From contig OY987240.1 of the NCBI GenBank assembly GCA_963920705.1, positions 5,317,426 through 5,381,425 on the forward strand: a stretch of 64,000 bases of DNA, read 5' to 3'. Numbering within the stretch: position 1 is the first letter of the stretch; every line of letters begins with the position of its first letter. This document shows positions 1 through 64,000 of the stretch, piece after piece. Source of the DNA: Odiellus spinosus (taxonomy: Eukaryota > Arthropoda > Arachnida > Opiliones > Phalangiidae). The notes beneath the pieces are model-generated. The model searched no databases. It saw only the letters and a list, made by a program, of their open reading frames with translations, and was not told the DNA's origin. A program made the position numbers and the translations under genes.

Positions 1-87
1 CCTCTTAACTCAATTTTATGCATAGTTTCAGATCCCATATTCACTGGTTCTAGGAGTAGAACATCTAACTTCAAGAAACAGTTTATT

Positions 88-463
88 AATATGAATAAAA
101 ATTACACACAAAAAAAAATCGTATAAATTCGGCCTATGGAAAGTTTAAATTATCTAGTCATTCTATAGGGAGACAGCAAAGAGTCAAGGGGGAAAGAAAG
201 CCGGACGTCATGGAGCTCCCTTACTGGGGAACTGTTTGTAATGGCTACTTTTGTAACTCCCTCGCTAAGGGGGATGACACCGAGGTAAGAGATAGAAACC
301 TCTGACGTATCAATGTCTCCCATGATGACTCCCTATAGTAGAATCCACCCTTGGACCGGTTATATTTTACGCCACCCCTATATATATATATATAAAAATT
401 TCCATTTTTAAGGGTGAATCTACTATTAAAACTTTCCATAGGCCGAATTTGTACGTCTTTTTT
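88..463. mobile_element. Inverted-repeat (MITE-like) element, palindromic family A, short copy
   Basis: A terminal inverted repeat is visible: the stretch at 120-146 (core ttcggcctatggaaagttt) is matched in reverse complement at 428-455. A/T runs lie outside both arms. The inner part has the same gggg-rich and tatata-rich blocks as the larger copy at 35410-36076, and a fragment sits at 26430-26560. No coding capacity is seen, so this is a non-autonomous element. The short reading frame inside (245-439) is a by-product. Superfamily not determined because no clean target duplication could be read. Confidence 0.7.
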
Positions 464-604
464 GCGCTTTAAACCAAATTAAAATTCATTCATAATTTTT
501 GATGTTAATACCTCCGGCAGCAGCAGCAAAATCTTTAAATTTTTACCATTGCCCTATAAACCCAATTAAAATAAATGTTTCCATCATTTTTGATGTTAAT
601 AGCT
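464..604. repeat. 100-bp satellite, left part interrupted by BEL 1
   Basis: Contains the diagnostic words of the satellite at 14930-16000 in reverse complement (tttttaccattgccc, tttttgatgttaatag). It stops exactly at the BEL 1 insertion point, and the same repeat resumes at 6490. Confidence 0.8.
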
Positions 605-826
605 TGTAGTTTTTCGAGAAAAACAATAACTATGTTTAAAATATCTTATTTATTTTAACGGTTTAAAACGACGTTTACACTTGAAAAGAGAAAATTCTAC
701 TGACTTTAATTAAGTTATTTTTCATTAATCAACAGGTGGTATGAGAGATAAGATTATCAACAATGAACTTTAATCATTACAAAATTTGGTCTATTTTTTA
801 TCAATATCATCGTCTGTTTCTTTACA
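605..826 (-). repeat. BEL 1 3' LTR
   Basis: 222 bp. On the minus strand it runs from TGTAAAGAAAC to CTACA. It is nearly identical to 6267-6489. Confidence 0.93.
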
Positions 827-835
827 CTCCCCACC
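827..835 (-). other. BEL 1 polypurine tract
   Basis: The minus strand reads GGTGGGGAG directly before the 3' LTR, the expected place for plus-strand priming. Confidence 0.7.
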
Positions 836-1812
836 GATGGCGAATTTGAGAGTCCATCTTCTAGATTTCGAGGGGGCAAATCAGGTTAATTGGTCGTTTG
901 AGTATGACATTAGATGGTAGACGAATGGAGCAAGATCGGACAAGGCCATCTCTGCCCTGAAAGACTTCTTCAATTCTAACCAACTTCCAGATATGACGAG
1001 GAGCGTTATCGTCTTTGAGAATTGCCATATCTCCAGGTTTAATAACATGATTTGTGGTTCGTCTAGATATTTCATGTGCTGATCTCAACTCAAGAATGTA
1101 TTCGTTACGCCATCTTGTCCAAAAATGCGAAATCAATTTTTCTTGATATTTCCATCTACGTCGTAATTCATCTTTGGATTCAGAAACAATCTGGTTATTC
1201 TTAATCTCTGAAGGTAGTGATAAAACTCTTTGTCCAATAAGAAAATGGGCAGGAGTCAAAAGTTCTTCGTTGACGTCATCTCCAACATACGTTTTTGGGC
1301 GTGAATTTCAAACTGCTTCCACTTCTGCTAATACTGTAGTCATTTCTTCAAAGTTAAGGAGAGATCTACCAAGTGTCTTTTTAAGGCATGACTTCGTGGA
1401 GCGGACTAATCGTTCGTAAAATCCGCCCCACTAGGCGGCGCGTTCTACGATATACTTCCAATTGACTCCTTGTTGTCCAAAGAAGTCTTTAACTTCTTCA
1501 ACCTTAATTCGCTTCCAAAGAGCTTGTAACTCTCGATCAACTCTCCGGAACGATTTTGCGTTATCGCTATACACAACCTTGACCAGGCCACGTCTGGATA
1601 TAAATCGTCGGAAAGATTGAAGAAAAGATTTGGCGGACATATCCGAAACTAATTCTAAATGAAGGGCTCTCGTGACTCCACATGTAAAGAGAGCCACATA
1701 AGATTTTCTTCTTTCAGTCCCTTCTTTTATGTAGATCGGTCCTGCGAAATCGAGACCGGTAATCTCAAATGGTTTTGCTTGTCGTATTCTATCGGATGGT
1801 AATGGAGCTATC
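836..1812 (-). pseudogene. BEL 1 integrase catalytic and C-terminal region, broken
   Basis: Would carry the integrase core and the C-terminal DUF5641-type domain of Pao elements. The frame differs from the upstream pol frame, with the shift near 1800-1812. Visible pieces are a GLDFAGP-type block, YSDNAKSF (second acidic residue) and WGGFYERLV (catalytic Glu region). Then come TPAHFLIGQ and the C-terminal stretch ending at 861, including the conserved FWTRWRNEYI. Two in-frame stops interrupt it: TAG at 1431-1433, where the family has Trp, and TGA at 1308-1310. It is therefore seen as two open pieces, 1431-1697 and 861-1259. Nonfunctional. Confidence 0.9.
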
Positions 1813-4800
1813 TTCTGTCACAGGTTTTACTCGGAGTTTTTTACAAATAAGACAATTCTTGATTCTACTCTTGATCTGTTGTCTTCCCTTTAAAATCCAG
1901 AATCTTTCTCTAACTTGAGTTAGAGTCGAGGTTATGCCTAAATGCATAACCTGTTGGTGAGCTATATCAATTTGAAGTTCGGAAAATCGATGTCCAGCTG
2001 GTAGAATAATCGGATGTTTTTCATTGAATGACAATTCCGAATGTTGTAATCGACCGCCAATGCGAATAATTTCTTTGTTGTCAAGAAAAGGATTGTACTT
2101 TGTCAACGGACAATTTCCAGACAGCTTTTCCTGGAATTTCAACCATCGGATAACATCCGGGAAACTTTCTTTTTGAACTTGCCGTATCCAATAGAGTTCA
2201 GCATCATCCAATTCTTCCGGGGTTAAAACATCAAATTTCCTCTCCTCCTTTTGTCTTCTAAGATTATTGACATATCGGATGACCCACGCAGTTACCCTTA
2301 TGGTTTTTCTTAATGAGCTTGACTTCTTAAGATCCAATATGGGTTCGAGGTTCTTAATATTGCAAATGTTTTGAGAGATGGAAGATTTATTTGCTCGCAG
2401 TTCTGTACCAACTTCATTCTCATTGACTAGTATTTGGGTTTTTGGCCATTTGTCTGGTGTTAGACTCAGCCAATTTGGACCATTCCACCATTGTTCGTTC
2501 TTCATCAACTCTTCAATCGTTTGGCCTCGACTTAGGTAATCCGCTGGATTTTCTTCTCCACTGCAATGATTCCATGATAGTTTATCGCTCAAGTTTTGTA
2601 TTTCCACCACTCTGTTACTGATGAACGGTTTCCATCGACCGGAGTCGCCCTTGATCCAATGAACGGTTATTGAAGAATCGCTCCAATAGAATATTTTCGG
2701 ATTCTTGTCTTTAAAGTTCATTTTTAACCGATTTGTCAATCTCGCTCCGATTAAAGCGCCCATCAACTCTAGCCTTGGGATTGTAAGGGTTTTGATGGGT
2801 GAAACTCTGGACTTGGATGCAACAAAGGAAACGTTTGTTTGACCACTTTTCAATTCAGACCGAATATAAATACAAGCTCCATAAGCGCCTTTGCTAGCAT
2901 CAGTAAAGCAATGTAATTGTAAAGAATCTTGAAGGTAGTTTCCTTCGTCCGAAAAATAATATCTTGGAATTCTCAGCTTGTTTAACTTCGGTAATTGCTT
3001 GCACCAGGAATTCCATTGTAGCGTCAGGTCATCTGGTAAATTTTCGTCCCATGAACATTCTTTCTCCCATATCGTTTGAAACATAATCTTGACTATAATG
3101 GTAAATGGAGTTATGAGACCGAGAGGGTCAAATATCCTTGCTGAAGCGCTGAGAACACATCGTTTTGTGTTTTGCAGTGAAGATAAATATTCTATAGTTC
3201 CTTCCATACTAAAATATAGCAAATCTTCATTTTTATCCCAAGATAATCCCAACACTTTGAGTGCATAAGGTGACAGAAGAGAAACTTGATCGTTAGCAGT
3301 TTCTTTCCAACCTCGTTCCTTCCAAATTTTCTCGAATGTTTTGGAATTGGAATTCCATTTTCGTAAAGACATATTGGCGTCGTTTAGGATGGACTTTGCT
3401 TCTTCAGAATGCTTCAAGGCGTTATCGACATCATGAGCTCCGGAAATGAGATCGTCCACGTAAAGGTCTTCATTTAGTTTCTTGCATGTATCATCATATT
3501 TCCCTTTATATTTTCTTAAATGAATTCGTATTGTCCCAGCCAGAAGAAATGGGCTTGAAGTCGTACCGAAGAGAACTCTAGTGAATCTATATGTTTCTAC
3601 CTGTATCTCTTTCTCGGGTGCAAGTGGGTTATTGGACCATAGGAACCGAACATAATCTTGGTCTTCTTTCTTTAGTGATACTTGGAGGAAAGCTTGCTCC
3701 ACATCGGCTATAAGCGCTATTTTGTATATTCTGAATCTGACAAGAATGTCTAAAATATCTGGATTCATATTCGGTCCGGACAAGAGACAGTCATTTAACG
3801 ACGGGCATCCTGGATCATGTGACGAGCCGTCCAGTACTATCCTGACCTTCGTTGTTAATCGTTCTTTCTTGATCACAGGTTGATGTGGTAGGTAGAATAT
3901 CTTTGTGTTCGTGATTTCGGTGTTTATTGAATCGATTTGTTCGATTATTCCTTTTCTTAGATAATCATCAAATATGAGATTGTAATTTTTCAGCAGTAAA
4001 GGATCTCGTTTGAGTCTCCTTATAAGGTTTAAGAGTCTCCTTTTTGCACCATTGTAGTTAGTCGTGAGTTCTTCGTGGTTGTCCTTCCATAGCAAAGGGA
4101 CTTCATATCGTCCACCAACAAATCTTATGCCTTCTTCCAGTTTAGATACTGCTTCTTCATTAAGAATTGTTGATTGAGTACCAGTTTCAGATTCTATTTC
4201 CCAGTGAGCTCGAAGAATCTTTGCAACTTCGTCTTCTTTTACTGCAACATTTGTGACTAGAGTCGCTGAGGTTCTAGAAGTAACCTGCATACTCAACACC
4301 GAGGTAGGACCATGGACAAGCCATCCAAAATGACTCTCAAGAGCAACCATGGTTTCGTTTAGCCGTTCAACGTTTCCACTCAAGATCTTCCAATAATATT
4401 CAGTTCCTATGAGCACTGTTAATTCGTCACCGCAGGTCTGATTCCTTGGTACTTGGTCGGCAAGTTGAAAGCCCTTTAAGTCTGTTATTTCTTTAATACC
4501 CTTGTCTGGGACTTCAACCAGTGCTGATGTGATTTCTTCAGATTCGACTGCTTCAATCTCAATGATTTTGTCGTTATAGAGACTCTGGAGGTAAACCATT
4601 ACTCGTCTGCTTCTCATTGTTTCAGGATTTCCGCCTCCAAATGCGAAAACTTGTAATAATTCTTCACCAACAACCGGAAACCCAATTTCTTCCGAGATCT
4701 TTCGCTTAATAAATGTTCGTTGACTACCTCCATCCAGAAGTACTCGTACTAATCTTTCTTTGTTACCATATGAGAGTTTGGCTACTGCTGTTTGGAGCAG

Positions 4801-5103
4801 AATAGTATTTCTTCCTGTCAAGGTCGTTGCTGAGACCACTGTTGAGCTCTTTATCTCTTCTTCCGATTGACCGTTATCCCCACAAACCGCGACGTGATGT
4901 CTTCCGAGGCATTTTGTGCAAGTTGGTTTCACTCGGCATTCTCGTGCCAAATGTCGTCCAGTAACACATACGTAACAACGACCTTTCTTCTTGAGGATGT
5001 TTTTTCTACATTCTACTTCACGAACCTTTTTGCAATTTTCAGATTTGTGTGAATTATCGTCGCAGAAAACGCAGGTTTCGATAGGACGAGAGACGGTGTT
5101 CAA
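1789..5103 (-). CDS. BEL 1 gag 3' end, protease, RT, RNase H and integrase N-terminus
   Basis: An open frame of 1104 residues in the same frame as the upstream gag piece. Order: Cys/His zinc-knuckle region (about 10-75); aspartic protease of the DUF1758 type with LLDGGSQRTF (about 119-128; Ser to Gly compared with the usual DSGS); RT with ADVEQAFLQV (about 463) and YVDDLISG (about 546); RNase H with CFTDASKGAYG (about 730) and WSDSSITVHW (about 805); HHCC zinc-binding integrase start (about 1045-1090, ending CLICKK). It ends at TAG 1789-1791 because of the frameshift. The listed start Met lies inside the natural polyprotein, not at a true translation start. Confidence 0.93.
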   Translation of the reverse strand: MNTVSRPIETCVFCDDNSHKSENCKKVREVECRKNILKKKGRCYVCVTGRHLARECRVKPTCTKCLGRHHVAVCGDNGQSEEEIKSSTVVSATTLTGRNTILLQTAVAKLSYGNKERLVRVLLDGGSQRTFIKRKISEEIGFPVVGEELLQVFAFGGGNPETMRSRRVMVYLQSLYNDKIIEIEAVESEEITSALVEVPDKGIKEITDLKGFQLADQVPRNQTCGDELTVLIGTEYYWKILSGNVERLNETMVALESHFGWLVHGPTSVLSMQVTSRTSATLVTNVAVKEDEVAKILRAHWEIESETGTQSTILNEEAVSKLEEGIRFVGGRYEVPLLWKDNHEELTTNYNGAKRRLLNLIRRLKRDPLLLKNYNLIFDDYLRKGIIEQIDSINTEITNTKIFYLPHQPVIKKERLTTKVRIVLDGSSHDPGCPSLNDCLLSGPNMNPDILDILVRFRIYKIALIADVEQAFLQVSLKKEDQDYVRFLWSNNPLAPEKEIQVETYRFTRVLFGTTSSPFLLAGTIRIHLRKYKGKYDDTCKKLNEDLYVDDLISGAHDVDNALKHSEEAKSILNDANMSLRKWNSNSKTFEKIWKERGWKETANDQVSLLSPYALKVLGLSWDKNEDLLYFSMEGTIEYLSSLQNTKRCVLSASARIFDPLGLITPFTIIVKIMFQTIWEKECSWDENLPDDLTLQWNSWCKQLPKLNKLRIPRYYFSDEGNYLQDSLQLHCFTDASKGAYGACIYIRSELKSGQTNVSFVASKSRVSPIKTLTIPRLELMGALIGARLTNRLKMNFKDKNPKIFYWSDSSITVHWIKGDSGRWKPFISNRVVEIQNLSDKLSWNHCSGEENPADYLSRGQTIEELMKNEQWWNGPNWLSLTPDKWPKTQILVNENEVGTELRANKSSISQNICNIKNLEPILDLKKSSSLRKTIRVTAWVIRYVNNLRRQKEERKFDVLTPEELDDAELYWIRQVQKESFPDVIRWLKFQEKLSGNCPLTKYNPFLDNKEIIRIGGRLQHSELSFNEKHPIILPAGHRFSELQIDIAHQQVMHLGITSTLTQVRERFWILKGRQQIKSRIKNCLICKKLRVKPVTEDSSITIR

Positions 5104-5301
5104 AGCAGCAGCTGAATGACCAGTATATGGTTTGTAGTTGGGTTTGTATGGCTTGGGCTCGGGTGGTCTTGAATGTCTTCGTGTCTCTTCATATTCGGAT
5201 GCGTATGATAGACATCTTTCTCTACTTTCTACTTCATGGCGAATGAACTCAAGAATCTGAGAAACGTCTTCTTCCGCCTCTGGTTGCTTTCGAAGTCTAC
5301 A

Positions 5302-6153
5302 TTACTCAAGTGCAATGTCTGGAGGGACTAATTTCAGGACAATCGATCCAATTACTCCTCCAAATTTTCCTTTTGTTTCTCCAAGATTAATAAGGCTTTT
5401 GACTTCAATTTCGCACTGATCATAGAGGCGTCTGAAGGCTGTGATGTCATGTGACTTCTTTACAGGTACCATGTCTAGGAGTCTATTTGTATGCGTATTT
5501 CTGAGAACATCTTTTCGTCCAAATCGATTAGTAAGTATGGTAATTGCTTTTTCGTAATTTTCGTTGCTTAGGGTTAAACCTGTAATTGAATTTAACGCAG
5601 TTCCTCCGAGATAAGATCTCAAGTAAACGAACTTCTCTATAGGCTCCAGGGATTCTTCGTTATGTACAGCAACTTCGTATTGAGGCCAGAAATTCATCCA
5701 TTGACTGGAGTCTCCATGAAATTTCTTCAGCTCCAGTTTGGGTAGTCTGGTCGTCTTTGTTGGTCTATGTATTTTTCGATTTTCAATGTCCAATATCGTT
5801 TCGTTACTTATCGTACTATTCATCTTTCGGTTCGATCGGTCATTGATGGTATCCTTTAACTTTCGTTTTAATTTCGTCTTGCAGTTAATAATCTTCTCTT
5901 CATACTCTTCAGATGCTACCATATCAGTTTCTAGTTCTTCTTCATCTGATATTACGTTCTCAATTTCGTCGTTCATTTTCTTCAGTATCTCTTGTTTCGA
6001 TGAAAGTTTTTCTGATAGGTTTTCTAAAACATCTGAAGTAGTTTCTGCTTCGTCGTCGATAATTTCATTTATTTTGTTAACTAATTGAGCTAACAATCGT
6101 CGTTGCACTGAACGTTTCTTCTTATTTTGTTCGAATTTTCTTTGATCTTCCAT
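5302..6153 (-). CDS. BEL 1 Gag (DUF1759-type) N-terminal part
   Basis: 283 residues from the first Met after the primer site. Charged and coiled at the N-terminus (about 1-130). It then has the Pao gag signature around LKKFHGDSSQWMNFWPQYE (about 145-165) and YLRSYLGGTALNSI (about 177-190). It ends at TAA 5302-5304. The frame stays open beyond the stop and joins the next gag-pol frame at 5103, so one nonsense change separates them. Its role would be capsid formation. The exact start is uncertain. Confidence 0.9.
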   Translation of the reverse strand: MEDQRKFEQNKKKRSVQRRLLAQLVNKINEIIDDEAETTSDVLENLSEKLSSKQEILKKMNDEIENVISDEEELETDMVASEEYEEKIINCKTKLKRKLKDTINDRSNRKMNSTISNETILDIENRKIHRPTKTTRLPKLELKKFHGDSSQWMNFWPQYEVAVHNEESLEPIEKFVYLRSYLGGTALNSITGLTLSNENYEKAITILTNRFGRKDVLRNTHTNRLLDMVPVKKSHDITAFRRLYDQCEIEVKSLINLGETKGKFGGVIGSIVLKLVPPDIALE

Positions 6154-6248
6154 TTCTAAAACGCCCGTTATATCTTACAATTTCTCGAAAGTTCTAATTT
6201 TTAATACTAGACCGTGACTTTATTCGCGACTAGCCTTCTGATAAACGC

Positions 6249-6266
6249 TCCCGGGTTTCGGCACCA
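6249..6266 (-). other. BEL 1 primer binding site (tRNA-Phe type)
   Basis: The plus strand tcccgggtttcggcacca equals the 3' end of a tRNA-Phe including CCA, as I recall it. It directly abuts the 5' LTR at 6267. Confidence 0.88.
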
Positions 6267-6489
6267 TGAAGATTTTCGAGAAAAACAATAACTATGTTTA
6301 AAATATCTTATTTATTTTAACGGTTTAAAACGACGTTTACACTTGAAAAGAGAAAATTCAACTGACTTTAATTAAGTTATTTTTCATTAATCAACAGGTG
6401 GTATGAGAGATAAGATTATCAACAATGAACTTTAATCATTACAAAATTTGGTCTATTTTTTTATCAATGTCATCGTCTGTTTCTTTACA
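6267..6489 (-). repeat. BEL 1 5' LTR
   Basis: 223 bp partner of 605-826, followed by target copy TAGCT. It should hold the promoter; I could not single out a TATA box with confidence. Confidence 0.93.
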
Positions 6490-6665
6490 TAGCTACAGTA
6501 GCCACCTTGATTCAGTCAGTTCTCTACATTTTTACCATTGCCCTTTAAACGCTATTAATTTTTTTTTTCATCATTTATGAAGTTAATAGCTACAGCAGCC
6601 GCACTTGATTCAGTCAAATCTCTACATTTTTACCATTGGCCTTTAAACCCAATTATCATTAATTT
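6490..6665. repeat. 100-bp satellite, right part after BEL 1
   Basis: About 1.7 units of the satellite (reverse orientation relative to 14930-16000), continuing the repeat cut at 604. Confidence 0.82.
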
Positions 6666-6675
6666 ATTATTTAAT

Positions 6676-7028
6676 TATTAGAAAATAAATCTGTAAAGTA
6701 AGCCACTTTCAAAAAACCAAATCCCATAGAATAACATTACGAATTTGGCCATGAGCGAAACTAGCTAAGTGCCAAAAAGGAGTCAACATCAAAATTAATT
6801 TTAAAATACTTAGACTTAATATTTTTAAACGAAACTTAGAAAAGGCACACGTTCGAACTTTTAATCTTTCATTTAAAATTAGTTTCAACTGTAACACATG
6901 ATTATTTCGAAAAGTTATTTCCCGGAACAGACATGTCCTCGAAAAAGTCGATTTTAATGTTATTTCTATGGGAAAATGGAGCGTTTTGATTGGCTAATGA
7001 CTGAATTTTTTTAGGAAATTGAAATTGC
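6676..7028. repeat. Left arm of a split foldback repeat
   Basis: Reverse complement of 13379-13697. Shared blocks include ttagaaaataaa, aaatcccatagaataac, aatttggccatg and the ggacatgtc region. About 6.3 kb of younger insertions now lie between the arms. Confidence 0.85.
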
Positions 7029-7032
7029 ATTA

Positions 7033-7596
7033 CAGATGATGATCAGCCCATAACGTTGAACCCTGCCGGGTTCACCGAACTAGCGGTGACTAAAGCAGTC
7101 AGTCCTTTATCCACGCGAACTGTTTTTTTTTTATTACCAAAATCGTCGCCGCATATCACACACTTTTGAGAGCAGTCCATGTCCCAAACTTATGCGTTTG
7201 GCACTTTTCCGAGTTTAGGTTATTTTTTTCTTGGCATGTAAAGTACTACATGTGGGGTATGACGCGCAGTTAAAACTTCATAAGAAATAAAATATTATTA
7301 TGAAACTGATCTCTAAAGGCCTGTGTAAAATCCGTTGTCGACAACCAAAAAAGGTACGATAATGTATTTGGGGTCTTCCATGAAATACGTCAAAAGGTTA
7401 TATTCCCTTTAAAAGACTTATTACACCCTCACCGCATTAAACTAAAACGTGTTGTATTTCATAAAGCTTTTCTGTACGTTTTGGCGACGCGTAGATATGT
7501 AGCGTGGAAGCCTATCAACACAGTTGGGCATGCGTTCACACAATTAAAATTCTATTAACGCGATAGCGTTCAATGTTATGGGCCCATCATCATCTG
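7033..7596. mobile_element. TA-flanked TIR element (Tc1/mariner-type MITE)
   Basis: Ends are about 29-bp inverted repeats starting CAGATGATGAT (7033 onward and reverse complement ending 7596), with about three mismatches. TA stands on both sides (7031-7032 and 7597-7598). 564 bp, no coding frame. BEL 2 is inserted directly at its right border. Confidence 0.75.
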
Positions 7597-7600
7597 TAAT

Positions 7601-7856
7601 TGAATCGCGACTAAATTGAGTGTTTCTAAACCGGGTGATAATAACTGCACGAACTGGATAACATAATAAAACTTTATTGTTTGCTAATTAAAATTGAATA
7701 GGTTCATTACGAAATTGCGATACGACTCTCCCGGTATTACGGATAAGGCTAAAAAACTGAAACATGGGCATTTTCTAGATTATAAAAAACTATTTTTTAA
7801 AGTGTACAGCGGCGCAATTATTAATCATAAGTCAATAATATTTATAAGTGTAAACA
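7601..7856 (-). repeat. BEL 2 3' LTR (37-bp shorter)
   Basis: Starts TGTTTACAC and ends GATTCA on the minus strand. Identical to the other LTR apart from the 37 bp missing at about 7743 and at least one substitution. Confidence 0.92.
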
Positions 7857-7924
7857 TTCCGGTGTCCTTAAATTATACAATTTTAAAATTTAAGTATTTA
7901 CAGGATACGTAGGTAATAATAGTG

Positions 7925-10081
7925 CTAGTCTAACGGTAAGAGACAAAGTTTAGTTACTGGACGTTTAAAAATTCGCGTAGCGGTTTTAACAGTTGCTACC
8001 CGAACACATCCGTCTTCTCCAGGATGAACTTCTTGTACGCGAGCAAGTTGCCACTTAGTTGGAGGAAGGTTTTCGTCCTTAATGATAACGAGTTCACCGG
8101 CTTCAAGATTGCGTTGAGTAGATGCCCACTTTGGCCGCTGTTGAAGTCGGGTCAGGTATTCGTTTCTCCATCTTCGCCAGAAATGTTGAAGGAGTTGCTG
8201 TCCTATCTGCCATCGTGATAAGCGACTGACCTTCACATCAGTGAGATCAGGCTCGGGGATAGCAGTTAGCGCATCCCCGATCAAGAAATGACCAGGAGTT
8301 AAGGCCACAAGACTGTCCGGATCCGTAGATAGAGCTGACAGCGGTCGGGAATTTAGGCAGGCTTCGATTTGACACAACAACGTAGTCATTTCTTCATAGG
8401 ATAAGATCGTTAAGCCAACTACTCGTTTGAGATGATATTTAACTGATTTTATTCCCGCCTCCCATAATCCACCAAAGTGAGGCGCGGCAGGCGGATTAAA
8501 ATGCCATTGGATACCTTCATTTGTTGTCCAGCGCGTTATCGTGTTATGATTATTCGGTGTTGCCAAAAACTTGATAAACTCCTTCATTTCTTTGTTGGCG
8601 CCGATGAAATTGGAGCCGCAATCGCTGTATATATCGGAACTCTTTCCCCGTCTGGCGGTAAAACGCTTTAAAGCTGCCAAAAATGCGTCGGTTGTCATAT
8701 CGCTCACGACTTCAAGGTGAACCGCGCGTGTTGTGAAGCAGACAAACAGGGCAATATAAGCTTTAAACGTCTTGCGTCCACGACCCTTAATCATCTTGAC
8801 GGAGAACGGTCCGGCATAATCGATTCCAACCTTTAAAAATGCTCGTGCTGGATTTACCCGAGCAGCTGGTAAATCTGCCATCTGCTGCTTAAGAACGGTT
8901 GCCTTCTGTCTGGTACATGGAACGCATCTACGAATATGAAAAATTGCAGCGTCTCGGATGACAAATATCCAATAGCGGCGTTGAAGCACCGTTGTAAGCA
9001 GCTGAGATCCTGCATGGAGATGGTTCAAGTGTTCATTGGTAATTATCAAGTCCGTTAGCTTGCTCCTTCGTGGCAGGATTACTGGATGCATACGATCAGT
9101 GGTGACCTTGGCACGGCAAATACGTCCCCCGACTCGAAGTAAACCAACAGGATCGATAAATGGCTTTAGTGATAATAGTTTGCTTTTCGCTGGTAATTGC
9201 TTAGATGTACTCAGGCAGAGACTGTCTTCTTGAAAGTTTTGCTGTTGCACAATTCGAATCCAATGTTGCAAAGCTGACTCGACTTCAATCGCGGATAATG
9301 GTCCTATATTTCGTTCTGACTTGGTAATGCGGCAATTTTTGGCGAATCGTTTAATGCAGACTGTGACATGTAAAAGTTTAGATAATGATGAATAAGCGTC
9401 GAGTAGAGTAAGGTCGACTTGTACGTGATGTGATGATATGCCAATGGGACGGGCTTCTATGAGACATTCTTCAGTTTCTATGAGCGTTGCTGTTCTTTCT
9501 TGTAGATTTCGAGACAGCCACCGGGGCCCATGCCACCACAGCTCGTGGTTCCTAAGCTCTGTAGCGGTTATTCCTCTAGAGGCGCAATCAGCGGGGTTTT
9601 CAGCTCCTTTGACATGACGCCATTGTGCAGTGGGTATAGTATCTTGAACTTCTGCTACTCTGTTAGCAATGAATGTCCGCCATCGCTGGGGTGGTGATGT
9701 CATGGAATCAGTCCAACAATAAGTTTCTGGGTTTTGAATCTTCAAGGCGTTCTGGATTAAGTTGACCAGACGGGATAAAAGAACAGCTCCACACAGTTCA
9801 AGCTTTGGCAATGATACTTGTTTCAATGGGGCTACCTTGGTTTTGGCTGCGATTAGGCATGTTCGAATAAGGCCCGCTTGATTCTCTGTTCTTAGGTATA
9901 CGACAGCAGCATAGGCTTTTTCGGACGCATCACAGAAACCTTGGAGACTGATAGCTTTGGCATTTCGTTGCGACATATGCCGGGGAATAGTGAAAGTTTC
10001 GATTTCTGGTAGGTCTAATAAAAGTGATTTCCATTTTTGTACGAGCATTTCTGGCGGTCGATCGTCCCAATCTAATTTCAA
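7925..10081 (-). CDS. BEL 2 RNase H and integrase
   Basis: 718 residues. Starts in the post-RT region; FCDASEKAYAAVVY (about 45) is the RNase H-type block. WTDSM (about 120) is followed at once by PPQRWRTF, so about ten residues usual in the family are missing there. Integrase: HLHAG...CVPCTR zinc site (about 350-390), GIDYAGPF (about 417), YSDCGSNF (about 483), WEAGIKSV (about 539), giving a full D,D,E set. A DUF5641-type tail with FWRRWRNEYL follows. It ends at 7925 just inside the 3' LTR boundary. The frame continues upstream to about 10300 but is interrupted by TGA at 10085-10087, probably a former Trp. Confidence 0.92.
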   Translation of the reverse strand: MKLDWDDRPPEMLVQKWKSLLLDLPEIETFTIPRHMSQRNAKAISLQGFCDASEKAYAAVVYLRTENQAGLIRTCLIAAKTKVAPLKQVSLPKLELCGAVLLSRLVNLIQNALKIQNPETYCWTDSMTSPPQRWRTFIANRVAEVQDTIPTAQWRHVKGAENPADCASRGITATELRNHELWWHGPRWLSRNLQERTATLIETEECLIEARPIGISSHHVQVDLTLLDAYSSLSKLLHVTVCIKRFAKNCRITKSERNIGPLSAIEVESALQHWIRIVQQQNFQEDSLCLSTSKQLPAKSKLLSLKPFIDPVGLLRVGGRICRAKVTTDRMHPVILPRRSKLTDLIITNEHLNHLHAGSQLLTTVLQRRYWIFVIRDAAIFHIRRCVPCTRQKATVLKQQMADLPAARVNPARAFLKVGIDYAGPFSVKMIKGRGRKTFKAYIALFVCFTTRAVHLEVVSDMTTDAFLAALKRFTARRGKSSDIYSDCGSNFIGANKEMKEFIKFLATPNNHNTITRWTTNEGIQWHFNPPAAPHFGGLWEAGIKSVKYHLKRVVGLTILSYEEMTTLLCQIEACLNSRPLSALSTDPDSLVALTPGHFLIGDALTAIPEPDLTDVKVSRLSRWQIGQQLLQHFWRRWRNEYLTRLQQRPKWASTQRNLEAGELVIIKDENLPPTKWQLARVQEVHPGEDGCVRVATVKTATRIFKRPVTKLCLLPLD

Positions 10082-10277
10082 CTTTCATAATTCTTGAAGT
10101 AGAAGTTTCGCTGGAATCGTAAACGGCGAAAGCAGTCCTAACGGATCGAAAATTTTAGCTGTTTCAGAAAGAATTGTACGTTTAGTAATTAGTTCTGGAT
10201 CAGTAGGTAACGTGAAGATATACGAAAAATAATCGGCTGCCGGTGTCCACCGAAGACCCAAGGCTTTTACCGATTCG

Positions 10278-10898
10278 TCATTGTCGAATTGCAGGTAGAG
10301 AGTTCAGCAATGCTGGGTCATTTGAAGCCCACTTTCGTAACTGAAAACCGGCTTCATTGGTTACTTTCAAAAGTTCGTCTTGTAGTTGGAGTGCTTCGTG
10401 TGTTTCATCTACACTAGTCATTAGGTCGTCGATGTAAAAATCCTCTTCTAGAGCTTTTGAGGCCAGATCGTATGTGCCGCGACTGTCCATCGCTAATTGT
10501 TTGAGAACTCGTGCCGCCAAGAATGGGGCAGAAGACGTCCCATACGTGACCGTAAGTAACTGATAGTCACGTAGCTGCTCTGTTTGATTGGATCGCCAAA
10601 CAATTCTTTGGAGATTTGCATCTTGAGGATGGATCAAAATTTGACGATACATTTTAGCAATGTCTGCTGTTACAGCTACTGCGTAGAATCTGAAACGAAG
10701 CAAGAGTACAATCAAGTCGTCCTGAATTTTAGGTCCGACTAGAAGCTGGTCATTTAGTGATGTCCCATTCGATGATTTCGCTGACGCATCAAAGACCACT
10801 CGAACTTTTGTGGTGCTGCTACTTTCCTTGACCACAGCATGATGCGGAAGGTAGAATGCGTTGGCAATTGAACGTTCTTCTTCGGTCACAAGTCTCAT
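10278..10898 (-). CDS. BEL 2 reverse transcriptase core
   Basis: 206 residues in the same frame as the gag frame to its right. It is separated from that frame by one TGA (10932-10934) and a short in-frame spacer. RT blocks: ADIAKMYRQI (about 76) and YIDDLMTS (about 151, the catalytic YxDD form). It ends early because of a frameshift near 10290-10300; the continuing sequence (SETAKIFDPLGLLSPF type) is in the next frame. Broken piece of the polyprotein. Confidence 0.9.
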   Translation of the reverse strand: MRLVTEEERSIANAFYLPHHAVVKESSSTTKVRVVFDASAKSSNGTSLNDQLLVGPKIQDDLIVLLLRFRFYAVAVTADIAKMYRQILIHPQDANLQRIVWRSNQTEQLRDYQLLTVTYGTSSAPFLAARVLKQLAMDSRGTYDLASKALEEDFYIDDLMTSVDETHEALQLQDELLKVTNEAGFQLRKWASNDPALLNSLPAIRQ

Positions 10899-10931
10899 AT
10901 GTCCAAGTTCTAAATATTCATCAATGAACGC

Positions 10932-12983
10932 TCAATATTGTTTATATAGATTGGCGTTGGCTTGAAGTCTTTTTTCGATATACGTAAATCTTCGTTGTGA
11001 CATTTTTCTAGAATCTCCGAGTTGAATGCTATTATTAAACGGGAGACGCACGATGAAACGACCACTGCCGTTGCGACTATAGGTGTTGAGAAAGTTATCT
11101 TCGCATTGTTGTTCACTTGCTGTCAGCGCTCGTTTAGGGCAAATTTCTTCTATTTCCCAGAACTTTGCTAACTGGTCGTCGATCGTAGATGTATGCACGT
11201 TAATTTCTTGATCGAGATTCGTAGACTTCAACGATGCTGTTGGACCACATATTACCCAGCCAAACACGGTGTTGAAACTTCCTGCTGTACCAGGTCTTCC
11301 TATTCGAATACCATCTCGGATGATGCGTAAATATACATCTGCGCCCAATATCATATCGATTGGACCAGGACGCTCTGGACGGTAGAATGTGGCATCCGCT
11401 AATTTTAGATTCTTGATATGAGTCCATGAGTCCGTATTGACTGGAACGTTAGGCAAGTTCTCCGTCACCTTCTTGAGGATTAAGGCATTGACGTATATGG
11501 ATTGACTTCCATCACTTGGTTTGATAATAATATGGACACTTCCTCGAGAGGTACCAACGCCTGTGGCACCTACTCCACCTACCGCAACAATGAGCCGCGT
11601 TCGTTTTAGTTGAAGCTTTCGGGTGCATTGTTCACTGATGAAGCTAGCTTGGGACCCTGAATCCAAGAGCGCTCGTACTGATTGCATGGTGCCGTTTGGT
11701 AATTCGATCTGGATAATTGCTGTTGCCAGAATAACTTGAGAGACTGGACATGATTCTCTTGATACGAGACAGTTAATTGCTGCCGACATCGACTCTTCCC
11801 GTGGTCTGGAATCCTGGTGAAGTAGTGTATTATGTTTTGACTGGCATTTACGACAATTTCCAGATCTGCATTTAGGAACTTGATGATCAGCTCGGAGACA
11901 GTTATAACACAATGATTTTTCCTTGACTAATTTCCATCGTTCATCTACCTTCGCTCGAAGTAGTATCTCACATTGGTACACAGGATGTGCTTCTTTACAG
12001 ATTGAACACAAATCGTTCCTTGTACCATGATGGGTAAGTGTGGTCTTTCGTGGCTGTATTGGAAATCGTGTCTTCTGATTGTTGTGTGATGTTTGCGTTG
12101 CCATTAACGCCCGTGCCCGTTGCTCCAGGAACATTGTTAGTTCTTGGAATGTCGGTCGACCGGTGCCATTTAAGGAGAGTTCCCATTGCCTTCGTGAAGC
12201 AGGGTCGATCTTTTCTTTAACTATGTGCAGCAGAATAGAATCCCACTGGTCAACCGGCTCCTTTAATACCTTTAATGAACGTATACATTCGGTTGTTGTA
12301 TCGATTAAACAGCGGATTGACGCCGCAGATTCCTCCTTGATAACTGGTTGATTAAATAGTCTCTTAAGGTGCGCATCTATAATCTCTCGAGTATTGTTGT
12401 AGCGTTTTAGCAAGATGTTCCAAGCTTCCAAATAGTTTCCATCTGTGACCAATATTGACTGAATTAATAAGGCAGCTTCACCTCGCAGCGAGGACTTCAA
12501 GTATTGCAACTTTTGGGCCCCTGAGAGTGAAGAGTTATGAACCATGGCCGTAAATAGATCATGGAAACTAAACCACTCGATAAAGTTTCCATTGAATGTA
12601 GGTAACTCCGCCTTTGGCAACTTAATGTCCGCTGCTGTCTGAGCCGTTGAAGCTTGAGGAATGGTTACTGGGCATTGGCTCAAAAAGTCAAAGAAAAAGA
12701 TGTTAATACTTTCGGCTCGTCCTATGAGAAGATTAAAATCGGCTTCATGGGTGTCGAAGTCAGCAGCGGAACTTCCGATTACAATCGCCTCTTGTAAAGT
12801 TTCCAACTCGTTTAGTAGTTTTTCTGCCTTCTCTTGATACTTCTTGATAGCGGTGTTCTGAAGTGGCTGCGTAGAATGTCCGATGACAATGTTCTCGAAT
12901 CTTGTCAGTTGACCCTTAATGGCGCGTCGTTTATTGAGTAAGACATCCATGATAAGATAACCTTGATTCGCTTGCACATACAC
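10932..12983 (-). CDS. BEL 2 Gag and protease
   Basis: 683 residues. N-terminal coiled region, then the DUF1759-type gag block (ELPTFNGNFIEWFSFHDLF, about 125-145). Zinc knuckles follow: CSICKEAHPVYQC (about 325), CYNCLRADHQVPKC (about 356) and a third C..C. Next is a DUF1758 protease with ALLDSGSQASFI (about 434), where Asp-Ser-Gly is intact. Ends at TGA 10932-10934 just before RT. The start Met is the first after the primer site; another in-frame Met lies near residue 12. Confidence 0.92.
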   Translation of the reverse strand: MYVQANQGYLIMDVLLNKRRAIKGQLTRFENIVIGHSTQPLQNTAIKKYQEKAEKLLNELETLQEAIVIGSSAADFDTHEADFNLLIGRAESINIFFFDFLSQCPVTIPQASTAQTAADIKLPKAELPTFNGNFIEWFSFHDLFTAMVHNSSLSGAQKLQYLKSSLRGEAALLIQSILVTDGNYLEAWNILLKRYNNTREIIDAHLKRLFNQPVIKEESAASIRCLIDTTTECIRSLKVLKEPVDQWDSILLHIVKEKIDPASRRQWELSLNGTGRPTFQELTMFLEQRARALMATQTSHNNQKTRFPIQPRKTTLTHHGTRNDLCSICKEAHPVYQCEILLRAKVDERWKLVKEKSLCYNCLRADHQVPKCRSGNCRKCQSKHNTLLHQDSRPREESMSAAINCLVSRESCPVSQVILATAIIQIELPNGTMQSVRALLDSGSQASFISEQCTRKLQLKRTRLIVAVGGVGATGVGTSRGSVHIIIKPSDGSQSIYVNALILKKVTENLPNVPVNTDSWTHIKNLKLADATFYRPERPGPIDMILGADVYLRIIRDGIRIGRPGTAGSFNTVFGWVICGPTASLKSTNLDQEINVHTSTIDDQLAKFWEIEEICPKRALTASEQQCEDNFLNTYSRNGSGRFIVRLPFNNSIQLGDSRKMSQRRFTYIEKRLQANANLYKQY

Positions 12984-13058
12984 TCAAAATTTAGTTTCAC
13001 ACGACAGTACTGTCCAAATTCCTTCGGATGAGGCGTAAATTCAACCGATGTAACAGGA

Positions 13059-13076
13059 ATCCGGCTCGACGGACCA
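13059..13076 (-). other. BEL 2 primer binding site (tRNA-Tyr-like)
   Basis: Plus strand atccggctcgacggacca, four bases from the 5' LTR. Closest tRNA 3' end I recall is tRNA-Tyr, with one mismatch. Confidence 0.65.
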
Positions 13077-13080
13077 AAAA

Positions 13081-13373
13081 TGAATCGCGACTAAATTGAG
13101 TGTTTCTAAACCGGGTGATAATAACTGCACGAACTGGATAACATAATAAAACTTTATTGTTTGCTAATTAAAATTGAACAGGTTCATTACGAAATTGCGA
13201 TACGACTCTCCCGGTATTACGGTTACACCACTTTATATTTGATTCCATAAAAAACTAAGATAAGGCTAAAAAACTGAAACATGGGCATTTTCTAGATTAT
13301 AAAAAACTATTTTTTAAAGTGTACAGCGGCGCAATTATTAATCATAAGTCAATAATATTTATAAGTGTAAACA
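13081..13373 (-). repeat. BEL 2 5' LTR
   Basis: 293-bp partner of 7601-7856, followed by target copy GTAAT. Confidence 0.93.
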
Positions 13374-13378
13374 GTAAT

Positions 13379-13697
13379 GTTATTTCACAAATTCGACCTT
13401 TAGCCAATCAGAACGCTCAATTTCCCCATTGAAATCGACTCTTTCGAGGACATGTCCCGTGCATCGCAGAACAAAAAGAGGAATTATTTGTTACAGTTAA
13501 AACCAATTTTAAATGATAGAGCAACTTTTCAAGTTTCATTTAAAAATATTAAGTCTAAGTATTTTAAAATTAATTCTGAAGTTGACCCTTTTTTTGGTAC
13601 TTAGCTGGTTTCGCGCATGGCCAAATTCGTAATGTTATTCTATGGGATTTGATTTTTAGAAAGTGGCTTACCTTTCAGGTTTATTTTCTAATACTTC
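13379..13697. repeat. Right arm of the split foldback repeat
   Basis: Inverted match to 6676-7028. Ends with gtttattttctaat, the same end seen at 14340-14356. Confidence 0.85.
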
Positions 13698-13699
13698 CG

Positions 13700-14770
13700 G
13701 ATATTTTTAAAACTTGGATTTTCCGTGTGGTATGAATTGAGATTCGAGCTTTATTTTAAGACTAATTTCATAATAATACACCGGTTAGTTGGCCCACAAT
13801 CTATTCATGAAAACGGAGGGAACAACAAGGTGGAGAAATAGATTCGCCAAAAACCTAAGCCTAATTTGACAAATTAGGCTTAGGTTTCATATGGCTTTTT
13901 AAAATCACGCGCAGGAGCGCGCTTGATTTGGACGCTAATGATATAATTTCTCCTCCTTCATACTTTTGCCGTTTTTATAAATAGACTGTGGCCAAACTAA
14001 TCGGTGTAAAATTATGGAATTTATCTTAAATTAAAGCCCGAAAAATATCTGGAAGCATTAGAAAATAAATCTGAAAGGTGAGTCTCTTTCAAAAAATCTA
14101 AATCCCTTGCGTCGCAGAACTAAAAGAGGAATTATTTGTTACAGTTATAATCACTTTTAAATGGTAGACCAAGGTTCGAATGTTGAACTTTTCAAGTTTC
14201 ATTAAAAAATATTTAGTCAAAGTATTTTAAAATTAATTTTAAAGTTGACCCATAATTGGCTTTTTTGCTAGTTTCGGTCATGGCCAATTCGTAATGTTAT
14301 TCTATGGGATTTGGTTTTTTGAAAGAGGCTTACCTTTCAGATTTATTTTCTAATACTTTCAGATATTTTTCAGTCTTGAATTTTCCGTGTGGTATGAATT
14401 AAGTTTCAAGCTTTATTTTAAGACAAATTTCATAATTTTACAACAATTAGTTTATGAAAACGGAGGAAAAAGTAAGGCGGAGAAATTGAGTTGACAAATT
14501 AGGCTTAGGTTTTCTTTAGCTTTTTAAATTCACGCGCAGGAGCGCGCTTGGCTTCGAGGCTATGGGTATTGAACGCTAATGACTTAATTTCTTCTCCTTC
14601 ATATTTTTGCCGTTTTTATAAATAGACTGTGGCCAAAATAATCGGTGTGAAACTATGAAATTAGTCTTAAAACAAAGCCCGAAAAATATCTGGAATCATT
14701 AGAAAATAAATCTGAAATGTAAGTCTCTTACAAAAAATTTAAATCCCATAGAATAACATTAAGTTTCAAT
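13700..14770. repeat. 641-bp tandem duplication (about 1.7 units)
   Basis: The block with ttccgtgtggtatgaatt, cacgcgcaggagcgcgctt, atagactgtggccaaa and gcccgaaaaatatctgga occurs twice, offset by 641 bp (for example 13981 and 14622). Each unit includes a small foldback with ttagaaaataaatctg ends (14057-14356). A third start is seen at 14700-14757. No coding. Confidence 0.82.
13851..13887. repeat. Perfect 17-bp hairpin
   Basis: aaacctaagcctaattt, then gac, then its exact reverse complement. In the second tandem unit only the right arm is kept (near 14490-14510). Confidence 0.9.
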
Positions 14771-14929
14771 ATCTCCTCCTTAAAACTTAAAAGTACTCTC
14801 CTTTTTAAAAATGTGAAATTCCGAACGACTTGGCATTTCGAATGGCAATAAGGAAGGTATTAACATCCAAAATAATGAAAAAAATTCATTTAAATTTAGT
14901 TTAAAGGGTAATGGGAAAAATATGAAGAT

Positions 14930-16000
14930 TTCACTGCGGCTGTCGGAGGTAATTAACATCAAAATTGATGAAAACATTAATTTAAATTTGGTTTAAAGGG
15001 CAATTAGGAAAAAATAAAGATTTCGCTGCGGCTGACGGAGCTATTAACATCAAAAATGCTGAAAAAATTAATTTTAATTGGGATTAAAGGAAACTGGTAA
15101 AAATGTAGAGATTTGACTGAATCTAGTTCGGCTGCCGCAGCTATTAACATCAAAAATTATGAAAAAAATAATTTTAATTGGGATTAAAGAGCACTGGTAA
15201 AAATGTAGAGATTTGACTGAATCAAGTGCGGCTGCCGCAGCTACTAACATCAAAAATTATGAAAAAATTAATTTTAATTGGGATTAAAGATTTCGCTGCG
15301 GCTGACAGAGCTATTAACATCAAAAATGATGAAAAAATTAATTTTAATTGGGATTAAAGTGCACTGGTAAAAATGTGGAGATTTGACTGAATCAAGTTCG
15401 GCTGCCGCAGCTATTAACATCAAAAATGATGAAAAATTTATTTTAATTGGGATTAAAGGGCACTGGTAAAAATGTAGAGATTTGACTGAATCAAGTGCGG
15501 CTGCCGCAGCTATTAACATCAAAAATTATGAAAAAATAATTTTAATTGGGATTAAAGGGCACTGGTAAAAATGTAGAGATTTGACTGAATTAAGTGCGGC
15601 TGCCGCAGCTATTAACATCAAAAATTATGAAAAAATTAATTTTAATTGGGATTAAAGGGTACTGGTAAAAATGTAGAGATTTGACAGAATCAAGTGCGGC
15701 TGCCGCAGCTATTAACATAAAAAATTATGAAAAAACTAATTTTAATTGGGATTAAAGGACACTGGTAAAAATGTAGAGATTTGACTGAATCAAGTGCGGC
15801 TGCCGCAGCTATTAGCATCAAAAATTATGAAAAAATTAATTTTAATTGGGATTAAAGGGCACTGGTAAAAATGTAGAGATTTGATTGAATCAAGTGCGGC
15901 TACCGCAGCTTTTAACATCAAAAATTATGAAAAAATTAATTTTAATTGGGTTTAAAGGGCAATGGTAAAAATGTAGAGATTTGACTGAATCACTTTTTAA
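14930..16000. repeat. 100-bp satellite block, about ten units
   Basis: The word gctgccgcag recurs at 15131, 15231, 15401, 15500, 15599, 15699 and 15799, with variants near 15301 and 15899, so the period is 99-100 bp. Left-edge units (14930-15060) are shorter and diverged; the right edge breaks into unique sequence near 15995. Reading frames here are products of the repeat. Confidence 0.95.
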
Positions 16001-16039
16001 AGGGCTAGTCTTTTAATATAGAAGTTAACACTTTCGTGT

Positions 16040-16275
16040 TAGACTGAAGTGACAGATATTATATCAAAAATGTCTTTGCGAACAAAGACCCAGAAGGATA
16101 TGTTATGGCCTTGAATGTCTGAAGTGACAGATATTAAATTTTCTTTTAAAACATTAAATTTAAATACAATTAAATTTTCTTTTAAATCATGAAATTTAAA
16201 TATAATCACAATCTGGCACCATTTAGAGTTTCAAATTTCAAAACAACTGATTTTATTCACTCGGAAATATTTAAG
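16040..16275. repeat. Dispersed repeat with conserved hairpin, copy 1
   Basis: Inverted copy at 24620-24850; a fragment is at 36226-36285. All three contain gtctttgcgaacaaagac (16072-16089 here), a 7-bp stem with a CGAA loop. Confidence 0.85.
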
Positions 16276-16276
16276 A

Positions 16277-17221
16277 AAAAACATAACAGACGATTTTCTC
16301 CCATTGACGCTTAACATTAAATTTCGCTTAATTATTTTTCAGGGATTACGTGTCAAACAAAACGAAACTTTTCGATCGATAGAAAAATTTACTTAATATA
16401 GCTTTGGCTTTAGGCATAGACTCAAAATTCTATGATCTGATCTCACACCTTAATCGGATAATGTTTTATAACTCCTCGACTTTAGTCGATGCAATTCGTT
16501 CATGTTAGCTTATGAATGCTTATACAAATAATTTAAAGGGATAAAAATCCCCATATTTTAATTTTTAATTTAGGTTGCAAACGAACAAACCTAATCCATG
16601 GATAATGTTTTGTTATAACTCCTCGATTTTAGTCGAGGCAATTCGTTCATGTTAGCTTATGAATGCTCATACAAGGAATTTAAAGGGAATAAAAAATCCC
16701 CATATTTTAATTTTAAATTTAGGTTGCAAACGAACAAAACCTAATCCATGGATAATGTTTTATTATAACTCTTAATAACTAATTAGTGGTCCCTTATGGA
16801 AATCATCATTTAAATTGTACGGTTTTAATGAAAAGAAAAATGAAAGTATTACAATTTATTTAAAAACCTTATCCGCTCTAAAATTCGTCGCTTTGAAATT
16901 CTCTTCCCTTGCGCACACAACATAGCTTTGAAAGTACAAATTGTTATGGTTTGCGTCGTCTGCTAAGTTAGAAAAGAAGGTGACTTTAAACGTGCTTTAA
17001 AAAACACATTTCCCTTTATCATATACCCATTCCAATAAACCGGCGATTATTAATAACGATCCGTTCAATTGCTAGTCATGGAAATTCGGATTAAAGTAAG
17101 AAAACAAAGTGGACTCGCGTTATACTGAAAAATAACAGTTCAATACACGTTTTCCCTGAAAAATAATTAAGCGAAATTTAATGTTAAGCGTCAATGGGAG
17201 AAAATCGTCTGTTATGTTTTT
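16277..17221. mobile_element. TIR element with 69-bp terminal inverted repeats
   Basis: 16277-16345 and 17153-17221 are near-perfect reverse complements (start aaaaacataacagacg). 945 bp. Contains a 144-150-bp tandem pair (starts 16456, 16600, partial 16750). No transposase frame, so non-autonomous. It lies at the edge of the 16040-16275 repeat: its undisrupted paralogue near 24640 continues differently after ttaagaaa. Confidence 0.8.
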
Positions 17222-17879
17222 ACCTCCCCAACTGAACTTTAGTTCAGGGGGAGGTTTTACACTGGTCGTGTCTGTGTGTGTGTGTGTGTCGTTCAATTCC
17301 GTTTAACGGGAATTAGCTCCTTTAAGCGTGGCTGCCACAATGAGTTTCAGGTGTCGTGCAATTATATACAACAGGACGTCTCCAATTGTATATTATCGCA
17401 TTCCACCATCTACTTTACGGTCAAACCTCGATGCTGGACAGTTGAAGGCGATTATACGCAATGGGACGTCTCCCACTGTTATAATCATCACCGACCATCC
17501 TCACACCAAGGTCCAACCTCTAGTGTCCGATCTCAGCGGGCCATATTAGCGAGGCGTCCCTCACTCCACTATCTCCTCCCTCTACGGGTCTTTGTGGTGC
17601 AGTTACCGAATGCCTAGGGGTACGATAAACGTCTAGACGTTGAGAAGGGGGGTTTTCCCCAACTCTTCTCGGTTACTCGCTCGGTGAATAAAGGTTAGCG
17701 AAAGCTATATATACCCCTTTTCCATGCCCTAACTATTTTGGCCTTATGCCGCGATATCATTTAGTAAATTGAAGCGTATAATTCATTTAAATTTTAATTT
17801 AATATAATAATATTGTTAAACTGAATCTAATTAATAAAGAAGCTGAAAAATCAATTAAAAATTTGAGATAGTTTAGAAG
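17222..17879. other. No gene recognised; short hairpin and GT microsatellite
   Basis: Holds an acctcccc...ggggaggt hairpin (17222-17255) also found near 44272-44300, then (GT)n at about 17269-17290. Two short related blocks with ggacgtctcc follow. The 113-residue frame at 17276-17617 has no recognisable domain. Confidence 0.6.
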
Positions 17880-18718
17880 ATATTTAAGAAATTTCCCAAA
17901 AATTTAATGAAATGTGACCGTTTAATACCAGATTGAGTTGGCAACACGCGCTTAGCTGTTTTCCATATATCATGTAGTCCAAAAAGCAAAGGTATAACGG
18001 GCAGTATAGGCTTAGTCTTGCTGCAAACTTGGGGTGGATTGAAGAATCTAAATAAAAGTGCGTTTACACGGGTATCCCACCGTCCACTGAATTCGAATTA
18101 ATACAGACAAAGGTACTTTGACAAAATTTGATAAGACTTCTTTCGGTACGAGAGTTTCTCTCCGACCAGATTTAAATAATGAAATATTGATAAATTATAT
18201 GAAGTAATAGAGAGAAAGGTGCCTGAATTGGTTACAAAAGGGTGAAATCATAAGCTTAGCCGATTTTTATTAATTGCTTCAAAATGATAAACAAAAATTT
18301 TATTTCTTAAACAGTAGAATGATAAGGAATATCCATTGAATTCGAGTAATGGAGAGAAAGTATAGTTTATTGTTTACGAGTGCTTCTCTTGGTTAAACAA
18401 AGATTTCTATAATGAAAGATTGATAAGGTATATGAAGTAATAGACATAAACCTAGCGATCTTTATTAAGTGGTTCTAAATTGAAGAACAAAAATTTAATT
18501 TATTAAACTGTAGATAAGCTATTTAAGAAATTTCCCAAAAATTTAATGAAATGTGACCGTTTAATACCAGCTTGAGTTGGCAACACGCGCTAATCTGTTT
18601 TCCATATATCATTTAGTCCAAAAAGCAAAGGTATAACGGGCAGTATAGGCTAAGGCTTGCTGCAAACTTGGGGTGGATTGAAGAATCTAAATAAAGGTAC
18701 GTTTACACGGGCATCCAA
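17880..18718. repeat. Direct repeat pair, about 195 bp, offset 639 bp
   Basis: 17881-18075 and 18520-18716 share ttaagaaatttcccaaaaat, taccag.ttgagttggcaacacgcgc and gcaaacttggggtggattg. The sequence between holds two diverged copies of a block (gaattcgagtaatggagagaaag) also present at 45210-45510. Confidence 0.82.
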
Positions 18719-18967
18719 GATAGAAACGACATAAGATTTAAAGCTGAGGCGGATTGATACAAAATGTTAAACCTCTTAAGAAAAATTATAGTCGTGAAAA
18801 CTCCCCTTGGACAGAAGTACAGTAGGTTTCCCGTGTTTAAAGAAACATCAGTTTTGAATAAAAAATGGTTATCTGATGTTGGAAAAAAAAAATAGGCTTC
18901 AGATTTCTCCACTATAAAACCAAGAAACATTTCCGATTATTTTCATAATCAAAAGAAGCCGTGTAGA

Positions 18968-19490
18968 GTGAACTTCGTTAGCAGACCAGGAGACGAGATA
19001 AGACGAGACCAGACGAAAGAGAGCTATAGTGACTTAAGTGAGAAAATCAACCAGCGCAGAATGTCATCACCATTTGAAGTCAACAGAGCAGCGACATGGC
19101 TTTCATTTATCACCAGAGAGAGACGGCCTGGCTACGAAGAATTGAAACATGCAAGCAGTGAGTGTTTTCGGACTCGACATATGAGATTCTTACAGTCAGT
19201 AAAAGCTCAACAGTTCTTCATACGGCCTCGTTATTCTAAACATAAAAGGAGCTATTCAAGTATAAATATTAACGGTATGGAAATTAGTCTATTTCAGTAT
19301 TCAAGATATTTTTTTTATCATAGGAGTGGAAGCTAACGTCTTGTCAGCCGGTTTGGAAAATAACCTCTCGACCAGCTCAATCCTTTGATTCTTCCAATGA
19401 CTGGGATCACTTGCATGATGAAAATATCAGTATTGGTCCTCTATTAGCACGTCAAAACAAGAATTTTAGACGAAAACTGTACCGGAAGTA
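18968..19490 (+). pseudogene. Possible decayed coding fragment, unrecognised
   Basis: A 122-residue frame (18968-19336) rich in charged residues is followed, after a frame change, by a second coding-like stretch to a stop near 19490 (SNDWDHLHDENISIGPLLAR). A pyrimidine-rich run ending in atcatag lies before it, which could be a splice acceptor or chance. I know no family match. A Copia element sits 190 bp downstream. It could be a host gene fragment, a transposon remnant or noncoding sequence. Confidence 0.25.
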
Positions 19491-19678
19491 ATTGCCGATC
19501 ATCTACCGAAAATGGGTTGTAAATGGAACATTCAGTCTACTATATTTCTTGGTTTGTCTAAGAGGAACTTGCTACAAAATCTTCGTCGTTTTTAATTCCT
19601 TGTCTTCATTGCAATCCCAGACTAAATCCTTCGTCTTTATCAAATCAGTGGATTATCTCAAAGATAATCACACAGTAC

Positions 19679-19882
19679 TATTGAATTATAATCGTTGGAT
19701 CATAAATAAAGAGACTATTGTGTTTTACTTTAGAACGAACATAGTTTTAATTCTTGCGAGCTACGCATCAGCTGAATGACTAAAGAGGTAAACAAAATAC
19801 ACGTACAATATGTGGCTCGGTATCGCCGTCTAGGTTACAAAAGTAGAAATAACTTTGTACACCATTTTCAAATATATCAACA
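19679..19882 (-). repeat. Copia 3' LTR
   Basis: Minus strand TGTTGATATA...TTCAATA, 204 bp. One mismatch (t/a in the tgttttact block) against 24022-24225. Confidence 0.93.
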
Positions 19883-19895
19883 CCCCTCCTCAAAG
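19883..19895 (-). other. Copia polypurine tract
   Basis: Minus strand tttgaggagggg directly before TGTTGATA. A pure T run of about 27 follows at 19916-19942, where the coding frame ends. Confidence 0.8.
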
Positions 19896-19939
19896 TTATA
19901 CTCTTCTTAATTAAACTTTTTTTTTTTTTTTTTTTTTTT

Positions 19940-21370
19940 TTAAGAATATAGTCCGATCATTGATGCCAGTTCGTGAGTCTTAATTCTACCGAGGGGTTTG
20001 GTCAGTAGTTCTGCAACCATGATTTCTGTTGGACAATATTGAAAAATCATGTCATTTCGCAAATCTTTTACAAAATGATGTTTGGTATCAATGTGTTTCG
20101 TACGCAAGGTTACACTTTCACTATCAATCATCTTTAAACAACTTTGGTTGTCTTCATAGATTGTAGTCGTTACTTTCTCGTGCTTTAAATCTTGCAGTAT
20201 TTGCTTCAACCACAGTGCTTCTCGGCAAGTTTCCGCCAGAGCAATGTATTCGGCCTCTGTGGAAGAATGTGCTACAATTGTTTGTTTTCTGCTGGCCCAG
20301 CTTATGGTTGCACCATAGTATTGGAAAACAAAACCAGAGTTCGATTTCCTATCCTTTAAATCACCCGCCCAGTCGGCGTCGGCATACCCAATGAGGGTGG
20401 TAATCTGATTATCTTCGTTTCCAAGTTTCAACTTAAGGAATTGAGTGTATTTGAAATATCGCATCAGTCTTTTAACAGCGGTCCAATCTTTTTGGGATGG
20501 TTCTGTTATTTTTCGACTTAAGATTGAAACAATTACGGCGATGTCAGGGCGTGTGCATGTTGCAATGTATAGCAAACATCCTATGGCTTGGCGATAAACG
20601 TCCTTTACACTTATGTCCATTAGTTCGGTTTGCGAGGCGTTTTTCGTGTCCTTTATATACCAAATGTCCATGGGCGCCTTTGCTGGCTTTGCCTCCGCCA
20701 TACCAAAACGTTTCAAAACGGTTTCAATATATATAGCTTGATGTATGCTAAATATTTTATTACTGTCGCGTTGTATTTCAATACCTAAGTAGAATTTTAA
20801 GTCTCCGAGGTTTACTATGTCAAAATGCTGTGCTAAAAATTCGAAAATTTCATTGACTCTGTCATCATTTGGTGCAATGGTCAGTAAGTCATCTACGTAG
20901 ATGAAAACGTAGCACCAGTCATTTCTGATTCCTTTTGAATATAAGCATTTATCAGCCACTCCTCGCGACCAACCATCAACTATGAGAACGTCGTTTAATG
21001 TCTCATTCCAATTACGTGCAGACTGCTTTAGACTATAAATGCTTCGATGTAGTTTGCATACTAGTTTATTGGTATCCGTGGTCGTGAAGCCAGGAGGTTG
21101 TTTCATATACAATTCTTCTTCTAAATTGCTATTTAAGAAAGCAGTTTTTATGTCGAAGTGTTTTACCTTCATCTTCTTGTGTCCAGCAAGCGCCAACAAA
21201 GTTCGAAACGTTGATTGTCGTCCGACAGGTGCGAATACAGCATCGTATTCAGTTCCAAATTTTTGGGAGTAACCTAAAGCTACTAGCCTTGCTTTGTATC
21301 GAATAACTTCCCCTTTTGAGTCTAATTTAGTTTTAAAAACCCACTTACACCCTATGGGCTTTTTTGCCAT
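19940..21370 (-). CDS. Copia RT and RNase H
   Basis: 476 residues, overlapping the upstream frame by 26 bases in a different frame. Starts in the RVT_2-type RT (KPIGCKWVFKTK), has FDIKTAFLNS (about 72) and YVDDLLTI (about 155), then RNase H with ADADWAGD (about 327), STEAEYIAL (about 372) and EDNQSC (about 405). The C-terminal HIDTKHHFVKD is typical of Copia. All catalytic residues appear kept. The natural protein begins upstream; the listed Met is produced by the shift. Confidence 0.95.
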   Translation of the reverse strand: MAKKPIGCKWVFKTKLDSKGEVIRYKARLVALGYSQKFGTEYDAVFAPVGRQSTFRTLLALAGHKKMKVKHFDIKTAFLNSNLEEELYMKQPPGFTTTDTNKLVCKLHRSIYSLKQSARNWNETLNDVLIVDGWSRGVADKCLYSKGIRNDWCYVFIYVDDLLTIAPNDDRVNEIFEFLAQHFDIVNLGDLKFYLGIEIQRDSNKIFSIHQAIYIETVLKRFGMAEAKPAKAPMDIWYIKDTKNASQTELMDISVKDVYRQAIGCLLYIATCTRPDIAVIVSILSRKITEPSQKDWTAVKRLMRYFKYTQFLKLKLGNEDNQITTLIGYADADWAGDLKDRKSNSGFVFQYYGATISWASRKQTIVAHSSTEAEYIALAETCREALWLKQILQDLKHEKVTTTIYEDNQSCLKMIDSESVTLRTKHIDTKHHFVKDLRNDMIFQYCPTEIMVAELLTKPLGRIKTHELASMIGLYS

Positions 21371-23900
21371 CAGGTAACTCTGTTAGAGTCCAAGTGTTCA
21401 TTTCCTTGAGTGATTTTAATTCTTCAGTCATCGCGTCTTTCCGCGCGCTTTGTTGAGGGCTTGCTAAAGCCTCTTCTATGTTACTTGGATCTGTGTAAGG
21501 AGTGTTTTCCTTTGCTAGCATTACTTCAATTAGTCTCTTAGGAGCCTGTCCTTTACTTGATCGTGTGGAGCGTCTTACGCCGTCCACATTGGTATTCGTC
21601 ACGTCATTTTCTTCCGCTTCACCTACCACTAAGTCGCCGGTAATTTCTTCCAATTCAGAAGCTTCGCTTTCATTTACCAAGGTTACGTCTTCCGTGTTAG
21701 TGGAATCTTCTGGTACCATAGATGTTACGTTTTCTTTTGAATCATGAACGACGCAGTTCTCTTCTATAAACCTTACGTCTCTGCTTATAGTCACAGCATT
21801 CGTTGTTGTGTCTAAAAGTCTATTAGCTTTGGAACCGTCTTCATATCCGACGAAGATTAATTTCTTTGCCTTTAGGTCTAGTTTTCTGCGTCTTTCATCT
21901 GGCACGTGAGCATACGCGAGACATCCGAAGACACGAATATGCTTTAAGTCAGGTTTGGTGCCATACCACAGTTCAAAAGGTGTTTTTTCGATTGCTCTGC
22001 TCGGTAATCTATTTTGTAGGTACGTAGCTGTAGTTACAGCCTCGCCCCAGTAGCAGTTGGGTAGTTTTGCATCCTTTAACATGCTTCGGGCCATTTCTAT
22101 GAGCGACCTTTTCTTTCTTTCCGCCACCCCGTTTTGCTGCGGAGTATAAGGAGCTGTTAACTCCCATTCAATCCCTTCATTGCGAAGAAAGTCTTTGAGT
22201 GCTTTATTTACATACTCTCCCCCTCTATCTGAACGACAGCTTTTGGGTTTTTGCTTATATTTCGTTTCACAGAGTCTGACAAAAGTCTTAATGTTTTCTG
22301 TGACTTCACTTTTATGCTTGAGTAGTGCAATTGTCGTATATCGACTGTGATCATCGATCAGCGTGAGAATATATCTTTTCCCACCTGGCGTCATGGTTTG
22401 CATTGGACCACATACATCCGTGTGGATTAAATTTAAAATTGTTTTTGATCTAGTAGTAGATGTTGGGAAAGGTAATCGTGCCATTTTGGTCTCAATGCAG
22501 GTTTCGCAAACCTTCACAGTATCACATTTTGTGATCTTCATTCCTTTTCCAAGCTCTGAATTCTGTAGTACTTTAATAGCGTCAGGGTGTCTATGCCCCA
22601 TTCGTTTATGCCAGACATGAATGCAAGTGTTTGCAACTTCATTCGGTATTAAGCTTGCGTCACTTCGGACATTCAACCTAAAGAGATCATCTTGACATGA
22701 TGCTGTAGCCACAATACTCTTCTTCTGATTATATATTGTACATCCAGTCATGTTGAACTCAACTAGCAAACCTTGTTTAACTAATTTCTGAACAGACAAC
22801 AAACTTCCCTTTAGTTTCGGCACAAACAAAACATCTTTCACGTCAACTTGCACTAAGTCATGTTTATCAACTAAACAGCTTAATGTTCCATTACACTTGC
22901 CAGCAACTAAAAGAGTATTACCATCTGCGGTAAAGACTTTATCAACAAAAGATTCATCTAAGTATTTAAAAAAACTTTTGTCATGTGTCATATGACACGT
23001 TGCCCCAGAGTCTATAAACCAGCAATCTTCAAATTCTCTGGTTGAAATCTTAAATGCTGTAAAGGTAGGATTATTGCTCGTTTGTGCCTTTTCCTGAGTT
23101 TGCGAAGTTTGCCATTGTTTGGCTATTGTTGCGTTATCTTTTCCGCCATAATAGCCTTTCCTTTTCTTGGCTTTATAAATGAAGCAATGTTTCTTCATGT
23201 GACCTTCTTTGTTACATTCATAACATTTAACCTTTTTTTGTGGTTGCCTTGCATTCCCAATTTTACTGCTAATTCTTTCGCCATACGTTTGTAAAACTGT
23301 CTGTGTTTCATTTCGCGAATGAGCTTTACCATTTGATTCTTCTCTACGTTGATATTCGTCTAATAGTTTCCCTTTCACCAACTCTAGTGTTAGGTCGGTC
23401 TCGTCTCTCGTTTCTAATGCTATAATTAAGGTTTCATAACTTCCCGGAAGACTGCATAATAATAATGCAACAATCAAGTTTTCTTTCAAGTGTTCTCCTA
23501 AACCTCTTAAACGGTCTACTATATCTAGCATTGATTCGAGATGTGTTTCCATATCGCCTGATTCAGGTAATTGACTCCTACACAGTCTTTTTAATAGGAA
23601 TACTTTATTGCACAACGTACTTTTTTGATGATACTGTTGAAGAGCATCCCAGACGTCAGAAGCTGTCGGTTTATCCCGTATGTGCATTAGTTGCGAATCT
23701 TCTACTTGCAAGCCAATTGTTGCTCTCGCTTTACCGTCTTGTTTGTTCCAAGTGGTAGTCAAAGGTTCTGGCGCAGGTTCATCTATAACATGCCATAAGT
23801 CCTCTTTTATCAACTGCATTTCCATCTTGAATTTCCATGTTTGATAATTTGAGCCATTCAGCTTAGCAAACTGTACTTTCATTGTTGTAGAAGCCATCAT
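21345..23900 (-). CDS. Copia Gag, protease and integrase
   Basis: 851 residues from a Met about 110 bases inside the primer site. Order: Copia gag (about 1-200, LNGSNYQTWKFKMEM near 13), zinc knuckle CYECNKEGHMKKHC (about 226), protease DSGATCHM (about 296), GAG-pre-integrase HKRMGHRH (about 437), integrase HTDVCGPM (about 491), DRGGEYV (about 556) and a Glu in AERKKRSLIEMARS (about 590). An acidic linker and the first RT residues follow. It stops at the shift in the A run at 21360-21365. Confidence 0.95.
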   Translation of the reverse strand: MMASTTMKVQFAKLNGSNYQTWKFKMEMQLIKEDLWHVIDEPAPEPLTTTWNKQDGKARATIGLQVEDSQLMHIRDKPTASDVWDALQQYHQKSTLCNKVFLLKRLCRSQLPESGDMETHLESMLDIVDRLRGLGEHLKENLIVALLLCSLPGSYETLIIALETRDETDLTLELVKGKLLDEYQRREESNGKAHSRNETQTVLQTYGERISSKIGNARQPQKKVKCYECNKEGHMKKHCFIYKAKKRKGYYGGKDNATIAKQWQTSQTQEKAQTSNNPTFTAFKISTREFEDCWFIDSGATCHMTHDKSFFKYLDESFVDKVFTADGNTLLVAGKCNGTLSCLVDKHDLVQVDVKDVLFVPKLKGSLLSVQKLVKQGLLVEFNMTGCTIYNQKKSIVATASCQDDLFRLNVRSDASLIPNEVANTCIHVWHKRMGHRHPDAIKVLQNSELGKGMKITKCDTVKVCETCIETKMARLPFPTSTTRSKTILNLIHTDVCGPMQTMTPGGKRYILTLIDDHSRYTTIALLKHKSEVTENIKTFVRLCETKYKQKPKSCRSDRGGEYVNKALKDFLRNEGIEWELTAPYTPQQNGVAERKKRSLIEMARSMLKDAKLPNCYWGEAVTTATYLQNRLPSRAIEKTPFELWYGTKPDLKHIRVFGCLAYAHVPDERRRKLDLKAKKLIFVGYEDGSKANRLLDTTTNAVTISRDVRFIEENCVVHDSKENVTSMVPEDSTNTEDVTLVNESEASELEEITGDLVVGEAEENDVTNTNVDGVRRSTRSSKGQAPKRLIEVMLAKENTPYTDPSNIEEALASPQQSARKDAMTEELKSLKEMNTWTLTELPDGKKAHRV

Positions 23901-24007
23901 TCAAAGCCTTCAAGAAGCCTTGGTCGAATCAAACTAAATCTTAAAATACGAAAATTTCCAACCTTGTCATAAGTTAAAATCACTTGGTTATTTTCGCCTA
24001 ACGTGTT

Positions 24008-24021
24008 CTGGACCCATAACC
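24008..24021 (-). other. Copia primer site (tRNA-iMet internal fragment type)
   Basis: Plus strand ctggacccataacc next to the 5' LTR. It resembles the anticodon-arm part of initiator tRNA-Met used by Copia, with one mismatch. Confidence 0.75.
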
Positions 24022-24225
24022 TATTGAATTATAATCGTTGGATCATAAATAAAGAGACTATTGTGTTTTACTATAGAACGAACATAGTTTTAATTCTTGC
24101 GAGCTACGCATCAGCTGAATGACTAAAGAGGTAAACAAAATACACGTACAATATGTGGCTCGGTATCGCCGTCTAGGTTACAAAAGTAGAAATAACTTTG
24201 TACACCATTTTCAAATATATCAACA
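24022..24225 (-). repeat. Copia 5' LTR
   Basis: 204-bp partner of 19679-19882. Confidence 0.93.
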
Positions 24226-24294
24226 AGTACAGCCTATGCTCTAGTGATAATTTATATTATAAGAACATGTATTTTACATATTTATTTAGAAAAT

Positions 24295-24430
24295 AAATTT
24301 CATTTGGTGTGTCTATTAAGAAATCTACGCCATGCCGCATATAATTATGGGTGAAGCAGGACATTTCATATGGTGTGTATATTAAAGAGTCTACGACCTG
24401 CCGCATGTAATTATGGGTAACGCATGACAC
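24295..24430. repeat. Two-copy direct repeat, about 67 bp
   Basis: ttggtgtgt.tattaa, tctac..c.tgccgcat and taattatgggt recur once each. Confidence 0.7.
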
Positions 24431-24565
24431 TCTTTTGCATTCTCTGTATCCTTGAGGTTAAGGGAAAATACTTATACTCCGTAAAATAGAGAATAATGAT
24501 TGAAATGCACGCTGTTTCCTCTACTCATCCAATACTCTACATTTATTTTCATCTTTTATTTTAGG

Positions 24566-24590
24566 TAGGGTTAGGTTAGGTTACCTTAAC
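24566..24590. repeat. Short TTAGG-like run
   Basis: gggttaggttaggtta, the arthropod telomere-type motif, isolated and short. Confidence 0.6.
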
Positions 24591-24619
24591 GTCGGGGTCG
24601 GGGAGGTTATATTTTGGTT

Positions 24620-24850
24620 TCCCAACTTGTTTCTTAAATATTTCCGAGTGAATAAAATCAGTTGTTTTGAAATTTGAAACTCTAAATCGTGCCAGATTGT
24701 GATTATATTTAAATTTGGTTTTAAAAGAAAATCTAATTGTATTTAAATTTAATGTTTTAAAAGAAAATTTAATATCTGTCAGACATTCAAGGCCATAACA
24801 TGTCCTTCTGGGCCTTTGTTCGCAAAGACATTTTTGATATAATATATAAA
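24620..24850. repeat. Dispersed repeat with conserved hairpin, copy 2 (inverted)
   Basis: Reverse complement of 16040-16275, including the gtctttgttcgcaaagac hairpin. Confidence 0.85.
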
Positions 24851-24861
24851 ACGATTTTGAA

Positions 24862-25835
24862 GCGGTTTGAAATAATAAATTGTCCCATACGCAAAGCGCC
24901 GAATCTCCCGAATGACATCGTTTCCTTTCCTACGATCTAGTTACTAAGGCCAAAATTAAAAGTAAAACTAAAAATGTCGTCCTTCGGAATTCACTGGGCA
25001 TACAACCCTACCTCTCTTTTACCGCGATTATAAAGGGCCTAAACATGCATATCCAACAAATTTTTACTTTTTCATGTATACTTCGGTAAGGTGTCATTTT
25101 CTTACGAACGGCATTTGCTCGGTGCTACTTGTTTGTTGTACAGTGGTAATGTTTTTAATGCAGTTTTAGCCAAGGAATCGTTTAAAACTACTCCGGAAGC
25201 TCTACGAACAATAGAACCGACGCTACGGCTGATTATGTAGTTTTGGTCGGCCATTTTCCAAGATGGCGGCAAAAGCACAATAGGGAGGGTTGGGGAGACT
25301 TCACCACGTGAAAGAACGCCCCAAAATATATATGAATCAGAAGAGAAAAATTCTCCATTAATTAATTCTAGGTACAACCGAAATTTGAGCTAAAATGACT
25401 GTACTATAAATGAATTTGAGAAAAATAATAGAAGGTTAATTTTTTGTGTAATTACTATTTGTATATTTGAAACGTCTGTGCATAGCAGATAATTCAAAAA
25501 TGGTTACAAATATTTCCTAAAAACCAAAAATTGAACTACCTGGGAGGCTAAAATTTCAGGTAGGTGGCCTCATATTTATAAGCCTGTCTGTGAAAATATC
25601 CTAGCGACGCCACTGACGGGGCGTCGTCGGAGTCTAGATCGATCCGATAGTTTACTTTCCAAGATTACACCAGCTGAACTAACTAGGGCTAGACCGAATC
25701 GAGCTTAAAGACTATGGATTAACAAATACGTGATACTAAATTGAATTTAAAACTTATAATGTGAAACTGAGAAAGGTTAAAATGCAATTCGCGACTAAAA
25801 TTTGATTAATTATTTTGAATTACAAAAATAATATT
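24862..25835. other. No gene recognised
   Basis: AT-rich. The 91-residue minus-strand frame at 25102-25377 shows no family motif. Confidence 0.5.
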
Positions 25836-25839
25836 TTTT

Positions 25840-26420
25840 AAATCCGGTAATCGTAAACTGCAAAGCGACGAAAGTGTGAAATATTTGCTATTCCCAGAGC
25901 AGTAAAATGCGCCAAATGGCTACAAATTTGGCCAAAAACGTGTCCACCAAGTGCTGTAAAGGAGCACTGTTCAAAGAAAGGAAAATACACACGTTCTATG
26001 CTATTGTTTAAAAAAGATGAGCAAATGCGTAGCTTTCTACGAATGGTTTTAATACAAGACGGAAAAAAGGTAGGGTTGATTGAATATTTTTTACAATTTT
26101 TATAAAGGGTAAATAATCTCGGGTATTTGACTGTTTGGAGCTGAAGAACTAAAGATTTTTCATGCTTCTCCTGATGTGCCAACCCGAGTTAATGAGCCCT
26201 GCTTCTGATTATTTTAAACAAGCGTTTTTTTGTTCGTTTCTTTTTTTCTTTCATTTCGTATCACGATGGAGACCCCATTGCATTAGCCCGATGTAGGGTT
26301 AACGTATTTAAGTTCATAACTTCAATCCACAAAAAGAAAACAGAAATTATACAAAAACGTAGCTTTGCTTCGCAATTCTAAAAAAGTGCATTTATACCCA
26401 ACGATGGTCGACCAATAAAA
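25840..26420. repeat. Dispersed element family B, copy 1
   Basis: Inverted relative to 36290-37600 and 37800-38060. Shared words: accgtttttggc..aatttg, aaatgcgccaaatggct, tcgggtatttgactgtttgg, aacccgagtt. The end aaaaacgtagctttgcttcgc is shared with the palindromic element at 35410. It has no insertion at 26043-26052, so it keeps the empty site for the element at 36634. Frames differ between copies by indels, so I do not call a protein. Confidence 0.75.
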
Positions 26421-26429
26421 ATTATAAAA

Positions 26430-26560
26430 AAAAAAGACTTATAAATTCAGCCTATGGAAAGTTTTAATAGTAGATTCATCCTTAAAAAAGGAAACTTTTT
26501 ACACATATAGGGGAGGCGTAAAAATGACCGGTTCAATTGCGGATTCTACAATAGGGTAGG
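26430..26560. repeat. Fragment of palindromic family A
   Basis: aaattcagcctatggaaagttttaatagtagattca matches the right arm of the 88-463 and 35410-36076 elements. Confidence 0.75.
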
Positions 26561-26579
26561 CTTTGATACGTCAGAGTTT

Positions 26580-26750
26580 TCCGGTATGTAGCCATAAGCG
26601 CAGTTGCCAAAAGAGCAGTTTCCGTTTGCGCACTCCCATAAGAGCGGTTTCTCAAAAGCGCAGTTTTTCCAAAAGAGCAGTTTCCCAAAAGCGCGGTTGC
26701 CAAAAGAGCAGTTCTCATTTGCGCATTTCCAAAAGGGTTTTTTCGTATAA
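26580..26750. repeat. Minisatellite, about 15-bp degenerate unit
   Basis: Roughly ten variants of ccaaaagagcagtttc or ccaaaagcgcagttt. It ends immediately before the 149-bp satellite. Confidence 0.75.
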
Positions 26751-26759
26751 ACCCATTTT

Positions 26760-29700
26760 CTTATAATTGCGGGCTCAGTTTTTGGACGTCTAATGCTAAA
26801 AATTTACAAAAATATTTTAGGTAATGTTAAATAGCATAGGTAAGGTTAGGTTAGATTACGTTAGTGTAGGTTAGGCTTTTAATCTGTCATTCATATACAC
26901 TCATTTTCTTATAATTGCGGGCTCAGTTTTTGGACGTCTAATGCTAAAAATTTACAAAAATATTTTAGGTAAGTTTAAATAGCATAGGTAAGGTTAGGTT
27001 AGATTACGGTAGTGTAGGTCAGGCTATTTAATCTGTCATTCGTATAAACTAATTTTTTTATAATTGCGGGCTCAGTTTTTGGACGTCTAATGCTGAAAAT
27101 TTACAAAAATATTTTAGGTAAGGTTAAATAGCATAGGTAAGGTTAGGTTAGATTACGGTGGTGTAGGTTAGGCTATTTAATCTGTCATTCGTATAAACTC
27201 ATTTTCTTATAATTGCGGGATCAGTTTTTGGACGTCTAATGCTAAAAATTTACAAAAATATTTTAGGTAAGGTTAAATAGCATAGGTAAGGTTAGGTTAC
27301 GGTAGTGTAGGTCAAGCTCTAATCTGTCATTCGTATAAACTCATTTTTTTATAATTGCGGGCTCAGTTTTTGGACGTCTAATGCTGAAAATTTACAAAAA
27401 TATTTTAGGTAAGGTTATTAAATAGCATAGGTAAGGTTAGGTTAGATTACGGTAGTGTAGGTTAGGCTATTTAATCGGTCATTCGTATAAACTCATTTTC
27501 TTATAATTGCGGGCTCAGTTTTTGGACGTCTAATGCTGAAAATTTACAAAAATATTTTAGGTAAGGTTAAATAGCATAGGTAAGGTTAGGTTAGATTACG
27601 TTAGTGTAGGTTAGGCTTTTAATCTGTCATTCATATACACTCATTTTCTTATAATTGCGGGCTCAGTTTTTGGACGTCTAATGCTAAAAATTTACAAAAA
27701 TATTTTAGGTAAGGTTAAATAGCATAGGTAAGGTTAGGTTACATTACGGTAGTGTAGGTCAAGCTCTTTAATCTGTCATTCGTATAAACTCATTTTTTTA
27801 TTATTGCGGGCTCAGTTTTTGGACGTCTAATGCTGAAAATTTACAAAAATATTTTAGGTAAGGTTATTAAATAGCATAGGTAATGTTAGGTTAGATTACG
27901 GTAGTGTAGGTCAGGCTATTTAATCTGTCATTCGTATAAACTCATTTTTTTATAATTGCGGGCTCAGTTTTTGGACGTCTAATGCTGAAAATTTACAAAA
28001 ATATTTTAGATAAGGTTAAATAGCATAGGCAAGGTTAGGTTAGATTACGGTAGTGTAGGTTAGGCTATTTAATCTGTCATTCGTATAAACTCATTTTCTT
28101 ATAATTGCGGGCTTAGTTTTTGGACGTGTAATGCTAAAAATTTACAAAAATATTTTAGGTAAGGTTAATAGCATAGGTAAGGTTTGGTTAGATTACGGTA
28201 GTGTAGGTCAAGCTCTTTAATCTGTAATTCGTATAAACTCATTTTTTTATAATTGCGGGCTCAGTTTTTGGACGTCTAATGCTAAAAATTTACAAAAATA
28301 TTTTAGGTAAGGTTAAATAGTATAGGTAATGTTAGGTTAGATTACGGTAGTGTAGGTCAGGCTATTTAATCTGTCATTCGTATAAACTCATTTTCTTATA
28401 ATTGCGGGCTCAGTTTTTGGACGTCTAATGCTAAAAATTTACAAAAATATTTTAGGTAAGTTTAAATAGCATAGGTAAGGTTAGGTTAGATTACGGTAGT
28501 GTAGGTCAGGCTATTTAATCTGTCATTCGTATAAACTAATTTTTTTATAATTGCGGGCTCAGTTTTTGGACGTCTAATGCTGAAAATTTACAAAAATATT
28601 TTAGGTAAGGTTAAATAGTATAGGTAAGGTTAGGTTAGATTACGGTGGTGTAGGTTAGGCTATTTAATCTGTCATTCGTATAAACTCATTTTCTTATAAT
28701 TGCGGGCTCAGTTTTTGGACGTCTAATGCTGAAAATTTACAAAAATATTTTAGGTAAGGTTAAATAGCATAGGTAAGGTTAGGTTAGATTACGTTAGTGT
28801 AGGTTAGGCTTTTAATCTGTCATTCATATACACTCATTTTCTTATAATTGCGGGCTCAGTTTTTGGACGGCTAATGCTAAAAATTTACAAAAATATTTTA
28901 GGTAAGGTTAAATAGCATAGGTAAGGTTAGGTTAGATTACGGTAGTGTAGGTCAAGCTCTTTAATCTGTCATTCGTATAAACTCATTTTTTATTATTGCG
29001 GGCTCAGTTTTTGGACGTCTAATGCTGAAAATTTACAAAAATATTTTAGGTAAGGTTATTAAATAGCATAGGTAAGGTTAGGTTAGATTACGGTAGTGTA
29101 GGTTAGGCTATTTAATCGGTCATTCGTATAAACTCATTTTTTTATAATTGCGGGCTCAGTTTTTGGACGTCTAATGCTGAAAATTTACAAAAATATTTTA
29201 GGTAAGGTTATTAAATAGCATAGGTAAGGTTAGGTTAGATTACGGTAGTGTAGGTTAGGCTATTTAATCGGTCTTTCGTATAAACTCATTTTCTTATAAT
29301 TGCGGGCTCAGTTTTTGGACGTCTAATGCTGAAAATTTACAAAAATTTTTTAGGTAAGGTTATAAAATAGCATAGGTAAGGTTAGGTTAGATTACGGTAG
29401 TGTAGGTTAGGCTATTTAATCGGTCATTCGTATAAACTCATTTTTTTATAATTGCGGGCTCAGTTTTTGGACGTCTAATGCTGAAAATTTACAAAAATAT
29501 TTTAGGTAAGGTTATTAAATAGCATAGGTAAGGTTAGGTTAGATTACGGTAGTGTAGGTTAGGCTATTTAATCGGTCATTCGTATAAACTCATTTTCTTA
29601 TAATTGCGGGCTCAGTTTTTGGACGTCTAATGCTGAAAATTTTCAAAAATATTTTAGGTAAGGTTAAATAGCATAGGTAATGTTAGGTTAGATTACGGTA

Positions 29701-30053
29701 GTGTAGGTCAGGCTATTTAATCTGTCATTCGTATAAACTCATTTTTTTATAATTGCGGGCTCAGTTTTTGGACGTCTAATGCTGAAAATTTACAAAAATA
29801 TTTTAGATAAGGTTAAATAGCATAGGTAAGGTTAGGTTAGATTACGGTAGTGTAGGTTAGGCTATTTAATCTGTCATTCGTATAAACTCATTTTCTTATA
29901 ATTGCGGGCTTAGTTTTTGGACGTGTAATGCTAAAAATTTACAAAAATATTTTAGGTAAGGTTAAATAGCATAGGTAATGTTAGGTTAGATTACGGTAGT
30001 GTAGGTCAGGCTATTTAATCTGTCATTCGTATAAACTCATTTTCTTATAATTG
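26760..30053. repeat. 149-bp satellite array, about 22 units, with TTAGG-like motifs
   Basis: The anchor gcgggctcag recurs at 26769, 26917, 27066, 27215, 27357, 27509, 27657, 27806, 27959, 28107, 28255, 28404, 28553, 28702, 28850, 28998, 29150, 29302, 29454, 29606, 29755 and 29904. Spacing is 142-153 bp. Each unit carries ggtaaggttaggttag and most carry gtaggttaggct. Variants (gtgtaatg, ggttattaaatag, catatacac) mark blocks repeated at longer distances. No coding. Confidence 0.96.
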
Positions 30054-30845
30054 CTAATAATGGACTATTAGAAACTAAAAATTAGCTAGATGTGAATTTA
30101 CTAAGCCTTAATGCTAAAAAAATCAATTTATTTAACTTTCTCACTTACTAAACGTGGAGAAACCAATATTGATAATTTAAAATTACGTACTAACGCGAGT
30201 TGCGTGACTAATATTACTCCATGTAATTGTGAAAAAATCCAAAAGGAAAACTCGGTTAAATACGTGGGTTTGCTTGTTGATAAACATTTGAAATGGAGAG
30301 ATCATATCGCGTATCTCTCGAAAAAACTCCGATCACAAATATTTAGTTTAGGCCAATGTTATAATATTTTGGATGGGAAAACGTACAAAACCCTTTATTT
30401 TAGTTTAATCCAATCTTACATAAGCTATGGTATCTCATGCTGGGGCAGTGCCCAAAATAATATTATCAGTATTATAGAAAGGCTACAAAATAGGGCAATA
30501 AAAAAAATGTTTAAAACGTCCTTTGTTATACCCAACTAATCTTATATACGAAGAATTTAAAGTATTACCCCTACAGAAACTTTACCATAAAAACAACAAA
30601 TAAGCAAACTGCTTTTTATTGATAATCCAAGTCAACCACGTTATAAAACTCGCTATAGAGATGAACTTAATATAATTATTCCGAAAGTTTTCGAAACTAA
30701 GACCCAAAGAAATTTTGAAACTCTAAGTATGAAATTATCCCTTTATTTGAAACGAGTAACAAACCCAAAAAAATTTAAATTGCAATTAAATTTATATCTA
30801 CAAACTATGATTGGCTTGGATTAATAAATAAATAGTAATAAATAC
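30054..30845 (+). pseudogene. Truncated LINE 3' end (RT C-terminal region)
   Basis: A 142-residue frame (30111-30539) carries the region after RT of Jockey/CR1-like non-LTR elements: SVKYVGLLVDKHLKWRDHI, then YGISCWGSA and LQNRAIKKM. After a stop near 30540 the coding signal continues in another frame (FETLSMKLSLYLKRV) to a stop near 30822. A 3' tail of taataaataaatag follows. The upstream element is absent and the break is the satellite border at 30054. Nonfunctional. Confidence 0.8.
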
Positions 30846-31153
30846 AGATAGAGGACTAACTAATTAGTCGTAAATAACTAGTTAGAGGCTTAGCTTAATT
30901 AACTATTGAAAACAGAAAAAAATAACATTGTAAATGGTATATTTAAAAATGGTATATTTAAAAATTGTAATTATAATCACGAAACTTTAAAGAAACCTTA
31001 ATCTTGTATAAATTTTAATGGCTGTACTCTTACAGATCTCATCTAATTAACTAATATTATAATAATTAATCTCACCATAACACAAGCCTTTGGTTTATTT
31101 TGGTGGGTAGTATATCACCTGAATTTTGTAATTGTGATAGTAATAAAAATACT
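30846..31153. other. No gene recognised
   Basis: AT-rich spacer between the LINE tail and the next TIR element. Confidence 0.4.
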
Positions 31154-31690
31154 ATTTCCAAAACGATAGTATATGCAAACCGAGTAGACTAGAAGGCTTT
31201 TAACCAACCGTTCACCATATAGACCCGACAGCAGACTTTCTAGCCTTCTCTCTGGTCAATAAGTTTAAAGGGTAAATGAAAACTGCTATATCACTTTCTT
31301 GATTTTACGTTTTTCTGAATCTACGTTATCGAAAACATAAGAAAAATATCAACTCTTATTTTTAAGCATCTCCTAAATATGATAGAAAAGGTTTTAAAAA
31401 TCGGACTTAGTTGTCTGCTACAAAAAAGCATGGAGCCCCTGTGTTTCAATTACCGAGGTAGGTAATTACTACCTGAAATACTTTCAGGCTTTTAAAATTT
31501 CCCGCCAAAATGAAGCGTAAAAATAATTGTAGTGGAAATCGCTGTACGCGTAGCGTAAAAAATTAACTACGTAAATTTGACGTTTTTTAACGCGCGTATA
31601 CTTTTGCGCGCGCTAGAGGAAACCAAGCTTTAGACGTCGAATTTCGCCAATTCCCGCTACTCGGTTTACATATACTATCGTTTTGGAAAT
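31154..31690. mobile_element. TIR element, 537 bp
   Basis: 34-bp inverted ends: tttccaaaacgatagtatat at 31155 and its reverse complement ending 31690, one mismatch over 33. It holds a partial copy (31267-31470) of the element seen whole at 36634-37337. No coding frame. Confidence 0.72.
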
Positions 31691-33290
31691 GGTTTTCAGC
31701 ATCTTGTTATATCGCAATTCTTCTTTGCTTTGAACTTGGGTTGCAACAAATAATTATTATTATCAATTAGGCTTATAAAATACGAATATTCTGGCAACTT
31801 TTTTGACCACTACTCTCTCAATTCTTAACCGATATCAAATTTGTTTGTAAATTAGCTTGCTGGGTGAAAAGCTGCGTCGATTGATATAATTCCCGAAATT
31901 ATTTGGTCATTTCTCATTATGTTATTTTCGCGGGGGTCCACTTTTTATCACGCGAATTTCGTTCCAGAATGAATATTATATTAATTTTGATAGAATATTA
32001 TACAAGAGTCTTAGAGCTCTCAAAATAGTTCTACTTGACCGTGCTAGCATATAAACAAATAATATGGCGGCCGAAACTAAACGGCCCGAAACTTTTGTCC
32101 GCGACTGTACAATACCTCGAGCGAAGCAGTATTCGTTTTTATCGTTATGAATGAAGATAAAATTGGAATTTTTTGGAGCCAATTGTTTAAATTATTTATT
32201 ATTCTCTTTTTTACGGATTTTTGATAGCCCCCAATTTTCTGGGGTACGTCCACGAAAGTAAAGTCGTTCTTCCATTTATCACTTTCCAGAACTAAATCTT
32301 TGGAATTGGATTGTATCACCCGACTTCAAGTTCGAATTATACGGCTGGGAGTTAATTTGTCAATTTTAGTTAAATTTATGTTTACCGGTGTATTTAAACT
32401 TTCCGAACTTAAACTAAAACGCAAATGTGTAAAATCTTCTCGATCTGATAATATTTCGCTAATTATTTGAGCTAAGATCCGTTTAAATACCATATAAAAG
32501 TCTTTGACGGGGATTTGGGTTAAATCATGAAATTCTTACGTCTGTCTCCTTCGTTAATTACATTTATAAGACTGTTTTACTAATCGCCCGTGAATATGAT
32601 AAAAGCGCTTTAAATTGGGAAAAGAAGAAGATAAATGTGTATCCGAATCGCTAGTAGTAGAAAAAGAAAGGGGGGTCTGAATTGTCGGCCATTTTTTTGG
32701 GAAATTATTTTTTCAAATATTTCTAAAGACGAAAAGGTATTTAAATAGAGGTTCCCTTTTCAAAAAGACCTAATAACTACCGATCCGATTCATCAGTCAC
32801 TGCATAAATTAAAAAATAATTGTCAGTGAAAAAGCAAACTTTTAAGTTTAGCAATTAAACTTACATGTATTTAAGATTTTTATTATTGCGTTTACAAAGC
32901 TCGTCAAGACAACTATATTTGATGTCGGCCATTTTATAAACGTTTTTGACTCGTAATAATTTCCGTCTAATTTGAAACACTTAGACTTGTTCTATCAAGG
33001 TGGTCCGTTTACGAGGGTCGGAGAAGAAGTTGGAAAAGATTCTCTCTACTGCAGCATCAAAACGGCTGGAGAACAGGTGAGGATGCTAGCCTCACCGATA
33101 CTACATAAACTTTAGGAGTATCATCAAGTGTAGGTCGTTGAAAAATAATTGACGAATAATCAAGACTGACTAAAGGGAATCACTACAAAAAGGCAAACAT
33201 TTAGGCCGCTCAGACCCTCATCTCTGAGCACGCGCAACAAACTAAGGATTTCTGACCACAGCAAAACCCGCATATTATCCCTCCAGCAAA
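31691..33290. other. No gene recognised
   Basis: The minus-strand frames at 31976-32319 look weakly coding but match no family I know. The rest is AT-rich. Confidence 0.4.
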
Positions 33291-34663
33291 ACATCAAAAG
33301 ACTTAAGGATAGCTCAATTAAATGTAGGAAGCCTTAAAACATTTAGATGATATTATAAATTACACAATTTCTTTGAAAATGGATGTACTCGGGCTTACCG
33401 AAACGTTGCTGAAAGACGAGGTATCGAATCTAGAGGTCAACGTACCTGGCTCAATTACTATCCTGAGGGTCGATAGAATAGGAAAGACAGGAGATGGTGT
33501 ACGTATTTACTACCGTGATGAGTTGGCCGTACAACCATTCCAGAGGAATGATCTAAATTATGAAGATAGAGAATTTGAAATTATTTGGTGCTATCTATTG
33601 GAAAAACTTCCAAACAACTTATTATTGGTATAAGTTACTGTCCTTCTAAAATAATAACTGAAGCTTCATTTGAGGATTTGAAAGCTAATATAGATGCGGT
33701 ACATTCCAATAGTGCCATAGAACTAATTCTCCTCGGAGATTTTAACTGCGATTTGCTTATTACAAAGAAGCAACAATCTAAAATAAAATTTCTTAACAGA
33801 GCCACCAGAAATAATAAGCAAATAATTACAGATCCAACTAGAATAACACCTACAAGCGAAACACTTCTTGATCATATCTACACATCTCAACCAATTCGAA
33901 TCCTTCAACAATTCTCAATTTCACTCGCCTCATCAGACTGTTTGCGTAAGGAAAAAGCGGTGGGCTAAACCAAGAAAAATGATTACAAAAGAAAGAAACT
34001 ATAGAAAATACAACGCTAACGCTCTAGTACATGATACAACAGACTCCTTTTCAAAGCTAAAATTACCCAACTTTATAGACACATTCCATATTTACAAAAG
34101 GGAATTTTAAATTCGCACCATGGCTAACGAACGAGATGAAACATCTTATGCACTTTAGAGATACGGTCAAAAAGACATCATCGAAATCCCAGCTGGCTGA
34201 TGATGAGTTTAAATATTACCGTAATCTCCTTACAACGAAATTAAGAATAGAAAAAAATTATCTTCGGAATAAACTTAAACAATCACCCAATAAAAATAAA
34301 GATATTTGGAAAGCGCTAAAATCCTGCTTTAAGGATAAGAAGATAATGTATATTACACTGAAAGTACAGGAAGAATTAATCACTGATTCTTAAGAGATAG
34401 TAACGATACTGAATGATAATTTTATTAAAAATCAATTGTATACTGCAGTAGACACATTAGACATTCATATCATCCTTTCAGTAAATTGCAAAGATATACA
34501 CATCAGCTTCCATAATGTTAAAGAAAAGGAGGTATTTTTAGTCCTCAAAAAATTAAAGAAAAGTAACGCCTACGGTAAGGACGGAATTCCATCCACCATG
34601 TTACAGGGGATAGCAATACTAATTACCCCAACTTTGACAAAAATAATAAACGTAACGGCAAGG
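33290..34663 (+). pseudogene. LINE fragment: endonuclease domain and start of RT
   Basis: An apurinic-type endonuclease (EEP) of a Jockey/CR1-like LINE in several frames. AQLNVGSLKTF (about 33311), MDVLGLTETLL (33373 frame), LLGDFNCD (about 33730), PTRITPTSETLLDHIYTS, then a SxDC-like motif where SDH is usual. A linker with coiled, basic residues follows (34136-34393). RT then starts with KKSNAYGKDGIPSTML (about 34555). At least four frameshifts. Broken at 34664 by an inserted element; resumes at 35037. Confidence 0.82.
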
Positions 34664-35036
34664 TTTCCGATAACAGACCCCCCACCATATAACGATGGTT
34701 TTGAACTAATCAGGACCTGGGGAGTTCAGAGAAAACACTTAAAAAAATCTTCAACCATCGGAAGTTTGAGAAAAACGCATTTCAAAATTTGAAGTTTGCA
34801 TGTTAAATCCCATAGATTCTAACCCAACCCAGCCTAAAATATATCCAATCTAACCTAACCTAACCCAACCTATGGCGCATTCTATGGGATTTTAGCATGG
34901 GAATTTCAAATTTTCAAATACGTTTTTCTCAAACTTCTGGTGGTCGGAGATTTTTTTTTTATTATTTTTTCTGAACTCCCCAGGTCCTAAATAGTCTATA
35001 ACCATCGTTATTTAGTGGGGGGTCGGTTAACGGAAA
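34664..35036. mobile_element. Palindromic MITE inserted in the LINE RT region
   Basis: Arms of about 110 bp: tttccg.taac.gacccccca at 34664 and its reverse complement ending 35036. gacctggggagttcag and agtttgagaaaaacg occur in both. The centre has ctaacctaacctaaccc (CCTAA-type). 373 bp, non-coding. Confidence 0.85.
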
Positions 35037-35400
35037 TCTCCCCAATGTGGCACATGAGTAACAGAAAAACTGGAAGGTCGCAAAAGTAATTCCTATACCA
35101 AAAGGTGGAGATCCAACCTATCCGGATAATTATATAGGAATCTCCTTTTTACAATATCAAAAATAGCTGAAAAATGTGTACAAACCCAGCTTCAGAGATA
35201 CATCCTAGACAATAATGTATATTATAAAACCCAAGCCGGTTTACCCGTTGAGCAATTACAGCGGTCATTAATTTGCACGAAAGCATAATTCGACTATAAG
35301 ACGAAAACGAATCTGTTAGCGTAGAATTTGTAGTACTTTCAATTTAAGGTTTTGATCGAGTGGATCACAAAATGGTGCCGAATGGGGATTGGACAATAAG
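35037..35400 (+). pseudogene. LINE RT fragment, continuation
   Basis: NWKVAKVIPIPKGGDP and PDNYIGIS (RT blocks before the catalytic site), then a decayed GFDRVDHKM near 35350. Cut off by the palindromic element at 35410. Confidence 0.8.
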
Positions 35401-35409
35401 GAAATTAAA

Positions 35410-36076
35410 CAAAAACGTAGCTTTGCTTCGCTTTACTAGAAAGTGCATTAATACCCAACAAAGGTTGACCAAAGCAGCAAAAATACAGAAATTAAAAATT
35501 CAAAACCGTGAATCGTCAGAAATTAAAAATTAACGGTTAAAGAAATAAGAACGCCACAGTCTAAGAATTAGGAAGTTATACTTTTAGATATTAATATGAA
35601 TAAAAACTGTACGAAAAAAGACGTATAAATTCGGGGTATGGAAAAATTTTAATTATATAGTCATTCTATTGGGCAATGGCAAAGAGCCAAGGGGGACAGA
35701 AATCCTGATGTCGTAGAACCCCCTTATTGGGGGAGCCTTTGTAAGGGGGGTGACACCGAGGTGAGAGATAGAAACCTCTGACGTATATAGTAGAATTCAC
35801 TCCTGGACACCCCTATATATGTAAAAATTTTCCTTTTTAAGGGTGAATCTACTATTAAAACTTTCCATAGGCCGAATTTGTACGTCTTTTTTTTTTTTTT
35901 TTTGTATAGTTTTTATTCATATTAATATCTAAAAGTATAACTTACTAATTTCTTAGACTGTGGCTTTCTTATTTCTTTAACCGTTAATTTTTAATTTCTG
36001 TACCTTTACTGCTTTGGTCCACCACGTTGGGTATAAATGCACTTTTATAGAAGTGAGAAGCAAACCTACGTTTTTG
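35410..36076. mobile_element. Palindromic element family A, long copy
   Basis: Arms 35410-35650 and about 35860-36076: caaaaacgtag.tttgcttc at the outside, gttatacttttagatattaa inside, and the gacgtataaattcgg block innermost. The left arm has a 31-bp internal duplication (cagaaattaaaaatt twice). It terminates the LINE fragment on its left. Confidence 0.88.
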
Positions 36077-36289
36077 TATAATATACAACTAAATATTTTA
36101 CGATTTTTAAAGAAAGTCTCACGATATAGAAAATTGCGATGTTTATATTATTAATATGTAACTTAATACTATTAAAGGGCAAGTCTGCTGATATTGAAGT
36201 TTACAATAAAATGTAAGCCTGAAGGAGCAGATATTATATCAAAAATGTCTTTGCGAACAAAGACCCAGAAGGACACGTTATGATTTCGG
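36077..36289. repeat. Fragment of the hairpin repeat
   Basis: 36226-36285 matches 16050-16110, with the gtctttgcgaacaaagac hairpin. Confidence 0.7.
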
Positions 36290-37600
36290 AAGGGTATAAA
36301 TGCACTTTCTACTAGTGCGAAGCAAAGCTACGTTCTTGTTAATTTCGGTTTGCTTTTTGTGGATTTTGTTATGAACTTATATACGTTAATCCTACTTCGG
36401 GTTTATACAAGGGAGTCTATCGTGATACGAAATGAAAGAAAGAAGCGAATAAAAACGCTTGTTTAAAATAAATCTGATTCAGGGCTCATAAACTCGGGTT
36501 GGCACAGGATAAGATAGAAAACATCTTTAGTTCTTCAGCTCCAAAACAGTCAAATACCCGAAATTATTTACCCTTCATAAAAATTGATAAAAATATTCAA
36601 CCAACACTTTATTTATTTTCCGCCTTGTATTAAAGGGTAAATGAAAACTGGTATATCACTTTTTTGATTTTAGGTTTTTCTGAATCTACGTTATCGAAAA
36701 CCTAAGAAAAATATCAACTCTTATTTTTAAGCATCTCTTAAATATGATAGAATAGGTTTTAAAGATCGGACTTCGTTGTCTGCTAAAAAAAAGCGTGGAG
36801 TCCCTGTGTTTCCATTTCCGAGTAAACTATCCGACCAATAGGAGCTCTCGCAAAATCCCGCGTGCTCGTGTATAGCGTAGTTTATATTACCATAGCCTCC
36901 TAGAAACGCGAGCGCCGCCGAAGCGCGTGATTTAAGACGCTACCATATTACAAACGCGCAGTCGCGTGAGTTTGAATTTCATTTATTTTAGGCTCAATTT
37001 AGGCTTACGACGTTTAAACAGGCGTTGCGAGTTATATCAATTTATTTAGGTGACTTATTGTATTTTTAATTAAGGAAAACACCGTTTGGAACAGTTTTGG
37101 TCTCTATCAAAGGTATTTAAGCTCATTATATAAATTATATCTATGGTTTCTCTTGGGACACAAGGTCTAAACGGCGCCTGTTGTTCGGATGGTTTACTCG
37201 GAAATTGAAACAGAGGGACTCCATCTTTAAATCGTTTTCTATTAAAATAAGAGTTGAGGTTTTTCTTAGGTTTTTGATAACGTAGATTCAGAAAAACGTA
37301 AAATCTAGAAAGTGATACATCAGTTTTCATTTACCCTTCAAAACCATTCGTAGAGAGCTATGCATTCGCTTATCTTTTTTAAACAATTGCATAGTACGTT
37401 TGAAGTTTTGAACAGACAAACCAGTGATCCTTCACAGCACTTGGTGGACACGTTTTTTCCCAAATTCTTAGCCATTTGGCGCATTTAATCGCTTGTCTCG
37501 TGGGCTTTGGGAATGGAAAATATTTCACACTTTCTTTGCTTTGCAATGCGTTACTTCGGCACCCAGAATAGAAACAGTACTTTTTCTACCCGTCTTTTCT
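36290..37600. repeat. Dispersed element family B, copy 2, interrupted
   Basis: Inverted match to 25840-26420, split at 36633 and 37338 by the 704-bp element. Confidence 0.8.
36634..37337. mobile_element. TTAA-flanked foldback element (piggyBac-type MITE)
   Basis: Ends AGGGTAAATGAAAACTG and its reverse complement. Flanks are TTAA (36630-36633) and TCAA (37338-37341). The empty site is preserved at 26043-26052 in a paralogue (ttgtattaaaacc in reverse). Arms of about 150-215 bp. The 86-residue frame inside is not a transposase. Confidence 0.85.
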
Positions 37601-37799
37601 GTAAAATACTCAACCAAACTCGGTAATATCTGAAACTTTCAGTTTTGGTGGAACTGTGATATTAAAATCCACTTTTCCAAAGCCACAGTTGGCAAGATAT
37701 TTGTGGGGTTAAATAAACTATAAAACTCCTAGAAATTATCTATAAATTTTGGTACTATTAATATAGTTAACTTAAATACTTTATCCTACTTCTTTTGTG

Positions 37800-38060
37800 A
37801 AACGAAACGAAATGAACCGTCAAAGTAAACTAAACGAATAAGAAATGCTTGTTTAAAAAATATCAGAATCAGGGTCCATTAACTTGGGCTGGTACAGGAG
37901 GAGAAGGTAGAAAACTCTTTATATACCCGAGATTCATAAAATTGATAAAAAATATTCAACCCACATTTTACTTATTTTCTTTACTTATTTTTCTTGTATT
38001 GAAAACAATTCGTAAAATGTTATGTACTCTCTTTTTAAACAAGAGCATGGTGTGTGTATT
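37800..38060. repeat. Dispersed element family B, copy 3 (partial)
   Basis: Same orientation as copy 2: gcttgtttaaa, aacttgggctggtacagga, atacccgagattcataaa. Confidence 0.72.
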
Positions 38061-38599
38061 TCTTACCTTCGCTTTATTACTTCTAAAATCTAACTAAACA
38101 GTGTTCGCTGTTTGTTCAACAACATCGATATATTTTACGATTTTTTACCTTCTTTTGCAGCACTTACTAAGCCACAAACCCATTTATCTCTTATCATTGC
38201 CTTAGTTAAGATATATTATAGATCCAATCTAGTCGCCCATTGCCTTCTTAGCTGCGCTTTAGCCTTATCAACGTTTTATTGCAATTGTTGAACCTTCTTT
38301 TGCAGCACGTATGAAGCCACAAACCCATCACTGGCTATCTTATTACATATTATAGATATAGTGGGAATCCATAGCTCTATTAACTCTTTTAAATGGGACA
38401 AATAGTGGTCGGACGAAGAAGAATATTTCAGCTAACAGCGACCAAAAAAAAAGCCGCCTCATATAGGGAAAATAATGTTAATTTTCTTATGAATTCCTGA
38501 CTGAGCGTGGTTTAGGTCATACCTGAAAAATATAACACAAATGGTAGATGCCAATAATGACTATTCTAGAACCATCGATTTTAAATCGGGCGTATACAC
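38061..38599. other. No gene recognised; two-copy short repeat
   Basis: accttcttttgcagcac.ta.gaagccacaaacccat occurs at about 38147 and 38292. Confidence 0.5.
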
Positions 38600-39470
38600 A
38601 AGAAAGCATCATAAATGTCTTAAAAGCACGAAATCTTATGATATGCCGATGATGGTTCTATTCTTTACTCGGATAAGGTAATTGACCTCAATAATCTTAT
38701 ACAGTTCCTTAAACTGAATGATATGCCTCGAAGACAGTTTTTAAGTGATTTTCCCCATCAAAACAGAAGAAAATTCAAAGACAATACAACCAAAATAGGA
38801 AATTGCCAGGGCGAACTCATAAGTATCTGATATTATTTCGTGGAGGACCTAACAAGATACATATTGATTATACAATAAAATTAATAGCAGGCTGTGTCTC
38901 TTGTATCCTTTAATGTAAGCATTTGATACTAGAAGTTTAAAGAATAGTTACAGCTTTAATCCAACCACTTCTTAATAATGTTAACTAAATGTTCAATAAT
39001 TAAACGGTATTACATTAGACATGAAATTACAAATTGTACAAAGTAAATGCGCCAAAATTATTTTACGACGAGCCTCAGCAACCGAAGCCAGTGAAGACTG
39101 GTTGACTATTAAGCAACCATATATTTAGGCACTTCTAATGTCACGTACCAGACTATATATCTTACATCTTTGCTATCGCATCTATTACCCATAACTATGC
39201 TCGCGCGGTAATGAAATCAATTTAGTCCCTAGTAAATACAAAAATAATTTTAGTTCAATGACTATAAAGAGAACTGGTATAAAGTTATGGAATGATTTAC
39301 CAAACCCTGTAAAAAATAACACGAATTTTACTGATTTTTAAAAGAATATAAAACCACTATGTGGAAAAACGTAATTTTAAATTGATTTAGTTAACGAGGG
39401 ACTCTTTTGTAAACCAGCTACTGCTGAAAAGAGTATCCAAATAAAGCTTTATTATTATTATTATAATTCT
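38600..39470 (+). pseudogene. LINE fragment: RT catalytic motif to 3' end
   Basis: YADDGSILYSDK (about 38650) is the RT catalytic box, followed by VIDLNNLIQFLK. Further on are QSKCAKIILRRAS, DWLTIK and LWNDLPNPVKNNTNF, typical of LINE C-termini. Then an ataaagctttattattatta tail. Many stops. It may be the distal half of the element broken at 35400, since it is co-linear and on the same strand. Confidence 0.72.
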
Positions 39471-42010
39471 TTTCATAATCATGGTAATGGTTATAGCTTC
39501 TTCAAAGATTTATTAAATTTTTAAATTTTTATTAGTTTTCAAAATTTTACTTAAAATATTCATTATATTAATAGAAAGGCCAATAAGTATCAAAAACACT
39601 CTGCCTCTCCCACAACACTGTAACCTTCTATTTTGAGATTAAAAATTTGAATAATGAAATAACAGTAATGAAAGAGATTAAGGCACAATTTGGAACATAC
39701 TTTTCTCGCTCGCTTTAAAGCGAGTGTCGTCTCTTATAGAATATTAATGCAAACTTATCCAAGGACGAGGAGTTGCGTGGCCCAGTTAACTACTCCCACA
39801 TCCTCGACAAGGTGTTATTTGGATAAACTTAATGGGGAAACAACAGTGTCACCTTAAGGCTTGGTAAGGGACACGTCTTTTGGAAGGGCCAACCCAGGCC
39901 TACTCTTGCTCAAAAACGTCGATATGACATCAATAGCCATGGAAACCGTTCGACTGACATCGTCTACGCTGCCTAAAGACGGATTAACTTCCACCAAATC
40001 CAAGCTCTTCAAGACTCCTTTTAAAAATAAACAATCAAGCAATATTTTTCTTATAATAAGTATCTTAATATCAAAAGCTTATGGAAAAAACAAAAGTCTA
40101 CAAGGTTCCCCACTCCAAATTGGACATGAGTTATCTATTACGTGATCATTTTTAGACGCCCAGTGGGCGTAGAGTTACGTTCGTGTACCCAAGAACACGC
40201 CTTAATAGGCAAAAAACAATAATTCTGAATGCTTTGACCTTTGAAAATTTACCACGTAAAGGAGGTTATGTAGATCCGCATATCACATGCTATCTACTAC
40301 CAAAGCTGTACAGAAGGCCTCATTTTGTACACTTTTTGTTTTTCTATTATATAGGTTTGCCAATAAAGAAAACATTTTACTACACGAATTGATGTAAATG
40401 AAGTCTTTTTAAGAAAATGACGAAATTTACCTCACTCCTGGAAAAGGTGATAAGAAATAGTATAATCAATAGGGCATATTTTTGGGACTAGAACAGAATT
40501 TATTGGTCCACAAAGAACCAGCTTTTAGTAAAACTTTGGTGTGAGAGATAATTATTGGCACACTTATGAGAAAATATGATAGTTGTGTTAATATCCAAGC
40601 CAAGATGTGTTTCAAAAGTACACCGTAACTTTTCACCACTTAACTTTCATGAAAATCGATCGTAACAGGGACTCCTGGTACTAAAATATAGAACTCATCT
40701 GTGGGCTGATACTTTCGATTTAACATTTTTAAACCATTTTCCATTAACCAACGCAACGTTATTTAATGATTACACCGCTATATTATTCAGACTCATTTTA
40801 AACATACGCATTAATAATATAATTAGACTAATATAGTTCATGAAAATTAGAATTTGTCCTGGAACTAATTTGAGTTACGTAATTCTCGACGGGAGTGAAT
40901 GCCAGAAGGTCGGTTTAAGATTTGTCCAATTCTGACCAGCAGCGAACAAAGTTCTACCTGCTCGACATTGTTGTACGAATATTGTTCTAATATATATTTA
41001 CCTGTGGAGGAGATTTCTTCCCCGATAATGAGGGCTTCTCTTCTCGTCAGACCACCTTTAACTGAAATACATATGATTGAAGTATTAAATATGATGATAA
41101 TAATAGTAGAAGTCTATTTCTAGACAGTACAGAGAAACTTCCGGTTCTTATTGCAGTAAGCTAAACGAAACTTTCGTTTAGCAATTTTTGCAACCAATAT
41201 CGTTATTTAAGATTTATCGGAAAGGGTATTAGACTGAAGAGCGGCATTAACTGGACTGTCAAATTGCATGATCTACGCAATAAAACTGGTTTTGTTGTCA
41301 ATGTTGGAGAATTCGTGCCTAAAGGCTTGTTTACACAAGGATGATTAGAGGAGGATTCGTAAAGTGGAAGGAAATCGCCCGCGAACTGTGGGACTATCAA
41401 AAAAAGGGATACGAATGGTAGGACTGGAAGATAAAGGATTCACGTGGTGCCTAAGCAGTACTTAAAGGCATCGTGTGGGTTTAATTTTAGATGCACGTAC
41501 AAAAATTGGTGATCAATTAAAGAAGACCCACAACGCTAGGTATACTTTTGAATCTAGTAATGTTAAAAATAAACTTCTTAAAATTACCAAATTTTTGGTT
41601 TGGTTGTGATCTCTGATAGTATTTACGCTCTTGTAGAGTGAAATCTGTTCATTAATTACAATAATCTCCGTAGAAAAAAACGTTGGAGCATTTCTTCCGT
41701 AATGCAAACGATAGGAGGACATGTCGGCTTCAAAGTCGGATTAGACTATCATCCCCCAAACGAATTCCGGTAAAACTTGGAACAGTTATGTATAAAGGGT
41801 AAATTATGATTCTGTGAAGGTTTCGTTTTGTAACTGCCACGGGATTGACGCGTACGACGAGATAAAATATGTAAATAATAGACCTAAGAATACCAAAAAT
41901 AGATGAAAACGCCTGTAAAAATGTTTTAAATCTCGGCCACCTATGCTGTGCAGAGAAAAAAATTCTAGGGCTGTGCAAAGCTATTATATACAGCTATTAT
42001 ACAGCTTCAT
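39471..42010. other. No gene recognised
   Basis: Short frames on both strands (for example 39861-40145, 40899-41123, 41730-41978) lack known motifs. A gctaaacgaaactttcgtttagc hairpin lies near 41158-41180. Confidence 0.45.
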
Positions 42011-45000
42011 TTGATAAACTTTGCTTTTCGGAAGTACGTCAAGAAACTAGGAGCAATAACAACGCCATGAATTTATAAGACATATTACCAAGTAATGTAT
42101 GGTATCAAGTTCTTACTAAAGTTACACAAATATTTAAACAATGCTGGGTAAATCGTCTAATTGGGCTGCGTCTTCGCAAACTAGCCGCAATTGAGATTGA
42201 TACCAGTTTCTACGCTCCTCATGGCGTTGAAAGCAAATGTTCCATGGAGACTGCTATCGTGAGCACAAGTACCTACAGTAAGGTACCCCTTTTAAAATTG
42301 CAATACCATTGACTTTTAATGTTAAATTCTGTATGGTACTCATTAATTAGCAAAGCGCAGGCAATTTCCTACTCTTGCATTATACCATACACGGTACGGT
42401 TTTCCTATGGGCTTGACCATCTTGTTATTTATTGATACCGATATATTTTGTGAATTATTCACTTCATGTTTGTAATTCGAAGTAATAAACTACTAGTTGA
42501 AGTCTTAAATGAGTTGTCTACTTGATTGACTTTTGCCGCGAACAAATATAGATCGTGTGAATGCTATATCGAGACACGATAGCATTACGATCGAGTGTTA
42601 GACGTCGATCCACCTTACCACAGATACTTGGTTATATGTATGCGAAAAACTCCTATCTTCATAGATATACAATACAGAAAACAAGTCGTCGTTAATAGGG
42701 GGTCGTCGCGAACGAGATAAAAAGGTATCTTATGAATGTTTCGGTTCTAGTCTGTCAGTATTGAAAACATAAAAACAGCGAACAAGTCGTCACGAAAGGG
42801 AACTTATGCGTGTTTGGCATTGAAAATTATTATGGTGAATAATTCTTTATAATGATAACTTATGTGGAAATAAACTTTGGTGAAGCATATATACATGTAT
42901 TATTGAATCATATGATATTCAATCTATGAGATAGCGTTAGAACATTTGAGATTCGATCAAATTGACAAAATTGCGGTGTGATACCCTAAAACCACAACCG
43001 TCAAAAAACAGCAAATCTCTTTATTAAGTTTTATTTCAGATATTTAAAAAGATTTTGTAATAAACTATATTTGAATAATCTACAAAATATTTGGGTCTAG
43101 TGCTCATTTTAACTAGCCATTAAATTTTTATAAGGTAATTAGATCTTTGCTTAGCGTACTGGGAAATCAGTCTAATGGTATCAAAGCGTAATGGGGGATA
43201 AGACTATAGATAATTGTAGTTTCCTCCTATAAGTGATTTCGATCAGGAAGCATTCGATCAAATGCAAGTCGATCACATGAGACTACAATAAAAACAAATC
43301 ATTCGATCATTTGTTATTCGATGAAATCGATCCAAAACAGGAATAGGTAAGGAAAATTATCAATATAAAAAGGGGGTGAAGAAGGAGGAAACCTTGGACC
43401 CCTTATCCGTCAATTGCTTGTCTTACCTCTGACGATACGGCTTCACATTCCTGCCTCTAAGTCTAATAAATTTTGTCTAAACCGCCGGAACTTAATTGAA
43501 AAACAAGACAGGATTTATTTTTTTTCTTAAAAGTACATACCTGGAGTTCCAGTACTAGGTGTTATATCGCTGTCGATAGAGTCAATATCAAAACTAACGT
43601 GTACGAATTTATCCAATCTAAAAATATTCGTAATCTGTGTAAAAAATATTGTGAGCTTATTTTAAAAGCGGCTTTTATACTTCGGATTAATTGCGTCGAA
43701 AACGTTCTCCAAAACTCTATGTATTCCCAATCTGTCTATGTCTTTCATTGAAAAATATTTAATGTTTAGTTCGTGCAAAATTTTTCTGTAAGTAAAAGTT
43801 GGATAACAAAATCTCTAACGCACTATTGTAAAAAACAATTTAGATTGGGAACTAGTTAACAGTAATTTTATTCCGGATTATGTTGTTTTTATGAAAGAGA
43901 AAAGTAAGTGACTGTTCTCACTTTCACAAGTGGTTGTTATTGGGGTGACGCAACTAATTATCTTAAAAATATAATCAAAATTTCTTTACACGTTTGGTAT
44001 ACATGAGTAACATGAATTCTTTCGAGATTTTCTGTGGATTAATTAAGAAGGCGAAACTTTAATGATCCCTCATTCTCATAACTTCATAAATCTCAATGGT
44101 AACAGTAATGTTATATTTTTATAATTTATTGCTTTAAATATTTGATTCAGATAGCCTTCCGGGCTAAGAAAAATACCCGCAACAACTATCTAAAGCTTAT
44201 TATAACCTCACTAGAAACGTTGGAAGTTAACCCCGCCATAGTAATACTCCCGGAATTCGAGAAAGAAGTTTTACCTCCCCGACTGAACTTTAGTCGGGGA
44301 ACAACGGTCGTGTTTGTCTGGGTGCGTTGACACTGGTAAAGAGATGTACATTAAATGGCTTATATACATTGGACATTGGAAATGAATTTTTCAATTTCGG
44401 CTGAATGTCCCAATTGAGAAACATTTACTTATCTTTCTTAAAATATTATATCATCACGCCATCATATAAAAAGGTAGACTGAGAAGTCGTACGAAAAACG
44501 TGTCCGGTTACTAAATGACTAAAAGCATTATTGTAAAATTTCTCCGAATGTCTAACCACTGCCTTCTTTAATACTATGCCTATCCGTAGGAAAAGCAAGA
44601 GGGTGGCGTTACCGATTTCAAAAATATCGTTAGACGTCGCTTTCTCGAGATTAAAAAAAAAAAGCGGGAAATTCAAATGTAGGCCGAAAATTAAAAAATA
44701 GATACGAATTTTAGGTTAATAATGGAGAAAAAATTAATTAGGATTTAATTTAAATGATTAAACAGTGATTTTTAAATATTTACATTAAAAGCAAGTTCTA
44801 AATCAAATCGTAAATTTAAATCAAGATCTCTACGTTATCACCTAGATGTCGCTAGGAGTTCTACGATCTTACTTCGATAGAGCCTTATCTAATTGGCTCT
44901 TGGCAACGCGAGACTCGCGATTGGCTATTCATACATCAGGAAAGTGACATCTATCTTGGATAAATTGCAAATTAAAAATGTCTAGGAAAAAAGTTGTATT

Positions 45001-45209
45001 TGGCATTTCGTGGCCTAGTATTACAGAAGGCAGTGGTCTAACATAAATTATTGCGTGTTAAGCCTAATTTCACATAGGAAGCTAAGCATATCTGTGACAC
45101 ACCAAAATCGAGATCGCAATCACGCGAGAATGTGTAGCTCTCGATAATTTTGAAGTCGGAAACCACTTTTCGCACGCCAAAAATAAATTTTGATCTTGCG
45201 AGAATCAGC
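42011..45209. other. No gene recognised
   Basis: AT-rich. ATCGAT/GATC-rich words cluster near 43235-43335. The hairpin acctccccgactgaactttagtcgggg near 44272-44300 resembles 17222-17255. Confidence 0.45.
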
Positions 45210-45510
45210 TTTATCGGATTTTTAAGCACAGATTTAAATAATGAGAGAGTGAGAAGGTATTTGAAGTAATAGAAAGGAAGGTGCCTGAATGGGCTACAAA
45301 AGGCTTAGCTGAGCTTTATTAATTGCTTCTAAAATTCAAAACATAACTTTATGTGTTAAAGAAAGGAATATCCACTGAATTCGAGTTAATAGAGAGAAAG
45401 ATATTTTGAAAAAAGCTTTTATTGGGTATGAGTGCTTCTCATGAATAAACAAAGATTTAAATAATGAAAGAGGTATGCTTAGCTGAATTTTACTAATTGC
45501 TTCTAAGATC
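45210..45510. repeat. Dispersed repeat related to 18150-18500
   Basis: agatttaaataatga, gaagtaatagaaaggaaggtgcctgaat and ggaatatccactgaattcgagtt are shared. Confidence 0.75.
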
Positions 45511-45639
45511 TAAAAAAAATTAAGGACTAATTTTCATGTTGTAATTAGCGGTAAAGGAAAATTGCAGGAGAATTATGGACGTCTAGTATTCCTGGGCCCG
45601 CATAACAGCCCAGCAGTCCCCGCAAGCGGAAGAATCCCA

Positions 45640-45870
45640 TGCCACCTCGTTTCCCTCTCTATTCTCACTCCTTTACAGCTGTCGCTCTTGCGAGTGTCGA
45701 TCATGCGCAATGCAGGGACTTTTGCCCGGGAAACGAAACTTCAAAACTGCTATGACGTAAAACACTACATTCGAAAGCGCCATTGTGGCAAAAAACGGCA
45801 ACTTAAAATGACCCAAAATGTATATATAAAATCAGAGGATGCACATGCCTTCTAAAAATTGCGTATGCAT
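45640..45870. repeat. Dispersed repeat C, copy 1 (inverted to 53815-54045)
   Basis: Shares aaactgctatgacgtaaaaca, ggcaaaaaacggcaacttaaaatgaccc and gcacatgccttctaaaaatt with the reverse complement of 53815-54045. The 97-residue frame here is not open in the partner. Confidence 0.8.
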
Positions 45871-45963
45871 TGGGTCGTTGAATACTGGCTCTCCCTTACG
45901 GGTATCCATACAAAATCTCAAATACGGGACGCGATCTGAGTAGGACATAATCTTGATGTATGG

Positions 45964-47345
45964 TAGGGTTGCCCAATTCTGAACACTTATATTAAAAAAT
46001 GTAAAACTCAACTCATGTTGGGTCTATTTTGTACTTAAAGAATGGGGCTATTCGCGGAACACGACTTCAACACTTTGGAAAAGATCCGGAGAAAATACGA
46101 CCCTAATTAGCCAACAGTGATAATTAGCCTAACTAGACCGTTTTTAATGGAACAATATCTTTTACGGTCCGTGAAATAAGCTTTTACGAGCTTCGGAAAA
46201 ATCGCGGGTTTACCCGCTCAGTTTCGTCAAAAAGTTGGAGTTTCCCGCTATAAAATAAACTTCTCGAACAAACAAATTGTCCACAAACTCTTCGCGAAAA
46301 CGTCATTTCAAAATATGTCTAAAAACTTCTAATTCTGAACGACGCGTTAAAATATTTGAAAACTCCCAAAGTTTGCAAAAGGAACCCTTCCGCGCCTCGA
46401 ATCGAGAAACGAGTGTCACCAATGGATTAGTTGACCGAAATTACTTTAAAAAAGAGGTGTCCAGACAGTCTGGATGAACTTAGAGTGTAGGTCAATCGAG
46501 TACTTAAATAAAGTAATTGTTTAAATTCACGTAAAAATCGTGAGTATGGCGCCGTCTGTTTGGTGCCCGATCTCGATGGTTCCAATTTTGGCCTCTTGGC
46601 ATAGACCGAGCTTAATAGGAATATGGCAGATAGCGCCAGGGCCTCTATATAAGCTGTCGAGAAAGAAGGTAGAACCATCGACGACGACGACGACGATTTG
46701 CTCTTTTTTAGGAGGAACACGAAGGGTAGAAAACGCGCTGAAAGCTACGTTCCTTCCCACAACTACATCTGTATTTCGAGGGGTCTCTTTATAACGTGTA
46801 GTGATGACGTCATGACTCCTCGTAAAAAGGCGGAATTAGCGCGCTCGAGCCAGTATTTGCGAAGTTATCGACGATTTCAGTCGAAATGACGATTTCTTTA
46901 CGGGTTATATGGCAAAGCAATGCAAAAAATTTTAAATCATCAATAACTTCCGCGATTGCTCTAATTCCGCCAATACCCTGTTAAATTTGGTCAAAGAATC
47001 CATTGGTGCCACTCGTTTCTTGATTGGAGGTGCGCGAGGGGTTCCTTTTGCAAATTTGTGATTTTTTTACATGTTATAAGATAGTTCAGATTTATAAGCA
47101 GGGGCTGCTCAGAATTGGAATCGGGGCGTTCAGAGCTGGACTCGTTCGTTTAAATTAAAAGCCGCTACTGCCGTCTTAAAAACCTCGTCAGCGTCAAAAG
47201 TACGCGTCATGGAATGATGAAAACTAGTGCAACGCGTCCGCGACTATTCAAACTTCATTATAGATACTTAACTTCGTCGCTAAAAATTCCATAGCAATCG
47301 AGGTCTCAGATTTCTTAAAAAGAGTTCAGAGTAAGGCGACCCTAC
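45964..47345. mobile_element. TIR element of about 1.4 kb with inner inverted repeats
   Basis: Ends TAGGGT.GCC..A.TCTGAAC match over 21 bp with four mismatches (45964-45984 and 47325-47345). Inner arms 46366-46437 and 46990-47062 are clearer: caaaaggaacccttc.cgc, cgagaaacgagtg.caccaatggatt. The centre has a (GAC)n run near 46678. Short frames there are not assigned. Confidence 0.6.
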
Positions 47346-47599
47346 CCTAGTACATGTTTAAAATAATCAAAAAAAAATTTAAATAATATTTTTAAATGGT
47401 TTTTATCCAATCCAATACCATTTTGTCACCAAACTATTCAAACTGATTCGTTACTTTTATTTTTTAACTACAATTTCGTGCAATATTGTTTTGAAGCAAA
47501 TATATTTTCAATGCATCTGTTTAAAAATGTTAGATAATCTTTGATTTGTCTGATTTTTATGATTTAAAAAAGGAAGTTTAAATTAGGTAGTCCTTAGGG

Positions 47600-47900
47600 C
47601 TCTTGTAATATTTTAGATAAGAATACGTTAGGTTAGTAAATAACACGAACGAGCCCTTCCTTCTAACTAGTTAATGACTCGGGGTAACCCGATAGATACT
47701 GTTTGTTAATCCGTCAAATTAGCCCATCCTTGCAAATAATTAATCCCTCGGGCTAGCCCGTCAATCTTGTAATATTAAGGGTTAGGTTAGTTAATCCCTG
47801 GAACTAGCCCATCTCTCCGACATCCGTCAGGCTATATCACTCTTGTAATATTTTGAGTTAGGTTAGTTAATGAATTGAACTTGCCCGTCCCTCCGAATGT
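47600..47900. repeat. Irregular tandem repeat with TTAGG-like motifs
   Basis: ctcttgtaatatttt..gttaggttagttaat occurs three times with ctagcccgtc-like words between. Confidence 0.7.
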
Positions 47901-48732
47901 GTGCCAAAGTGGAATTGTTCTATTTCAGTTATTAACTCCGAGTTTATTTTCGTCAAAGACTAGATGTTGAGATTGTTTAACTTGTGATTCTTCCGGATAC
48001 CAAATCCAGTAGCCTTTTGTAAAATTAGTCACAAACCAGTAAATATTTATTCGAAAGAACAAATATTCCTTAGGAGGGAACAATTATTGGTTACAATGGA
48101 ATAGATATTGCATACGAAGAATTTAAAATTAGTTGAGCTAATAAATATTGCTTGGAAAGAAAAAAAAAATTAAAATCACGGCGCGCAACTCGGTTTCGAT
48201 CCTCAAATAGTAAACGATGTAATTCGAGTTGAAGAAAAAGGCAGCCATTTTCACGAAAAATATTCTCGAAACTAAGGAATAGGTGAATATAACGAAGGGG
48301 TACGGCATAAGCTCATTTGGAAGGGAAAATTCTTTTTGGCCGGCTCCATTGGAATGGCTCCAATGGATTGGATTATGAATACGCGTTTTTGTATTACAAA
48401 CCAATTGGCCAAATCCCAAACCAAATGACCCAAACAAGAGAATTGAGTCCCTGGACCCCAAACGTCTCAATGTACTAATTCGAGAATCATATTTCGGATA
48501 CTCCAAATTCGTCTATGTGAATGTGCCGTGCTTTTACTGATTTTACATGAATTACACGTATCCAGATGTCCATTTCATTTTTCGAGGCCTTGAAGAAAAT
48601 TATTCCGTGCCATATATTTGAGACGACGGTGCCATATCTCAAGTTGCTGCTATTCACCTACGTGAGAAAGGTGCTTGATTTTCGTTCTTTTTTACTCATT
48701 TCATCAGCTGAATCATAATCCGGTTTAAATAC
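47901..48732. other. No gene recognised
   Basis: The 122-residue minus frame at 48138-48506 shows no domain I know. Confidence 0.45.
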
Positions 48733-49985
48733 TTATGCTTCGAAAGTATAAAAAATATTTTTTAACTTGGCTTCTAATACGATTTTACTTCTTCGTGGTG
48801 AAGGAAAATATACGATCAGCTTTTGATTCTTGAATACGTATTTGTAGCCAGCCATGTCCATTAATCGTATTGAAACCAAATTCCTCCCATATCTGGTGCG
48901 TATATGATTGACTCCCATCTGACAATTCTATCGATCTTTCTCCGATGAGCAATATTATTCAAATATTACCCCTGCCGAGAGCTTTTGATTTCCCTTCGCC
49001 AAGGATAATGTTCGTTTTTGATGCAGACTATGTATGAAACCATTCTCTTTTATTACCTACGTAATGTGTGGCTCCCGAGTCTATTATCCATTCGATATCC
49101 ACAAGTCGCTGCGTAAAAGTTCCCTTTTTCATTGTTACTTCTTGATTTAATTTTCTGATCCCCTTTAAATTTCCTAGGGGCTCGACAATCCGATGCTCTA
49201 TGCCCTCTTTTCCCGCAATTATAACAGTGGCGACTAAATGATCTGACTTCCCATTCATTTCTTCGTTCCTTCGATCCTTTATAGGCTGACTTACGCTCGA
49301 AGCGTTTCGTCTGCCTTGAAAAGGAAATGGTTGAGTCCGGTTGTTTTTCCCTTGCGACCTGCCCGCTAGGAGCGTTTTCTTTGACTATATCTGATTTGAA
49401 GTCTGCGTCGCTCATCTAATAAATGAGTTGCACCAATGATTGAAATCTTTCTGGAATGGATCCTATCAGCTGGAAGGATATAAGATTCTCTGGTACCGTT
49501 TCTCCCTCGTTTCGTGGTTGATTTCATACTTGTGATACTCGTACAAAGAAACTTGGCACAGTTTCGCGTTGTCGGTAAATGATTGAATAAAACTGTTTAT
49601 GTAGATCGGCGACTCTCGCGCGTGATTAGGTTCGGATGTTTCTTTAATAATGTTCCATAATACAGTTGGCGTGTTTAATCCTTCTATAATACTTCGAATG
49701 TCTTCACCTAGACTCATAGGTATGATTGCAAATGCCCTTTGTTCTCTCACTTCAAACGTCAATATTATTTCAGAAGCAGACTTATCTGGGTCTCGTGTGA
49801 TTTCTTGTCGAGTGACGATTTTCCATAACGTTTATTCCCTCAGGAGTTGTTCCATGTTGAACTTCCAATAGTGATATTTCGTGCCGTCCAATTTCGCGAC
49901 ATGTCCGAGCGTTAATAATGAAGTACCTTCCACCATGGTAGCACGTTAAGCCTTGTCGCGTCACGTTAATACGTTGTACTCCCAT
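48733..49985 (-). pseudogene. Decayed Copia fragment: Gag, protease, start of pre-integrase
   Basis: Minus strand, several frames. N-terminal gag near 49870 (LDGTKYHYW type), middle gag VREQRAFAIIPMSLGEDI (49466-49762 frame), zinc knuckle CYNCGKRGHRASDC (about 49205-49250), protease DSGATHYVGN (about 49050-49085), then NLVSIRLMDMAGYKYVF (48733-48918 frame), the stretch before GAG-pre-integrase. Integrase and RT are missing. Distinct from the Copia element at 19679. No LTRs recognised. Confidence 0.85.
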
Positions 49986-51714
49986 CTGGTGAGCCGCCCC
50001 CTATCTAACAATTCATTATAGAACAGGACGACATAATTAGGGTTTCTGAAGAACTATTCAATCCGGACTATATCACCTGGTTTAAACCGGGTTAATCTAA
50101 TAAAATATATCCTGCTTTTTTTAAACCTTAAAAAACGGACAACAAAGATTATTTAACATTTTTAAACATACGCGGTGAAAATATTTATGCTTCAAAATCC
50201 TAGGTGAGTTTAGATATTGTACGGAATTGTAGTTTCAAACTGACAACGAATCAGTTTTAAGAGAGCCACGAAATTCAAGTTTCGAGTATTTGCGCTATTA
50301 GGCCGGCTTTCGACAACGTGTACCATCGACATTGTGCAATATTGATATTGGGTTCATTTAAGATTAATACACCAAGTTTATGTCATATTCAGATGCGTAC
50401 CATCTATATTTTGTTCAATCGCGATTTTGAGATTTTGTATGGATAACAAAAAAAATCATGCTTCAAGTTTACAACCGGGCATATAACGAATGAACTGAAG
50501 GTCTGAGAGTTGTGTCGTCACAACTTTCGCGCGGGGAGAGAGGAAAAATCTCAAAATTGTAAAGCGGCCGAGAAACAGAAGTCGAAATTGCCCTCTCTAG
50601 CGGTTAAGATAGAAACTAAGTAGGCGTTGCTAATTAATTTGCCTTCGTTGAAGTTCGTTCGCGACTTCGCGCTTCGTCTGTAGAATCGTTAAGGGGGTAG
50701 GAAATATAACTAAGAAACTCGGCTTTCCCCTCTCTCTCGCGAAACGAAAGAGGCTCTCGCCTAGGCGTCGCGAGTTCAAGTTTGATTTACTCTACCAGCA
50801 ATACTGGGCCATACCGCTCTTCTGTAGAAATTTGGAATACTTAGGGTGGAATCATTGACTGAGGAAATCGGACCTTCATCATTGTAACCCGTAGTATGTC
50901 GTCTTGTAAACTTGGGGATGATTTACTTGTGGTATCACCAATTATCGTATTCATAACTATTATTGGAAAGTTTTCGTTAACACTATTTTTTGGAGTTTTC
51001 ATTAACACTATTTTTTGTAGTTTTCATTCAGAGGATTACTAAAATTCTTGTACGGATTATTCAAATTTATACAAGTAATGAAAATAAAAATGTAATTTAT
51101 TTTGGAGCTCATTAAATGTCGATGTAAATGCAATTGTTCGCCTGAGCTTGTTTGGATACAAGCACTAACGTTACTATTCTGTTTCAAGACACATTTTGCA
51201 CGCTGACGACAGACAGTAAACAATTTTAAATCATTCACGTCGATCATTCTTGATATTTAATTATTATAGCTTCTGTAACTATTTTAAGAAATGTTCAATT
51301 TAATTGAGTCGTCCCTTAAAAGTAACTCGATCTAGGGAGGTTATAATTTACTTTAGATAGTTTTGGCTGGTATTTTTCTAGGCAACGAAGGCTAGCTAAG
51401 ACAAATGTTATGAGCATTAAATTGTTAAAATATAACATTAATCGGGACTTTTGAAAATGTAGTTTAAGTCGCAACCCCTGAAACTACGCTACTGAAAATA
51501 TCGAAAGAATCCATGTACACGCAATATAGGTAAAAAACTTAAATAAATTCAGTTTATTTTTAAATTAATTACTTGCGTTAAACAGTGTTTTTTTCCAAGG
51601 GGTGATTTTCATTCCCTTCTTCCCATTAATACCAACAGACGAAAGTGGGAACAGCGATATTATTTTATTTGATAGCCCTACAAAGTTAGTAAAATAGCTA
51701 TATAACTGTAGTAA
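49986..51714. other. No gene recognised; small tandem repeat
   Basis: A 27-bp unit (agttttcrttaacactatttttt) occurs about 2.5 times at 50970-51030. The 79-residue minus frame at 51008-51247 is unassigned. Confidence 0.5.
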
Positions 51715-51798
51715 TTAAAGGGCCTAGCCTAATAAGATAGTGAAAACTGCCTTTGAACGAATCGAAACAAAAAAATAGTCCCATAATGAACATGACTA

Positions 51799-52864
51799 TA
51801 CTCCGTCCAACGAAAGATGAGCCCTGAGAATTACGCCCAAATTGTGGTCGCCACCATCGACCCCATAATTATTTATCAACTTGTTTTCTCGTTTCGACGA
51901 TTGTCCGCTTTATAGTCTGCTAATAAATCGATAGGGTTAATCGAGTTTGAGCTCATAAATTCGGGGTTTGAGGAAGTCGGCTTTTTGCAATGTATATTTT
52001 GTACGTTTATGTGTTTTGCATTACTATTGAGTATTTTCTATTGTATACGTCAGGGTGTCTATGGCTAAAGCTCGAGTAGTCGTTTATAATAAAAATTGAC
52101 TTTTTTTGTTACGATAAGCCGAATGAAGAGAGACGAAATAGACTAAATAAACAAATAAGATTAAACAAAGGTTACTGAAACGTTAAAACGTTCAGTGACC
52201 TTTGCTTCCATAATAGGCCACGTTGGTACCCCTATATATTACACAATGACGCAGGAACCCATATCAAATGACAACTACATATTAGAAGCCTCGTTTTTTA
52301 TCTTACTTGCTTATTTAGGCCATTTCGTTTCTCATCATTCCGGTTTATCGTAACAAAAAAAGGAAATTAATGGTAGGCATATATTTCATTAAAAAATAAC
52401 CTTAAATACATATAAGCTTACGTCTTTACATTACATTACGGTATTCTTTGACTTGGTTACGGTAAAATAGTTATTCAAATATGGGTAAGGTAAAAGGAGT
52501 CAAGGACACGGTTGTACTATTGGCCGGCAAGGACGGCTTATAGTTGCCAATGTGACCAATTACTTTGAAAAAGAGCGAACTAAGAATCGTTGTTACATCC
52601 GGTTTAACAAGTTCGAGAACGAACGGCATTACTCAATAGTAATGCAAAACACATAAACGTACAAAATATACATTGCAAAAAGCCGACTTCCTCAAACCCC
52701 TAATTTATCAGCTCAAACTCGATTAACCCTATTGTTAAAGTAGCAGACTATAAAGCGGACAATCGTCGAACTGAGAAAACAAGTTGATAAATAATTATGG
52801 GGTCGATGGTGGTGACCCCAATTTGGGCGTAATTATCAGGTCTCATCTTTCGTTGGACGGAGTA
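51799..52864. mobile_element. TA-flanked palindromic element nested in the left foldback arm
   Basis: 233-bp arms (51799-52031 and 52632-52864) starting TACTCCGTCCAACG. TA on both sides. The right arm of the host foldback keeps the empty site (gactaatgg, in reverse near 55020-55035). Tc1/mariner-type by TA duplication; no transposase. Confidence 0.9.
52101..52361. mobile_element. Third-level palindromic element
   Basis: tttttttgttacgataagccg and its diverged reverse complement (ccggtttatcgtaacaaaaaaa). Central inverted repeat aaaggt.actgaa.cgtt. Lies in the loop of 51799-52864. Confidence 0.7.
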
Positions 52865-53535
52865 TAATGGTGGTCATGTGAAAATTTTCAGCTCAGAAGA
52901 TGCGCACATAACCTCAAAAACACATATGTTTTTTCATTTTTTGGCGATATCTTGGCCAAATTTACACCAAATCAAATATACTTTTTTTTTAAATGAAAGG
53001 TCTCTGGAAGCCCTACAAGGTGGTATTTTTTTAAAAAAATTCACGCACAAAAGCAAATTTTTTACAAGTGTTTTAAAATTTAAAAAATTATTTAAAAAAA
53101 AAACAAAAATTTGGCCTCCTCGAAAAAAAAAAATATAATGTGTATTTTGGGTCAAAGTTTACCCCTGAATTTTTTCAGATTTTTAAAATTGGTGGAACAA
53201 TGTCAAAAAAAAAAATAAAAACTGAATTTTCGGCCATATTTTAAATACGAGACGGGCATGTCTTTATCATTTATTCATAGGAAGGCGGGTTTTCACGCGC
53301 CAACCTTTTTCATCGCGCGCGCCATTTACCTTATTTATACTTAAGTGATTAAGGTAACAACTTTTTGATTTTAATTTAAACATACACTGTACTACAAACG
53401 TTGATATATAAAAATATATACCGTAAAGATTGATTAGAAGAAAAAAAAGATAGTAGAGCGCATAATTTTAGAATATCATAATAAACAAATAAAAAGTTTA
53501 TTTCTAGAACTTTCCCGACCTTCCAAGCACTTTCC

Positions 53536-53715
53536 AAGCACTTTCCAGAATTTTCTAGACATTTTAAGCGCTTTCCAGAATTTTCTAGACATTTTAAGCG
53601 CTTTCCAGAATTTTCTAGACATTTTAAGCGCTTTCCACAATTTTCTAGACATTTTAAGCGCTTTCCAGAATTTTCTAGACATTTTAAGCACTTTCCAGAA
53701 TTTTCTAGACCTCTC
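53536..53715. repeat. 30-bp minisatellite, six units
   Basis: Unit ctttccagaa ttttctagac attttaagcg, exact period 30. On the minus strand it reads as a ten-residue repeat (LENSGKRLKC), because 30 is a multiple of three. I do not call a gene. Confidence 0.93.
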
Positions 53716-53814
53716 CAGACTTTTCTGCTAACTTCTAGAACAGTTATGGACGTACGCACGTACGGACATTGTAAGTGCACATAATCGATACGTTAAAACA
53801 TTAAGTTCGTATTG

Positions 53815-54045
53815 CGTTTTGGCAATGCCTATGGAATTTTTAGAAGGCATGTGCATGCTCGAATTTTTTAATTTATTTCGGGTCATTTTAAGTTGCCGTT
53901 TTTTGCCAAAATGGTGCTTTCGAATTGTGTTTTACGTCATAGCAGTTTTGAAGTTTCGGTTCTTGGGCAAAAATTACCTTCATTGCGCATGATCAACGCT
54001 CCTAAGAGCGACAGCTGTAATTGGGTGAGTATAAAGAGAAAGAGA
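53815..54045. repeat. Dispersed repeat C, copy 2
   Basis: Inverted partner of 45640-45870, lying in the foldback loop. Confidence 0.8.
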
Positions 54046-55179
54046 GAGGAAAACTCCGTAGGCATTGGTTTGGGTATAAAATATTTTTTGAACAGCAAAA
54101 TATGTTATTTTACTTGTTTATTATGATATTCAAAAATTACGCGCTTTGTTTACTAACTTTATGTTTCTACCATGCTTACTGGCAACTCTAAAAATGTACA
54201 TTTTTTACGCTATATATTTTTATATATCAACATTCGTAGTATAGTACGTATTAAAAATAAATTCAAAAAGTTGTTAACTTTTAAAAATGATTATTTTAAA
54301 ATAATATTTTTTAATAGTTATTATCCAACCAAATACCATTTCAATACCAACATACGTTATTCTTGTACAATAAGCTTACGTTTGTGATTTCTTTGTACAA
54401 TATATGATTAAATTAGATAAGTCGCGCCCTTTGAAGTGACGACATTGGCTATTGGCGCCTTGAGTTCTGAATATATGAACTTTATAGAGTTCATTTTTCA
54501 TTTCGATAATTTAATCCAATTTTTTTAAAATAGTAACTTAATCACTTTAGTAATGTATAAATAAGGTAAGTGGCGCGCGCGATGAAAAAGTTTGGCGAGT
54601 GAAAACCCGCCTTCCTATGAATAAATGATAAAGACATGCCCGTCTCGTATTTAAAATATGGCCGAAAATTCAGTTTTTATTTTTTTTGACCTTGTTCCAC
54701 CAATTTTAAAAATCTGAAAAAATTCAGGGGTCATCTTTGACCCAAAATATACATTATATTTTTTTCGAGGAGGCCATATTTTTGGTTTTTTTTTAAATGA
54801 ATTTTCAAGTTTTAAAACACTTGTAAAAAATTTGCTTTTGAGCGTGTTTTTTTTTTTAAAAATATCACCTTGTAGGGCTTCCAGAGACCTTTCATTTAAA
54901 AGAAAGTATATTCGATTTGGTGAAAATTTGGCCAAGATATCGCCAAAAAATGAAAAAACACGTAATATGTGTTTTTGAGGTTATGTGCGCATCTTTTGAG
55001 CTGAAAATTTGCACATGACCACCATTAGTCATGCTCATTATGGGACTATTTTTTTTGTTTCGATTCGTTCAAAGGCAGTTTTCACAATCTTATCCGGCTA
55101 GGCCCTTTAAGACATACTTCTTATTATCGGTTATTGGGGTTGCGGAAGATGAAATTTCCTTGCCACCGGAGGCGAAAAG

Positions 55180-55376
55180 ATGACTGCTTCAGGGTGGACT
55201 TAAACCACCGACCACTGGCTAAACAGGTAGTATGTCCTAACTTTACTTACTACAGTTAACCCTATGCCTCCCGTCAATTATGGAGAAATTACCAGCTATT
55301 CCAACTGATTAAGGTTGTTTAGCCTCGCTAGCTCAATTGGTTAGAGCGTGGTACGATTCAAATACACCCCGAGGCA
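55180..55376. other. tRNA-like sequences (SINE-like or tRNA relics)
   Basis: Plus strand 55322-55376: gcctcgctagctcaattgg and ttagagcgtggtac resemble the D-arm half of tRNA-Ile, and cgaggc at 55370-55375 can pair with gcctcg. The anticodon arm is missing. Minus strand near 55190-55215: ggtggtttaagtccacc would form a T-arm. Neither is a complete tRNA; they are possibly heads of tRNA-derived SINEs. Confidence 0.45.
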
Positions 55377-55380
55377 GGTG

Positions 55381-56690
55381 TTATCTTTTCGGAATTACAA
55401 TTGCACCTGTACGCTAAAGCGCAAGGCCTATCCAGAAATTTGGTCTCGTTCGTATCTTCCCTTAATCCACCCCTGATTTGGCCACGTAAATAAGGATACA
55501 CTTACAGTTCTAGTAACTCCACGTCCCGCAAACCTATATACGCAATTTGTGCGGCGTTTATGCTATAAAAGAAAGTATTTTAAGGTTAAATATTAATGTT
55601 ATTCACTTTTGTGTTATTTTCTTAAGTTCTGGTCAATACGGCTCGACACTTTCATTAACGCTGCGCTGATTTCTTTTCGCCATATTTAATAGAGTTTAAA
55701 TGAGTAAATTTCACAAAGACAATTGAAACAAAATTCGGTATTTCGGCGGAAAATTGGTTAAATAGTTTTTAGCGTGGAAAATTACTAGACATTACAATAT
55801 ATTGAAAATCTTTCATAACTTGAATTTTCATAATAAAATATGTCGCAATTCGCGTTTCTCGTATAATAGACTGTAAAACGCAAAACAATTATCTGTTGTT
55901 TTCCGAAATTCGCGTTTTGGCGTCGAAGGTTTTATTTCTGTAATTGCTTTTCTACCGCACAAATCTTTCACGGAGCAACTTAATTATTAGCCCTGACTTT
56001 ATGGCAAGTGCAACAATTGATTCGGCAGTACTTGTTTATTTGAAGTCGAGTTTCTGATTATTATAATTATTTTAAAATGATACATGATTACGGGTTCAAT
56101 TCCTTTACAGAATATGAAAATAGAAACAATTATTTATCGTTTGCTTGTTTAGACAATCACTAAAATTATTTTTCACTGCGAAGGCTTAAATAATTTTTTG
56201 GTTGTCCAGCGAAACTTGCACCCGAAAAAATAGACTTAATGCGAAATTTCCGTTTCGGAAACTTGTCGAAAATTCTATTCGTGAAGAATAAAGGCTAATT
56301 TCCACCAAGGGATTTTTCGCGGCGAAATATTATATATTCTAACACCACGAAATTTTTTTTTAATGTTTGCTGAAAAAACTGCTTGGTAAAAATTTCTTTG
56401 AAAATTTTCAGTTCGGAAAATTATTTATAAAACTAAACTTTTATTTTCCAAAATTAATTAAAAGATTTTCATTCAATAAATTTGGAGTAATATATAATTC
56501 ATTCGTCGCCTTTATGCTAAGTTTTGTTATATACTTGTTTTTGTTATATGCTTGGAGTAGGATGCATCAGACGCGGTAGTCTGATGCTTTTTTCATCATT
56601 ACGGAGCACATTTCGCCCGATATCGAAAGGCGAATTAGTCGATTTGGGTCGAAATGATCGAATTTCATATGATCGATTGAGTTAAAAAAC
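55381..56690. other. No gene recognised
   Basis: AT-rich; the only frame over 60 residues (56367-56579) lacks motifs. Confidence 0.45.
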
Positions 56691-56713
56691 TAACCTAACC
56701 TAACCTAACCTAA
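56691..56713. repeat. Interstitial CCTAA run
   Basis: About five exact taacc units, the arthropod telomere-type repeat in reverse orientation. Confidence 0.85.
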
Positions 56714-58308
56714 ATATTTCGATCATTTAATCCAAAAAACTGGTTTCGATCACTTAAAAGTCGATCAATTTGACGATACCGAATTGGTCAGCCGAAGCAT
56801 TTAGTGAAATCATCTGGTATGATAGATTTGAGATATTTTTGCAACAACAAAATAGGAGAGTAGTGCTTTTGAAGATTTAACGCGGTAAATCACAATTTAA
56901 CAAAATTATGGTTGATGACGGAGAAGAGGTTTGCCGATTGCGATCTTAAGCCTTTGTTTACGATTAACTTGCGTTTTAGGCGGGGAATTTGAACGGAGCA
57001 TGTATAATCTGGTTGCATCGGACAGTGGTGAAAAAGGAATTCTTTACTCATGTTACGTTGTTTACGAGTAAATAAACAAGATCCAAGTGGTAACGTTTCT
57101 ATTTGCGAAATTGCATTAAGTAGGTTGTAGCGGGATGTAGGCATTTTATTGTCTTATCATAAATTTGGAGAAAACATGCTAGCCGTTTTGGTCTAATTTG
57201 TTATTATTTATTCTGTCGTTTAAATTCTAAAAATACTGAAATGTATTTGAAAATCTCAAAATACTGAAAACTGCTTTTAAAATTTAAAAATTTCTACTCA
57301 AAATTTGAAAAGGCGAAATTTATAATTTCAAATCTCTTTAAGTTTGAAGATTTTAACCGATCGTGTCCTATGCTTCAGGCGACTGTTCGATGCTAAGCGT
57401 GGAGTGTCCGATGACTAAACACGGCTGTCCAATGAGCTCTACAGGGGCGTCCGAATCTTAACGCAATTTTTCTATAAACCCATCAAATGTACGTTTAACG
57501 GATGCCGTCTTAGATGAGGGGTGTAGGAACGATTTTGAGATGGGGGTAGGGGCGAAGTTGGGGTGTGCAAAAAAGGGGACTAGGTCCTAAAAACTATTGT
57601 TTCAAGTATATTTTAAGGGAATATAAATGTAAGAATAAAGTCGTGTATCTTATAAATATAAATTAAACATATACCGATAATCCAATATTAACACCATCTA
57701 ATAACAATTGTTAAAAAATATTTAATTTGTAAATAATATAGCTATAAATCCTCAAATGGAAATTTACCTCAAGTGAAATCTGTTTGCTTTTCCCCCATAA
57801 AAATACTATTCTACTATACCAATTTAATCATGAATAACGCTTGTAAACTAACAGGAGCTAACTTGCTTACAAACTTACGTTTTAATAACAGCTATATTAG
57901 CGTCCTCATGTGCAGTTTCCCATTTGCGCATTTTCCTAATTCGACCGCACTTTGGCGGTTTTTTTATTCAGTTCAATGAAACTCGAAACATTTCTTAAAT
58001 ATATCCAATGGAATTAGAACAAATTAAAAAAGATTTTTTTCTTTGTTAGCGAATCATCTTGAGAGACTTATAATCATTAAATGGTTACTAAATCAGTACT
58101 ATCCCCAAATATTTTGTAGAATATCCATCAATTTGTAAAGTTTAGAAGATAAAAAATATTCTTAAATTATTGAAAAATAACTTTATAAAGCGAATTGCCG
58201 ATTTACATTTATATTTTTATGTTAATAAATATACTCGGCGCGCTTTTCACCTCGATGGCAACTTCTCCTTGGTCGTTGCACAAACATTGTGGATCTGTGT
58301 ATCAAGGT

Positions 58309-58346
<38 letters not shown>

Positions 58347-59105
58347 TAGACCTATGACCACCGACCCCCTGGCCCTTTAAATAGTTAAAGTGTTCCATGA
58401 GGACCATGAGTCTACACACAGACAAAACTCACAATCACAAAGACTAATAAATTTGCTCTCAGTGACTCGTACCTACCGGTACAAATTTTGTTGTACCAAA
58501 AATTCCAAACAAACTTCCAAATATTCAAGAATCAAAAAACGTTTTGAAAAAATTATAGAATTTTCTTAGTGGTCCACTAACCCCCTCCGATTTAATTTTT
58601 AAAGTGGTCATTTGCCCTCGGGCACGCCTTATTTCCCACGCTGCCTGTATGACGTAATTTCCACTGGGTCATTTTCCTCAGGTTTGGGACAGGAGTAGAC
58701 TCTTTAATTTATATATGGTCATGGATAAAATGCAACATCTTGGGTCAATCTTGAATTGATATTATCATTATAATAGAAGCGCATTATTGTATACATGGCC
58801 ACACGCACAACTTAATTTATACGCAGTCATTTTTGGAAATACTTGGCGCTGGCTTCGCCGGAAGCGCCATCTTAATTTATTTGTAGGCCCTAACCTAACC
58901 TGTAAACCTGGCGTAACACAAAATTCCCATTAAAATAATGAGTGGTTTCCAAACAGTAACCCGATGTCAAACAAAATTAAAATATAAATCCGTGAAAGTA
59001 AACTATGTAGTTCTCATTTCAGAGTAAATTTATAAATAAATGTTTTTTGCTGTAATTCATATTATTTTCTTTTAGTTTAAAAAACATTGTGTCCACGGTA
59101 CTGTG
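56714..59105. other. No gene recognised; poly-T run
   Basis: Contains T31 at 58312-58342. The 84-residue minus frame 56890-57144 is protein-like in composition but unassigned. Confidence 0.45.
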
Positions 59106-59185
59106 ATAAAATGAAATTTGAAAACGAGACGGATACTTCGTGGAATATTTTTATTATTTAGTTTAAATCTTTAACGTTTTAAAAT

Positions 59186-59220
59186 CCTGCGAGCTTTCGG
59201 GCCGTGACCCCTTTTCAAGC
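59186..59220 (-). ncRNA. Hammerhead-like core, left arm (speculative)
   Basis: Minus strand: gcttgaaa, a ggg...ccc stem, then cgaaagctcgc. Layout is as in Penelope hammerhead motifs, but CUUGAAA replaces the CUGAUGA core, so activity is doubtful. Confidence 0.3.
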
Positions 59221-59225
59221 AATCT

Positions 59226-59640
59226 TTAATCTACAATGAATCTAAATTTTAATTCTACATAACGTTTCCGCCAGTGGACAACGATGTGGTTTTTAACCAA
59301 TTTTTTGTTTCCACTGTAACACGTATGTAATTTTTTATATGAGTTATCCCCAATTTTTATACAAAGAGTCCCTGGTTCTAAATTTAGTTTCCCTAGTTTT
59401 TTAATATACAAACTTTCTTTAAATAGTCTTTTATAAAAAATATTTTCTGTGCATACCGATCTATAATCATTCCAATTAATTTTATGATCCGGGTTTTTTT
59501 CTAAGTGGTTAGCTATAGCTTTAGTAGTATCCTTTTGTTTAACATAGTGTTATGTTCCATTAATCGCTTTTTAAAAAATCTTTGAGTGTGACATATATAT
59601 TTTTTATTTCAGTTACAGGGGATTTCATAAAGAAAGTTTT
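59226..59640 (-). pseudogene. Penelope-like GIY-YIG endonuclease C-terminus
   Basis: Read leftwards: TQRFFKKRLMEHN (near 59580), a frame change, then AIANHLEKNPDHKINWNDY (near 59480-59520). NIFYKRLFKESLYIKKLGK follows (near 59400-59450), then LNLEPGT and a tail ending at 59226. The order of RL.EH, A.A.H and the KES.YI Glu fits the GIY-YIG endonuclease of Penelope-like retroelements. The RT is absent. At least one frameshift near 59535. Family call from remembered motif order only. Confidence 0.7.
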
Positions 59641-59830
59641 TATATTAAAAAAACTAGGGAAATTAAATTTAGAACCACGGACTGTTTGTATAAAAAATTG
59701 GGGAAAACTCATATAAAAAAGTACATATGTGTTACAGTGAAAACAAAAAATTGGTTAAAAACAATATCGTTGTCCCCTGGTGGAAACATTATGTAGAATT
59801 AAAATTTAGAATCATTATAGATTAAAGATT

Positions 59831-59865
59831 GCTTGAAAAGGGGTCACGGCCCGAAAGCTCGCAGG
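59831..59865 (+). ncRNA. Hammerhead-like core, right arm (speculative)
   Basis: Identical to the left-arm motif, on the plus strand. Confidence 0.3.
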
Positions 59866-59946
59866 ATTTTAAAATGTTAAAGATTTTAAACTAAATAATA
59901 AAAATATTCCACGAAGTATCCGCCTCGTTTTCAAATTTCATTTTAT

Positions 59947-61214
59947 ATGATTTGTTTAAAAAAAGGAGTGGAGAGGTTCCGCCATGGTGGGGGAAACTGC
60001 GGAAGTGTAAAACTGCTCAAATGGAAAACGGTGCAAAGCAAATGCGCTTATGGGAACCGTATCATATAAAGCTAGTTTGTAGTTTTAGTTTAGGTTTTAC
60101 TAAATATATTTGCCACCTGAGAATTATGCTAAATCTATCACGAGTCCGGAATATTGTACATAAAAATGTGGGGGAAAGCTTTCAACATTCTCTTATGACA
60201 GTAAAATATAGTAATGTTGCTTAAAATGTTTATTTTAATGTTATTATGAAGAGCTCAATTTCAGCATTAGGTTGCTACTAAAAATAATTTAGAGAACAAC
60301 CTAAAATTATTGGAGGGTTGAAGTTTGATATTGGAGGTTCCAATGCCCCCTCCATTTGTTCCTACGCCACTTTTTAGAGCAACTCTTATGGTGTCTTTTA
60401 TGAAGTTTCATACATGCATTTTGTAGCTTAAGAACTGTACTTTTTGTTGGTAGTTATCTCCGATGTCAGACTAAATAAAACTTAGCTATTTTTACGTTTT
60501 TCGGAACTTCTTATTGCCAATACCTCTTAATAATATTGATTTGATTATCTGAAGACAATGTTTTCCGCAGTTAGCGCATAGTAGTCATGCTGGTGGTTAT
60601 TCCTTCGCCTTTCTGAGAGCGAGAAACTTAGATCTTCATGAACCAGAATGAACACACAGTGCATTTAAAATAAATTAGTTAAAAGATCGGACAAAATAAG
60701 AGACAAGCAACTCTCAACGGAAATGACATCTATTCATGAAACTAATGAAGGGGGAAAAAGTTGCCTATTGTAGGCGGTGGAATTACCCCCAAAAATGGCC
60801 GCCATCTTGAAAATTTTAGTTTTTTGCTATTTTCGGAAAAACCGTTAGATTTACAAATATTAAATGAAAAGCAATTTTATTGAACGTGTAATTACACATT
60901 TAATAAAACAAACAACATCCAAATATTCAAATTAAATCAAATATTACACCCAAAAACCCGCTCCATCGAATTACGATTTTAGTTAATTTCCCCGAATTTT
61001 ACGTAAACATTTTTGTTATGATGAAAGTTCAGTCAGCAGCCTTTTCAAGGAAAAGCCATAAAACTATAAAGTTTATTGTAGCCGTTCTATAAAATATATG
61101 GACTTCAACCGGGGTTTTCTAGCCCCATGGTCAAGCTTCGTATTATAGGAGAGATTTTATTGTTCCTGATTATGAACAGTGAAAAAAGGTTCGTCTTAGA
61201 AAAGCCTTACACCT
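59947..61214. other. No gene recognised
   Basis: AT-rich; the 90-residue frame at 59952-60224 shows no domain. The pseudogene that follows may begin within the last 100 bases. Confidence 0.45.
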
Positions 61215-62940
61215 TTGTCGACTGTGTTAGTCTACAGGTGGACTAACGAATGGAAGGGGGTTTACTGACAGTTCTTTGGCCAAATTGGTTACTTCAATGC
61301 CCTTTTGCTCTGTTATCATTAATGATGTAGAAACCTTTGCTCACGTTTACGGTGTAAGTAGCGAGCAACACGTAGATCTAAGTGACTATAGGCGTGCACA
61401 TTTTGGTCAAGATTTAGAGAAATTCTTCGACTGGTTCAACTACAATCCCCCATTTAGCGCAGAAATTGGTGAAAATAAGAGTAGGCGATGAAAATAATAA
61501 CTGCGAAAGAGCTCAAGAAATAGGGGATACGTTAATGACCAACACTGTAGGGGAGAAACTAAGAGATGTTAAATTTTATCGTAATGACAAGGTGAAAACG
61601 CTCGCGCTTGTCAACAAAAAGATCATTCGTATTGACAATGAAGACATTCCAATAAATCCAATTAAATTATTCAATCGCATAGTCTGCACAAACAAGACAT
61701 CTGACGAGCTGGAACATTGTTTCCAGTAAGAACTGGCTACGTATCCGCCATCTTTTTTCGTTGATTGTCAACTGCGTAAAGGAACCAAATCAAATCTTCT
61801 GGATAAAGATGAGAGACCAATGGATTCCTTACCAAAAGCAGACAAGATGGCTTTCGTACTTGACGGAGGATTTTTACTACACAAAGTTGTTTGGCAGTTG
61901 TTTACGGAGAAATTTTCGTACAGTATGAAATATTCATACCCTTTCATTATGGTTCAGACGTAACTATTGTATTTGATGGATAAGACGAGTCAGTTCTTTC
62001 AACCAAAGCTTATGAACATATTCGAAGAACCAAATCTTCCGCAGATGTGGTTGTACAAGAAAACCTTGTCATTTCGCAAAGCATATCCGAGTTTCTAGGA
62101 AACACGAACAACAAAAACAGTTCATATTGAAGCTATTCAAGCATTTAAAGAAAGCCTTCATTGTAGTCGTTCAAGCACTATACGACGCGGATACCGTTAT
62201 AGTATCAACCGCGCTCTCTCTCAAATCACCAAATAATTCGGTTTGCGTAATTGCTGAAGATACAGATAAAGCACTGTTACTGGTCTATCATGCGACTGAA
62301 AAAAACACCTACATGATGAGTCCTGGAAAGTTGGCCAAGTCGGATAAAGTTACTGATGTCTCTGAACTTAAAAATAAACTAGGAGAGACAGCGGCTACTT
62401 TGTAATTCGTTCATGCTTTATCTTTGTGTGATAGTACTTCAGCCTTCAACAAGAAAGGGAAGCCAACGTTTTTGAAACAATATTATAAAAGTTGTGGCTC
62501 GAATGTTGCTAACTACGTCACGAAATCACGTGGCGTTAAGGTTATACAGGGTATTTTTGAGAGGGCTCGGGAGAGGCCCAATTTTGAGAGTTGACACGGA
62601 TATAGAAAAAATAAGCTTAAGAAATGGTCGGTGCTCACGAACGCTATAAGCTTTACGAGCTATTAATGTAGCTGAGGACGTCGACGGCAACATACACTAA
62701 GTTCGTCCTCTTTTATGATAGCAACTATTCAAGGGAAACACTAAATTAACTCAGGACTCTTTTTTATACAGTGTCGCAAATGCAAATAAGGAAGATCTTT
62801 CGAACGCTGGTGAAAATATTGACCTGAAACTGTATGGAGCCACATCCAAAACCAAAAGCCTAAACAGGCAAAGGTATCTTCTATACAACAAAATTGTTTC
62901 TAAACAAATGCTGAAAATCAATTTTGAATTGGCAACCCTT
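61215..62940 (+). pseudogene. Pseudogene of a PIN/FEN-like, multicopy insect protein family (main part)
   Basis: A protein I remember as an uncharacterised multicopy family in insects. Pieces in order: GGLTN (61215), SSEQHVDLSDYRRAH and LEKFFDWFNYNPPF (61276 frame), then EIGDTLMTN and NPIKLFNRIVC (61466 frame). ELATYPPSFFVD, RKGTKSNLLDKD and FVLDGGFLLHKVVW follow the stop at 61727-61729. Then VTIVFDG before TAA 61981-61983, YDADTVIVSTALSL, VIAEDTDKALLLVYHATE (62127 frame) and HALSLCDSTSAFNKKGK after TAA 62403-62405. Spaced acidic motifs (LDGG, FDG, DADT, EDTDK) resemble PIN/FEN-type nucleases. The N-terminus of the family is absent. Confidence 0.8.
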
Positions 62941-63561
62941 CCGAATCCAGGTAAAGAAAGCCACGGTGAAGAAAGACAAAAATTTATTTTATTGAATTAG
63001 TATCTGCGTACATAATTAGTTTAAATATTTGGTTGTCCGAACCGGATGTTGTGGCTAACTCCTTGAAAGAATTTGTGAATGTCTTTTCGTCCAGCGATAA
63101 AATCATCACACAGATTCTTTAAACGCGTTTGCAGTTTTACGTATATGCGCCTTTTCCTCTTAGGTATTTGAATTCCACGTGCGTCTTTCATGATCCTGGC
63201 GTGAACGCGTGACTCTTCTTTCTGGAGATTTTCAATTAATTTCCAAATAGAAGGATGATCCTGACCCACCAAATTGCGAAACCCATTGTTCCATCCTTCG
63301 CAAACGTTGTTGGTACGCGACAAGTTTTTTATGGTTACTTCATGACAATTCCAAGTTTCAAGTTGAAAGTTGTATGTACCTTTCTGGCTCGTTATAATTT
63401 TGGTCTCCATACTTATTTAATCTATTATCGATTGATTGTAATGTCTGTATTGTAATGTCAGTATTATATATGCTGTCTTTTCCCGTTTTTTAAATAATGG
63501 TGTTTTTTATGTTGGCTTTTTTTTCCGGTTTTTTGTCTTTTTTTCCGTGGCTTTTTTTACC
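62941..63561. mobile_element. Small MULE (Mutator-like) derivative inserted in the pseudogene
   Basis: Terminal inverted repeats: ggtaaagaaagccacgg at 62950 and its reverse complement near 63545-63561. ggcaacc stands at both borders (62931 and 63562), compatible with an 8-10-bp duplication. The left border is uncertain by about 10 bp. Contains only the C-terminal part of the transposase frame. Confidence 0.75.
63021..63410 (-). pseudogene. MULE/FLYWCH-type transposase, C-terminal fragment
   Basis: 129 residues: RTNNVCEGWNNGFRNLVG (about 32-49), HPSIWKLIENLQKEES (about 52-67), then a basic tail to TAA 63021-63023. This is the C-terminal block of insect Mutator-like transposases often linked to FLYWCH domains. 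The catalytic domain is missing, so it cannot act. Opposite in strand to the pseudogene that surrounds it. Confidence 0.8.
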
Positions 63562-63900
63562 GGCAACCTCCCTTCCACCAACTAAAGACGCATTGGAACA
63601 TCACATATATCGTAGGTATTATCAAAACCAGGAAAAGCTCTATAGAAAGTTGAATGAGGACTTATTGGGGTAGAAATTATGCAATAGTAGTTTGGTGCTG
63701 GTATATTGTAATCAGGCTCCCGCTCCAGAAAGCATACTTAAGCTAATATTTTGTAAACGCAATTCCACTAACTGTACAAAAGTATGCCCATGTAGAAAAT
63801 ACGGCAAGATATGCCCTGCTATGTGCGGAGAGTGAATGGAATATATTGCCTTAACTCTTGCCGCGAAGTTAATGATACTGATGACGAAGATATTGACTAA
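63562..63900 (+). pseudogene. PIN/FEN-like family pseudogene, C-terminal part
   Basis: Continues after the MULE: SLPPTKDALEHHIYRRYYQ (about 63570-63630), APAPESILKLIFC (about 63717), then a Cys-rich tail CPCRKYGKICPAMCGEC. A one-base change after CGE shifts the frame for the last acidic residues, which end at TAA 63898-63900. The Cys-rich tail after the LPPT region is what I recall as the usual end of this family. Sequence to 64000 is AT-rich with no feature seen. Confidence 0.78.
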
Positions 63901-64000
63901 TGTCAGCTAATATATAAATTTAAAAAGTGAAAAAAAAAAAAAAAATAATCATTGCTAACCCATTTTCTGAAACAAAATTAAATATTTTTGTCTTAATTTG

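Follow-up and report, generated by a model that had tools for sequence, protein, structure and literature searches.

Architecture of the relic and its surroundings

The stretch of DNA analyzed here (the window, 64,000 nucleotides of the Odiellus spinosus genome) carries a plus-strand relic of a large protein-coding gene, broken into pieces whose successive frames are 1, 2, 1, 0, 1, 2, 2, and 1 and interrupted by in-frame stops at 61727-61729, 61981-61983, 62403-62405, 63671-63673, and 63833-63835 (Table 1). The motifs listed in the initial annotation (LDGG at 61859-61870, FDG at 61972-61980, DADT at 62184-62195, EDTD at 62256-62267, and CDSTSAF at 62427-62447), as well as the Cys-rich tail (63674-63835) with the acidic end that extends from it up to the stop at 63898-63900, are all present within 61215-63900, in this order and on the plus strand. 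The reading of this stretch as a relic is borne out by the frame changes, the in-frame stops, a later insert, and, decisively, the piecewise match to an open frame of a relative in the same genome. A loosened version of the five-motif chain has a single end place on the plus strand of the window and none on the minus strand, and the chain was found in none of 60 dinucleotide shuffles (plus strand only), the motifs and limits of this test having been picked after the fact. The longest frame with one stop spans 192 aa, a length reached in 5 of 1000 shuffles, and the longest fully open frame spans 129 aa (30 of 1000 shuffles); the longest frames in the minus-strand comparison measure 131 and 161 aa.

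Table 1. Features of the window copy
Feature	Position	Strand	Remarks
Left terminal inverted repeat	60652..60959	+	First bases mutated relative to the family's TAGTACAGTGCA
Sequence common to other copies	61099..61225	+	Precedes the zinc-finger front of L018
Deletion joint	61226..61230		Zinc-finger front and transposase core (putative) absent; partly present in L018 and L019
Piece 1	61231..61479	+	Begins STGGLTNGRG; in intact relatives, the D-x3-EQ block comes just before
Piece 2	61481..61897	+	One stop; terminates in LDGGFLLHKVVWQ (first acidic motif)
Piece 3	61900..62121	+	HYGSDVTIVFDG (second acidic motif), one stop, STKAYEHIRRTK
Piece 4	62115..62591	+	DADT, EDTD, one stop, CDSTSAF
Piece 5	62722..62942	+	LKLYGATSK...LATLP
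Insert, 626 bases	62943..63568		Imperfect inverted ends, 33 nt at 62950-62982 and 63529-63561
Relic continued past the insert	63569..63670	+	SLPPTKDALEHHIYRRYYQ
Cys-rich tail and acidic end	63674..63900	+	Acidic end reaches the stop at 63898-63900

The insert is a later transposon within the relic. Its flanks, ACCCTTCC and TCCCTTCC, form an 8-base duplication (7 of 8 positions equal) that is revealed by empty sites in other copies, the empty site being spanned in 23 of the 38 fetched loci (34 places, some of the loci overlapping). In a simple flank-repeat test, 344 of 5000 random pairs do as well. Since the insert is absent from the same site in other copies, the window copy is older than the insertion. 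We take the insert and the minus-strand fragment that it contains (63021-63416) to be Mutator-like; the insert alone also matches contig C14:19200082-19200562.

The surroundings are rich in transposons, as the initial annotation had stated. Minus-strand BEL/Pao-type frames with Peptidase_A17, RVT_1, rve, DUF1759, and DUF5641 domains, probably representing two elements, and a Copia element with RVT_2, rve, and copia-type gag domains occupy positions 861-12983 and 19940-23900. An inverted repeat at 59106-59946, with 197-nt arms at 93% and outer 79-nt arms, has a 107-aa frame that has no Pfam match and presumably resembles the GIY-YIG end of Penelope-like elements; four frames upstream of the relic likewise had no Pfam matches. 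The window also contains a tandem array of ∼22 copies of a 149-base unit (26742-30054, 94% matches) and a 30-base tandem repeat (53536-53710, 5.8 copies, 97% matches) that is open on the minus strand.

An A-run of 16 at 63930-63945, 29 bases past the stop and one of four A/T runs of at least 12 in the window, raised the possibility of a retrocopy. This was rejected because the run sits within the element, with the stop on one side and the right inverted repeat on the other. For the first seven start positions of its 3' flank, no match in 58000-61240 is longer than an 8-mer, which occurs at 58071 and 59464; both of these positions lie outside the element.

Ends, copies, and open relatives in the source genome

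The left and right inverted repeats of the window copy align over 253 nt at 84.2% (E = 2e-68), the right one lying beyond the end of the window at the equivalent of positions 64033-64313 (locus L037), and comparison of the fetched copies gives TAGTACAGTGCA as the terminus of the window family. As these repeats bracket the relic, the window element is ∼3.66 kb long, including the 626-base insert. Copy L018 retains a front with CVICED...VVHKSCRLRY that is absent from the window copy, and L019 additionally retains GFFTIRRTNENWSGNWTDMVTEQNVMRAMM immediately before STGGL; the only Pfam match of the front pieces of these two copies is to DUF2175, at 0.054. Because the stretch absent between 61225 and 61231 is partly kept in L018 and L019, the window copy is an internal-deletion derivative.

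The family is multicopy, as had been proposed. The relic has at least 124 DNA matches in the whole source genome (443 Mb, 286 contigs), a lower bound obtained with 40 of the 1190 candidates scored; merging matches within 6 kb leaves at least 36 places, one of which (on C14) matches the insert only. Some of these places are near duplicates (e.g., C9 with C200 and C180 with C280), which lowers the number of independent insertions below that of places. Among the 30 fetched loci that contain the 3' end of the gene, 12 have it in both orientations (L024, L025, L027, L030, L031, L033-L036, L040, L042, and L043), and several of these are fold-back derivatives built from transposon ends.

Target-site duplications were scored in the window family at sites with both ends readable. 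From the 14 end pairs listed, L018, L021, L026, and L055 were dropped as spurious, since at least one end of each had 3 mismatches and was judged not to be an inverted-repeat end; duplicated places (L039 with L040 and L042 with L046) were counted once, leaving 8 sites. Exact 3- or 4-base duplications (ATA, ATG, AGA, TTTG, and CTT) are found at five of these and none at the other three (L019, L033, and L039/L040), the last of which also has one end with 3 mismatches and was retained and scored as a miss. The left end of the window copy itself is too mutated for a duplication call. In the intact family, whose terminus is TAGCCCAGTAAA, the ends were read at all five places with the 1464-aa frame described below, and a 3-base duplication is found at 5 of 5. 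With the families combined, 10 of 13 sites are duplicated, a count reached in none of 20000 shuffles (shuffle mean, 1.3). The inverted repeats, the 3- to 4-bp duplications, and the many copies support the mobile origin suggested for the relic.

A genome search with the L019 block gave 44 matches (all 69 candidates scored), and an open frame of identical length, 1464 aa, was found at five places, all at the same 50% identity. The fuller copies are ∼5.3 to 5.7 kb long, and a complete reading of two of them showed 99.965% identity across 5725 bases. These nearly identical open 5.7-kb copies, together with the 3-base duplications at all five places, indicate recent movement of the family. L056 is located at C2:4786371-4792094 and L057 at C14:155758-161481, with further open-copy places on C2, C3, and C6; the inverted repeats of L056, L057, and L058 measure 120, 152, and 316 nt, respectively.

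L058, a closer relative of the window copy, contains two frames, one of 299 and one of 1094 aa, with one stop between them. Its 1094-aa frame matches window positions 61210-62483 piece by piece (E = 5.8e-103, 44 to 56% identity) and also 62722-62961 and 63569-63655, and the 1464-aa protein of L056 matches 61213-62477 (E = 2.9e-66), 62722-62961, and, in the Cys-rich tail, 63572-63829. We take these piecewise matches as proof of the common descent of the relic and the transposon proteins of its relatives.

The large protein of these relatives starts with a zinc-finger-like front, followed by a middle part that is probably a transposase, a domain resembling flap nucleases, and a Cys-rich tail. 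The front of the 1464-aa protein contains two Cys-x2-Cys stretches, CVICG...CRKDY and CLFCG...HSKCYVKF. Its middle part, a putative DDD/E transposase core, contains FVFDNAD (at 431), TFDQPL (600), and TDMTIEQ (842), and the blocks FVFDNAD, TFDQPL, and TDM-x-IEQ are conserved in both relatives' proteins. Downstream are acidic residues at 1074, 1114, 1184/1186, and 1207/1208/1210, then GCDTTSA at 1264; nine cysteines fall within positions 1413 to 1444. A Pfam search with this protein returned only subthreshold matches to DUF6589 (0.028) and Aim19 (0.13) and recognized no transposase.

The nuclease-like domain

In both the relic and the intact protein, the acidic motifs follow a FEN-like order, and among the aligned members that span these positions, most acidic residues are invariant or conserved. 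In Pfam, one member matched 5_3_exonuc_N (E = 0.0065) and NYN_YacP (E = 0.0099), and the best family profile, 5_3_exonuc_N, scored 16.6 bits, below the cut-off of 34.3. For a low-confidence structural model of the domain, the top five Foldseek rows were Exo1 (two), T5 D15 (two), and ExoIX, and 49 of the 50 VIA rows were of the flap/5' nuclease type. The relic alone gave nothing significant against Pfam, PHROGs, NCBIfam, PADLOC, PDB sequences, or Rfam. A single-sequence AlphaFold2 model of 62115-62591 had a pLDDT of 33 and was uninformative. A FEN/XPG-like nuclease fold in the relatives' protein is supported but not proven, and the PIN/FEN-like character originally suggested is favored by the fold rows and the motif order and, weakly, by the profiles. 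The predicted domain resembles the FEN, XPG, and Exo1 5' nucleases in acidic motif order and predicted fold but, unlike them, forms part of a transposon protein that also has a CDTTSA block and a Cys-rich tail, and its sequence matches to them stay below cut-offs.

Beyond the source genome, none of 15 pattern matches was confirmed as a relative. Degenerate patterns hit 0, 2, 6, and 0 stretches in viral contigs, all 8 judged to be chance, and 0 and 1 in genome contigs, the single one lying in a bacterial frame that had no other motifs; tblastn against plasmids and phages gave no match. No paper listed by the literature searches was recognized as one that names and describes this protein family.

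Probable assignment to AcademX and its alternatives

Academ proteins carry an XPG-type nuclease and a Cys cluster. Published work describes Academ as a DDD/E superfamily (PMC9587614) and distinguishes two sister lineages, AcademX, which encodes a nuclease and makes target duplications of 3 or 4 bp, and AcademH, which encodes a helicase instead and makes duplications of 9 or 10 bp (PMC10045372). The predicted nuclease, the 3- to 4-bp duplications, and the terminal inverted repeats of the element described here resemble AcademX, and the length of its fuller copies is close to the mean of 5565 bp given for bivalve Academ elements (PMC10294476); the window copy differs in having neither front nor core. 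We consider it probable that the relic is what remains of an AcademX-like DNA transposon, in a copy that is dead and has lost an internal part; the name AcademX follows from the nuclease and the duplication length, compared with AcademX as published. In intact relatives, a single protein of ∼1464 residues encoded between terminal inverted repeats would combine two Cys-x2-Cys front fingers and a putative DDD/E core with a nuclease of the FEN/XPG-like kind and, at its end, a Cys-rich tail. Cutting and joining of the element ends would fall to the transposase and leave the 3- to 4-bp duplications, and the nuclease may trim flaps or gaps arising during cutting or joining.

The ends, the duplications, and the nuclease, which are shown or supported, would also suit a nuclease-bearing DNA transposon outside AcademX, in a different superfamily or in one without a name, and the failure of Pfam to recognize a transposase, like the comparison with Academ by description, leans that way. 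Such an assignment appears unlikely, given that the published pairing of a nuclease with 3- to 4-bp duplications (PMC10045372) fits AcademX. Academ proteins also carry a Cys cluster. It seems rather unlikely that the family is a distinct non-AcademX lineage, still or recently active, in which a transposase-fused flap nuclease would be integral to cut-and-paste transposition and the 3' end of the gene would serve as an arm of many fold-back derivatives. The low-confidence model and the subthreshold profile matches would allow an AcademX-like transposon whose nuclease look-alike plays some other role, which is quite improbable against the conservation of most of the acidic residues and the near uniformity of the flap-nuclease rows. 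A host or defense gene family that owes its many copies to something else is hardly credible and has nothing in its favor beyond the suggestion in the initial annotation; the inverted ends with target duplications and the nearly identical copies speak against it. None of 5027 PADLOC models matches a 291-residue composite, and the proposed defense origin is not supported.

Nor is the undescribed system that had been suspected supported, as the combination of nuclease and short duplications is already published for AcademX (PMC10045372). The window copy is rather the fossil of a DNA transposon that carries a nuclease, a family that is new but of a known type and has relatives copied recently within this genome; a protein family missed by Pfam is now given a name. 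The relic itself is ordinary, and its value is that of a pointer to nearly identical open nuclease-carrying copies in the same genome, with which one could test why an element of the cut-and-paste type has a flap-type nuclease, as predicted here, fused to its putative transposase.
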